This document shows, one piece after another, positions 1-64,000 of a DNA stretch of 64,000 bases. The number at the start of each line of letters is the position of its first letter. Position 1 is the first letter of the stretch. This stretch comes from Pseudisothecium myosuroides (Eukaryota; Streptophyta; Bryopsida; Hypnales; Lembophyllaceae): positions 124,001 through 188,000 of the forward strand of contig OX637296.1 of assembly GCA_951799445.1 (NCBI GenBank), in the 5' to 3' direction. The position numbers and the translations under genes are program-made. The notes under the pieces are model-generated. The model did not search any database. It was not told where the DNA came from and saw only the letters and a program-made list of their open reading frames with translations.

Positions 1-1064
1 GCAGAAAACCTGGCGAAAAGCCTGCCTTGTAATTAATGCATTTTTGAAATATTGGAGCCACTCTGCCATTTAGGGTTTGGGGGGGGTGGCCTGAAAGCCC
101 TGATCCACGCCAACGTCGTCGCCTGCTCCAGCACCTGCTCCCGCGCAACATTCGCCGGATTGCTACAGGAGCACTCGCCTTGTTGCTTGCCCGATGCTTC
201 CACACACAGCTGGGGCCAGTTGAGCTTGGTTGTTGATTTTGTTCATCGCCAGATTGAAACTCGTTTTGAAAAACACAATCGCCAATGTTTCTACAGATTT
301 TTGCACTCTGTCGCTTGTTTAATTTTGCTCATCTGTGCTCTTGATTTCTTCTGATTTGCATTTGATTTGGAGAGGTTTAGTGGCGGCGCTGCCATTGCTA
401 AAGGGAGGCGCATTCATTTGTTGGTTACTGCAATGGAGATGGAGAGCGTTGGAAGGTACATTGGTTCCCAATGCTTTGTTAGGGTTTAGGGTTTTCTACA
501 GTTCGAGGGCAACAACAATCACCTGTGGACTACATTAGTGTATGCTTCGATCCAGTCTTTGCATTTCTTGGCTATGTTCTTGTCTTCACTTGGCTGAAAT
601 GAGTTCTAGATTGAAATATTGTTGCATTGCTCTATGTTTGCTTTGCGAGTTTTGTTTTTGGTTGTTCATTCTGTCTACAACACCATGGTTTGACACAGCT
701 TCGCCAAAGGTGGTTGTCAACATTTCAGTGCTCATATTTTAAGTAATCCCATGGTTTGACAAGATCACCAACGGGGGTTCTGATTTTAGCTTGGCATTTG
801 GTTTGAGTGTTTTTTGGTGCCAGAGTGAGACTGCAATGGAGGACAAATTAGGCTGCCAGGAGTTGGAAAACCAAAATTTCGAGGGAGAGCTACCGGCAGC
901 AGACAGTTCCTTGCGACCTAGAGCTGCGACAGTGCCTAGTTCAGTTTCCAGAGCCATCTCCACGCCAATACAACATACGTTACACCATATGCCATACGTT
1001 AAACTTGTCATTAGTAGGTTGTATGGTATCATCTTCTATTAGCGTCTTGGGCAGCAGAAATTCA
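1..1064. other. Left flank, no recognised gene
   Basis: I see no recognisable gene here. A GC-richer patch around 80-235 and open frames of up to 100 codons exist, but none shows a known domain, a clear splice pattern or composition that sets it apart from chance. Telomere-type motifs (TTTAGGG plus TTT) lie at 69-78 and, doubled, at 479-495; such telo-boxes are common in plant promoters and 5' leaders. A 13-bp direct repeat beginning CCATGGTTTGAC occurs near 683 and 750. The stretch could include a leader or exon of a gene lying off the window, but nothing here proves it. Confidence 0.4.
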
Positions 1065-1239
1065 TGCGTAACTTACTCAATAAATGTCAGAATGAAGAAA
1101 AAATTAGATGCCCACGTAGATTTGTGAAATCCTTGTCTTCAATAAAAGTTTTAGAAAATTACACAAAGTAGTTTAGCCAAAGGTACATGCCCAAAGTCCC
1201 ACTTGTCCCCCGAACGGACAACGGTCCTTTAGGGGTTAA
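1065..1239 (-). mobile_element. Solo arm of TTAA-ended foldback/MITE family
   Basis: This stretch matches, almost base for base, the right arm of the foldback element at 56521-57244. Shared blocks include the run around TCAATAAATGTC, the AAAATTAGATGCC block, the GTACATGCCC block and the terminus GGTCCTTTAGGGGTTAA. A subterminal hairpin (TTGTCC...GGACAA) lies just inside the end. No opposite arm is visible upstream, so this is a truncated or decayed copy. It shows that the family is present on both sides of the satellite array. Confidence 0.75.
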
Positions 1240-1282
1240 GAGTGAGTTTCACTGAAAAAGGGCCACGGCCTTTAGGGGTTAA
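1240..1282 (-). mobile_element. Second TTAA-type terminus abutting the first
   Basis: Directly after the first TTAA comes GAGTGAGTTTCAC..GGCCACGGCCTTTAGGGGTTAA. This resembles the other terminus type of the family, seen at 54231-54280 (GAGTGTCATTTCAC...) and 56213-56253. Two family ends lie head-to-tail with a TTAA between them, which suggests that one copy inserted at a TTAA inside the end of another. Confidence 0.5.
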
Positions 1283-1344
1283 CTATATTTTAAAATCCTA
1301 ACATTCTCGTTTGTTTGCTCACAATTTCAATATTCACGATTTAG

Positions 1345-1812
1345 CTTCTCCTCCAGCCGGTTTAGGGTCACTTCATCAGTTCTCAGGTTTAGGGTTTCAC
1401 GGCTCCATGGGTGGCCGCCACGGTCTGTACCGGTGCAATTGGTGGTCGTCTCGGGGGTGTGAGTCGCGTCGCATTCTAGGTGGTTTCTTGTCGCGCCTTG
1501 CTTGCGGGGTTTCATGGGGTGCTGCTCGGGCGGGGCGTCGTCGGGTGCTTGTCCATCAATTTCCGGCAGTTAGCGCGCTGATGGAACGTTGGTCTCGATC
1601 GGTGGAGGCGGCTTCCCTGTTTTGATGGCAGGACTTGGCCGAGAGCAACGCTTGGGTCGGACCGGCAGCAGCTTGCGTCCCGCGGAGTGCCGCTTGTCAA
1701 CGTGCGGTGGCAAGCCAAGCCAATATTGTCCCCTATAAGTCTGTTGCCCACGGCGGCAGCGGGGTCTGATTGCTGGTCTCTCCTCTCATTCTTGTAAGAG
1801 CTCTTGCTTGTC
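1345..1812. other. GC-rich spacer with telo-box motifs before the satellite
   Basis: This interval is markedly richer in G and C than the neighbouring DNA. It carries TTTAGGG at 1361 and TTTAGGGTTT at 1388-1397. Overlapping open frames of about 100 codons occur on both strands, as expected for GC-rich DNA, and neither looks like a known protein. It resembles a plant promoter-proximal or 5'-leader stretch, but no gene body follows because the satellite begins at its end. It may be the remains of the sequence beside which the array expanded. Confidence 0.35.
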
Positions 1813-2464
1813 ATCTCTTGCTCTAAAATAGATGGTGCTGTTGCAAAAAGAAAAACAAAATGAAAGAATTTTTTGTATGTGTTGATTAAAAACCTTTAAG
1901 GTCTGCTATTATTTGTCATAACTTTTAAATGTGAACGTACTCTATTATTTTTGTTTTATCATTGCTTTGTCTTTCACAATGCACCGGCATCGTTTTAGGG
2001 TTTGAGATTGAGGTCCCACTTGCGGGCAGAACTTCCTGCCAGGCAACTAGTCCGGCGGCTGTTCTGCCCAAAAGTTGGAAATCTCTTGCTCGAAACGACG
2101 CGAGGTTGTTGCAAAAGGAAAAACAAAATGAAACAATTTTTTGTATGTGTTGATTAAAAACCTTTAAGGTCTGCTTTTATTTGTCATGACTTTTAAATGT
2201 GAAAGTACTCTATTATTTTTGTTTTATCATTGCTTTTCCTTTTACAATGCACCGGCATCGTTTTAGGGTTTGAGATTGAGGTCCCACTTGCGGGCAGAAC
2301 TTCCTGCCGGGCAATTAGCCCGGCCGCTGTTCTGCCCAAAAGTTGGAAATCTCTCGCCCTAAATGACGCGAGATTGTTGCAAAAGGAAAAACAAAATGAA
2401 ACAATTTTTTGTATGTGTTGATTAAAAACCTTTAAACATGATGTGCTTTTATTTGTCATGACTT

Positions 2465-2736
2465 TTAAATGTGAAAGTACTCTATTATTTTTGTTTTATC
2501 ATTGTTTTTCCTTTTACAATGCACCGGCTTCGTTTTAGGGTTTGAGATTGAGGTCCCACTTGCGGGCAGAACTTCCTGCCGGGCAATTAGCCCGGCGGCT
2601 GTTCTGCCCAAAAGTTGGAAATCTCTCGCCCTAAATGACGCGAGATTGTTGCAAAAGGAAAAACAAAATGAAACAATTTTTTGTATGTGTTGATTAAAAA
2701 CCTTTAAACATGATGTGCTTTTATTTGTCATGAGTT
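2465..2736 (+). repeat. Reference monomer: imperfect inverted repeat about 165 bp long
   Basis: Within this unit the left and right arms match as inverted copies in five collinear blocks. TTGTTTTTCCTTTT (2502-2515) pairs with its exact complement at 2653-2666. TTTAGGG (2534-2540) pairs with CCCTAAA (2629-2635). CCCACTT (2555-2561) pairs with AAGTTGG (2612-2618) at 6 of 7 positions. GGGCAGAAC (2564-2572) pairs with GTTCTGCCC (2601-2609). GCCGGGC pairs with GCCCGGC about the centre at 2587. Distances from the centre differ by at most about 5 bp between arms. The remaining roughly 80-100 bp is an AT-rich linker with the 8-bp palindrome GTCATGAC. The unit therefore looks like a decayed foldback element that was amplified in tandem. 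Confidence 0.85.
2564..2609 (+). other. Nested GC-rich hairpin at monomer centre
   Basis: The outer stem GGGCAGAAC/GTTCTGCCC is 9 bp and perfect. After a small internal loop comes an inner stem, GCCGGGC/GCCCGGC, of 7 bp with the loop AATTA. Perfect versions also occur in the units ending at 28296 and 47051. Common variants weaken it. GGGCCGAAC puts one mismatch in the outer stem. GGGCAGAAT makes a G-T(U) pair at its inner end. GCTCAGC or GCTCGGC instead of GCCCGGC gives wobble pairs or mismatches in the inner stem. The right-hand GTTCTGCCC is kept in nearly every unit. Confidence 0.85.
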
Positions 2737-4361
2737 TTAAATGTGAAAGTACTCTATTATTTTTGTTTTATCATTGTCTTCCTTTTACAATGCACCGGCT
2801 TCGTTTTAGGGTTTGAGATTGAGGTCCCACTTGCGGGCCGAACTTCCTGCCGGGCAATTAGCCCGGCGACTGTTCTGCCCAAAAGTTGAAAATCTCTTGC
2901 CCGAAACGACGCGAGGTTGTTGCAAAAGGAAAAACAAAATGAAACAATTTTTTGTATGTCTTGATTAAAAACCTTTAAACATGGTGTGCTTTTATTTGTC
3001 ATGACTTTTAAATGTGAAAGTACTCTATTATTTTTGTTTTATCATTGTCTTCCTTTTACAATGCACCGGCTTCGTTTTAGGGTTTGAGATTGAGGTCCCA
3101 CTTGCGGGCAGAACTTCCTGCCCGGCAATTAGCCCGGCGACTGTTCTGCCCAAAAGTTGAAAATCTCTTGCCCGAAACGACGCGAGGTTGTTGCAAAAGG
3201 AAAAACAAAATGAAACAATTTTTTGTTTGTGTTGATTAAAAACCTTTAAACATGGTGTGCTTTTATTTGTCATGACTTTTAAATGTGAAAGTACTCTATT
3301 ATTTTTGTTTTATCATTGTTTTTCCTTTTACAATGCACCGGCTTCGTTTTAGGGTTTGAGATTGAGGTCCCACTTGCGGGCAGAATTTCCTGCCGGGCAT
3401 TTAGCCCGGCGGCTGTTCTGCCCAAAAGTTGGAAATCTCTCGCCCTAAATGACGCGAGATTGTTGCAAAAGGAAAAACAAAATGAAACAATTTTTTGTAT
3501 GTGTTGATTAGAAACCTTTAAACATGGTGTGCTTTTATTTGTCATGACTTTTAAATGTGAAAGTACTCTATTATTTTTGTTTTATCATTGTTTTTCCTTT
3601 TACAATGCACCGGCTTCGTTTTAGGGTTTGAGATTGAGGTCCCACTTGCGGGCAGAACTTCCTGCCGGGCAATCAGCCCGGCCGCTGTTCTGCCCAAAAG
3701 TTGGAAATCTCTCGCTCTAAACGACGTGAGGTTGTTGCAAAAGGAAAAACAAAATGAAACAATTTTTTGTATGTATTGATTAAAAACCTTTAAACATGGT
3801 GTGCTTTTATTTGTCATGACTTTTAAATGTGAAAGTACTCTATTATTTTTGTTTTATCATTGTTTTTCCTTTTACAATGCACCGGCTTCGTTTTAGGGTT
3901 TGAGATTGAGGTCCCACTTGCGGGAAGAACTTCCTGCCGGGCAATTAGCTCGGCGGCTGTTCTGCCCAAAAGTTGGAAATGATTCGCTCTAAACGACGCG
4001 AGGTTGTTGCAAAAGGAAAAACAAAATGAAACAATTTTTTGTATGTGTTGATTAAAAACCTTTAAACATGGTGTGCTTTTATTTGTCATGACTTTTAAAT
4101 GTGAAAGTACTCTATTATTTTTGTTTTATCATTGTTTTTCCTTTTACAATGCCCTGGCTTCGTTTTAGGGTTTGAGATTGAGGTCCCACTTGCGGGCAGA
4201 ATTTCCTGCCCGGCAATTAGCCCGGCGGCTGTTCTGCCCAAAAGTTGGAAATCTCTCGCTCTAAACGACGCGAGGTTGTTGCAAAAGGAAAAACAAAATG
4301 AAACAATTTTTTGTATGTGTTGATTAAAAACCTTTAAACATGGTGTGCTTTTATTTGTCAT

Positions 4362-7300
4362 GACTTTTAAATGTGATAGTACTCTATTATTTTTGTTTTA
4401 TCACTGTTTTTCCTTTTACAATGCCCTGGCTTCGTTTTAGGGTTTGAGATTGAGGTCCCACTTGCGGGCAGAATTTCCTGCCCGGCAATTAGCCCGGCGG
4501 CTGTTCTGCCCAAAAGTTGGAAATCTCTCGCTCTAAACGACGCGAGGTTGTTGCAAAAGGAAAAACAAAATGAAACAATTTTTTGTATGTGTTGATTAAA
4601 AACCTTTAAACATGGTGTGCTTTTATTTGTCATGACTTTTAAATGTGATAGTACTCTATTATTTTTGTTTTATCACTGTTTTTCCTTTTACAATGCCCTG
4701 GCTTCGTTTTAGGGTTTGAGATTGAGGTCCCACTTGCGGGCAGAATTTCCTGCCGGGCAATTAGCCCGGCGGCTGTTCTGCCCAAAAGTTGGAAATCTCT
4801 CGCTCTAAACGACGCGAGGTTGTTGCAAAAGGAAAAACAAAATGAAACAATTTTTTGTATGTGTTGATTAAAAACCTTTAAACATGGTGTGCTTTTATTT
4901 GTCATGACTTTTAAATGTGAAAGTACTCTATTATTTTTGTTTTATCATTGTTTTTCCTTTTACAATGCACCGGCTTCGTTTTAGGGTTTGAGATTGAGGT
5001 CCCACTTGCGGGCAGAACTTCCTACCGGGCAATTAGCTCAGCGGCTGTTCTGCCCAAAAGTTGGAAATCTCTTGCTCTAAACGACACGAGGTTGTTGCAA
5101 AAGAAAAAACAAAATGAAACAATTTTTTGTTTGTGTTGATTAAAAACCTTTAAACATGGTGTGCTTTTATTTGTCATGACTTTTAAATGTGAAAGTACTC
5201 TATTATTTTTGTTTTATCATTGTTTTTCCTTTTACAATGCCCTGGCTTCGTTTTAGGGTTTGAGATTGAGGTCCCACTTGCGGGCAGAACTTCCTGCCGA
5301 GCAATTAGCCCGGCGACTGTTCTGCCCTAAAGTTGGAAATCTCTCGCCCTAAATGACGCGAGATTGTTGCAAAAGGAAAAACAAAATGAAACAATTTTTT
5401 GTATGTGTTGATTAAAAACCTTTAAACATGATGTGCTTTTATTTGTCATGACTTTTGAATGTGAACGTACTCTATTATTTTTGTTTTATCATTGTTTTTC
5501 CTTTTACAATGCACCGGCTTCGTTTTAGGGTTTGAGATTGAGGTCCCACTTGCGGGCAGAACTTCCTGCCAGGCAATTAGCTCGGCGGCTGTTCTGCCCA
5601 AAAGTTGGAAATCTCTCGCTCTAAACGACGCGAGGTTGTTGCAAAAGGAAAAACAAAATGAAACAATTTTTTGTATGTATTGATTAAAAACCTTTAAACA
5701 TGGTGTGCTTTTATTTGTCATGACTTTTAAATGTGAAAGTACTCTATTATTTTTGTTTTATCATTGTTTTTCCTTTTACAATGCCCTGGCTTCGTTTTAG
5801 GGTTTGAGATTGAGATCCCACTTGCGGGCAGAATTTCCTGCCCGGCAATTAGCCCGGCGGCTGTTCTGCCCAAAAGTTGGAAATCTCTCGCTCTAAACGA
5901 CGCGAGGTTGTTGCAAAAGGAAAAACAAAATGAAACAATTTTTTGTATGTGTTGATTAAAAACCTTTAAACATGGTTTGCTTTTATTTGTCATGACTTTT
6001 AAATGTGAAAGTACTCTATTATTTTTGTTTTATCATTGTTTTTCCTTTTACAATGCCCTGGCTTCGTTTTAGGGTTTGAGATTGAGGTCCCACTTGCGGG
6101 CCGAACTTCCTACCGGGCAATTAGCTCAGCGGCTGTTCTGCCCAAAAGTTGGAAATCTCTCGCTCTAAACGACGCGAGGTTGTTGCAAAAGGAAAAACAA
6201 AATGAAACAATTTTTTGTATGTGTTGATTAAAAACCTTTAAACATGGTGTGCTTTTATTTGTCATGACTTTTAAATGTGAAAGTACTCTATTATTTTTGT
6301 TTTATCATTGTTTTTCCTTTTACAATGCCCTGGCTTCGTTTTAGGGTTGGAGATTGAGGTCCCACTTGCGGGCAGAATTTCCTGCCCGGCAATTAGCCCG
6401 GCGGCTGTTCTGCCCAAAAGTTGGAAATCTCTCGCTCTAAACGACGCGAGGTTGTTGCAAAAGGAAAAACAAAATGAAACAATTTTTTGTATGTGTTGAT
6501 TAAAAACCTTTAAACATGGTGTGCTTTTATTTGTCATGACTTTTAAATGTGAAAGTACTCTATTATTTTTGTTTTATCATTGTTTTTCCTTTTACAATGC
6601 CCTGGCTTCGTTTTAGGGTTTGAGATTGAGGTCCCACTTGCGGGCAGAATTTCCTGCCCGGCAATTAGCCCGGCGGCTGTTCTGCCCAAAAGTTGGAAAT
6701 CTCTCGCTCTAAACGACGCGAGGTTGTTGCAAAAGGAAAAACAAAATGAAACAATTTTTTGTATGTGTTGATTAAAAACCTTTAAACATGGTGTGCTTTT
6801 ATTTGTCATGACTTTTAAATGTGAAAGTACTCTATTATTTTTGTTTTATCATTGTTTTTCCTTTTACAATGCACCGGCTTCGTTTTAGGGTTTGAGATTG
6901 AGGTCCCACTTGCGGGCCGAACTTCCTGCCGGGCAATTAGCTCAGCGGCTGTTCTGCCCAAAAGTTGGAAATCTCTCGCTCTAAACGACGCGAGGTTGTT
7001 GCAAAAGGAAAAACAAAATGAAACAATTTTTTGTATGTGTTGATTAAAAACCTTTAAACATGGTTTGCTTTTATTTGTCATGACCTTTAAATGTGAAAGT
7101 ACTCTATTATTTTTGTTTTATCATTGTTTTTCCTTTTACAATGCCCTGGCTTCGTTTTAGGGTTTGAGATTGAGGTCCCACTTGCGGGCCGAACTTCCTA
7201 CCGGGCAATTAGCTCAGCGGCTGTTCTGCCCAAAAGTTGGAAATCTCTCGCTCTAAACGACGCGAGGTTGTTGCAAAAGGAAAAACAAAATGAAACAATT

Positions 7301-8441
7301 TTTTGTATGTGTTGATTAAAAACCTTTAAACATGGTGTGCTTTTATTTGTCATGACTTTTAAATGTGAAAGTACTCTATTATTTTTGTTTTATCATTGTT
7401 TTTCCTTTTACAATGCCCTGGCTTCGTTTTAGGGTTTGAGATTGAGGTCCCACTTGCGGGCAGAATTTCCTGCCCGGCAATTAGCCCGGCGGCTGTTCTG
7501 CCCAAAAGTTGGAAATCTCTCGCTCTAAACGACGCGAGGTTGTTGCAAAAGGAAAAACAAAATGAAACAATTTTTTGTATGTGTTGATTAAAAACCTTTA
7601 AACATGGTGTGCTTTTATTTGTCATGACTTTTAAATGTGAAAGTACTCTATTATTTTTGTTTTATCATTGTTTTTCCTTTTACAATGCCCTGGCTTCGTT
7701 TTAGGGTTTGAGATTGAGGTCCCACTTGCGGGCAGAATTTCCTGCCCGGCAATTAGCCCGGCGGCTGTTCTGCCCAAAAGTTGGAAATCTCTCGCTCTAA
7801 ACGACGCGAGGTTGTTGCAAAAGGAAAAACAAAATGAAACAATTTTTTGTATGTGTTGATTAAAAACCTTTAAACATGGTGTGCTTTTATTTGTCATGAC
7901 TTTTAAATGTGAAAGTACTCTATTATTTTTGTTTTATCATTGTTTTTCCTTTTACAATGCACCGGCTTCGTTTTAGGGTTTGAGATTGAGGTCCCACTTG
8001 CGGGCCGAACTTCCTGCCGGGCAATTAGCTCAGCGGCTGTTCTGCCCAAAAGTTGGAAATCTCTCGCTCTAAACGACGCGAGGTTGTTGCAAAAGGAAAA
8101 ACAAAATGAAACAATTTTTTGTATGTGTTGATTAAAAACCTTTAAACATGGTGTGCTTTTATTTGTCATGACTTTTAAATGTGAAAGTACTCTATTATTT
8201 TTGTTTTATCATTGTTTTTCCTTTTACAATGCACCGGCTTCGTTTTAGGGTTTGAGATTGAGGTCCCACTTGCGGGCCGAACTTCCTGCCGGGCAATTAG
8301 CTCAGCGGCTGTTCTGCCCAAAAGTTGGAAATCTCTCGCTCTAAACGACGCGAGGTTGTTGCAAAAGGAAAAACAAAATGAAACAATTTTTTGTTTGTGT
8401 TGATTAAAAACCTTTAAACATGGTGTGCTTTTATTTGTCAT
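4362..8441 (+). repeat. Higher-order block 1, first copy
   Basis: This run of monomers recurs at 8985-11704 in the same order. Diagnostic changes fix the register: TGCCCTAAAGTTGG at 5324 recurs 4623 bp later, GAGATCCC at 5813 recurs 4351 bp later, and the TTTTTTGTTTGTG unit near 8394 recurs 3263 bp later. The shrinking offset equals the loss of exactly one and then four monomers in the second copy. Inside this copy the four monomers 5994-7081 are themselves repeated at 7082-8169, 1088 bp apart. Confidence 0.85.
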
Positions 8442-8984
8442 GACTTTTAAATGTGAAAGTACTCTATTATTTTTGTTTTATCATTGTTTTTCCTTTTACA
8501 ATGCACCGGCTTCGTTTTAGGGTTTGAGATTGAGGTCCCACTTGCGGGCCGAACTTCCTGCCGGGCAATTAGCTCAGCGGCTGTTCTGCCCAAAAGTTGG
8601 AAATCTCTCGCTCTAAACGACGCGAGGTTGTTGCAAAAGGAAAAACAAAATGAAACAATTTTTTGTATGTGTTGATTAAAAACCTTTAAACATGGTGTGC
8701 TTTTATTTGTCATGACTTTTAAATGTGAAAGTACTCTATTATTTTTGTTTTATCATTGTCTTCCTTTTACAATGCACCGGCTTCGTTTTAGGGTTTGAGA
8801 TTGAGGTCCCACTTGCGGGCAGAACTTCCTGCCCGGCAATTAGCCCGGCGACTGTTCTGCCCAAAAGTTGAAAATCTCTTGCCCGAAACGACGCGAGGTT
8901 GTTGCAAAAGGAAAAACAAAATGAAACAATTTTTTGTATGTGTTGATTAAAAACCTTTAAACATGGTGTGCTTTTATTTGTCAT

Positions 8985-11704
8985 GACTTTTAAATGTGAT
9001 ACTACTCTATTATTTTTGTTTTATCACTGTTTTTCCTTTTACAATGCCCTGGCTTCGTTTTAGGGTTTGAGATTGAGGTCCCACTTGCGGGCAGAATTTC
9101 CTGCCCGGCAATTAGCCCGGCGGCTGTTCTGCCCAAAAGTTGGAAATCTCTCGCTCTAAACGACGCGAGGTTGTTGCAAAAGGAAAAACAAAATGAAACA
9201 ATTTTTTGTATGTGTTGATTAAAAACCTTTAAACATGGTGTGCTTTTATTTGTCATGACTTTTAAATGTGATAGTACTCTATTATTTTTGTTTTATCACT
9301 GTTTTTCCTTTTACAATGCCCTGGCTTCGTTTTAGGGTTTGAGATTGAGGTCCCACTTGCGGGCAGAATTTCCTGCCGGGCAATTAGCCCGGCGGCTGTT
9401 CTGCCCAAAAGTTGGAAATCTCTCGCTCTAAACGACGCGAGGTTGTTGCAAAAGGAAAAACAAAATGAAACAATTTTTTGTATGTGTTGATTAAAAACCT
9501 TTAAACATGGTGTGCTTTTATTTGTCATGACTTTTAAATGTGAAAGTACTCTATTATTTTTGTTTTATCATTGTTTTTCCTTTTACAATGCACCGGCTTC
9601 GTTTTAGGGTTTGAGATTGAGGTCCCACTTGCGGGCAGAACTTCCTACCGGGCAATTAGCTCAGCGGCTGTTCTGCCCAAAAGTTGGAAATCTCTTGCTC
9701 TAAACGACACGAGGTTGTTGCAAAAGAAAAAACAAAATGAAACAATTTTTTGTTTGTGTTGATTAAAAACCTTTAAACATGGTTTGCTTTTATTTGTCAT
9801 GACTTTTAAATGTGAAAGTACTCTATTATTTTTGTTTTATCATTGTTTTTCCTTTTACAATGCCCTGGCTTCGTTTTAGGGTTTGAGATTGAGGTCCCAC
9901 TTGCGGGCAGAACTTCCTGCCGAGCAATTAGCCCGGCGACTGTTCTGCCCTAAAGTTGGAAATCTCTCGCCCTAAATGACGCGAGATTGTTGCAAAAGGA
10001 AAAACAAAATGAAACAATTTTTTGTATGTGTTGATTAAAAACCTTTAAACATGATGTGCTTTTATTTGTCATGACTTTTGAATGTGAACGTACTCTATTA
10101 TTTTTGTTTTATCATTGTTTTTCCTTTTACAATGCCCTGGCTTCGTTTTAGGGTTTGAGATTGAGATCCCACTTGCGGGCAGAATTTCCTGCCCGGCAAT
10201 TAGCCCGGCGGCTGTTCTGCCCAAAAGTTGGAAATCTCTCGCTCTAAACGACGCGAGGTTGTTGCAAAAGGAAAAACAAAATGAAACAATTTTTTGTATG
10301 TGTTGATTAAAAACCTTTAAACATGGTTTGCTTTTATTTGTCATGACTTTTAAATGTGAAAGTACTCTATTATTTTTGTTTTATCATTGTTTTTCCTTTT
10401 ACAATGCCCTGGCTTCGTTTTAGGGTTTGATATTGAGGTCCCACTTGCGGGCCGAACTTCCTACCGGGCAATTAGCTCAGCGGCTGTTCTGCCCAAAAGT
10501 TGGAAATCTCTCGCTCTAAACGACGCGAGGTTGTTGCAAAAGGAAAAACAAAATGAAACAATTTTTTGTATGTGTTGATTAAAAACCTTTAAACATGGTG
10601 TGCTTTTATTTGTCATGACTTTTAAATGTGAAAGTACTCTATTATTTTTGTTTTATCATTGTTTTTCCTTTTACAATGCCCTGGCTTCGTTTTAGGGTTT
10701 GAGATTGAGGTCCCACTTGCGGGCAGAATTTCCTGCCCGGCAATTAGCCCGGCGGCTGTTCTGCCCAAAAGTTGGAAATCTCTCGCTCTAAACGACGCGA
10801 GGTTGTTGCAAAAGGAAAAACAAAATGAAACAATTTTTTGTATGTGTTGATTAAAAACCTTTAAACATGGTGTGCTTTTATTTGTCATGACTTTTAAATG
10901 TGAAAGTACTCTATTATTTTTGTTTTATCATTGTTTTTCCTTTTACAATGCCCTGGCTTCGTTTTAGGGTTTGAGATTGAGGTCCCACTTGCGGGCAGAA
11001 TTTCCTGCCCGGCAATTAGCCCGGCGGCTGTTCTGCCCAAAAGTTGGAAATCTCTCGCTCTAAACGACGCGAGGTTGTTGCAAAAGGAAAAACAAAATGA
11101 AACAATTTTTTGTATGTGTTGATTAAAAACCTTTAAACATGGTGTGCTTTTATTTGTCATGACTTTTAAATGTGAAAGTACTCTATTATTTTTGTTTTAT
11201 CATTGTTTTTCCTTTTACAATGCACCGGCTTCGTTTTAGGGTTTGAGATTGAGGTCCCACTTGCGGGCCGAACTTCCTGCCGGGCAATTAGCTCAGCGGC
11301 TGTTCTGCCCAAAAGTTGGAAATCTCTCGCTCTAAACGACGCGAGGTTGTTGCAAAAGGAAAAACAAAATGAAACAATTTTTTGTATGTGTTGATTAAAA
11401 ACCTTTAAACATGGTGTGCTTTTATTTGTCATGACTTTTAAATGTGAAAGTACTCTATTATTTTTGTTTTATCATTGTTTTTCCTTTTACAATGCACCGG
11501 CTTCGTTTTAGGGTTTGAGATTGAGGTCCCACTTGCGGGCCGAACTTCCTGCCGGGCAATTAGCTCAGCGGCTGTTCTGCCCAAAAGTTGGAAATCTCTC
11601 GCTCTAAACGACGCGAGGTTGTTGCAAAAGGAAAAACAAAATGAAACAATTTTTTGTTTGTGTTGATTAAAAACCTTTAAACATGGTGTGCTTTTATTTG
11701 TCAT
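8985..11704 (+). repeat. Higher-order block 1, second copy (shortened)
   Basis: This is the second copy of the block, lacking five monomers relative to the first. The unit 10073-10344 joins a start typical of the unit ending at 5721 (TTTTGAATGTGAACG) to a body typical of the unit ending at 5993 (GAGATCCC). That is the junction expected from precise removal of one repeat by unequal exchange. The internal 4-monomer block that is doubled in the first copy is single here. Confidence 0.82.
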
Positions 11705-12099
11705 GACTTTTAAATGTGAAAGTACTCTATTATTTTTGTTTTATCATTGTTTTTCCTTTTACAATGCACCGGCTTCGTTTTAGGGTTTGAGATTGAGGTC
11801 CCACTTGCGGGCAGAACTTCCTGCCGAGCAATTAGCCCGGCGACTGTTCTGCCCAAAAGTTGGAAATCTCTCGCCCTAAATGACGCGAGATTGTTGCAAA
11901 AGGAAAAACAAAATGAAACAATTTTTTGTATGTGTTGATTAAAAACCTTTAAACATGATGTGCTTTTATTTGTCATGACTTTTGAATGTGAACGTACTCT
12001 ATTATTTTTGTTTTATCATTGTTTTTCCTTTTACAATGCACCGGCTTCGTTTTAGGGTTTGAGATTGAGGTCCCACTTGCGGGCCGAATTTCCTGCCAG

Positions 12100-15000
12100 G
12101 CAATTAGCTCGGCGGCTGTTCTGCCCAAAAGTTGGAAATGATTCGCTCTAAACGACGCGAGGTTGTTGCAAAAGGAAAAACAAAATGAAACAATTTTTTG
12201 TATGTGTAGATTAAAAACCTTTAAACATGGTGTGCTTTTATTTGTCATGACTTTTAAATGTGAAAGTACTCTATTATTTTTGTTTTATCATTGTTTTTCC
12301 TTTTACAATGCCCTGGCTTCGTTTTAGGGTTTGAGATTGAGGTCCCACTTGCGGGCAGAATTTCCTGCCCGGCAATTAGCCCGGCGGCTGTTCTGCCCAA
12401 AAGTTGGAAATCTCTCGCTCTAAACGACGCGAGGTTGTTGCAAAAGGAAAAACAAAATGAAACAATTTTTTATATGTGTTGATTAAAAACCTTTAAACAT
12501 GGTGTGCTTTTATTTGTCATGACTTTTAAATGTGAAAGTACTCTATTATTTTTGTTTTATCACTGTTTTTCCTTTTACAATGCCCTGGCTTCGTTTTAGG
12601 GTTTGAGATTGAGATCCCACTTGCGGGCAAAATTTCCTGCCGGGCAATTAGCCCGGCGGCTGTTCTGCCCAAAAGTTGGAAATCTCTCGCTCTAAACGAC
12701 GCGAGGTTGTTGCAAAAGGAAAAACAAAATGAAACAATTTTTTGTATGTGTTGATTAAAAACCTTTAAACATGGTTTGCTTTTATTTGTCATGACTTTTA
12801 AATGTGAAAGTACTCTATTATTTTTGTTTTATCCTTGTTTTTCCTTTTACAATGCACCGGCTTCGTTTTAGGGTTTGAGATTGAGGTCCCACTTGCGAGC
12901 AGAACTTCCTGCCGGGCAATTAGCTCAGCGGCTGTTCTGCCCAAAAGTTGGAAATCTCTCGCTCTAAACGACGCGAGGTTGTTGCAAAAGGAAAAACAAA
13001 ATGAAACAATTTTTTGTATGTGTTGATTAAAAACCTTTAAACATGGTGTGCTTTTATTTGTCATGACTTTTAAATGTGATAGTACTCTATTATTTTTGTT
13101 TTATCACTTTTTTTCCTTTTACAATGCCCTGGCTTCGTTTTAGGGTTTGAGATTGAGGTCCCACTTGCGGGCAGAATTTCCTGCCGGGCAATTAGCCCGG
13201 CGGCTGTTCTGCCCAAAAGTTGGAAATCTCTCGCTCTAAACGACGCGAGGTCGTTGCAAAAGGAAAAACAAAATGAAACAATTTTTTGTATGTGTTGATT
13301 AAAAACCTTTAAACATGGTGTGCTTTTATTTGTCATGACTTTTAAATGTGAAAGTACTCTATTATTTTTGTTTTATCATTGTTTTTCCTTTTACAATGCA
13401 CCGGCTTCGTTTTAGGGTTTGAGATTGAGGTCCCACTTGCGGGCCGAACTTCCTGCCGGGCAATTAGCTCAGCGGCTGTTCTGCCCAAAAGTTGGAAATC
13501 TCTCGCTCTAAACGACGCGAGGTTGTTGCAAAAGGAAAAACAAAATGAAACAATTTTTTGTATGTGTTGATTAAAAACCTTTAAACATGGTGTGCTTTTA
13601 TTTGTCATGACTTTTAAATGTGAAAGTACTCTATTATTTTTGTTTTATCATTGTTTTTCCTTTTACAATGCCCTGGCTTCGTTTTAGGGTTTGAGATTGA
13701 GGTCCCACTTGCGGGCAGAATTTCCTGCCCGGCAATTAGCCCGGCGGCTGTTCTGCCCAAAAGTTGGAAATCTCTCGCTCTAAACGACGCGAGGTTGTTG
13801 CAAAAGGAAAAACAAAATGAAACAATTTTTTGTATGTGTTGATTAAAAACCTTTAAACATGGTGTGCTTTTATTTGTCATGACTTTTAAATGTGATAGTA
13901 CTCTATTATTTTTGTTTTATCCTTGTTTTTCCTTTTACAATGCACCGGCTTCGTTTTAGGGTTTGAGATTGAGGTCCCACTTGCGGGCAGAATTTCCTGC
14001 CCGGCAATTAGCCCGGCGGCTGTTCTGCCCAAAAGTTGGAAATCTCTCGCTCTAAACGACGCGAGGTTGTTGCAAAAGGAAAAACAAAATGAAACAATTT
14101 TTTGTATGTGTTGATTAAAAACCTTTAAACATGGTGTGCTTTTATTTGTCATGACTTTTAAATGTGAACGTACTCTATTATTTTTGTTTTATCACTTTTT
14201 TTCCTTTTACAATGCCCTGGCTTCGTTTTAGGGTTTGAGATTGAGGTCCCACTTGCGGGCAAAATTTCCTGCCGGGCAATTAGCCCGGCGGCTGTTCTGC
14301 CCAAAAGTTGGAAATCTCTCGCTCTAAACGACGCGAGGTTGTTGCAAAAGGAAAAACAAAATGAAACAATTTTTTGTATGTGTTGATTAAAAACCTTTAA
14401 ACATGGTTTGCTTTTATTTGTCATGACTTTTAAATGTGAAAGTACTCTATTATTTTTGTTTTATCATTGTTTTTCCTTTTACAATGCACCGGCTTCGTTT
14501 TAGGGTTTGAGATTGAGGTCCCACTTGCGGGCCGAACTTCCTGCCGGGCAATTAGCTCAGCGGCTGTTCTGCCCAAAAGTTGGAAATCTCTCGCTCTAAA
14601 CGACGCGAGGTTGTTGCAAAAGGAAAAACAAAATGAAACAATTTTTTGTATGTGTTGATTAAAAACCTTTAAACATGATGTGCTTTTATTTGTCATGACT
14701 TTTGAATGTGAACGTACTCTATTATTTTTGTTTTATCATTGTTTTTCCTTTTACAATGCACCGGCTTCGTTTTAGGGTTTGAGATTGAGGTCCCACTTGC
14801 GGGCAGAACTTCCGGCCAGGCAATTAGCTCGGCGGCTGTTCTGCCCAAAAGTTGGAAATCTCTCGCTCTAAACGACGCGAGGTTGTTGCAAAAGGAAAAA
14901 CAAAATGAAACAATTTTTTGTATGTGTTGATTAAAAACCTTTAAACATGGTGTGCTTTTATTTGTCATGACTTTTAAATGTGAAAGTACTCTATTATTTT

Positions 15001-17144
15001 TGTTTTATCATTGTTTTTCCTTTTACAATGCCCTGGCTTCGTTTTAGGGTTTGAGATTGAGGTCCCACTTGCGGGCAGAATTTCCTGCCCGGCAATTAGC
15101 CCGGCGGCTGTTCTGCCCAAAAGTTGGAAATCTCTCGCTCTAAACGACGCGAGGTTGTTGCAAAAGGAAAAACAAAATGAAACAATTTTTTGTATGTGTT
15201 GATTAAAAACCTTTAAACATGGTGTGCTTTTATTTGTCATGACTTTTAAATGTGAACGTACTCTATTATTTTTGTTTTATCACTGTTTTTCCTTTTACAA
15301 TGCCCTGGCTTCGTTTTAGGGTTTGAGATTGAGGTCCCACTTGCGGGCAAAATTTCCTGCCGGGCAATTAGTTCGGCGGCTGTTCTGCCCAAAAGTTGGA
15401 AATCTCTCGCTCTAAACGACGCGAGGTTGTTGCAAAAGGAAAAACAAAATGAAACAATTTTTTGTATGTGTTGATTAAAAACCTTTAAACATGGTTTGCT
15501 TTTATTTGTCATGACTTTTAAATGTGAAAGTACTCTATTATTTTTGTTTTATCATTGTTTTTCCTTTTACAATGCACCGGCTTCGTTTTAGGGTTTGAGA
15601 TTGAGGTCCCACTTGCGGGCCGAACTTCCTGCCGGGCAATTAGCTCAGCGGCTGTTCTGCCCAAAAGTTGGAAATCTCTCGCTCTAAACGACGCGAGGTT
15701 GTTGCAAAAGGAAAAACAAAATGAAACAATTTTTTGTATGTGTTGATTAAAAACCTTTAAACATGGTGTGCTTTTATTTGTCATGACTTTTAAATGTGAA
15801 AGTACTCTATTATTTTTGTTTTATCATTGTTTTTCCTTTTACAATGCACCGGCTTCGTTTTAGGGTTTGAGATTGAGGTCCCACTTGCGGGCCGAACTTC
15901 CTGCCGGGCAATTAGCTCAGCGGCTGTTCTGCCCAAAAGTTGGAAATCTCTCGCTCTAAACGACGCGAGGTTGTTGCAAAAGGAAAAACAAAATGAAACA
16001 ATTTTTTGTATGTGTTGATTAAAAACCTTTAAACATGGTGTGCTTTTATTTGTCATGACTTTTAAATGTGAAAGTACTCTATTATTTTTGTTTTATCATT
16101 GTTTTTCCTTTTACAATGCACCGGCTTCGTTTTAGGGTTTGAGATTGAGGTCCCACTTGCGGGCCGAACTTCCTGCCGGGCAATTAGCTCAGCGGCTGTT
16201 CTGCCCAAAAGTTGGAAATCTCTCGCTCTAAACGACGCGAGGTTGTTGCAAAAGGAAAAACAAAATGAAACAATTTTTTGTATGTGTTGATTAAAAACCT
16301 TTAAACATGGTGTGCTTTTATTTGTCATGACTTTTAAATGTGATAGTACTCTATTATTTTTGTTTTATCACTTTTTTTCCTTTTACAATGCCCTGGCTTC
16401 GTTTTAGGGTTTGAGATTGAGGTCCCACTTGCGGGCAGAATTTCCTGCCGGGCAATTAGCCCGGCGGCTGTTCTGCCCAAAAGTTGGAAATCTCTCGCTC
16501 TAAACGACGCGAGGTCGTTGCAAAAGGAAAAACAAAATGAAACAATTTTTTGTATGTGTTGATTAAAAACCTTTAAACATGGTGTGCTTTTATTTGTCAT
16601 GACTTTTAAATGTGAAAGTACTCTATTATTTTTGTTTTATCGTTGTTTTTCCTTTTACAATGCACCGGCTTCGTTTTAGGGTTTGAGATTGAGGTCCCAC
16701 TTGCGGGCCGAACTTCCTGCCGGGCAATTAGCTCAGCGGCTGTTCTGCCCAAAAGTTGGAAATCTCTCGCTCTAAACGACGCGAGGTTGTTGCAAAAGGA
16801 AAAACAAAATGAAACAATTTTTTGTATGTGTTGATTAAAAACCTTTAAACATGGTGTGCTTTTATTTGTCATGACTTTTAAATGTGAAAGTACTCTATTA
16901 TTTTTGTTTTATCATTGTTTTTCCTTTTACAATGCCCTGGCTTCGTTTTAGGGTTTGAGATTGAGGTCCCACTTGCGGGCAGAATTTCCTGCCCGGCAAT
17001 TAGCCCGGCGGCTGTTCTGCCCAAAAGTTGGAAATCTCTCGCTCTAAACGACGCGAGGTTGTTGCAAAAGGAAAAACAAAATGAAACAATTTTTTGTATG
17101 TGTTGATTAAAAACCTTTAAACATGGTGTGCTTTTATTTGTCAT
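12100..17144 (+). repeat. Higher-order block 2, first copy
   Basis: Rare markers recur 5713 bp downstream (21 monomers plus 1 bp). They include TTTTTATATGTG near 12468, the GCGAGCAGAAC unit near 12896 and GAGGTCGTTGC at 13248. From about 15.3 kb the offset drops to 4897 bp, shown by TATCGTTGTTTTT at 16638 versus 21535. Monomers 14425-15240 therefore have no partner in the second copy. Part of the block is also internally repeated: 13065-13880 resembles 16329-17144, 12 monomers apart. Confidence 0.85.
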
Positions 17145-17811
17145 GACTTTTAAATGTGAAAGTACTCTATTATTTTTGTTTTATCATTGTTTTTCCTTTT
17201 ACAATGCACCGGCTTCGTTTTAGGGTTTGAGATTGAGGTCCCACTTGCGGGCCGAACTTCCTGCCGGGCAATTAGCTCAGCGGCTGTTCTGCCCAAAAGT
17301 TGGAAATCTCTCGCTCTAAACGACGCGAGGTTGTTGCAAAAGGAAAAACAAAATGAAACAATTTTTTGTATGTGTTGATTAAAAACCTTTAAACATGGTG
17401 TGCTTTTATTTGTCATGACTTTTAAATGTGAAAGTACTCTATTATTTTTGTTTTATCATTGTTTTTCCTTTTACAATGCACCGGCTTCGTTTTAGGGTTT
17501 GAGATTGAGGTCCCACTTGCGGGCCGAACTTCCTGCCGGGCAATTAGCTCAGCGGCTGTTCTGCCCAAAAGTTGGAAATCTCTCGCTCTAAACGACGCGA
17601 GGTTGTTGCAAAAGGAAAAACAAAATGAAACAATTTTTTGTATGTGTTGATTAAAAACCTTTAAACATGGTGTGCTTTTATTTGTCATGACTTTTAAATG
17701 TGAACGTACTCTATTATTTTTGTTTTATCACTGTTTTTCCTTTTACAATGCCCTGGCTTCGTTTTAGGGTTTGAGATTGAGGTCCCACTTGCGGGCAAAA
17801 TTTCCTGCCAG

Positions 17812-20800
17812 GCAATTAGCTCGGCGGCTGTTCTGCCCAAAAGTTGGAAATGATTCGCTCTAAACGACGCGAGGTTGTTGCAAAAGGAAAAACAAAATGA
17901 AACAAAATTTTTGTATGTGTAGATTAAAAACCTTTAAACATGGTGTGCTTTTATTTGTCATGACTTTTAAATGTGAAAGTACTCTATTATTTTTGTTTTA
18001 TCATTGTTTTTCCTTTTACAATGCCCTGGCTTCGTTTTAGGGTTTGAGATTGAGGTCCCACTTGCGGGCAGAATTTCCTGCCCGGCAATTAGCCCGGCGG
18101 CTGTTCTGCCCAAAAGTTGGAAATCTCTCGCTCTAAACGACGCGAGGTTGTTGCAAAAGGAAAAACAAAATGAAACAATTTTTTATATGTGTTGATTAAA
18201 AACCTTTAAACATGGTGTGCTTTTATTTGTCATGACTTTTAAATGTGAAAGTACTCTATTATTTTTGTTTTATCACTGTTTTTCCTTTTACAATGCCCTG
18301 GCTTCGTTTTAGGGTTTGAGATTGAGATCCCACTTGCGGGCAAAATTTCCTGCCGGGCAATTAGCCCGGCGGCTGTTCTGCCCAAAAGTTGGAAATCTCT
18401 CGCTCTAAACGACGCGAGGTTGTTGCAAAAGGAAAAACAAAATGAAACAATTTTTTGTATGTGTTGATTAAAAACCTTTAAACATGGTTTGCTTTTATTT
18501 GTCATGACTTTTAAATGTGAAAGTACTCTATTATTTTTGTTTTATCCTTGTTTTTCCTTTTACAATGCACCGGCTTCGTTTTAGGGTTTGAGATTGAGGT
18601 CCCACTTGCGAGCAGAACTTCCTGCCGGGCAATTAGCTCAGCGGCTGTTCTGCCCAAAAGTTGGAAATCTCTCGCTCTAAACGACGCGAGGTTGTTGCAA
18701 AAGGAAAAACAAAATGAAACAATTTTTTGTATGTGTTGATTAAAAACCTTTAAACATGGTGTGCTTTTATTTGTCATGACTTTTAAATGTGATAGTACTC
18801 TATTATTTTTGTTTTATCACTTTTTTTCCTTTTACAATGCCCTGGCTTCGTTTTAGGGTTTGAGATTGAGGTCCCACTTGCGGGCAGAATTTCCTGCCGG
18901 GCAATTAGCCCGGCGGCTGTTCTGCCCAAAAGTTGGAAATCTCTCGCTCTAAACGACGCGAGGTCGTTGCAAAAGGAAAAACAAAATGAAACAATTTTTT
19001 GTATGTGTTGATTAAAAACCTTTAAACATGGTGTGCTTTTATTTGTCATGACTTTTAAATGTGAAAGTACTCTATTATTTTTGTTTTATCATTGTTTTTC
19101 CTTTTACAATGCCCTGGCTTCGTTTTAGGGTTTGAGATTGAGGTCCCACTTGCGGGCCGAACTTCCTGCCGGGCAATTAGCTCAGCGGCTGTTCTGCCCA
19201 AAAGTTGGAAATCTCTCGCTCTAAACGACGCGAGGTTGTTGCAAAAGGAAAAACAAAATGAAACAATTTTTTGTATGTGTTGATTAAAAACCTTTAAACA
19301 TGGTGTGCTTTTATTTGTCATGACTTTTAAATGTGAAAGTACTCTATTATTTTTGTTTTATCATTGTTTTTCCTTTTACAATGCCCTGGCTTCGTTTTAG
19401 GGTTTGAGATTGAGGTCCCACTTGCGGGCAGAATTTCCTGCCCGGCAATTAGCCCGGCGGCTGTTCTGCCCAAAAGTTGGAAATCTCTCGCTCTAAACGA
19501 CGCGAGGTTGTTGCAAAAGGAAAAACAAAATGAAACAATTTTTTGTATGTGTTGATTAAAAACCTTTAAACATGGTGTGCTTTTATTTGTCATGACTTTT
19601 AAATGTGATAGTACTCTATTATTTTTGTTTTATCCTTGTTTTTCCTTTTACAATGCACCGGCTTCGTTTTAGGGTTTGAGATTGAGGTCCCACTTGCGGG
19701 CAGAATTTCCTGCCCGGCAATTAGCCCGGCGGCTGTTCTGCCCAAAAGTTGGAAATCTCTCGCTCTAAACGACGCGAGGTTGTTGCAAAAGGAAAAACAA
19801 AATGAAACAATTTTTTGTATGTGTTGATTAAAAACCTTTAAACATGGTGTGCTTTTATTTGTCATGACTTTTAAATGTGAACGTACTCTATTATTTTTGT
19901 TTTATCACTTTTTTTCCTTTTACAATGCCCTGGCTTCGTTTTAGGGTTTGAGATTGAGGTCCCACTTGCGGGCAAAATTTCCTGCCGGGCAATTAGCCCG
20001 GCGGCTGTTCTGCCCAAAAGTTGGAAATCTCTCGCTCTAAACGACGCGAGGTTGTTGCAAAAGGAAAAACAAAATGAAACAATTTTTTGTATGTGTTGAT
20101 TAAAAACCTTTAAACATGGTGTGCTTTTATTTGTCATGACTTTTAAATGTGAACGTACTCTATTATTTTTGTTTTATCACTGTTTTTCCTTTTACAATGC
20201 CCTGGCTTCGTTTTAGGGTTTGAGATTGAGGTCCCACTTGCGGGCAAAATTTCCTGCCGGGCAATTAGTTCGGCGGCTGTTCTGCCCAAAAGTTGGAAAT
20301 CTCTCGCTCTAAACGACGCGAGGTTGTTGCAAAAGGAAAAACAAAATGAAACAATTTTTTGTATGTGTTGATTAAAAACCTTTAAACATGGTTTGCTTTT
20401 ATTTGTCATGACTTTTAAATGTGAAAGTACTCTATTATTTTTGTTTTATCATTGTTTTTCCTTTTACAATGCACCGGCTTCGTTTTAGGGTTTGAGATTG
20501 AGGTCCCACTTGCGGGCCGAACTTCCTGCCGGGCAATTAGCTCAGCGGCTGTTCTGCCCAAAAGTTGGAAATCTCTCGCTCTAAACGACGCGAGGTTGTT
20601 GCAAAAGGAAAAACAAAATGAAACAATTTTTTGTATGTGTTGATTAAAAACCTTTAAACATGGTGTGCTTTTATTTGTCATGACTTTTAAATGTGAAAGT
20701 ACTCTATTATTTTTGTTTTATCATTGTTTTTCCTTTTACAATGCACCGGCTTCGTTTTAGGGTTTGAGATTGAGGTCCCACTTGCGGGCCGAACTTCCTG

Positions 20801-22041
20801 CCGGGCAATTAGCTCAGCGGCTGTTCTGCCCAAAAGTTGGAAATCTCTCGCTCTAAACGACGCGAGGTTGTTGCAAAAGGAAAAACAAAATGAAACAATT
20901 TTTTGTATGTGTTGATTAAAAACCTTTAAACATGGTGTGCTTTTATTTGTCATGACTTTTAAATGTGAAAGTACTCTATTATTTTTGTTTTATCATTGTT
21001 TTTCCTTTTACAATGCACCGGCTTCGTTTTAGGGTTTGAGATTGAGGTCCCACTTGCGGGCCGAACTTCCTGCCGGGCAATTAGCTCAGCGGCTGTTCTG
21101 CCCAAAAGTTGGAAATCTCTCGCTCTAAACGACGCGAGGTTGTTGCAAAAGGAAAAACAAAATGAAACAATTTTTTGTATGTGTTGATTAAAAACCTTTA
21201 AACATGGTGTGCTTTTATTTGTCATGACTTTTAAATGTGATAGTACTCTATTATTTTTGTTTTATCACTTTTTTTCCTTTTACAATGCCCTGGCTTCGTT
21301 TTAGGGTTTGAGATTGAGGTCCCACTTGCGGGCAGAATTTCCTGCCGGGCAATTAGCCCGGCGGCTGTTCTGCCCAAAAGTTGGAAATCTCTCGCTCTAA
21401 ACGACGCGAGGTCGTTGCAAAAGGAAAAACAAAATGAAACAATTTTTTGTATGTGTTGATTAAAAACCTTTAAACATGGTGTGCTTTTATTTGTCATGAC
21501 TTTTAAATGTGAAAGTACTCTATTATTTTTGTTTTATCGTTGTTTTTCCTTTTACAATGCACCGGCTTCGTTTTAGGGTTTGAGATTGAGGTCCCACTTG
21601 CGGGCCGAACTTCCTGCCGGGCAATTAGCTCAGCGGCTGTTCTGCCCAAAAGTTGGAAATCTCTCGCTCTAAACGACGCGAGGTTGTTGCAAAAGGAAAA
21701 ACAAAATGAAACAATTTTTTGTATGTGTTGATTAAAAACCTTTAAACATGGTGTGCTTTTATTTGTCATGACTTTTAAATGTGAAAGTACTCTATTATTT
21801 TTGTTTTATCATTGTTTTTCCTTTTACAATGCCCTGGCTTCGTTTTAGGGTTTGAGATTGAGGTCCCACTTGCGGGCAGAATTTCCTGCCCGGCAATTAG
21901 CCCGGCGGCTGTTCTGCCCAAAAGTTGGAAATCTCTCGCTCTAAACGACGCGAGGTTGTTGCAAAAGGAAAAACAAAATGAAACAATTTTTTGTATGTGT
22001 TGATTAAAAACCTTTAAACATGGTGTGCTTTTATTTGTCAT
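17812..22041 (+). repeat. Higher-order block 2, second copy (three monomers fewer)
   Basis: This copy is collinear with the first apart from loss of three monomers (816 bp). The monomer at its left border, ending at 17961, is 273 bp because of an extra A/T base in the AAACAAAATTTTTG stretch, which accounts for the odd 1 bp in the 5713-bp period. One unit (19050-19321) differs from its partner by the paired change GCACCGGC to GCCCTGGC, which is the state of the other main subfamily. This suggests a very short conversion tract. Confidence 0.83.
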
Positions 22042-25000
22042 GACTTTTAAATGTGAAAGTACTCTATTATTTTTGTTTTATCCTTGTTTTTCCTTTTACA
22101 ATGCCCTGGCTTCGTTTTAGGGTTTGAGATTGAGGTCCCACTTGCGGGCAGAATTTCCTGCCCGGCAATTAGCCCGGCGGCTGTTCTGCCCAAAAGTTGG
22201 AAATCTCTCGCTCTAAACGACGCGAGGTTGTTGCAAAAGGAAAAACAAAATGAAACAATTTTTTGTATGTGTTGATTAAAAACCTTTAAACATGGTGTGC
22301 TTTTATTTGTCATGACTTTTAAATGTGAAAGTACTCTATTATTTTTGTTTTATCATTGTTTTTCCTTTTACAATGCACCGGCTTCGTTTTAGGGTGGAGA
22401 TTGAGGTCCCACTTGCGGGCAGAACTTCCTGCCGGGCAATTAGCGCGGCGGCTGTTCTGCCCAAAAGTTGGAAATCTCTCGCCCTAAACGACGCGAGGTT
22501 GTTGCAAAAGGAAAAACAAAATGAAACAATTTTTTGTATGTGTTGATTAAAAACCTTTAAACATGGTTTGCTTTTATTTGTCATGACTTTTAAATGTGAA
22601 AGTACTCTATTATTTTTGTTTTATCATTGTTTTTCCTTTTACAATGCACCGGCTTCGTTTTAGGGTTTGAGATTGAGGTCCCACTTGCGGGCCGAACTTC
22701 CTGCCGGGCAATTAGCTCAGCGGCTGTTCTGCCCAAAAGTTGGAAATCTCTCGCTCTAAACGACGCGAGGTTGTTGCAAAAGGAAAAACAAAATGAAACA
22801 ATTTTTTGTATGTGTTGATTAAAAACCTTTAAACATGATGTGCTTTTATTTCTCATGACTTTTGAATGTGAAAGTACTCTATTATTTTTGTTTTATCATT
22901 GTTTTTCCTTTTACAATGCACCGGCTTCGTTTTAGGGTTTGAGATTGAGGTCCCACTTGCGGGCCGAACTTCCTGCCGGGCAATTAGCTCGGCGGCTGTT
23001 CTGCCCAAAAGTTGGAAATCTCTCGCTCTAAACGACGTGAGGTTGTTGCAAAAGGAAAAACAAAATGAAACAATTTTTTGTATGTATTGATTAAAAACCT
23101 TTAAACATGGTGTGCTTTTATTTGTCATGACTTTTAAATGTGAAAGTACTCTATTATTTTTGTTTTATCATTGTTTTTCCTTTTACAATGCACCGGCTTC
23201 GTTTTAGGGTTTGAGATTGAGGTCCCACTTGCGGGCAGAACTTCCTGCCGGGCAATTAGCTCGGCGGCTGTTCTGCCCAAAAGTTGGAAATGATTCGCTC
23301 TAAACGACGCGAGGTTGTTGCAAAAGGAAAAACAAAATGAAACAATTTTTTGTATGTGTTGATTAAAAACCTTTAAACATGGTGTGCTTTTATTTGTCAT
23401 GACTTTTAAATGTGAAAGTACTCTATTATTTTTGTTTTATCCTTGTTTTTCCTTTTACAATGCACCGGCTTCGTTTTAGGGTTTGAGATTGAGGTCCCAC
23501 TTGCGGGCAGAATTTCCTGCCCGGCAATTAGCCCGGCGGCTGTTCTGCCCAAAAGTTGGAAATCTCTCGCTCTAAACGACGCGAGGTTGTTGCAAAAGGA
23601 AAAACAAAATGAAACAATTTTTTGTATGTGTTGATTAAAAACCTTTAAACATGGTGTGCTTTTATTTGTCATGACTTTTAAATGTGAAAGTACTCTATTA
23701 TTTTTGTTTTATCCTTGTTTTTCCTTTTACAATGCCCTGGCTTCGTTTTAGGGTTTGAGATTGAGGTCCCACTTGCGGGCAGAATTTCCTGCCAGGCAAT
23801 TAGCCCGGCGGCTGTTCTGCCCAAAAGTTGGAAATCTCTCGCTCTAAACGACGCGAGGTTGTTGCAAAAGGAAAAACAAAATGAAACAATTTTTTGTATG
23901 TGTTGATTAAAAACCTTTAAACATGGTGTGCTTTTATTTGTCATGACTTTTAAATGTGAAAGTACTCTATTATTTTTGTTTTATCATTGTTTTTCCTTTT
24001 ACAATGCACCGGCTTCGTTTTAGGGTTTGAGATTGAGGTCCCACTTGCGGGCCGAACTTCCTGCCGGGCAATTAGCTCAGCGGCTGTTCTGCCCAAAAGT
24101 TGGAAATCTCTCGCTCTAAACGACGCGAGGTTGTTGCAAAAGGAAAAACAAAATGAATCAATTTTTTGTATGTGTTGATTAAAAACCTTTAAACATGGTG
24201 TGCTTTTATTTGTCATGACTTTTAAATGTGAAAGTACTCTATTATTTTTGTTTTATCATTGTTTTTCCTTTTACAATGCACCGGCATCGTTTTAGGGTTT
24301 GAGATTGAGGTCCCACTTGCGGGCAGAACTTCCTGCCGGGCAATCAGCCCGGCCGCTGTTCTGCCCAAAAGTTGAAAATCTCTTGCTCTAAACGACGCGA
24401 GGTTGTTGCAAAAGGAAAAACAAAATGAAACAATTTTTTGTCTGTGTTGATTAAAAACCTTTAAACATGGTGTGCTTTTATTTGTCATGACTTTTAAATG
24501 TGAAAGTACTCTATTATTTTTGTTTTATCATTGTTTTTCCTTTTACAATGCACCGGCTTCGTTTTAGGGTTTGAGATTGAGGTCCCACTTGCGGGCCGAA
24601 CTTCCTGCCGGGCAATTAGCTCAGCGGCTGTTCTGCCCAAAAGTTGGAAATCTCTCGCTCTAAATGACGCGAGGTTGTTGCAAAAGGAAAAACAAAATGA
24701 AACAATTTTTTGTATGTGTTGATTAAAAACCTTTAAACATGGTGTGCTTTTATTTGTCATGACTTTTAAATGTGAACGTACTCTATTATTTTTGTTTTAT
24801 CACTGTTTTTCCTTTTACAATGCCCTGGCTTCGTTTTAGGGTTTGAGATTGAGGTCCCACTTGCGGGCAGAATTTCCTGCCGGGCAATGAGCCCGGCGGC
24901 TGTTCTGCCCAAAAGTTGGAAATCTCTCGCTCTAAACGACGCGAGGTCGTTGCAAAAGGAAAAACAAAATGAAACAATTTTTTGTATGTGTTGATTAAAA

Positions 25001-26120
25001 ACCTTTAAACATGGTGTGCTTTTATTTGTCATGACTTTTAAATGTGAACGTACTCTATTATTTTTGTTTTATCACTGTTTTTCCTTTTACAATGCACATG
25101 CTTCGTTTTAGGGTTTGAGATTGAGGTCCCACTTGCGGGCAGAATTTCCTGCCGGACAATTAGCCCGGCGGCTGTTCTGCCCAAAAGTTGGAAATCTCTC
25201 GCTCTAAACGACGCGAGGTTGTTGCAAAAGGAAAAACAAAATGAAACAATTTTTTGTATGTGTTGATTAAAAACCTTTAAACATGGTGTGCTTTTATTTG
25301 TCATGACTTTTAAATGTGAACGTACTCTATTATTTTTGTTTTATCACTGTTTTTCCTTTTACAATGCACATGCTTCGTTTTAGGGTTTGAGATTGAGGTC
25401 CCACTTGCGGGCAGAATTTCCTGCCGGACAATTAGCCCGGCGGCTGTTCTGCCCAAAAGTTGGAAATCTCTCGCTCTAAATGACGCGAGGTTGTTGCAAA
25501 AGGAAAAACAAAATGAAACAATTTTTTGTATGTGTTGATTAAAAACCTTTAAACATGGTGTGCTTTTATTTGTCATGACTTTTAAATGTGAAAGTACTCT
25601 ATTATTATTGTTTTATCCTTGTTTTTCCTTTTACAATGCACCGGCTTCGTTTTAGGGTTTGAGATTGAGGTCCCACTTGCGGGCAGAATTTCCTGCCGGG
25701 CAATTAGCCCGGCGGCTGTTCTGCCCAAAAGTTGGAAATCTCTCGCTCTAAACGACGCGAGGTTGTTGCAAAAGGAAAAACAAAATGAAACAATTTTTTA
25801 TATGTATTGATTAAAAACCTTTAAACATGGTGTGCTTTTATTTGTCATGACTTTTAAATGTGAAAGTACTCTATTATTTTTGTTTTATCATTGTTTTTCC
25901 TTTTACAATGCACCGGCTTCGTTTTAGGGTTTGAGATTGAGGTCCCACTTGCGGGCAGAACTTCCTGCCGGGCAATTTGCTCAGCGGCTGTTCTGCCCAA
26001 AAGTTGGAAATCTCTCGCTCTAAACGACGCGAGGTTGTTGCAAAAGGAAAAACAAAATGAAACAATTTTTTGTATGTGTTGATTAAAAACCTATAAACAT
26101 GGTGTGCTTTTATTTGTCAT

Positions 26121-28840
26121 GACTTTTAAATGTGAAAGTACTCTATTATTTTTGTTTTATCATTGTTTTTCCTTTTACAATGCACCGGCTTCGTTTTAGG
26201 GTTTGAGATTGAGGTCCCACTTGCGGGCAGAACTTCCTACCGGGCAATTAGCTCAGCGGCTGTTCTGCCCAGAAGTTGGAAATCTCTTGCTCTAAACGAC
26301 ACGAGGTTGTTGCAAAAGAAAAAACAAAATGAAACAATTTTTTGTTTGTGTTGATTAAAAACCTTTAAACATGGTGTGCTTTTATTTGTCATGACTTTTA
26401 AATGTGAAAGTACTCTATTATTTTTGTTTTATCATTGTTTTTCCTTTTACAATGCACCGGCTTCGTTTTAGGGTTTGAGATTGAGGTCCCACTTGCGGGC
26501 AGAACTTCCTGCCGGGCAATTAGCTCAGCGGCTGTTCTGCCCAAAAGTTGGAAATCTCTCGCTCTAAACGACGCGAGGTTGTTGCAAAAGGAAAAACAAA
26601 ATGAAACAATTTTTTGTATGTGTTGATTAAAAACCTTTAAACATGATGTGCTTTTATTTCTCATGACTTTTGAATGTGAAAGTACTCTATTATTTTTGTT
26701 TTATCATTGTTTTTCCTTTTACAATGCACCGGCTTCGTTTTAGGGTTTGAGATTGAGGTCCCACTTGCGGGCAGAACTTCCTGCCGGGCAATTAGCTCGG
26801 CGGCTGTTCTGCCCAAAAGTTGGAAATCTCTCGCTCTAAACGACGTGAGGTTGTTGCAAAAGGAAAAACAAAATGAAACAATTTTTTGTATGTATTGATT
26901 AAAAACCTTTAAACATGGTGTGCTTTTGTTTGTCATGACTTTTAAATGTGAAAGTACTCTATTATTTTTGTTTTATCATTGTTTTTCCTTTTACAATGCA
27001 CCGGCTTCGTTTTAGGGTTTGAGATTGAGGTCCCACTTGCGGGCAGAACTTCCTGCCAGGCAATTAGCTCGGCGGCTGTTCTGCCCAAAAGTTGGAAATG
27101 ATTCGCTCTAAACGACGCGAGGTTGTTGCAAAAGGAAAAACAAAATGAAACAATTTTTTGTATGTGTTGATTAAAAACCTTTAAACATGGTGTGCTTTTA
27201 TTTGTCATGACTTTTAAATGTGAAAGTACTCTATTATTTTTGTTTTATCATTGTTTTTCCTTTTACAATGCACCGGCTTCGTTTTAGGGTTTGAGATTGA
27301 GGTCCCACTTGCGGGCCGAACTTCCTGCCGGGCAATTAGCTCAGCGGCTGTTCTGCCCAAAAGTTGGAAATCTCTCGCTCTAAACGACGCGAGGTTGTTG
27401 CAAAAGGAAAAACAAAATGAAACAATTTTTTGTATGTGTTGATTAAAAACCTTTAAACATGGTGTGCTTTTATTTGTCATGACTTTTAAATGTGAAAGTA
27501 CTCTATTATTTTTGTTTTATCCTTGTTTTTCCTTTTACAATGCCCTGGCTTCGTTTTAGGGTTTGAGATTGAGGTCCCACTTGCGGGCAGAATTTCCTGC
27601 CGGACAATTAGCCCGGCGGCTGTTCTGCCCAAAAGTTGGAAATCTCTCGCTCTAAACGACGCGAGGTTGTTGCAAAAGGAAAAACAAAATGAAACAATTT
27701 TTTGTATGTGTTGATTAAAAACCTTTAAACATGGTGTGCTTTTATTTGTCATGACTTTTAAATGTGAAAGTACTCTATTATTATTGTTTTATCATTGTTT
27801 TTCCTTTTACAATGCACCGGCATCGTTTTAGGGTTTGAGATTGAGGTCCCACTTGCGGGCAGAACTTCCTGCCGGGCAATTAGCTCAGCGGCTGTTCTGC
27901 CCAAAAGTTGGAAATCATTCGCTCTAAAAGACGCGAGGTTGTTGCAAAAGGAAAAACAAAATGAAACAATTTTTTGTCTGTGTTGATTGAAAACCTTTAA
28001 ACATGGTGTGCTTTTATTTGTCATGACTTTTAAATGTGAACGTACTCTATTATTTTTGTTTTATCATTGTTTTTCCTTTTACAATGCACCGGCTTCGTTT
28101 TAGGGTTTGAGATTGAGGTCCCACTTGCGGGCAGAACTTCCTGCCGGGCAATTAGCCCGGCGGCTGTTCTGCCCAAAAGTTGGAAATCTCTCGCCCTAAA
28201 TGACGCGAGATTGTTGCAAAAGGAAAAACAAAATGAAACAATTTTTTGTATGTATTGATTAAAAACCTTTAAACATGGTGTGTTTTTATTTGTCATGACT
28301 TTTAAATGTGAAAGTACTCTATTATTTTTGTTTTATCCTTGTTTTTCCTTTTACAATGCACCGGCTTCGTTTTAGGGTTTGAGATTGAGGTCCCACTTGC
28401 GGGCCGAACTTCCTGCCGGGCAATTAGCTCAGCGGCTGTTCTGCCCAAAAGTTGGAAATCTCTCGCTCTAAACGACGCGAGGTCGTTGCAAAAGGAAAAA
28501 CAAAATGAAACAATTTTTTGTATGTGTTGATTAAAAACCTTTAAACATGGTGTGCTTTTATTTGTCATGACTTTTAAATGTGAACGTACTCTATTATTTT
28601 TGTTTTATCACTGTTTTTCCTTTTACAATGCACATGCTTCGTTTTAGGGTTTGAGATTGAGGTCCCACTTGCGGGCAGAATTTCCTGCCGGACAATTAGC
28701 CCGGCGGCTGTTCTGCCCAAAAGTTGGAAATCTCTCGCTCTAAACGACGCGAGGTCGTTGCAAAAGGAAAAACAAAATGAAACAATTTTTTGTATGTGTT
28801 GATTAAAAACCTTTAAACATGGTGTGCTTTTATTTGTCAT
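26121..28840 (+). repeat. Higher-order block 3, first copy (12-monomer period)
   Basis: An ordered set of unusual units recurs 3264 bp later. In order these are the unit with CCTACCGGGC and AAAGAAAAAAC, the unit with TTTCTCATGAC, the unit with ACGACGTGAG, and the unit with AAATGATTCGC. After these the offset falls to 2992 bp, so one monomer is missing in the second copy. A partly related stretch with the TTTCTCATGAC unit also lies at 22585-23400, which suggests an older ancestor of the block. Confidence 0.8.
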
Positions 28841-29384
28841 GACTTTTAAATGTGAACGTACTCTATTATTTTTGTTTTATCACTGTTTTTCCTTTTACAA
28901 TGCACATGCTTCGTTTTAGGGTTTGAGATTGAGGTCCCACTTGCGGGCAGAATTTCCTGCCGGACAATTAGCCCGGCGGCTGTTCTGCCCAAAAGTTGGA
29001 AATCTCTCGCTCTAAATGACGCGAGGTTGTTGCAAAAGGAAAAACAAAATGAAACAATTTTTTGTATGTGTTGATTAAAAACCTTTAAACATGGTGTGCT
29101 TTTATTTGTCATGACTTTTAAATGTGAAAGTACTCTATTATTATTGTTTTATCCTTGTTTTTCCTTTTACAATGCACCGGCTTCGTTTTAGGGTTTGAGA
29201 TTGAGGTCCCACTTGCGGGCCGAACTTCCTGCCGGGCAATTTGCTCAGCGGCTGTTCTGCCCAAAAGTTGGAAATCTCTCGCTCTAAACGACGCGAGGTT
29301 GTTGCAAAAGGAAAAACAAAATGAAACAATTTTTTGTATGTGTTGATTAAAAACCTTTAAACATGGTGTGCTTTTATTTGTCAT

Positions 29385-31832
29385 GACTTTTAAATGTGAA
29401 AGTACTCTATTATTTTTGTTTTATCATTGTTTTTCCTTTTACAATGCACCGGCTTCGTTTTAGGGTTTGAGATTGAGGTCCCACTTGCGGGCAGAACTTC
29501 CTACCGGGCAATTAGCTCAGCGGCTGTTCTGCCCAAAAGTTGGAAATCTCTTGCTCTAAACGACACGAGGTTGTTGCAAAAGAAAAAACAAAATGAAACA
29601 ATTTTTTGTTTGTGTTGATTAAAAACCTTTAAACATGGTGTGCTTTTATTTGTCATGACTTTTAAATGTGAAAGTACTCTATTATTTTTGTTTTATCATT
29701 GTTTTTCCTTTTACAATGCACCGGCTTCGTTTTAGGGTTTGAGATTGAGGTCCCACTTGCGGGCAGAACTTCCTGCCGGGCAATTAGCTCAGCGGCTGTT
29801 CTGCCCAAAAGTTGGAAATCTCTCGCTCTAAACGACGCGAGGTTGTTGCAAAAGGAAAAACAAAATGAAACAATTTTTTGTATGTGTTGATTAAAAACCT
29901 TTAAACATGATGTGCTTTTATTTCTCATGACTTTTGAATGTGAAAGTACTCTATTATTTTTGTTTTATCATTGTTTTTCCTTTTACAATGCACCGGCTTC
30001 GTTTTAGGGTTTGAGATTGAGGTCCCACTTGCGGGCAGAACTTCCTGCCGGGCAATTAGCTCGGCGGCTGTTCTGCCCAAAAGTTGGAAATCTCTCGCTC
30101 TAAACGACGTGAGGTTGTTGCAAAAGGAAAAACAAAATGAAACAATTTTTTGTATGTATTGATTAAAAACCTTTAAACATGGTGTGCTTTTATTTGTCAT
30201 GACTTTTAAATGTGAAAGTACTCTATTATTTTTGTTTTATCATTGTTTTTCCTTTTACAATGCACCGGCTTCGTTTTAGGGTTTGAGATTGAGGTCCCAC
30301 TTGCGGGCAGAACTTCCTGCCAGGCAATTAGCTCGGCGGCTGTTCTGCCCAAAAGTTGGAAATGATTCGCTCTAAACGACGCGAGGTTGTTGCAAAAGGA
30401 AAAACAAAATGAAACAATTTTTTGTATGTGTTGATTAAAAACCTTTAAACATGGTGTGCTTTTATTTGTCATGACTTTTAAATGTGAAAGTACTCTATTA
30501 TTTTTGTTTTATCCTTGTTCTTCCTTTTACAATGCACCGGCTTCGTTTTAGGGTTTGAGATTGAGGTCCCACTTGCGGGCAGAATTTCCTGCCCGGCAAT
30601 TAGTCCGGCGGCTGTTCTGCCCAAAAGTTGGAAATCTCTCGCTCTAAACGACGCGAGGTTGTTGCAAAAGGAAAAACAAAATGAAACAATTTTTTGTATG
30701 TGTTGATTAAAAACCTTTAAACATGGTGTGCTTTTATTTGTCATGACTTTTAAATGTGAAAGTACTCTATTATTTTTGTTTTATCCTTGTTTTTCCTTTT
30801 ACAATGCCCTGGCTTCGTTTTAGGGTTTGAGATTGAGGTCCCACTTGCGGGCAGAATTTCCTGCCGGACAATTAGCCCGGCGGCTGTTCTGCCCAAAAGT
30901 TGGAAATCTCTCGCTCTAAACGACGCGAGGTTGTTGCAAAAGGAAAAACAAAATGAAACAATTTTTTGTATGTGTTGATTAAAAACCTTTAAACATGGTG
31001 TGCTTTTATTTGTCATGACTTTTAAATGTGAAAGTACTCTATTATTATTGTTTTATCATTGTTTTTCCTTTTACAATGCACCGGCATCGTTTTAGGGTTT
31101 GAGATTGAGGTCCCACTTGCGGGCAGAACTTCCTGCCAGGCAATTAGCTCGGCGGCTGTTCTGCCCAAAAGTTGGAAATGATTCGCTCTAAACGACGCGA
31201 GGTTGTTGCAAAAGGAAAAACAAAATGAAACAATTTTTTGTATGTGTTGATTAAAAACCTTTAAACATGGTGTGTTTTTATTTGTCATGACTTTTAAATG
31301 TGAAAGTACTCTATTATTTTTGTTTTATCCTTGTTTTTCCTTTTACAATGCACCGGCTTCGTTTTAGGGTTTGAGATTGAGGTCCCACTTGCGGGCCGAA
31401 CTTCCTGCCGGGCAATTAGCTCAGCGGCTGTTCTGCCCAAAAGTTGGAAATCTCTCGCTCTAAACGACGCGAGGTCGTTGCAAAAGGAAAAACAAAATGA
31501 AACAATTTTTTGTATGTGTTGATTAAAAACCTTTAAACATGGTGTGCTTTTATTTGTCATGACTTTTAAATGTGAACGTACTCTATTATTTTTGTTTTAT
31601 CACTGTTTTTCCTTTTACAATGCACCGGCTTCGTTTTAGGGTTTGAGATTGAGGTCCCACTTGCGGGCAGAATTTCCTGCCGGACAATTAGCCCGGCGGC
31701 TGTTCTGCCCAAAAGTTGGAAATCTCTCGCTCTAAACGACGCGAGGTTGTTGCAAAAGGAAAAACAAAATGAAACAATTTTTTGTATGTGTTGATTAAAA
31801 ACCTTTAAACATGGTGTGCTTTTATTTGTCAT
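29385..31832 (+). repeat. Higher-order block 3, second copy with mosaic monomer
   Basis: This repeats the 12-monomer block with one unit fewer. The unit at 31017-31288 is mosaic. Its start (TATTATTATTG, CACCGGCATCG) matches the unit ending at 28024. Its middle (CCAGGCAATTAGCTCGG, AAATGATTCGC) matches the unit ending at 27208. Its end (GGTGTGTTTTTATTTG) matches the unit ending at 28296. That arrangement records exchange or conversion among neighbours. Confidence 0.8.
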
Positions 31833-33734
31833 GACTTTTAAATGTGAAAGTACTCTATTATTTTTGTTTTATCCTTGTTTTTCCTTTTACAATGCACCGG
31901 CTTCGTTTTAGGGTTTGAGATTGAGGTCCCACTTGCGGGCAGAACTTCCTGCCGGGCAATTAGCTCGGCGGCTGTTCTGCCCAAAAGTTGGAAATCTCTC
32001 GCTCTAAACGACGCGAGGTTGTTGCAAAAGGAAAAACAAAATGAAACAATTTTTTGTATGTGTTGATTAAAAACCTTTAAACATGGTGTGCTTTTATTTG
32101 TCATGACTTTTAAATGTGAAAGTACTCTATTATTTTTGTTTTATCATTGTTTTTCCTTTTACAATGCACCGGCTTCGTTTTAGGGTTTGAGATTGAGGTC
32201 CCACTTGCGGGCAGAACTTCCTGCCGGGCAATTAGCTCGGCGGCTGTTCTGCCCAAAAGTTGGAAATCTCTCGCTCTAAACGACGCGAGGTTGTTGCAAA
32301 AGGAAAAACAAAATGAAACAATTTTTTGTATGTGTTGATTAAAAACCTTTAAACATGGTGTGCTTTTATTTGTCATGACTTTTAAATGTGAAAGTACTCT
32401 ATTATTTTTGTTTTATCATTGTTTTTCCTTTTACAATGCACCGGCTTCGTTTTAGGGTTTGAGATTGAGGTCCCACTTGCGGGCAGAACTTCCTGCCGGG
32501 CAATTAGCTCGGCGGCTGTTCTGCCCAAAAGTTGGAAATCTCTCGCTCTAAACGACGCGAGGTTGTTGCAAAAGGAAAAACAAAATGAAACAATTTTTTG
32601 TATGTGTTGATTAAAAACCTTTAAACATGGTGTGCTTTTATTTGTCATGACTTTTAAATGTGAAAGTACTCTATTATTTTTGTTTTATCCTTGTTTTTCC
32701 TTTTACAATGCACCGGCTTCGTTTTAGGGTTTGAGATTGAGGTCCCACTTGCGGGCAGAACTTCCTGCCGAGCAATTAGCCCGGCGACTGTTCTGTCAAA
32801 AGTTGGAAATCTCTCGCCCTAAATGACGCGAGGTTGTTGCAAAAGGAAAAACAAAATGAAACAATTTTTTGTATGTGTTGATTAAAAACCTATAAACATG
32901 GTGTGCTTTTATTTGTCATGACTTTTAAATGTGAAAGTACTCTATTATTTTTGTTTTATCCTTGTTTTTCCTTTTACAATGCATCGGCTTCGTTTTAGGG
33001 TTTGAGATTGAGGTCCCACTTGCGGGCAGAACTTCCTGCCGGGCAATTAGCTCGGCGGCTGTTCTGCCCAAAAGTTGGAAATCTCTCGCTCTAAACGACG
33101 CGAGGTTGTTGCAAAAGGAAAAACAAAATGAAACAATTTTTTGTATGTGTTGATTAAAAACCTTTAAACATGGTGTGCTTTTATTTGTCATGACTTTTAA
33201 ATGTGAAAGTACTCTATTATTTTTGTTTTATCATTGTTTTTCCTTTTACAATGCACTGGCTTCGTTTTAGGGTTTGAGATTGAGGTCCCACTTGCGGGCA
33301 GAACTTCCTGCCGGGCAATTAGCTCGGCAGCTGTTCTGCCCAAAAGTTGGAAATCTCTCGCCCTAAATGACGCGAGGTTGTTGCAAAAGGAAAAACAAAA
33401 TGAAACAATTTTTTGTTTGTGTTGATTAAAAACCTTTAAACATGGTGTGCTTTTATTTGTCATGACTTTTAAATGTGAACGTACTCTATTATTTTTGTTT
33501 TATCATTGTTTTTCCTTTTACAATGCACCGGCTTCGTTTTAGGGTTTGAGATTGAGGTCCCACTTGCGGGCAGAACTTCCTGCTGGGCAATTAGCTTTGC
33601 GGCTGTTCTGCCCAAAAGTTGAAAATCTCTCGCTCTAAACGACGCGAGGTTGCTGCAAAAGGAAAACAAAATGAAACAATTTTTTGTTTGTGTTGATTAA
33701 AAACCTTTAAACATGGTGTGCTTTTATTTGTCAT
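31833..33734 (+). repeat. Seven-monomer block, first copy
   Basis: Seven monomers totalling 1902 bp (two of them 271 bp) are followed immediately by a near-identical copy. Markers include CAATGCATCGGC at 32978, GTTCTGTCAAAAG near 32792 and the shortened AAAGGAAAACAAAATG near 33658. All recur 1902 bp later. This is the cleanest directly adjacent duplication in the array and is probably recent. Confidence 0.9.
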
Positions 33735-35636
33735 GACTTTTAAATGTGAAAGTACTCTATTATTTTTGTTTTATCCTTGTTTTTCCTTTTACAATGCACC
33801 GGCTTCGTTTTAGGGTTTGAGATTGAGGTCCCACTTGCGGGCAGAACTTCCTGCCGGGCAATTAGCTCGGCGGCTGTTCTGCCCAAAAGTTGGAAATCTC
33901 TCGCTCTAAACGACGCGAGGTTGTTGCAAAAGGAAAAACAAAATGAAACAATTTTTTGTATGTGTTGATTAAAAACCTTTAAACATGGTGTGCTTTTATT
34001 TGTCATGACTTTTAAATGTGAAAGTACTCTATTATTTTTGTTTTATCATTGTTTTTCCTTTTACAATGCACCGGCTTCGTTTTAGGGTTTGAGATTGAGG
34101 TCCCACTTGCGGGCAGAACTTCCTGCCGGGCAATTAGCTCGGCGGCTGTTCTGCCCAAAAGTTGGAAATCTCTCGCTCTAAACGACGCGAGGTTGTTGCA
34201 AAAGGAAAAACAAAATGAAACAATTTTTTGTATGTGTTGATTAAAAACCTTTAAACATGGTGTGCTTTTATTTGTCATGACTTTTAAATGTGAAAGTACT
34301 CTATTATTTTTGTTTTATCATTGTTTTTCCTTTTACAATGCACCGGCTTCGTTTTAGGGTTTGAGATTGAGGTCCCACTTGCGGGCAGAACTTCCTGCCG
34401 GGCAATTAGCTCGGCGGCTGTTCTGCCCAAAAGTTGGAAATCTCTCGCTCTAAACGACGCGAGGTTGTTGCAAAAGGAAAAACAAAATGAAACAATTTTT
34501 TGTATGTGTTGATTAAAAACCTTTAAACATGGTGTGCTTTTATTTGTCATGACTTTTAAATGTGAAAGTACTCTATTATTTTTGTTTTATCCTTGTTTTT
34601 CCTTTTACAATGCACCGGCTTCGTTTTAGGGTTTGAGATTGAGGTCCCACTTGCGGGCAGAACTTCCTGCCGAGCAATTAGCCCGGCGACTGTTCTGTCA
34701 AAAGTTGGAAATCTCTCGCCCTAAATGACGCGAGGTTGTTGCAAAAGGAAAAACAAAATGAAACAATTTTTTGTATGTGTTGATTAAAAACCTATAAACA
34801 TGGTGTGCTTTTATTTGTCATGACTTTTAAATGTGAAAGTACTCTATTATTTTTGTTTTATCCTTGTTTTTCCTTTTACAATGCATCGGCTTCGTTTTAG
34901 GGTTTGAGATTGAGGTCCCACTTGCGGGCAGAACTTCCTGCCGGGCAATTAGCTCGGCGGCTGTTCTGCCCAAAAGTTGGAAATCTCTCGCTCTAATTGA
35001 CGCGAGGTTGTTGCAAAAGGAAAAACAAAATGAAACAATTTTTTGTATGTGTTGATTAAAAACCTTTAAACATGGTGTGCTTTTATTTGTCATGACTTTT
35101 AAATGTGAAAGTACTCTATTATTTTTGTTTTATCATTGTTTTTCCTTTTACAATGCACTGGCTTCGTTTTAGGGTTTGAGATTGAGGTCCCACTTGCGGG
35201 CAGAACTTCCTGCCGGGCAATTAGCTCGGCAGCTGTTCTGCCCAAAAGTTGGAAATCTCTCGCCCTAAATGACGCGAGGTTGTTGCAAAAGGAAAAACAA
35301 AATGAAACAATTTTTTGTTTGTGTTGATTAAAAACCTTTAAACATGGTGTGCTTTTATTTGTCATGACTTTTAAATGTGAACGTACTCTATTATTTTTGT
35401 TTTATCATTGTTTTTCCTTTTACAATGCACCGGCTTCGTTTTAGGGTTTGAGATTGAGGTCCCACTTGCGGGCAGAACTTCCTGCTGGGCAATTAGCTTT
35501 GCGGCTGTTCTGCCCAAAAGTTGAAAATCTCTCGCTCTAAACGACGCGAGGTTGCTGCAAAAGGAAAACAAAATGAAACAATTTTTTGTTTGTGTTGATT
35601 AAAAACCTTTAAACATGGTGTGCTTTTATTTGTCAT
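33735..35636 (+). repeat. Seven-monomer block, second copy
   Basis: This is the direct tandem copy of the preceding block. Very few differences are visible; one is CTCTAATTGACGCG near 34992 in place of CTCTAAACGACGCG. The low divergence compared with the other block pairs argues for a young duplication, or for a local assembly duplication that long reads would settle. Confidence 0.9.
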
Positions 35637-36996
35637 GACTTTTAAATGTGAAAGTACTCTATTATTTTTGTTTTATCATTGTTTTTCCTTTTACAATGCA
35701 CCGGCTTCGTTTTAGGGTTTGAGATTGAGGTCCCACTTGCGGGCAGAATTTCCTGCCGAGCAATTAGCTCGGTGGCTGTTCTGCCCAAAAGTTGGAAATC
35801 TCTCGCCCTTAACGACGCGAGGTTGTTGCAAAAGGAAAAACAAAATGAAACAATTTTTTGTATGTGTTGATTAAAAACCTTTAAACATGGTGTGCTTTTA
35901 TTTGTCATGACTTTTAAATGTGAAAGTACTCTATTATTTTTGTTTTATCACTGTTTTTCCTTTTACAATGCCCTGGCTTTGTTTTAGGGTTTGAGATTGA
36001 GGTCCCACTTGCGGGCAGAACTTCCTGCCGGGCAATTAGCTCGGCGGCTGTTCTGCCCAAAAGTTGGAAATCTCTCGCCCTAAACGACGCGAGGTTGTTG
36101 CAAAAGGAAAAACAAAATGAAACAATTTTTTGTATGTGTTGATTAAAAACCTTTAAACATGGTGTGCTTTTATTTGTCATGACTTTTAAATGTGAAAGTA
36201 CTCTATTATTTTTGTTTTATCACTGTTTTTCCTTTTACAATGCCCTGGCTTCGTTTTAGGGTTTGAAATTGAGGTCCCACTTGCGGGCAGAATTTCCTGC
36301 CCAACAATTAGCCCGGCGGCTGTTCTGCCCAAAAGTTGGAAATCTCTCGCTCTAAACGACGCGAGGTTGTTGCAAAAGGAAAAACAAAATGAAACAATTT
36401 TTTGTTTGTGTTGATTAAAAACCTTTAAACATGGTGTGCTTTTATTTGTCATGACTTTTAAATGTGAAAGTACTCTATTATTATTGTTTTATCATTGTTT
36501 TTCCTTTTACAATGCACCGGCTTCGTTTTAGGGTTTGAGATTGAGGTCCCACTTGCGGGCAGAACTTCCTGCCGAGCAATTAGCCCAGCGACTGTTCTGC
36601 CCAAAAGTTGGAAATCTCTCGCCCTAAATGACGCGAGATTGTTGCGAAAGGAAAAACAAAATGAAACAATTTTTTGTATGTGTTGATTAAAAACCTTTAA
36701 ACATGATGTGCTTTTATTTGTCATGACTTTTAAATGTGAAAGTACTCTATTATTTTTGTTTTATCATTGTTTTTCCTTTTACAATGCACCGGCTTCGTTT
36801 TAGGGTTTGAGATTGAGGTCCCACTTGCGGGCAGAACTTCCTGCCGGGCAATTAGCTCGGCGGCTGTTCTGCCCAAAAGTTGGAAATCTCTCGCTCTAAA
36901 CGACGCGAGGTTGTTGCAAAAGGAAAAACAAAATGAAACAATTTTTTGTATGTGTTGATTAAAAACCTTTAAACATGGTGTGCTTTTATTTGTCAT

Positions 36997-39900
36997 GACT
37001 TTTAAATGTGAAAGTACTCTATTATTTTTGTTTTATCATTGTTTTTCCTTTTACAATGCACCGGCTTCGTTTTAGGGTGGAGATTGAGGTCGCACTTGCC
37101 GGCAGAACTTCCTGCCGGGCAATTAGCTCGGCGGCTGTTCTGCCCAAAAGTTGGAAATCTCTCGCCCTAAAGGACGCGAGGTTGTTGCAAAAAGAAAAAC
37201 AAAATGAAACAATTTTTTGTTTGTGTTGATTAAAAACCTTTAAACATGGTGTGCTTTTATTTGTCATGACTTTTAAATGTGAACGTAATCTATTATTTTT
37301 GTTTTATCATTGTTTTTCCTTTTACAATGCACCGGCTTCGTTTTAGGGTTTGAGATTGAGGTCCCACTTGCGGGCAGAACTTCCTGCCGAGCAATTAGCC
37401 CGGCGACTGTTCTGTCAAAAGTTGGAAATCTCTCGCCCTAAATGACGCGAGATTGTTGCAAAAGGAAAAACAAAATGAAACAATTTTTTGTATGTGTTGA
37501 TTAAAAACCTATAAACATGGTGTGCTTTTATTTGTCATGACTTTTAAATCTGAAAGTACTCTATTATTTTTGTTTTATCACTGTTTTTCCTTTTACAATG
37601 CACCGGCTTCGTTTTTGGGTTTGAGATTGAGGTCCCACTTGCGGGCAGAACTTCCTGCCGGGCAATTAGCTTTGCGGCTGTTCTGCCCAAAAGTTGGAAA
37701 TCTCTCGCTCTAAACGACGCGAGGTTGTTGCAAAAGGAAAAACAAAATGAAACAATTTTTTGTTTGTGTTGATTAAAAACCTTTAAACATGGTGTGCTTT
37801 TATTTGTCATGACTTTTAAATGTGAACGTACTCTATTATTTTTGTTTTATCATTGTTTTTCCTTTTACAATGCACCGGCTTCGTTTTAGGGTTTGAGATT
37901 GAGGTCCCACTTGCGGGCAGAACTTCCTGCCGGGCAATTAGCTCGGCGGCTGTTCTGCCCAAAAGTTGGAAATCTCTCGCTCTAAACGACGCGAGGTTGT
38001 TGCAAAAGGAAAAACAAAATGAAACAATTTTTTGTATGTGTTGATTAAAAACCTTTAAACATGGTGTGCTTTTATTTGTCATGACTTTTAAATGTGAAAG
38101 TACTCTATTATTTTTGTTTTATCATTGTTTTTCCTTTTACAATGCCCTGGCTTCGTTTTAGGGTTTGAGATTGAGGTCCCACTTGCGGGCAGAATTTCCT
38201 GCCCGGCAATTAGCTTTGCGGCTGTTCTGCCCAAAAGTTGGAAATCTCTCGCTCTAAACGACGCGAGGTTGTTGCAAAAGGAAAAACAAAATGAAACAAT
38301 TTTTTGTTTGTGTTGATTAAAAACCTATAAACATGGTGTGATTTTATTTGTCATGACTTTTAAATGTGAACGTACTCTATTATTTTTGTTTTATCATTGT
38401 TTTTCCTTTTACAATGCACCGGCTTCATTTTAGGGTTTGAGATTGAGGTCCCACTTGCGGGCAGAACTTCCTGCCGGGCAATTAGCTCGGCGGCTGTTCT
38501 GCCCAAAAGTTGGAAATCTCTCGCTCTAAACGACGCGAGGTTGTTGCAAAAGGAAAAACAAAATGAAACAATTTTTTGTATGTGTTGATTAAAAACCTTT
38601 AAACATGGTGTGCTTTTATTTGTCATGACTTTTAAATGTGAAAGTACTCTATTATTTTTGTTTTATCACTGTTTTTCCTTTTACAATGCCCTGGCTTCGT
38701 TTTAGGGTTTGAGATTGAGGTCCCACTTGCGGGCAGAATTTCCTGCCCAACAATTAGCCCGGCGGCTGTTCTGCCCAAAAGTTGGAAATCTCTCGCTCTA
38801 AACGACGCGAGGTTGTTGCAAAAGGAAAAACAAAATGAAACAATTTTTTGTTTGTGTTGATTAAAAACCTATAAACATGGTGTGATTTTATTTGTCATGA
38901 CTTTTAAATGTGAACGTACTCTATTATTTTTGTTTTATCATTGTTTTTCCTTTTACAATGCACCGGCTTCGTTTTAGGGTTTGAGATTGAGGTCCCACTT
39001 GCGGGCAGAACTTCCTGCCGAGCAATTAGCCCGGCGACTGTTCTGCCCAAAAGTTGGAAATCTCTCGCCCTAAATGACGCGAGATTGTTGCAAAAGGAAA
39101 AACAAAATGAAACAATTTTTTGTTTGTGTTGATTAAAAACCTTTAAACATGGTGTGATTTTATTTGTCATGACTTTTAAATGTGAACGTACTCTATTATT
39201 ATTGTTTTATCATTGTTTTTCCTTTTACAATGCACCGGCTTCGTTTTAGGGTTTGAGATTGAGGTCCCACTTGCGGGCAGAACTTCCTGCCGAGCAATTA
39301 GCCCGGCGACTGTTCTGCCCAAAAGTTGGAAATCTCTCGCCCTAAATGACGCGAGATTGTTGCAAAAGGAAAAACAAAATGAAACAATTTTTTGTATGTG
39401 TTGATTAAAAACCTTTAAACATGATGTGCTTTTATTTGTCATGACTTTTAAATGTGAAAGTACTCTATTATTTTTGTTTTATCCTTGTTTTTCCTTTTAC
39501 AATGCACCGGCTTCGTTTTAGGGTTTGGGATTGAGGTCCCACTTGCGGGCAAAACTTCCTGCCGAGCAATTAGCTCCGCGGCTCTTCTGCCCAGAAGTTG
39601 GAAATCTCTCGCCCTAAATGACGCGAGGTTGTTGCAAAAGGAAAAACAAAATGAAACAATTTTTTGTTTGTGTTGATTAAAAACCTTTAAACATGGTGTG
39701 CTTTTATTAGTCATGACTTTTAAATGTGAAAGTACTCTATTATTTTTGTTTTATCATTGTTTTTCCTTTTACAATGCACCGGCTTCGTTTTAGGGTGGAG
39801 ATTGAGGTCCCACTTGCGGGCAGAACTTCCTGCCGGGCAATTAGCGCGGCGGCTGTTCTGCCCAAAAGTTGGAAATCTCTCGCCCTAAAGGACGCGAGGT

Positions 39901-41886
39901 TGTTGCAAAAGGAAAAACAAAATGAAACAATTTTTTGTATGTGTTGATTAAAAACCTTTAAACATGGTGTGATTTTATTTGTCATGACTTTTAAATGTGA
40001 ACGTACTCTATTATTTTTGTTTTATCATTGTTTTTCCTTTTACAATGCACCGGCTTCGTTTTAGGGTTTGAGATTGAGGTCCCACTTGCGGGCAGAATTT
40101 TCTGCCGGGCAATTAGCCCGGCGGCTGTTCTGCCCAAAAGTTGGAAATCTCTCGCTCTAAACGACGCGAGGTTGTTGCAAAAGGAAAAACAAAATGAAAC
40201 AATTTTTTGTATGTGTTGATTAAAAACCTTTAAACATGATGTGCTTTTATTTGTCATGACTTTTAAATGTGAAAGTACTCTATTATTTTTGTTTTATCAT
40301 TGTTTTTCCTTTTACAATGCACCGGCTTCGTTTTAGGGTTTGAGATTGAGGTCCCACTTGCGGGCAGAATTTCCTGCCGGGCAATTAGCTTTGCGGCTGT
40401 TCTGCCCAAAAGTTGGAAATCTCTCGCTCTAAACGACGCGAGATTGTTGCAAAAGGAAAAACAAAATGAAACAATTTTTTGTATGTGTTGATTAAAAACC
40501 TTTAAACATGGTGTGCTTTTATTTGTCATGACTTTTAAATGTGAAAGTACTCTATTATTTTTGTTTTATCATTGTTTTTCCTTTTACAATGCACCGGCTT
40601 CGTTTTAGGGTGGAGATTGAGGTCCCACTTGCGGGCAGAACTTCCTGCCGGGCAATTAGCGCGGCGGCTGTTCTGCCCAAAAGTTGGAAATCTCTCGCCC
40701 TAAAGGACGCGAGGTTGTTGCAAAAGGGAAAACAAAATGAAACAATTTTTTGTATGTGTTGATTAAAAACCTTTAAACATGGTGTGCTTTTATTTGTCAT
40801 GACTTTTAAATGTGAACGTACTCTATTATTTTTGTTTTATCATTGTTTTTCCTTTTACAATGCACCGGCTTCGTTTTAGGGTTTGAGATTGAGGTCCCAC
40901 TTGCGGGCAGAACTTCCTGCCGAGCAATTAGCCCAGCGACTGTTCTGTCAAAAGTTGGAAATCTCTCGCCCTAAATGACGCGAGATTGTTGCAAAAGGAA
41001 AAACAAAATGAAACAATTTTTTGTTTGTGTTGATTAAAAACCTTTAAACATGGTGTGATTTTATTTGTCATGACTTTTAAATGTGAACGTACTCTATTAT
41101 TTTTGTTTTATCATTGTTTTTCCTTTCACAATGCCCTGGCTTCGTTTTAGGGTTTGAGATTGAGGTCCCACTTGCGGGCAGAATTTTCTGCCCAACAATT
41201 AGCCCGGCGGCTGTTCTGCCCAAAAGTTGGAAATCTCTCGCTCTAAACGACGCGAGGTTGTTGCAAAAGGAAAAACAAAATGAAACAATTTTTTGTATGT
41301 GTTGATTAAAAACCTTTAAACATGGTGTGCTTTTATTTGTCATGACTTTTAAATGTGAACGTACTCTATTATTATTGTTTTATCATTGTTTTTCCTTTTA
41401 CAATGCACCGGCTTCGTTTTAGGGTTTCAGATTGAGGTCCCACTTGCGGGCAGAATTTCCTGCCGGGCAATTAGCCTGGCGGCTGTTCTGCCCAAAAGTT
41501 GGAAATCTCTCGCTCTAAACGACGCGAGGTTGTTGCAAAAGGAAAAACAAAATGAAACAATTTTTTGTATGTGTTGATTAAAAACCTTTAAACATGGTGT
41601 GCTTTTATTTGTCATGACTTTTAAATGTGAAAGTACTCTATTATTTTTGTTTTATCATTGTTTTTCCTTTTACAATGCACCGGCTTCGTTTTAGGGTGGA
41701 GATTGAGGTCCCACTTGCGGGCAGAACTTCCTGCCGGGCAATTAGCTCGGCGGCTGTTCTGCCCAAAAGTTGGAAATCTCTCGCCCTAAAGGACGCGAGG
41801 TTGTTGCAAACGGAAAAACAAAATGAAACAATTTTTTGTATGTGTTGATTAAAAACCTTTAAACATGGTGTGCTTTTATTTGTCAT
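36997..41886 (+). repeat. 271-bp GTGGAG monomer class
   Basis: Five units read TTTTAGGGTGGAGATTG in place of TTTTAGGGTTTGAGATTG: those ending at 22584, 37267, 39985, 40800 and 41886. The change removes one base and destroys the TTTAGGGTTT telo-box, leaving only TTTAGGG. Four of the five cluster in the right third of the array and one sits at 22314-22584, so the variant spread mainly locally. Most of these units also carry GCAATTAGCGCGG or CTAAAGGACGCG changes. Confidence 0.85.
40530..41615 (+). repeat. Four-monomer block, first copy
   Basis: Four units (GTGGAG type, TGTCAAAAG type, the AGAATTTTCTGCC unit and the TTTCAGATTG unit) total 1086 bp, because two of them are 271 bp. The same order follows immediately. 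Small differences separate the copies, such as TTTCACAATGCC at 41126 against TTTTACAATGCC in the second copy. Confidence 0.85.
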
Positions 41887-42701
41887 GACTTTTAAATGTG
41901 AACGTACTCTATTATTTTTGTTTTATCATTGTTTTTCCTTTTACAATGCACCGGCTTCGTTTTAGGGTTTGAGATTGAGGTCCCACTTGCGGGCAGAACT
42001 TCCTGCCGAGCAATTAGCCCAGCGACTGTTCTGTCAAAAGTTGGAAATCTCTCGCCCTAAATGACGCGAGATTGTTGCAAAAGGAAAAACAAAATGAAAC
42101 AATTTTTTGTTTGTGTTGATTAAAAACCTTTAAACATGGTGTGATTTTATTTGTCATGACTTTTAAATGTGAACGTACTCTATTATTTTTGTTTTATCAT
42201 TGTTTTTCCTTTTACAATGCCCTGGCTTCGTTTTAGGGTTTGAGATTGAGGTCCCACTTGCGGGCAGAATTTTCTGCCGGGCAATTAGCCCGGCGGCTGT
42301 TCTGCCCAAAAGTTGGAAATCTCTCGCTCTAAACGACGCGAGGTTGTTGCAAAAGGAAAAACAAAATGAAACAATTTTTTGTATGTGTTGATTAAAAACC
42401 TTTAAACATGGTGTGCTTTTATTTGTCATGACTTTTAAATGTGAACGTACTCTATTATTATTGTTTTATCAATCTTTTTCCTTTTACAATGCACCGGCTT
42501 CGTTTTAGGGTTTCAGATTGAGGTCCCACTTGCGGGCAGAATTTCCTGCCGGGCAATTAGCCTGGCGGCTGTTCTGCCCAAAAGTTGGAAATCTCTCGCT
42601 CTAAACGACGCGAGGTTGTTGCAAAAGGAAAAACAAAATGAAACAATTTTTTGTATGTGTTGATTAAAAACCTTTAAACATGGTGTGCTTTTATTTGTCA
42701 T
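41616..42701 (+). repeat. Four-monomer block, second copy
   Basis: This is the adjacent duplicate of the preceding block at a 1086-bp offset. It shares the rare TTTCAGATTG and GCCTGGCGGC changes in its last unit. It differs at a few sites, for example ATCAATCTTTTTCC near 42469 where the first copy has ATCATTGTTTTTCC. Confidence 0.85.
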
Positions 42702-42978
42702 GACTTTTAAATGTGAAAGTACTCTATTATTTTTGTTTTATCATTGTTTTTCCTTTTACAATGCACCGGCTTCGTTTTAGGGTTTGAGATTGAGGTCCCA
42801 CTTGCGGGCAGAATTTCCTGCCGAGCAATTAGCCCGGCGACTGTTCTGCCCAAAAGTTGGAAATCTCTCGCTCTAAACGACGCGAGGTTGTTGCAAAAGG
42901 AAAAACAAAATGAAACAATTTTTTGTATGTGTTGATTAAAAACCTTTAAACATGGTGTGCTTTTATTTGTCATGACTT

Positions 42979-43515
42979 TTAAATGTGAAAGTACTCTATT
43001 ATTTTTGTTTTATCATTGTTTTTCCTTTTACAATGCCCTGGCTTCGTTTTAGGGTTTGAGATTGAGGTCCCACTTGCGGGCAGAATTTCCTGCCGGGCAA
43101 TTAGCTTTGCGGCTGTTCTGCCCAAAAGTTGGAAATCTCTCGCTCTAAACGACGCGAGGTTGTTGCAAAAGGAAAAACAAAATGAAACAATTTTTTGTAT
43201 GTGTTGGTTAAAAACCTTTAAACATGATGTGCTTTTATTTGTCATGACTTTTAAATGTGAAAGTTCTATTATTTTTGTTTTATCCTTGTTTTTCCTTTTA
43301 CAATGCACCGGCTTCGTTTTAGGGTTTGAGATTGAGGTCCCACTTGCGGGCAGAATTTCCTGCCGGACAATTAGCTTTGCGGCTGTTCTGCCCAAAAGTT
43401 GGAAATCTCTCGCTCTAAACGACGCGAGATTGTTGCAAAAGGAAAAACAAAATGAAACAATTTTTTGTATGTGTTGATTAAAAACCTTTAAACATGATGT
43501 GCTTTTATTTGTCAT
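42979..43515 (-). other. 270-bp monomer giving an in-frame dimer of open frames
   Basis: One unit lost 2 bp in GTGAAAGTACTC (it reads GTGAAAGTTCTATT near 43258), making it 270 bp, a multiple of three. Normally the 272-bp period shifts the reading frame by two at each unit and stops follow. Here the minus-strand frame runs through two monomers (178 codons), and the plus-strand frame does likewise (153 codons, 43016-43477). I do not regard either as a gene. The differences between monomers are mostly amino-acid changing, and the frames follow from the DNA repeat. It is a useful demonstration that the open frames are a side effect of repeat sequence and period. Confidence 0.7.
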
Positions 43516-44335
43516 GACTTTTAAATGTGAAAGTACTCTATTATTTTTGTTTTATCCTTGTTTTTCCTTTTACAATGCACCGGCTTCGTTTTAGGGTTTG
43601 AGATTGAGGTCCCACTTGCGGGCAGAATTTCCTGCCGGGCAATTAGCTTTGCGGCTGTTCTGCCCAAAAGTTGGAAATCTCTCGCTCTAAACGACGCGAG
43701 ATTGTTGCAAAAGGAAAAACAAAATGAAACAATTTTTTGTATGTGTTGATTAAAAACCTTTAAACATGGTGTGCTTTTATTTGTCATGACTTTTAAATGT
43801 GAAAGTACTCTATTATTTTTGTTTTATCCTTGTTTTTCCTTTTACAATGCACCGGCTTCGTTTTAGGGTTTGAGATTGAGGTCCCACTTGCGGGCCGAAC
43901 TTCCTGCCGGGCAATTAGCCCGGCGGCTGTTCTGCCCAAAAGTTGGAAATCTCTCGCTCTAAACGACGCGAGGTTGTTGCAAAAGGAAAAACAAAATGAA
44001 ACAATTTTTTGTATGTGTTGATTAAAAACCTTTAAACATGGTATGCTTTTATTTGTCATGACTTTTAAATGTGAAAGTACTCTATTATTATTGTTTTATC
44101 ATTGTTTTTCCTTTTACAATGCACCGGCTTCGTTTTAGGGTTTGAGATTGAGGTCCCACTTGCGGGCAGAATTTCCTGCCAGGCAATTAGCTCGGCGGCT
44201 GTTCTGCCCAAAAGTTGGAAATCATTCGCTCTAAACGACGCGAGGTTGTTGCAAAAGGAAAAACAAAATGAAACAATTTTTTGTTTGTGTTGATTAAGAA
44301 CCTTTAAACATGGTGTGCTTTTATTTGTCATGACT

Positions 44336-47142
44336 TTTAAATGTGAAAGTACTCTATTATTTTTGTTTTATCCTTGTTTTTCCTTTTACAATGCACCAGC
44401 TTCGTTTTAGGGTTTGAGATTGAGGTCCCACTTGCGGGCAGAACTTCGTGCCGGGCAAATAACTCGGCGGCTGTTGTGCCGAAAAGTTGGAAATCTCTCG
44501 CTCTAAACGACGCGAGGTTGTTGCAAAAGGAAAAACAAAATGAAACAATTTTTTGTATGTGTTGATTAAAAACCTTTAAACATGGTGTTCTTTTATTTGT
44601 CATGACTTTTAAATGTGAAAGTACTCTATTATTTTTGTTTTATCATTGTTTTTCCTTTTACAATGCACTGGCTTCGTTTTAGGGTTTGAGATTGAGGTCC
44701 CACTTGCGGGCAGAATTTTCTGCCGGGCAATTAGCCCGGCGGCTGTTCTGCCCAAAAGTTGGAAATCTCTCGCACTAAACGACGCGAGGTTGTTGCAAAA
44801 GGAAAAACAAAATGAAACAATTTTTTGTTTGTGTTGATTAAAAACCTTTAAACATGGTGTGCTTTTATTTGTCATGACTTTTAAATGTGAACGTACTCTA
44901 TTATTTTTGTTTTATCATTGTTTTTCCTTTTACAATGCACCGGCTTCGTTTTAGGGTTTGAGATTGAGGTCCCACTTGCGTGCAAAACTTCCTGCCGGGC
45001 AATTACCTCAGCGGCTGTTCTGCCCAAAAGTTGGAAATCTCTCGCCCTAAATGACGCGAGATTGTTGCAAAAGGAAAAACAAAATGAAACAATTTTTTGT
45101 ATGTGTTGATTAAAAACCTTTAAACATGATGTGCTTTTATTTGTCATGACTTTTAAATGTGAAAGTACTCTATTATTTTTGTTTTATCATTGTTTTTCCT
45201 TTTACAATGCACCGGCTTCTTTTTAGGGTTTGAGATTGAGGTCCCACTTGTGGGCAGAACTTCCTGTCGAGCAATTAGCCCGGCGGCTGTTCTGCCCAAA
45301 AGTTGGAAATCTCTCGCTCCAAACGACGCGAGGTTGTTGCAAAATGAAAAACAAAATGAAACAATTTTTTGTTTGTGTTGATTAAAAACCTTTAAACATG
45401 GTGTGCTTTTATTTGTCATGACTTTTAAATGTGAAAGTACTCTATTATTTTTGTTTTATCATTGTTTTTCCTTTTACAATGCACCGGCTTCGTTTTAGGG
45501 TTTGAGATTGAGGTCCCACTGCGGGCAGAATTTCCTGCCGGGCAATTAGCCCGGCGGCTGTTCTGCCCAAAAGTTGGAAATCTCTCGCTCTAAATGACGC
45601 GAGGTTGTTGCAAAAGGAAAAACAAAATGAAACAATTTTTTGTATGTGTTGATTAAAAACTTTTAAACATGATGTGCTTTTATTTGTCATGACTTTTGAA
45701 TGTGAACGTACTCTATTATTTTTGTTCTATCCTTGTTTTTCCTTTTACAATGCACCGGCTTCGTTTTAGGGTTTGAGATTGAGGTCCCACTTGTGGGCAG
45801 AACTTCATGCCGGGCAATTAGCCCGGCCGCTGTTCTGCCCAAAAGTTGAAAATCTCTTGCTCTAAACGACGCGAGGTTGTTGCAAAAGGAAAAACAAAAT
45901 GAAACAATTTTTTGTATGTGTTGATTAAAAACCTTTAAACATGGTGTGATTTTATTTGTCATGACTTTTAAATGTGAACGTACTCTATTATTTTTGTTTT
46001 ATCATTGTTTTTCCTTTTACAATGCACCGGCTTCGTTTTAGGGTTTGAGATTGAGGTCCCACTTGCGGGCCGAACTTCCTGCCGGGCAATTAGCTCAGCG
46101 GCTGTTCTGCCCAAAAGTTGGAAATCTCTCGCTCTAAACGACGCGAGGTTGTTGCAAAAGGAAAAACAAAATGAAACAATTTTTTGTATGTGTTGATTAA
46201 AAACCTTTAAACATGGTGTGCTTTTATTTGTCATGACTTTTAAATGTGAAAGTACTCTATTATTTTTGTTTTATCATTGTTTTTCCTTTTACAATGCACC
46301 GGCTTCGTTTTAGGGTTTGAGATTGAGGTCCCACTTGCGGGCAGAACTTCCTGCCGGGCAATTAGCTCGGCGGCTGTTCTGCCCAAAAGTTGGAAATCTC
46401 TCGCCCTAAACGACGCGAGGTTGTTGCAAAAGGAAAAACAAAATGAAACAATTTTTTGTATGTGTTGATTAAAAACCTTTAAACATGGTGTTCTTTTATT
46501 TGTCATGACTTTTAAATGTGAAAGTACTCTATTATTTTTGTTTTATCCTTGTTTTTCCTTTTACAATGCACCGGCTTTGTTTTAGGGTTTGAGATTGAGG
46601 TCCCACTTGCAGGCAGAACTTCCTGCCGGACAATTAGCTCAGCGGCTGTTCTGCCCAAAAGTTGAAAATCTCTTGCTCTAAACGACGCGAGGTTGTTGCA
46701 AAAGGAAAAAGAAAATGAAACAATTTTTTGTATTTGTTGATTAAAAAACCTTTAAACATGGTGTGCTTTTATTTGTCATGACTTTTAAATGTGAAAGTAC
46801 TCTATTATTTTTGTTTTATCATTGTTTTTCCTTTTACAATGCACCGGCTTCGTTTTAGGGTTTGAGATTGAGGTCCCACTTGCGGGCAGAACTTCCTGCC
46901 GGGCAATTAGCCCGGCGGCTGTTCTGCCCAAATGTCGGAAATCTCTCGCTCTAAACAACGCGAGGTTGTTGCAAAAGGAAAGACAAAATGAAACAATTTT
47001 TTGTTTGTGTTGATTAAAAACCTTTAAACATGGTGTGCTTTTATTTGTCATGACTTTTAAATGTGAACGTACTCTATTATTTTTGTTTTATCATTGTTTT
47101 TCCTTTTTCAATGCACCGGCTTCGTTTTAGGGCTTTGAGATT
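44336..47142 (+). repeat. Right-edge divergent monomers and array end
   Basis: Units near the right border accumulate private changes: GTTGTGCCGAAAAG near 44475, TCCCACTGCGGG (a 271-bp unit ending at 45690), TTAAAAAACC (a 273-bp unit ending at 46779) and AAATGTCGGAAATC near 46931. The last partial unit reads TTTTTCAATGC and TTTTAGGGCTTTGAGATT, then similarity stops abruptly near 47142 and unrelated AT-rich DNA follows. Edge divergence is what homogenisation by unequal exchange predicts. Confidence 0.85.
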
Positions 47143-47989
47143 TATTTGGGTTCACTCGTTTGGATTTGAATGAAGTATCCAAAAAAGTGAATTCCCTTTC
47201 TTCCCTTGTATACTTTGTTGTGTGGTACATGGTTTATTAAAAAAATGTTTAGGGCTATCTTTTTGTACTTTTTATTTTAACAGATGTCTTGTTTTTTTAC
47301 AGCATGACAATAATACAAAACTGTTGATTGAACACTTCGGATGGCAACAAGTACAAAGCCTCACGGAGATCACCTCTTGTACTTCTTAAGAATCCATTGC
47401 AATCAAGTGAATTTTGTTCCCCCTATTGACTGTTTCATAAATTTTGATGTAGCTCTTAATCTTTTGAAGTCTTTCCAACTACATTTCATAGTTTATGTGA
47501 AATTTTTGTGGGATTCACATGAATTATACAAGACATCCAAGAGCGTAATTAAAGATTGCATTAAATTAGGTGAAATTTTGCTTCAAATATTTATCTAGGC
47601 AATTTCCAATTGACAATTACATCCATGTTTGCTATACAAGAATCATTTCCCATCACTTGTTTATTTGCATTTGAAAAATATCTTTTACCATATAATATAA
47701 GTCGGCCTTAAAAAATGAGTAATCCATACAACGTTATTATTTCCTTCCAAGAATCGCAAGTTATTATTTAGACAATTTTAATAATTGACAATGTGAAGCT
47801 CAAATACGTAAATCTGCATTATAATATTTTAAGATTCTTCAGTAGTTTTTTACACACTAAAAAAAGGGTTAAAGTTAATAACTGCACACAAACTCATAAA
47901 AACAAAAAGTGCACTCCTTGAGTATAGAAAATAAAAGTCATATAAGTCAAACAATATTTATTCACCATTGATTTTTGAGCCCCCATAGT
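47143..47989. other. Right flank of array, nothing recognised
   Basis: This is AT-rich DNA with many stops in all frames. No gene, RNA gene, terminal repeat or strong tandem repeat is visible. An 85-codon open frame at 47341-47598 has no recognisable features. A GGGTTAA near 47868 resembles the TTAA family end, but nothing around it supports an element. Confidence 0.4.
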
Positions 47990-48204
47990 TATTTTCTGAT
48001 TTGAAAAAAAGTAGGGGATTTATTAACCACCGTAGCTTGGAAAATTAAATCCAATATAAGTGACTGTACGATTTTACAAAGGACTACCTTCTCTGCTACT
48101 GGGAACCACCCAGTGTTGCTTTCACCGTACAAATGAAGGAAAATTTTTAAATTAAGTAGTGGTTTTGAACAACAAAATCCTGTCGCCAAGCGCTCAGGGG
48201 TTAA
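47990..48204 (-). mobile_element. Possible TTAA element end, CGCTCAGGGGTTAA type
   Basis: The stretch ends in AAGCGCTCAGGGGTTAA. The last 14 bases are shared with the terminus at 52057-52070 (GGGCGCTCAGGGGTTAA), so this is a repeated terminus type with the same GGGGTTAA finish as the main family. The left border is not visible; I place it only by change in character, so the start is approximate. Confidence 0.4.
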
Positions 48205-48440
48205 TTGTTGCAACCAAAGTGAATGCCCTCAATGTTTGCCTTGAATACAACTATCCAAGTAGACAACACTTGCATGTTTTTGAAATTGCTTCAAAGGAGG
48301 TGCTGGCATGAGAAGCAAAATTACACCAAATAAGGGCATTCCCTTGAGGAGAGTATTTCTTGTAATTTTATGGTATATACGTCATATAAGAGGATATTTG
48401 AAGTAGGCATATTTTTATAAAATTAGTATTTAGAATGACC

Positions 48441-48454
48441 ATATATATATATAT
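48441..48454. repeat. (AT)7 microsatellite
   Basis: Fourteen bases of alternating A and T stand within AT-rich intergenic DNA. No associated gene is visible. Confidence 0.9.
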
Positions 48455-49429
48455 CAAAAGCTATGGTATTCATGATTTTGGTGTCATTTGTTTGTTTATA
48501 CGTTCATGCATTTGCTTTGTAAATGTTATTATTTGTGTATGAAATTTGTTTGTCCAATGTTATCCTATTTCCATTATTCACTTAAAACAAAATTTTCTTT
48601 ATAATACATATTTATACTTGGTGTTTACTATGATACCACTGACAAGCATATGAATGAAAGGGCTATTATCCAAGAAAATCTTTTATTAACTTGTTCTTAA
48701 TATTTCTCAAGTCTAAGCCATGTATTTAAAACAATATAACATGGAGAGTGGCAAACAATACTAGATTTTTTTACAACCTCTATTTGTCAATCCTAATTTA
48801 TTAACAAGAAACTCCTACTACCTAATATTTTTACATACCCTAACTTTATATTAAAATATATAATATGTTTTCAACCCTATAGTAGCTCATATAGTATAAC
48901 TTTTTTGTCCTTTGAATTAAATGGACTCTATTTATTAACTCATGTGGTTCCTGAACATAGACTAGTGATCTCCCCAAGGTCATGCATTTGCAGTCACCAA
49001 CACTTTGACACTCTTCACAAAAACACCCTAAAACCATAATAATAAAAATAGATAATAACCAAAAACCACGTGATAGACGAAGTTTAGGGGAAAAAAACGT
49101 GAATCTTCAATTGAGTCGCAGTAGCAGTGCGTGACTTGTCATTCTCATTATGAACATAAAGTTTGTAATATCCCTAACTTGAAGCTAAAAGCAAGCTTCC
49201 TAATAAACAAATGAATTGATTGCACTTTACAACGAACAAGATTATTATTTAGTTCCATTAATTTTTAAAAATAGCAATGTGAAAGACAAAAATGAGGAAT
49301 ACAAATCCTTATTTCTTACAACAATGAATTACACAAACAACATATCTTAAAGAAGACCCCTTCTCCTGAATATTCAACCTCTTATTGTTATTGATAGCAA
49401 TTATTATTTTGTCCTAGTGCATGTAGAAC
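48455..49429. other. AT-rich intergenic stretch, nothing recognised
   Basis: Only short open frames occur here. I find no tandem repeat, terminal inverted repeat, tRNA or conserved coding segment. A CACGTG hexamer occurs near 49067, which is not significant on its own. Confidence 0.4.
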
Positions 49430-49792
49430 AATATTTGCATTTTTCATTTAAAAGATCCCGGTACTTTCTGAAGTTGGTCTTCTATATGGACTAAAAAAAC
49501 TTGTACGTTCCGGAGAGCTAGTTTTTTGATATAGGAGCAGTGGATGACTTATAACATAATTGGGCAACATGGATAGAAACTTCTTATTTCCACTTAAAAT
49601 GTCAATATCTCACTTTTTGGAGTGTAGAAAGAGTTGGTACTTTTCCTACAATTACCTTCCATGGTCTAGGGGAAGACCGTATGATTTGATCTCTGTAATA
49701 AACCTTTTCTTCCACTTTTCTATCCAATCCTGCATATGTGCCAGCTCTTAATGTCTTCACTAGAATGAAGACCTCCTACCTATAGGGATTAA
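49430..49792 (+). mobile_element. Right part of a TTAA element
   Basis: This stretch is collinear with 55945-56253, the right half of a fuller element. Shared blocks include TTTTTTGATATA, GGGCAACA, CACTTTAGATTTCAATA-like and CACTTAAAATGTCAATA-like runs, TACCTTCCATGGTCTAGG and a CACTTTTCTA run. It ends TATAGGGATTAA at the position where the fuller copy ends TTTTAGGGGTTAA. The left half is missing or too diverged to see. Confidence 0.65.
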
Positions 49793-49974
49793 TACTCCTT
49801 TTCGAAATCACCAAGTTTATTTAAAATGCAAGTGTGTATAGAAATATTAAACTTGAACCTTCTATGTACAATTTCATGGTCTTAGATGGTTCCTTAAAGA
49901 CAAAAAAGAGTTTTGTCAATCAATGAACAAAATATCATATGACCAACAACTGTGAACATTTCTGCTGTTTGTTA

Positions 49975-51370
49975 TTAATCCTTATAGGGCCAATTGCACC
50001 CTTGGGGGCCAAGTGGGGTTTTAGGCATGTACCTACAGCTAAACTACCTTATTTGATTTTTTGAAACTTTTACTGAAGATGTGGAGTTCAAAGACCTAAG
50101 TGGGTATCTAATTTTTTCTTCATTTTGACATTTATTGAAGAAGTTATGCACGGATAATTGAAAAAAAAGGAGAATCGAGCAGCAAAAAAAAAAGGGAGCC
50201 TTTTTGTTTTAAAATGAAAATTTGAAATTGGTTCTTTAGATTTTCATGTATGCTAGAGGCTTTGAATCATTCAATTTGGATTGATGAGTTGAAAGTTATG
50301 AGAAAATTTTAGTTTGTGGGTACTAAGTATGGGACTCCCAAATCTCCTTTTTTTTGCCCCTTGTAAATTTTGTTGCTTTCTCTTTTGTGCTCTTGATACT
50401 AAAGTATCATGAGGAAAAAAATACATGTATAGTATTAAGAGAAGAGTTGGGCCCTTTCAATCATTTGAATTACAAATAGCCTTTGAAAGAGAAAATGCAG
50501 CAAGAGACTTACAAAGAAATAAGAGAACCAATAAATCCCACACCACATAGAATCATGTCTCCCATGACACAGTAGCTTGTTAAGTTTGCTTTGTTAAGTG
50601 GGAAACAAATCCTAGTGTGCGGCTTACAATGGTCAATTGATGCGCGCATGGTCTTGAAATTTGGTGTTCCCACGCTCTTGCCTAGACGACCAAGTAATTC
50701 TAAACAAAATTCCCTCCATTTCTCTTGAACTTGGACATAACGTACAACACTTTTCATTTAGACTTGTCCAATAGTAATAGTCAAACCCACTTTACTTAAC
50801 ATTTTCTAGAGGTTCCTACACTTCCCATTCCATTTTTTCTACAAATTTTTAATATGAAGGCATTATTTCGCACCCCCTGTATATGTAGTGAAATTATGGA
50901 CACATTTTTTATGCTATGGCGCTTCTAACGGATGTATGAAATTTATCTTTGATGAATAAACTCAAGCCTATTTTGTATCTCACTTATTTTACTGAAAATT
51001 GGGGAATCACCCTCTAGACTTTCAACTTGATCTTCACATGTCAAACAAAGAAAGTTGTTCACTAGTAAAAGTTTATAATGACGGAAATAACATACATAAT
51101 TCCATTTAACTCTTATAGCCTTTTGTAATCTCCTCTGTAGTGATCTTTCATTGTAGAATGTTTTGCAAGACCTAACGCTATTTTAAACTTATTTGGGCAT
51201 AACTTTTGCTTTTGGGCATTGATTGGAACAAGAATTATACTCCCAAAAAACTAATGTGTTTTCCTATCTTCAAAAAATGTTTCAAAAAATTAGGACAAAA
51301 ATTGAGACCGTAGGTACCTGCCCGAAATCCCATTTGTCCCTCGAACAAACAATGGTCCTTTAGGGGATAA
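49975..51370 (+). mobile_element. Candidate TTAA element with long terminal inverted repeats
   Basis: The left end, TTAATCCTTATAGGGCC, continues into GGCATGTACCTACAGC and TTTTTTGAAACTTTTACTGAAGAT. The right end is the inverse of the same design, running from about 51187 to GGTCCTTTAGGGGATAA. Its inner part matches the inverse of 53433-53620. The left arm through about 50400 is collinear with 55182-55740, including GAAATTGGTTCTTTAGATTTT and TTTTTGCCCCTTGTAAA runs. The right TTAA has become ATAA. The two ends may belong to one 1.4-kb element or to two overlapping copies. No transposase frame is present. Confidence 0.55.
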
Positions 51371-51500
51371 ATTCAATACTTCAAGGCTAGCCATTGGAGC
51401 CTAGAGTTGAAAGGCTCTTGACCTGTTGCTACCTTTAAACCACTAGGTGATTCCATTTTAGCCTGTTCATGATACCATTTGCAAATATGTACCACCAAGT

Positions 51501-51523
51501 AATCTCTCTATCTCTCTCTTTTG
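51501..51523. repeat. Short TC-rich microsatellite
   Basis: A run of CTCTCTATCTCTCTC type is the only simple repeat in this interval between elements. Confidence 0.7.
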
Positions 51524-51796
51524 GCAAGTAGGATTTTCTTTAAATTGCAAATGTGAGCTTTGTACATCAATAAAGTAAGGCTAAGTATCTTGTCCTCAAC
51601 TAGTGAGGATAGGTTCAACTTTTGCTATAGGCATTACATTGTTTATTGATTTTTTATATGTATATGTGTTGAAGTGCAAGGCCACTTTTTCAAAAGAGCA
51701 AGGAGCTTGAGGGCTGGTCAAAACAGATGGAAAGTTTTCAAAGAGCCCGGACCGGTGGAGATGAGAAAAGCAGAAAAAAACGCTGGTTATGGCCGC

Positions 51797-51840
51797 CACG
51801 TGTACATGGGGACCCACACAATAGTCCCCATGTACACGTG
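51797..51840. other. Perfect 16-bp inverted repeat with terminal CACGTG
   Basis: CACGTGTACATGGGGA at 51797-51812 is the exact reverse complement of TCCCCATGTACACGTG at 51825-51840, with a 12-base loop between. Each arm ends in CACGTG, the core of the plant G-box bound by bZIP and bHLH factors. A perfect 16-bp stem is far beyond chance for this window. It could be a protein-binding site, a hairpin-forming end or a remnant foldback. No gene is visible next to it. Confidence 0.85.
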
Positions 51841-52054
51841 TTTCTCCTTCATAGGCGTTGTATATTGATATAGGTCGGTATGTTTGAACTAATCATATTT
51901 ATTGAGGTACAATCAACAGACTCGTACTTTTTTAGATACCTCTAGGCATGTATCTACTACCACTCAAAAAAAATTCAAGCTATTTGACTATACTTAGGTA
52001 GTACTTTTATTGGATTAAGTAAACAAGGGTATGGATTTCAGTGAATATGGCCTG

Positions 52055-52286
52055 GGCGCTCAGGGGTTAAGAGTGACCATTCCATGCTTCTGAATTTTAT
52101 CACAATTTGGGTTACAAAAAAATATGAATACATCTCATGAAGTAACTTTTTGTCTTCCGTGATGAACCAAGTGTTTATGGTCACTTCTGAAAAAAAATTA
52201 GATGAAAACTGATTTTTTTTTGAATTGCAGAATCTTTTTTCGGAGCTGAAGGACGTTTTTTGTCCTCCTGGACGTTTAGGGGTTAA
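52055..52286 (-). mobile_element. Nested TTAA-type insertion
   Basis: Two ends occur in the same orientation. GCGCTCAGGGGTTAA ends at 52070 and is followed by GAGTGACCATTCC. GGACGTTTAGGGGTTAA ends at 52286. The second is preceded by AAGGACGTTTTTTGTCCTCC, whose complement recurs near 63303 before another GGGTTAA end. It interrupts the arm that resumes at 52287, so this is an insertion into an older copy. Confidence 0.5.
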
Positions 52287-52347
52287 CTATAGGTACATGC
52301 CCAAAATCCACTTGTCCCCCATGGGGACAGCTGGGCCTTTAGGACTT
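52287..52347 (-). mobile_element. Terminus of an older TTAA element
   Basis: TAGGTACATGCCCAAAATCC, then TTGTCCCC..GGGGACA, then GGGCCTTTAGGACTTAC is the family's subterminal hairpin and end. The final TTAA has decayed to TTAC. The arm that should lie to its left has been displaced by the insertion ending at 52286. Confidence 0.6.
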
Positions 52348-53144
52348 ACTAAATTTGCAGCTTTGGTCGTTTTGATCCTCTTGCTAATCCAACAAGAGTG
52401 CACTAACAATATTGTGATTGTGTGCCCCTATTCTTAATTACTTTCAAATTGTACCCAAATTTGTTATTTTTTTCTAATTTTGTGATCTTGTTTATGAAAT
52501 GTTCCTAAAAATATACCTTTCCTACTTATGAATATTGTCTAATTGTTTGAGAAAATTTTAAGTTTGACACATTGAATTGCTTCAATCCTTATCTTGAACC
52601 ACTTTATCAAGGATCTATTCTGGTTATTTTCTATATTTAATACTGTAAATATATGTTTTTGATTTTTTTAACTGATTTTTCAACCAATGTTTATAAATTG
52701 CAAACAGCTTTCCTTGAGTTTAGCCGGCTAGCTTTGAACTAGCAGCCGGTTCTTCCAGGGCCTACTGTGGCTGTCTGGATCATGCTGGAAGGGCTGGTGT
52801 GGGCACAAAACCAGGCAATGATATAAAGGGTCCCACTTGGCTTGGTCATGCTGGCGGCGTTATAATGGAGTTCAAGAGAAAAAGCCCAACGATGAAGTAT
52901 TGTCCTAATTTAATTACAAGACTATAGACTATAGACTGTAGAAGAGTCTTCTTCAAACGTGCTACAGTATGTTGTTGGAGCGGAGCACAGATTCCAGTTT
53001 GGAGATAAAACTTCTACACAAATAGACAAGGACGACCTTCCATTTTCAACACCTTTCAGTTCTCATTGGCTCTAGATCACGTGGAGCTTTTACCGCCCGT
53101 GTGCTTCGATCCTTTCCCCTCCCACTGAAAAAATGATGAATGAA
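52348..53144. other. Intergenic, minor repeats only
   Basis: No gene is recognised. An imperfect inverted repeat (CCGGCTAG... CTAGCAGCCGG) lies at 52724-52749, and a three-copy tandem of GACTATA type at 52920-52941. The interval 52720-52880 is GC-richer than its surroundings but carries no coding signature. Confidence 0.4.
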
Positions 53145-53432
53145 ATAAAAGTCCCCCCCCCGGCCCCCCTCTCCCTTTCCCTTTCCCAAAGTTGCCATTT
53201 TTTTCCCTTCTTTCCTGTTTTCCCACTCCCGAAATTGCTTTTTCTATTTTCTAATTTTTCCCCAAAGTTGCTTCTTTTTCCCCCAAAGTTACTTTCTCTA
53301 TTTTCTTATTTTTCCCCAAAGTTGCTTTTTTTAGATATCCCACCCTTGCCTTTTTATATTTCCACCAAAGTCGCATTTTTTACGTTTCCCCCCAAAAGTC
53401 ACTTTTTTATGTTTCCCCTAAAAGTCGCTTTT
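53145..53432 (+). repeat. Pyrimidine-rich minisatellite, first segment
   Basis: About ten imperfect copies of a unit of the form TTTCCCCAAAGTTGCTTTTT, 25-32 bp long, lie on the plus strand with almost pure C/T composition apart from AAAGT. An open frame crosses it only because the strand is poor in stop codons. The array is interrupted by the two elements that follow and resumes after each one. Such asymmetric pyrimidine tracts can form triplex DNA. Confidence 0.85.
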
Positions 53433-54280
53433 TTAACCCTTGAAGGACCATTGTCCCTAAGGGGGTCAATTGGGATTTCGGGCAGGTACCTACGGCCTCA
53501 AATTTTGTCCTCATTTTTTGAAACTTTTTTTGAAGATAGGAAAACACATTAGCTTTTGGGGAATATAATTTTTATTCCAAATGATGCTAGGAAGCAAAAG
53601 TTATGCCCAAATAAGCACACTTTGGGCTTTGAGGGGCAGCAAAAAAAAATTTTATAAAAACTTGAAAAAAATTTAATTTCATAGATTATATCTTCGTAAA
53701 CATCTGAAGCTTTGATTCATTCCATTTGGACTTGTAATGAGAAAGTTATGGACAATCTTGTTTTTTGGCAACTCAAGCATCTTCTTGAAAAAATAACTTA
53801 TAAACTTCATTTTTGAATGCGATTTTAACATTTTTTCAAAAAAATTGTTGGAGAGGGTGAAGTTTGCATTTTGGAACAATCTCACCATTGGGATTATTGC
53901 ATTTCAGTTCCATGGCAAGATTAATTATTTTTTTGTTGTAATTCTTTTCCAAGATTCCCAACTTAACTTTCCACCACAATAAAATAAAATTCTATCTCTA
54001 AGGTTCTATTTCTTTTTAATAAAAAAGTTCAAAGCGAAATAATCTAGTTAAGCAAGGTGCAAAAGAAGTTGTTTTTGACACTTTGAATGCAAATATCTTT
54101 TAATTTGTGCGGTCAAAGTTCTTGAGATTTGTATGACACATTCTTGTAGTAGTCTAATACAAGATCCTACAGTCGGATGTGCAAAATACCTATTTTTCAA
54201 ACTTTTTTACCCTTTGCCATAGATGTGGCAATTTTGAGTGTCATTTCACAAGAAAAAGGCCATGGTCCTTTAGGGGTTAA
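53433..54280 (+). mobile_element. Complete TTAA-flanked non-autonomous element, 848 bp
   Basis: The left end TTAACCCTTGAAGGACCAT and the inverse of the right end, TTAACCCCTAAAGGACCAT, match at 17 of 19 positions. The left arm is the inverse of 51187-51370. The right end (TTTTGAGTGTCATTTCAC onward) matches 56213-56253. It lies inside the pyrimidine minisatellite, with GTCGCTTT before it and TGTTTCCCCC after it. Joining the flanks with a single TTAA restores a normal minisatellite unit. TTAA target duplication with CCC...GGG ends is the known pattern of piggyBac-type elements. No transposase frame is present, so the copy is non-autonomous. Confidence 0.8.
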
Positions 54281-54354
54281 TGTTTCCCCCAAAGTCGCTT
54301 TTTTTTTAATATTTTCCCAAAAGTCGCCTTTTTCTTGAAGTTGCCTTTTATTAT
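54281..54354 (+). repeat. Pyrimidine minisatellite, second segment
   Basis: TGTTTCCCCCAAAGTCGC and TTTTCCCAAAAGTCGCC continue the repeat seen before the inserted element. They show that the element entered a pre-existing minisatellite. Confidence 0.85.
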
Positions 54355-54795
54355 GGGAATTGATATATGTACACTTGGGGTTTGAAATTTTATGCACACC
54401 AAGAGGGGGGGGGTGTTTTTTATATTTACCATCAACAAGTTGAATTTAGAAAGTTTGAATTTAGATTTGGATTTAGAGACCTTGATTTAGTCTAGAACCA
54501 CAAAGGAGGTACAATTGAACAATGACCCAATGAAAGATCTTAGCTTTGTGTACAAACAAGAGCAAAAGTGATAATTTACCCCTTAGCTAAGCTTTTCCAT
54601 TGGGCATTGTTCAAATATAACGTCCTTTATGGTTCTAAACTAAATCAAGATCTCTAAATCCAAATCTGAATTCATAAATTCCAAATTCAACTTGTCAATT
54701 GATAGTAAATATCTAAAATTTACCAATATTTAAAATTTACCACCCCTCCTCTGGTGTGCATATATCAAACCCCTGGTGTGCATATATCAATTCCC
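54355..54795. mobile_element. Foldback element, 441 bp, about 200-bp arms
   Basis: The left end GGGAATTGATATATG is matched by CATATATCAATTCCC at the right end. The arms remain complementary nearly to the centre. Pairs include GACCTTGATTTAGTCTAGAACC with its near complement at about 54637-54658, TTTAGATTTGGATTTAGAGA with TCTCTAAATCCAAATCTGAA, and CAATGACCCAATG with CATTGGGCATTG. The middle is only about 40 bp. The right arm carries one extra copy of a GGTGTGCATATATCAA unit. It is unrelated to the TTAA family. TTTTAT flanks both sides within 3 bp, so the target duplication is uncertain. No protein is encoded. Confidence 0.85.
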
Positions 54796-54831
54796 TTTTA
54801 TCATTTCTCCCAACATTGCTATTTATCCCGT
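54796..54831 (+). repeat. Pyrimidine minisatellite, third segment
   Basis: TTTCTCCCAACATTGCTATT resembles another unit of the TTTCCCCAAAGTTGC repeat. This places the foldback element inside the same minisatellite as the TTAA element. Confidence 0.6.
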
Positions 54832-55181
54832 GGAGGATTTTACTTTGAAAATTTCTTATTGCTCGAGATTTGCTTCCATTGTAGGGCTATGGTTGGAAGA
54901 TGTTGCCATTGGTTTGGTCAGGCTAAGGGTGTACTTGTGCGCTGACCTAGGGATTGGAAATTTTAGAAATGACACAAAAGGAGTTTGCATTGATTTCTTT
55001 TATTTTGACATACTACTAAATTGTTAACCATAAATTTTAACAAAAATGAACTGTATCATGTAATGAGATCGATTTTTTATTTTGAGAAAAATGAGGCCTT
55101 TTGAATATATTGCATTATATCTTCTTCATAGATAATCTAAAGAAGTGAAAAATACAACATTTGTGTTTTTTCAAAACCAAA
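54832..55181. other. Intergenic, nothing recognised
   Basis: Overlapping open frames of 63 and 83 codons cross 54754-55027 in part, but they begin inside the foldback element and show no domain. No repeat or RNA gene is seen. Confidence 0.4.
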
Positions 55182-56253
55182 TTCTACCTCTAAAGGCCCA
55201 GCTGTCCCTTTAGAGCACAAATGGACCTTGGGCATGTACCTTTGAGTAAACCAATTTGTATCTTTTTTTTGAAATTTTTGAGGATGATAAGGAATTCAAA
55301 AATGAATGTACACATCTAATTTTTTTCTTCATTCCAACATTTATTGAAGAAGTTATGCACAAATTTCAGAACAACAAGGAATGACAGGCAATGTAGGCAA
55401 CCAAAAAAAATTTGAAGACCCTTGTATTATTTACTTCACAAAGTTCCTTTTGAAAGAACCATCAAATGGACTACGAACGTTGATTATTGCGGTGAAACAA
55501 ATTGCAATCATTTTACTATAAGACATCTTTAAATGAAATTATTTTTAATATTTAAAAATTGCGTTTTTTAAAATATAAATCTGAAATTGGTTCTTTAGAT
55601 TTTATATGTGTGTGAAGCTCTTAAATCATTCAATTTTGATTGATGAGTTCCATGTTTTAGTTTGCCAGTAGATATGAGACTTCCAAACCTTCATTCTTTT
55701 TGCCCCTTGTAAAATTTGGTGCTTTTATTTTTATTTTTAAACCTCTTCTTTTCCAAATTGTAGTAGACTAAGACTCATTGGTTTTGATCAAAGAAGTTCA
55801 GAATTCTCAATTTTACATAAATCCTCCAATTTTGCCTAGTGCATATGCAAATTTCATGGCCTTACAACATTGCAAGGTTTTACAAAGCATGATTCACAGC
55901 TCCAATTCATTTGAAATTTCTCCCACACTTACCTAACTTGGTATTCTACATGGGAAAACAAACCTCCACTTTGCCCAAATCAAGTTTTTGATATAAGAGA
56001 GGTCAAAGGCTTTTGAATTTTTGGGCAACAAGGAAAAAAACTTTTGTTTGCACTTTAGATTTCAATAACTCACTCCTCTACATCTAGAATGAGCTGATTT
56101 TTTTCCACAAGTACCTTCCATAGTCTAGGGCAAGATCCTCTAGTTGAATTTCCAAACAAATGTTTTTTTTGCCACCTTTCTACTAATTCCCCCAAAAGTG
56201 ACAATTTTGAGGGACTCTCACAGAAAAATGGGCTTGGTCCTTTTAGGGGTTAA
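55182..56253 (+). mobile_element. Long TTAA-family element, about 1.07 kb
   Basis: The left end (CCTCTAAAGGCCCAGCTGTCCC, with GGGCATGTACCTTTGAG just inside) is a decayed version of the family's left terminus. The right end, GGCTTGGTCCTTTTAGGGGTTAA, is intact. The left third is collinear with 49981-50400, and the right third with 49430-49792 and 54080-54280. This copy therefore links the terminus types into one element design: a hairpin-type left end and a GAGTG..CTTTCAC-type right end. No long open frame is present. The original left TTAA is lost by mutation. Confidence 0.7.
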
Positions 56254-56520
56254 GTAGAATTCATGATGTTATTTACAACACTTGGGTGGCTGGAAAATCT
56301 TAACAAGAAATTTGATTACTCTTTAATGAAAATATTGGGACCCTCGTTTTTGGAGCACTAGGATTTGAGTAGTGCATGGAGTATGATCAATCATAAGAAG
56401 TAAGCTGTGTAAATCTTGAAATCCACAGGTGTTTGAATGCAAGGATTTTGGGAAAAAAACTCGTGCATCGGATCATAAAATTAGGCGGAAATGCAGAATT
56501 GTAGTTAAATTTATGCTTGA
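56254..56520. other. Spacer between two TTAA elements, nothing recognised
   Basis: No open frame, repeat or RNA gene is seen in this stretch. Confidence 0.4.
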
Positions 56521-57244
56521 TTAATCCTTAAAGGACCACTTGTCCCTAGGGGAGACAAATGAGATTTTGGGCATATATTTATGACTAAATTACTTTGTGT
56601 AATTTTTTGAAACTTTTATGAAAGATGGGGATTTCAAATATTTGTGTGGGCATCTAATTTTTTCTTCATTTTGACGTTTATTGAAGAAGTTAAAAATCAA
56701 TTTATGATATTTTTACTTCAACATGCAGCCCAAAAACTTTTTTGAAAATTGCATTTTTTAAAAATAAAATTTGAGGTTAGTTCTTTAGACTTATGTATAT
56801 TTGAGAAGCTTTGAATCATGCAAATCCAATTGATGAGATAAAAGTCATGAGAAGTTTTAGTTTGCGGGTAGGTGTGGAAAATCTCAAAACTATGCCTACC
56901 TCCAAACTAAAACTTCTCATAACTTTTATCTCATCAATTAGATTTGCATGATTCAAAGCTTTCCACATATACATAGGTCAAAAAAACTAACCTCAAACTT
57001 TTATTTAAAAATGCAATTTTCGAAGAAGTCTTTTGGCTGCCCTTTCCAGTAAAATTCTCATAAATTTATTTTGAACTTCTTCAATAAATGTCAAAATGAA
57101 GGAAAAATTAGATGCCTACACAGGTCTTTGAAATCCCCACCTCTCATAAAAGTTTCAAAAATTTGCACAAAATAGTTTAGCCATAAGTACATGCCCAAAA
57201 TCTCATTTGTCCCCTGTAGGGACAAGTGGTCCTATAGGGGTTAA
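56521..57244. mobile_element. Perfectly organised foldback element of the TTAA family, 724 bp
   Basis: The element starts TTAATCCTTAAAGGACCACT and ends AGTGGTCCTATAGGGGTTAA. The two arms (about 56521-56870 and 56895-57244) are near-complementary along their whole length of about 350 bp, around a centre of fewer than 25 bp. Each arm carries a subterminal hairpin of the TTGTCCC...GGGACAA type. Both arms are the left-end type of the family, so this looks like a left-end palindrome rather than a deletion derivative of the 1-kb form. A transcript crossing it would fold into a stem of about 350 bp and could feed small-RNA production. Confidence 0.88.
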
Positions 57245-58255
57245 ATGTTTAGAGAAAAATTGTAAATATTAAGTTGGTAGGGATATTAGAAAATATCCAT
57301 GCTTTAGAGGCATGTAGATCACATGCATTCTCGAACGGCCAAACTCTAGAGGGTGTTCTTGCCCTAACCAATAAAACCCAACATAATTATTCATATAGCA
57401 AAATACGAAATAAAAAATTTGCCTTTCAAGCTTTGCCTTTTTTGTCATTTTTTTGCACTATGCCCTTCTTGTCAACTCGGGGTCACTTGCAAAAAAAAGA
57501 AATTACGTGCAATAAAATATAGGGTCCATTATATTAATTTTGGGTAAAATTTGCAAAAAACTCACATGTAATATAGGGTGATCTAGTGAAAAACATGATT
57601 ACATGATATATGGTAAACAAAAAATGATAAAATTATGTAAGTCATAGTTGTGAAATAGCATAGAGAAAAAATGCTAGTAGTGACTAGTGAGTACTTAAGG
57701 TATGAGGTGTATGGTATAGGGTTTGGGGCCATGGGCTTTATGGTTCATTCAACAAGAACAAAAAGTATAATTTACTGTCCAAAATTTGTGGATAGATGGC
57801 TGTCACCAAACGCTTGGTCATCACTGGAGGAGTGGGTATGCAATGGTCTTAGTAGTACTTCCCGGACTTGCTTTTATTGTTGAGGGGACGTTAATGGAAG
57901 TCAAAGTTGTTTGAAGAAAAATTCCCACTTGTGTGCTATAAGCAAACTTCAAACAACAAATATACAGCACTAGAGGGCACATGTTTCCATCCTTCACTAT
58001 GTTTTTCAACACAAATTATACTCTTCTATTGTTTCTTATGTTACCATATGTATTACCAAGGCTTCTACTGGCTCTTCTTTGCCTTTGGTTTCTTATGTTG
58101 AAATTGGGTATATATCATTGCACAATGGCTCATAGCACTAGACACTTTCAAGATACTACTAAACTGAGGAAGCAAAATGCATATAACAAATAGAATGATT
58201 TACAAGGAATAATTAGGGTATAAGGAAAATAAAGGATCATATGTAATATAGAGTA
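57245..58255. other. Intergenic, no recognised gene
   Basis: Open frames of 63-82 codons occur on both strands and overlap one another. None shows a known domain. AATATAGGGT occurs twice, about 55 bp apart, near 57516 and 57570. No terminal repeats or RNA genes are seen. Confidence 0.4.
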
Positions 58256-59300
58256 TGTCACGTGACGTGGCATCGTGTGGATGCCACGTCGATTGGATGG
58301 GGATTTCATCCCGCGGATGGATTTCATCCGTAGGATTTCATCCATCCATTTTGGACTTAGGGTTTGAGTACTTAGTTGTTGGTTGTTCCTTGGCTTGGCA
58401 TTCTTGCCAAGTCAAGTCTTGTGAGTTTAGAGAGGAGGTTGAGAGCTCTTGTGTATCATTTCTTGAGTTATCACCATTATTCCTTCTTGTTTTGCTTACA
58501 CTCTTGGATTCACCCATGAGGGCGTGAGAGATAGCTTGACTTAGCGTGTGGTTTAATCTACATCTTATCACTTGGCAAGAATGCACAACGTTTTTATTTT
58601 TCTTTGTTTTCAAATCTTTTGGGGTTTCTAAGAGGTTTGAGTGTTTAATTTGTGTTAGTTGGGTGGTTTAGTGAGTTCCTGGAGTTTTGGTGCACTTGAG
58701 TGAGTTGCTGGAATTTTCGAATTTGAGTGTACTTGAGTTTTCTGAAGTTTTTCTGTAGCACTTGAGTGCACTGGAGTTGTTGTCAGAAGTTGTTAGAACT
58801 GTCAGGCAGTGAGAATTTCGAGCGGCAGCCAGGCTCGGGGTCGGGCTGGAGGCTGCGGGTCGGAGCAGCGACGGGACAGGGCCGAAGGCGACGAGCCGGG
58901 CGCTGGAGTTCGGCGCGGGAGTGCGCTGGGAGTTCGGCGCGGCGTCGGGATCGAGCGGGCGTCGGAGCTGGACGTCGGGGCAGTCGACGGGATTGGAGGC
59001 CGCACAACCTCCCGGCTAGGGTTTCGCCGGCGAGCGCAGGCGGCGCGCAGTGGCGCCAGAGGAGCAGGGAGCAGCGCTCCCCCGATTTTTCATCCACCGT
59101 TCTCAATTTCTCATCCATCCGCGTCCGCGCGATTTCATCCGCGATTCTTCATCCAGTTCTGGACTTCATCTATGGCCAGTTCCTCATCTGTTTCTTTTTC
59201 TGGTTCTCATCCATCCTCCTTTCCTTGCCTTGTTGTTGGAATTTTCAGAGTTGCTGGAAATTTTCAGAGTTTGTTGTTATTTTAGGGGAACTTTGAGTGT
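58256..59300 (+). other. GC-rich leader-like island, possible LTR or 5' region
   Basis: The interval opens with strong palindromes, then has (A/C)TTTCATCC repeats (58306-58349), a T- and G-rich stretch, and at 58800-59100 a very GC-rich segment. That segment contains CTAGGGTTTCGCC, a motif typical of plant 5' leaders. Long open frames there (up to 176 codons, on both strands) are arginine- and serine-rich and fit GC composition rather than a protein. A retrotransposon LTR beginning TGTCACGTGACG is one possibility and the promoter and leader of a gene is another. No second LTR or primer-binding site is visible. Confidence 0.3.
58257..58290. promoter_or_regulatory. Paired palindromes with G-box/ACGT cores
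   Basis: GTCACGTGAC (58257-58266) is a perfect 10-bp palindrome around CACGTG. Overlapping it, GACGTGGCAT (58264-58273) is the exact complement of ATGCCACGTC (58281-58290), with a 7-base loop. ACGTGGC is the core of plant ABRE/G-box sites. Three ACGT cores lie within 34 bp just upstream of the leader-like island, so a regulatory role for bZIP-type factors is plausible but inferred. Confidence 0.5.
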
Positions 59301-59313
59301 AGATTGTGGGGGC

Positions 59314-59331
59314 ATCCTCTCGGCAGAGGAT
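59314..59331. other. Small perfect hairpin ATCCTCT-CGGC-AGAGGAT
   Basis: A 7-bp stem with a CGGC loop lies at the boundary between the leader-like island and a short open frame. It is too small for a confident functional call. Confidence 0.45.
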
Positions 59332-59341
59332 ACTAGCCTCC

Positions 59342-59479
59342 ATGAAGTGGATGGGCCCGTACGTAGTTGACTACAATCTCATCCGACTGAAACAAAACTT
59401 CAAGCCACGGACGGAGGTGGTCGACAAGGAAAATGTCACTCACATCGCCAGTCCAAGTTCTGGGGTGACAAGGGGTTGA
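59342..59479 (+). pseudogene. Short open frame, possible retroelement fragment
   Basis: An ATG-initiated frame of 45 codons reads MKWMGPYVVDYNLI at its start and includes RLKQNFKPRTEVVDKEN before stopping. The K-W-x-G-P-Y-x-V pattern is reminiscent of the GPY/F module at the C-terminus of Ty3/gypsy integrases, but the match is short and the rest of an integrase is absent. The frame is also open upstream for about 10 codons. If real, it is a relic next to the possible LTR at 58256-59300. Chance is a serious alternative. Confidence 0.2.
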
Positions 59480-61839
59480 GGGTTAAATCAATTCCCATAG
59501 CAAAAAGAGCGGGAATCATTTGAAACTTTTCCCAAGGCCCCAAAAAATATAGGGTAGCATGTGGGAATATTTGGGGATGATAATGAAACATGGTTCTATG
59601 TGATATCTTGATACCATTGAATTTCAAATAGTTCACAAGGTACCAAGGGATTACAGAAGCCTTCGTCCGCAACCCACCCCAGACGTAACTTTGCACTTCC
59701 ACAACCGCAATTTAGTTCCCACGGCGCTCCTTTTTTAGTTTCCCATAGTCGGGAACCCCATCCCTTCTCCGATGGTAGGACTCGTCACACGCTCCGCACG
59801 TTGTTGTTCCGGTGATGACATGGACTCATCCTCCACTAGATGTCCCTCTGGTGTGAATGCCATACTAGACAAAACCTTGGGATTGACCAATGAAATTGCT
59901 TACAACTTTGTCCGGTGGTTGTTGACATCCTAGTGTGAACCGGGTCTTAGCAAGGAAAGTAGACCTAATGTTGGTGGCAGAATAATTTCCATACAGTATA
60001 TTCGCAAAAGTGAAAAAAGCAATAGGATTGCTCAAGACAAAAAATACTCTACGACAAAAAGATTCTGAATCTCCTGTTGTTGCAGGGGGTTCGAATACCC
60101 TGCAAGATGCAAACCCTAAGTTCTGAGTGTTGCTCTAAGGAAACAATTTTTCACTCTCAAAGAACCTAAGAAGTCGATCAATGGAGAGATGCAAAGAACA
60201 GTCCTCCTGCGAAGTCATCAAGAAACACATTTGTCTTAGATCTTGAAACAAATGCAAGTCATCAAAACCTAGATCGCAGCCGAAGTTCTCAAAGAACGGA
60301 AACAACATCATATCCACACACACACTCTTGACTTCCTGCAAGAAACCTAAGAGGCACAAGCCAAGACTAACTTCCACATCATCAAAATAGCAGAGTTCCG
60401 ATCTACTAAATAAGAACGTATCTCCAGTGTAGTTCTACTCGTGAAAGAATACACTCAGCCTCATAGCCGAACCTATATTCAAACCAAACCCTAAACTATG
60501 AAAACACATGTGAAGGCACATCACAAAACGGCCACAAAATTGTACAGATATTGCGCAACCATGATTCTTACCCCTGGGCAGCGGCATCGTCAAAGGTGGC
60601 CATTTCGCTCCAGAAAATAGATCGAAGTTAGGGCAAGACGGCTGAAGCTTTTCCTCAGTAAACAAAACTTGCCACAAAGTTCTCAAACGGTCACACGAGC
60701 AGATAACAACGGAAAAAAGTTGGAAATAGCGAGAGAGGAGGCAAAATATGGTATGGAGATTGGAAAGGTGGTCAAAGGTATGGTACTACTCTCATGCCGG
60801 GAAATGGGCGATGGGGGTTTCACCACTTGTACAAGCACGGATCGTGCAAGTCAGCCGTGACAATAGTACACTAAAACTTCATTTCATGCGGCTTAGGGTT
60901 TAGGTGCAAGGATAAAGACCATTGGCTATGGCCAGTTCAATAGTGTTAAGGGTGTTTTGGCACGCATGTTTTAGACTAGAGAAGGGTTTTGGAGCTATAC
61001 TACCAAGATCCGTGCCCTTGTGGAGGTCAAAGCCGTATCTGTACCTTGTCTATTGTCCACCATGTCGTGTGAGCCTTGCAACTTTGGGCCTCTAAAAAAG
61101 CACCTTGCAAATGTCAAAACATTACCAAATTTGGCAGCAAGCAAGATACTTGTAAATTGCACCAAATTAAAGTTCAAATAAAAATCACCGAGGCACCCAA
61201 AAAAAAGTTCTTATCCTAAATCTTTCGTAAAAACATTCTTATAAAAAGTTAAATTTTAGTGACTCCTAGTTTCTACATCAAATTTTTAATTTGGACTTAT
61301 ATGTTTAGAAGTTGAATGTTTTGTACCTTAACGTTTTAGATTATTACAAGTAATGCTTTTGCATTAAAAATACATCACACCTTGAAGATATTGCAGTTTT
61401 TTTATAATAAGAAACAGTTTAGTAGTATACGGTCCAAAAAGTAATTTATTTGTTTAGGTATTGCTTTGTGCCAGTAAATGAAAAAAAAATTAGCTTTCTA
61501 CATTTTTGCAAAAAAAGGCATATCGTTTGTGAACGCATGTTTTTTATGATTTGTGCACCCTTGGTCCCTCACTTTCCTTTCAAAGCTCAGCATCCTGTTT
61601 CCCGGCCTGTTTTTTCAATGCGGGAGTTCACGTGTTCGGGAATCCGTGGTTTTAGGACTCCGGCGATGGAGTGAACAGATTCAGACGGTCTTGTATAATT
61701 GGCTGTGAAGAAACGAGGCTAATCCATTCGGTTCTGCGTGTTAGGTTTACTGAATCTTGTGAGTGTTGTTTAAGAACTGCTGGCTATGGTGGACGGAGAT
61801 TTATAAGGCAAATTCTGCCTTGGTTGAGGTGTCAGGGGC
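59480..61839. other. Intergenic, no gene recognised
   Basis: Open frames of 60-88 codons lie on both strands (for example 59436-59702 minus, 60135-60377 minus, 60435-60686 minus and 60669-60860 plus). None has a recognisable domain or a neighbour that would make an exon chain. A perfect 7-bp hairpin, TGCAGGG/CCCTGCA, lies at 60081-60104 with a GGTTCGAATA loop. It resembles a tRNA T-arm, but no tRNA surrounds it. Confidence 0.4.
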
Positions 61840-62124
61840 GTGGATTGTGCGGAGTTATGGCAAGATAGGGTTTCGGGAACCATCGGCAATCTGATTTTCG
61901 GAGCGCTGAGCGGAAAGCGGCAAGTCGACTGGGGTCGCGTGTTTGCAAAAACGGTCGACCGGCTGATTTCCGGTATTGGGAAAAGCCGGCCGACCCCCTT
62001 GTGCCCCTACGTATACCACCTCTACAAGCACCACCAGCTCCTCACCAACGAGGAGGAGAAGGGCCTGACCCTCCAGTGCAAAAACCACGCCATTCCCATA
62101 CTTTTTGCTACCCCTTTTGAATAA
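61840..62124 (+). pseudogene. Open frame of 94 codons, coding-like, unknown family
   Basis: This is the most protein-like frame outside the repeats. Its middle reads VDWGRVFAKTVDRLISGI, then PYVYHLYKHHQLLTNEEE and KGLTLQCK. The composition is balanced, with alternating hydrophobic and charged residues and GC-rich third positions, unlike the AT-rich flanks. The frame has no recognisable start context and stops soon after, where AT-rich sequence begins, so it looks like a fragment. It could be an exon or a decayed transposon-derived coding piece. I do not recognise the family with any confidence. Part of its end (GCCTGACCCTCCAG at 62063) recurs 175 bp downstream outside the frame. Confidence 0.3.
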
Positions 62125-62237
62125 ACCCCCCCATTACCCATCCTAGCGCATGTTTTTAAAGAAGTGACCCCAAGGGGGGTCACCACTGAAAAAGACTCCA
62201 ATGAAGCCCATTTTTTTCCCACATGTCCCTAACCCTA

Positions 62238-62263
62238 GCCTGACCCTCCAGCTCAAAAATCAC
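62238..62263 (+). repeat. Local duplicate of 62063-62088
   Basis: GCCTGACCCTCCAGCTCAAA and the following AATCAC match GCCTGACCCTCCAGTGCAAA and AACCAC 175 bp upstream, with three differences in 26 bp. This is a small direct duplication of part of the preceding open frame. Confidence 0.7.
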
Positions 62264-62265
62264 CC

Positions 62266-62333
62266 GAGGAGCATGGATGAGGAGCGCGGATGAGGAGCAC
62301 GAATGAGGAGGAGCATGGATGAGGAGCATGGAT
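62266..62333 (+). repeat. 13-bp minisatellite GAGGAGCATGGAT
   Basis: Five imperfect copies of GAGGAGCATGGAT occur, with one extra GAG between the third and fourth. Variation is mostly CAT/CGC/CAC within the unit. There is no clear coding role. Confidence 0.85.
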
Positions 62334-62384
62334 GAAAAGTAATAAGGGTCGACGCATGGTTATCCGCCCGGTCGTTCACCCGGT

Positions 62385-62800
62385 GTTAGAAGGGGCTGAT
62401 TTGCATTAATAAAGGTAAGGTGCTTGCCATTGAGCCTTGGTGTTGATTTATAGGTGTTTAAATGAGTTTAGAAGAGGCTAATTTGTGATATTGAAGTTAA
62501 ATTGCTAATCATTGAGCTTTGATGTTGATTTTGGGGTATTTAGAAGAGTTTCAAAGGGTTGATATGTATCATTGAAAATAGATTGCTTGCATTGACATAG
62601 AGCTTGGTTGACTTCAGAGTGTTTGGAAGAGTTTGGAAGGGTTGATTTGCATCAATGAAACTAGGTTGCCTTAGTATTGAGTTTTGTTGTTGATAGGTAT
62701 TTAGAGGAGTTTAGAAGGTCTCATTTGTGTCATTGAAGTTATGTTGTTTGCCATTGATCTTTGATGTTCAAATATGATGTTTATAGCAATTTAAAAATGC
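62385..62800 (+). repeat. Degenerate tandem repeat, unit about 80-85 bp, five copies
   Basis: Units share the order GAAGGGCTGATTTGCAT, CATTGAAGTTA, TTGCTTGCCATTGAGC, TTGATGTTGATTT and TATTTAGAAGAGTTTA. Copies start near 62390, 62473, 62553, 62637 and 62717. They have diverged strongly, so this is an old repeat. No protein frame is maintained through it. Confidence 0.75.
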
Positions 62801-62915
62801 TGATGACCAGCACTTTATGGGAGGTGAAGCATGTGAAAGTTGGTGCTTGAAGGCACATTTTTTATTTTACTCTAAACCCTACTATGAATCTATGATATAA
62901 TCATGTAGCAATAGA

Positions 62916-63300
62916 GAAGCAACTACAATGCAACTATCCATTGTATTAAATATTTACCCTAATCATGTATAGATGAATCTATGTTGCAATATACTATTTA
63001 ATCACTAATGTGTGACTTATATACATCTTGTTTGTCACTACCGTGCAACTGGATTACAACTTTCTAGCAAATGCCCTACAATCTAGTCATGACTATAATT
63101 AGTCATATTTGTAACTAGCTTACAAATCTATTGCAACTAAGATGCAACTAAGTTGCAACTAGAATGCGACTAAAATACAATTTTATTTCTACTAGGTGAG
63201 AGCAATGACACTAAGATAAACATGCATTACAATTGCACAGTTAGCATGCAAGTTGTGAGGTGAACTTAGATACAACCAAATTGCAACTATCACAGGACAA
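62916..63300. repeat. Degenerate TGCAACTA-type short repeat
   Basis: Clustered variants of TGCAACTA occur, densest at 63131-63171 (ATTGCAACTAAGATGCAACT and on), with scattered copies on both sides. This is a low-order, decayed simple repeat. Confidence 0.6.
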
Positions 63301-63376
63301 GGAGGACAAAAAACGTCCTTAAAAATACTTGCAATGCGACCATTCCACAGTAACCAGCCCGTCTTTTAAGGGTTAA
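63295..63376 (-). mobile_element. TTAA-type terminus, GTCTTTTAAGGGTTAA
   Basis: The segment contains AGGAGGACAAAAAACGTCCT, the complement of the sequence preceding the terminus at 52286, and a GCGACCATTCCA block similar to GTGACCATTCCA at 52072. It ends in AAGGGTTAA. It is probably an end of the same element subtype as at 52055-52286, with the left limit unknown. Confidence 0.45.
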
Positions 63377-63540
63377 ACCAAATTCAAAGGTATCAAATTC
63401 AATTTGAGCCACTAAGAATTTTTCCCTTGCAAATTCCTCCTCTCAAGTGAGGACGCGTGTACTAAAAAAAACGTTGAGTTTGGTTTTGAGAGGCCTCATT
63501 ACAAAGGATGTGGACCCAAGAAGGGGCTATGAGTTTTTCT

Positions 63541-63558
63541 GTTCCCAATGTTGGGAAC
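63541..63558. other. Short perfect inverted repeat GTTCCCAA-TG-TTGGGAAC
   Basis: Eight-base arms with a two-base centre lie between AT-rich stretches. No gene is adjacent. Confidence 0.6.
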
Positions 63559-63586
63559 CAGCCCTTGTTGGTTGTCAGAAAAATTA

Positions 63587-63692
63587 ATTAAAAAAAAATA
63601 AAAAAATAAAAAAATAAAAAAATAAAAAGACTTAGAAAAAAATAAGAATTTTTTTGAAATTTTTTTCTCGAAAAAAATAAAATAAAATAATA
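63587..63692. repeat. A-rich (A5-8 T)n low-complexity tract
   Basis: Repeated AAAAAAT units from 63587 to about 63626 are followed by poly-T and AAAATAAAAT runs. This is an ordinary intergenic simple repeat. Open frames crossing it on the minus strand, rich in Phe, Ile and Lys, are an effect of composition. Confidence 0.85.
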
Positions 63693-63997
63693 TAGGCTGA
63701 CCTGGTCGCCCTAATGCCAGCATGTATTGCTGCAGAATGTTCATGTGGAAGGTGTTCCCAAAGTTCCATTGGATTTGGGGGAAGGGACCTCTTTTTGGGC
63801 TCAAATATCTTCTAATGCCTAAAACTTCAATAGTCCCATTTGCGCCTCTTTACTTATGTAATAAAATACCATTGATAGCCAATATTATGTCTACTTTTCT
63901 TCTTGAACAAAACATGCTTCTCGAAGTGCTTTTCTAAAATAGCCATCTAAGGGTATGTTCACACTTGATGTTAGGAGGGGTATTAGCAATATGAATG
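63693..63997. other. Window end, nothing recognised
   Basis: A 71-codon frame at 63722-63937 has no recognised domain. No repeats or RNA genes are visible. Confidence 0.4.
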
Positions 63998-64000
63998 TAG

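Follow-up and report, generated by a model that had tools for sequence, protein, structure and literature searches.

A locus-restricted 272-bp moss satellite with a decayed palindrome in its unit and three to about 194 units per array

Long internal inverted repeats have been described in some satellites, although such cases are not so common (PMC13081366, partial text), and how these satellites grow is unsettled. In the beetle Tribolium madens the 704-bp monomer of TmSat2 contains inverted segments of ~300 bp, and in Trichogramma brassicae a 385-bp satellite carries 80-bp inverted repeats (PMC13081366, partial text). The foldback element Tetris of Drosophila virilis gave rise to the TIR-220 satellite; here near-identical alleles differ in unit number (three, four) and arrays reach up to 66 units (PMC4079207, partial text). 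For Xstir, Hikosaka and Kawahara (2004) modelled the step from a MITE to a tandem repeat, with nucleases excising the loop of a stem-loop and the remainder being joined (PMC12628747, partial text). In the moss Physcomitrella, satellite monomers of 27-217 bp are described, and the terms hairpin, secondary structure and inverted repeat are absent from the available text of that paper (PMC6302065).

Here we describe a 272-bp unit from the moss Pseudisothecium myosuroides that, repeated head to tail ~166 times, fills ~45 kb of the window, that is, of the whole 64,000-nt stretch analysed. With TIR-220/Tetris (unit ~220 bp) it shares inverted-repeat-rich sequence tied to tandem arrays; yet in Tetris the repeats lie within the arms of an element with target duplications (PMC4079207, partial text), whereas in the moss each unit has a palindrome of its own, and element copies and target duplications were both looked for without success. 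The inverted segments recall TmSat2 and the geometry is near that of the T. brassicae satellite; TmSat2, however, is highly abundant and putatively (peri)centromeric, while the moss repeat occurs in eight arrays only (PMC13081366, partial text). Symmetric array edges recall the loop excision proposed for Xstir, but no MITE copies and no MITE-plus-array composite were found in the moss genome (PMC12628747, partial text). Among published satellites of 272 bp or of moss, MITE-derived plant, dyad or hairpin/siRNA type, as given by titles and abstract starts, the repeat was not recognised.

The reading that we favour, and consider likely, is that of a locus-restricted satellite, probably methylated, with an old foldback sequence decaying in its unit and a copy number that shifts by unequal exchange or template switching. 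Satellites of this general sort are already known, and the copy-number series is unusually clean: one genome, ~99% identical surroundings and 3, 3, 6, 6, 6, 13, 165 and ~194 units form a natural series, which would allow one to measure directly how a hairpin affects array instability, methylation and small-RNA output.

The repeat unit and its palindrome

TRF places the array at 1839-47142 (period 272, 166.6 copies, 96% matches), and BLAST with the reference unit (Table 1) extracts 165 full units and one partial unit at each array end. Of the full units 18 have a gap and 2 an insertion; the left partial unit begins at phase 157, and the right one stops at phase 85. Pairwise, the units of the window differ by about 3.4-3.5% on average. 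No strong higher-order period was seen at lags 1-59, the mean difference staying at 3.0-3.6% and dipping slightly at lags 7 and 12; near-identical pairs are most frequent at lag 12 (20) and lag 1 (18). A coding array was considered and rejected: 272 is not a multiple of 3, and open reading frames of at least 120 aa are limited to two, of 178 and 153 aa. Long arrays of near-identical, non-coding head-to-tail units are what is expected of a satellite; the abundance over many chromosomes or heterochromatic domains that also marks satellites was not found, the unit turning up, among the best candidates scored, in eight block copies only and making up about 0.03% of the genome (hand estimate). The window contains no Rfam family at gathering scores and no tRNA. 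The unit had no match among plasmids, and one exact 34-base pattern had none among viral contigs, both weak tests for a plant repeat.

Table 1. Positions of the array, its parts and the surrounding features (window positions unless a contig or piece is named; phase refers to the reference unit).
Feature	Position	Strand	Remark
Tandem array	1813..47142	+	TRF, BLAST unit extraction, lag table, local alignment at left edge
Reference unit	2465..2736	+	defines phase 1-272
Imperfect palindrome, ~186 bp	2491..2676		phase 27-212, centre 2587
GC-rich hairpin core, 71 nt	2550..2620		phase 86-156; segment missing at both array edges
Exact inverted block, 14 bp	2502-2515/2653-2666
Exact inverted block, 9 bp	2564-2572/2601-2609
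Exact inverted block, 7 bp	2578-2584/2590-2596
Exact inverted block, 7 bp	2534-2540/2629-2635
Exact inverted block, 6 bp	2544-2549/2620-2625
AT-rich 86-bp spacer	2677..2762	+	separates successive palindromes
Degraded left edge	1813..1838	+	resembles phase 157-171 over 15 bases, diverged thereafter
Right edge, last partial unit	47057..47142	+	last base at phase 85, in C105 as in the seven arrays read
TATA-like site, CTATAAG	1733..1739	+	~75 bp before the array; putative function
Left flank	1..1812		lies in the duplicated block; 8 places at >=99%
Right flank	47143..64000		belongs to the same block as the left flank
Broken Replitron HUH endonuclease gene, PF21859	-2498..-1962 (L015:3-536)	-	one TAG
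Block copies on C49	G000:C49:179714-180705 and 697021-698824	+ and -
5.8S rRNA gene	L037:239-391 and L039:4837-4989		no other Rfam match in the surrounding 2 kb and 10 kb

The first-pass annotation had described the unit as a decayed palindrome centred on 2587, and our analysis bears this out. Five exact block pairs have their midpoints at 2584-2587 and are thus collinear, and the consensus aligned with its own reverse complement reaches a gapped score of 67, against a mean of 13.4 (sd 2.8, maximum 29) in 500 dinucleotide shuffles. The exact pairs of 14, 9 and 7 bp listed in that annotation are correct, whereas for its fifth block no exact match was found. Three further T-rich pairs are off this line or overlapping, with lengths of 9 bp (midpoint 2578.5), 7 bp (2589) and 6 bp (2583.5). 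Between the consensus arms 68 of 87 ungapped positions are identical, with 7 gap columns, and minus-strand self matches of 69-72% run across phase 27-212. Arm identity is 0.81 in the core, 0.64 in the middle and 0.86 in the outer part, which indicates uneven decay.

Folded as RNA, the reference unit reaches -102.9 kcal/mol on the plus strand (z -8.63) and -94.0 kcal/mol on the minus strand (z -9.25), none of 200 shuffles being as good on either strand, so that the comparison with shuffled sequence once proposed as a check came out in favour of the palindrome; with DNA parameters z is -8.55, and again no shuffle out of 200 matched it. The 202 full units of seven arrays fold with a mean of -94.9 (range -107.8 to -74.3) on the plus strand and of -80.9 (-94.0 to -65.9) on the minus strand, these being energies without per-unit shuffles, and the central hairpin persists in each of three consecutive consensus units when they are folded together. 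With stable folds predicted on both strands, a transcript from either could form hairpins, as had been suggested.

Eight arrays in one duplicated block

The genome searched comprises 387.9 Mb in 222 contigs, the window being G000:C10:124001-188000. Within it the unit has 129 matches in seven arrays (best 7 of 10 first-look candidates scored); the left flank adds an eighth place, C105 (best 40 of 994 candidates scored), and the first 1.5 kb of the right flank match the same eight places (best 40 of 138). The C105 array extends from ~137950 to 190889 and would hold ~194 units, calculated by hand from the distance between the edges read. The 186-bp palindrome alone (E<=10) has 119 matches, all within array loci (best 7 of 10 candidates scored), and for the 86-bp spacer, where about 404 copies are expected in eight arrays (by hand, units plus one per array), 405 first-look candidates were obtained, with 40 of the 40 best, which were scored, lying in arrays. 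The searches keep the best candidates, and a few distant copies could be missed.

These results bear on the origin from a mobile foldback or MITE-like family, turned satellite, that the first-pass annotation had proposed, together with a search for dispersed solo copies flanked by target duplications. Inverted arms are indeed present in the unit, the ends of any element being undefined, the left (ATCTC..) and right (..GAGAT) array edges are inverted copies of each other, and long foldback elements lie nearby, for example at 56520-57244 (RNA fold z -53 versus 20 shuffles). However, there is no solo MITE-like copy among the scored genome matches of unit, palindrome or spacer, the palindrome matches all fall within array loci, the array edges show no target duplication (within the unit, T-runs on either side of the palindrome could mask one), and no transposase is tied to the unit. 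A comparison of the unit with the other fetched pieces of the block (winL, winR, L017-L034) likewise gave nothing below E 0.1, the best value being 0.11. We consider a transposon origin of this kind rather unlikely.

All eight arrays occupy one position of a large duplicated chromosome block, with flanks ~99% identical. The other copies agree with the window over almost all of the flank sequence compared. The 1838 bp left of the array show 0-17 differences among seven copies, and the left flank of C105 scores 3311 bits versus 3315 for the window itself. C123 matches the flanks over 41 kb of its length (4001-45223), corresponding to window -21459 to 64000, where -21459 is the limit of the sequence fetched for this comparison; a stretch of ~8.7 kb at window -17696..-8977 is present in C10 and C123 and absent from C6 and C217, and the C7 copy is rearranged left of window -11387. 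The copies form four sequence groups, C10/C105, C123/C49a, C6/C217/C49b and C7. Some unplaced contigs may represent alternative haplotypes, so that the independent loci number eight at most; one 741-kb contig, C49, carries two oppositely oriented block copies ~516 kb apart that belong to different groups. A paralogue of window 1476-1779 lies elsewhere in the block, near C10:281936, with no right-flank match listed beside it (best 40 of 138 candidates scored).

From a lone 5.8S gene to the start of the left flank, with the array length subtracted by hand, the distance is ~118-119 kb in C10, C105, C123 and C49a, 112 kb in C6, 131 kb in C7 and 192 kb in C217/C49b, and the block thus probably extends that far, with insertions and deletions. 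Matches to 5.8S, one per block copy, account for 8 of the 10 listed (best 39 of 10571 candidates scored). That the array is an rDNA spacer was considered and rejected: the 10 kb around one 5.8S gene hold this gene only, at gathering scores, and we therefore take it as a carried rDNA fragment.

Hairpins are typical of the ends of rolling-circle (HUH) elements, and a broken HUH gene (PF21859 match, 4.3e-15) lies ~3.8 kb left of the array, as would fit an array that forms part of such an element, a Replitron. Yet of the 51 HUH matches genome-wide (64 of 64 candidates scored) only eight belong to the block, one per copy and with one TAG each, while the other 43 lie elsewhere, where array searches found no such array. 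The Replitron gene is hence probably a passenger, and that the array belongs to it appears highly improbable.

The number of full units is 165 in the window (C10), 13 in C7, 6 each in C6, C217 and C49b, and 3 each in C123 and C49a, which by sequence group gives 165/~194 (C10/C105), 3/3 (C123/C49a), 6/6/6 (C6/C217/C49b) and 13 (C7). Between C10 and C123, 5 of 1838 flank bases differ; their first full units differ by 13, their second by 6 and their last by 6 of 272 bases, and 3 of 85 positions differ in their left partial units. In the right partial unit the window, C123 and C6 show no difference at all (0 of 85), which means that fast evolution does not extend to the whole array. Unit diversity in the window array is 3.4%; counted per A/T consensus site it is 2.1%, and with the C/T and G/A columns removed 1.3%. 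The short arrays are equally diverse (C7 3.5%, C6 2.6%, C123 3.4%). Compared with the 0-17 differences per 1838 flank bases, the 3.4% unit diversity indicates that unit number and content turn over faster than the flanks. Either unit diversity would predate the block copies or the array would mutate or convert faster, and under both timings the comparison points to a large change in unit number within a short time. An identical sister exists for 75 of the 165 units, and over all 165 the nearest sister lies a median of 11 units away, in keeping with local unequal exchange. The change could be either growth in C10/C105 or loss elsewhere.

For the locus-restricted satellite that we favour, we envisage the following course. 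An old foldback sequence, either a short inverted duplication or a dead foldback element, would have been tandemly duplicated together with neighbouring sequence; the array would grow and shrink through unequal exchange, single-strand annealing or replication template switching, probably favoured by the hairpin; and it would be held as methylated heterochromatin, in which the hairpin would now decay like any unselected sequence.

Substitution pattern and hairpin pairing

By hand count, 607 of the 1138 variant cells are C-to-T or G-to-A changes. The transition rate is 5.5% in CG, 5.3% in CHG and 1.5% in CHH context, and a transition is seen at 18 of 20, 12 of 16 and 23 of 70 sites, respectively; by site, CG and CHG together lie above CHH with a one-sided p of 1e-6, for a single unit family whose sites are not independent of array history. 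Plant maintenance methylation is expected to leave its mark at CG and CHG together, and the array is probably methylated heterochromatin. CpG observed/expected in the unit is 0.97, i.e. not depleted, which speaks against very long heavy methylation.

Whether pairing in the hairpin is maintained was assessed on the 202 full units from seven arrays (C105, with only its edges and 10 kb read, was left out). Over 91 consensus-fold pairs we counted 10 doubly changed cells (5 still paired) versus 15.2 expected under independence, and of 97 distinct alleles found at paired hairpin sites 27 still form a pair, versus 27.3 +/- 2.1 for randomly relocated ones. Variants are most frequent at paired sites (mean 2.65%), less so at unpaired sites of the hairpin (1.75%) and least outside it (1.22%); excluding CpG, the values are 2.14%, 0.95% and 1.22%. 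A strand-neutral alignment of the arms contains 5 G.T and 4 A.C mismatches, i.e. no G.U strand bias between arms. In energy-based folds there are 12 G.U pairs on the plus and 4 on the minus strand, a lean that we discount because each fold chooses G.U pairs for its own strand. The 202 units show no compensatory excess, and the pairing is not maintained; we read the hairpin as a worn relic that decays with no selection acting on RNA structure, not as a feature kept by the cell.

The same data bear on a functional hairpin-RNA locus, also raised by the first-pass annotation, in which the array would be transcribed and processed into small RNAs. Stable hairpins are predicted on both strands in the 202 folded units, and the TATA-like site upstream is intact in the two long-array copies and missing from the six short ones: base 1737 is A (TATAAG) in the window and C105 and G (TATGAG) in all six short-array copies. 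C10 and C105 are, however, close kin, so this difference may be one chance change and serves as a lead only; the same hairpin is found in arrays of just 3 units, the window has no Rfam match, paired sites are the most variable, and neither compensatory changes nor G.U bias point to a maintained structure. The substitution data thus lend no support to an RNA function, which we regard as very unlikely.

Array edges and neighbouring features

The left-edge letters are identical in the seven arrays read and in C105, and diverged over phase 172-183. Local alignment extends this edge to 1813 by a 15-base match with one mismatch that continues the array, and the BLAST alignment in C105 spans the same stretch. 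The alignment score of 13 is modest (300 shuffles: 95th percentile 12, maximum 15), and the match is credited because it is in phase with the array, not for its score. In the hairpin pair table phase 84 pairs with 157 and phase 85 with 156; the two ends of the array map to one and the same place on the stem, at the base of the 71-nt core. The chance of the second edge falling within one base of its partner is about 3/272, a hand estimate made post hoc. Since all copies descend from one block, the symmetric edges are one observation, not eight, and the argument is weakened further by a left edge that is diverged and identified from a 15-base match. Still, plain unequal exchange does not explain the symmetry, which counts against the reading that we favour. 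Hairpin-guided cutting might instead have driven the birth or movement of the array, although we think this distinctly unlikely. If true, the array would be the fragment freed when a structure-specific nuclease removes the cores of two hairpins, and the palindrome would be the cause of satellite excision and insertion, not a relic.

Several other features lie in the surroundings. The foldback element at 56520-57244 measures ~725 bp, with arms of 244 and 117 nt (85-88%), and shares repeats with 49974-50386, 51188-51371, 53432-53615 and 55190-55732. By eye, window about 1040-1290, ~550 bp left of the array, resembles one arm of this foldback family, and window 1059-1239 recurs at 84-89% in many places of the block. 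Farther left, at window -21750..-18837 (L018, plus strand), two long open frames of 535 and 382 aa are without a Pfam match and resemble a Crinkler-type P-loop protein. A dispersed repeat at 47398-47687, ~255 bp right of the array, has at least 27 matches (66-73%) on several chromosomes, and pyrimidine-rich tandem repeats of the TTTCCCCAAAGTCGC type, with periods of 21-29 bp (TRF), occupy 53255-54333.
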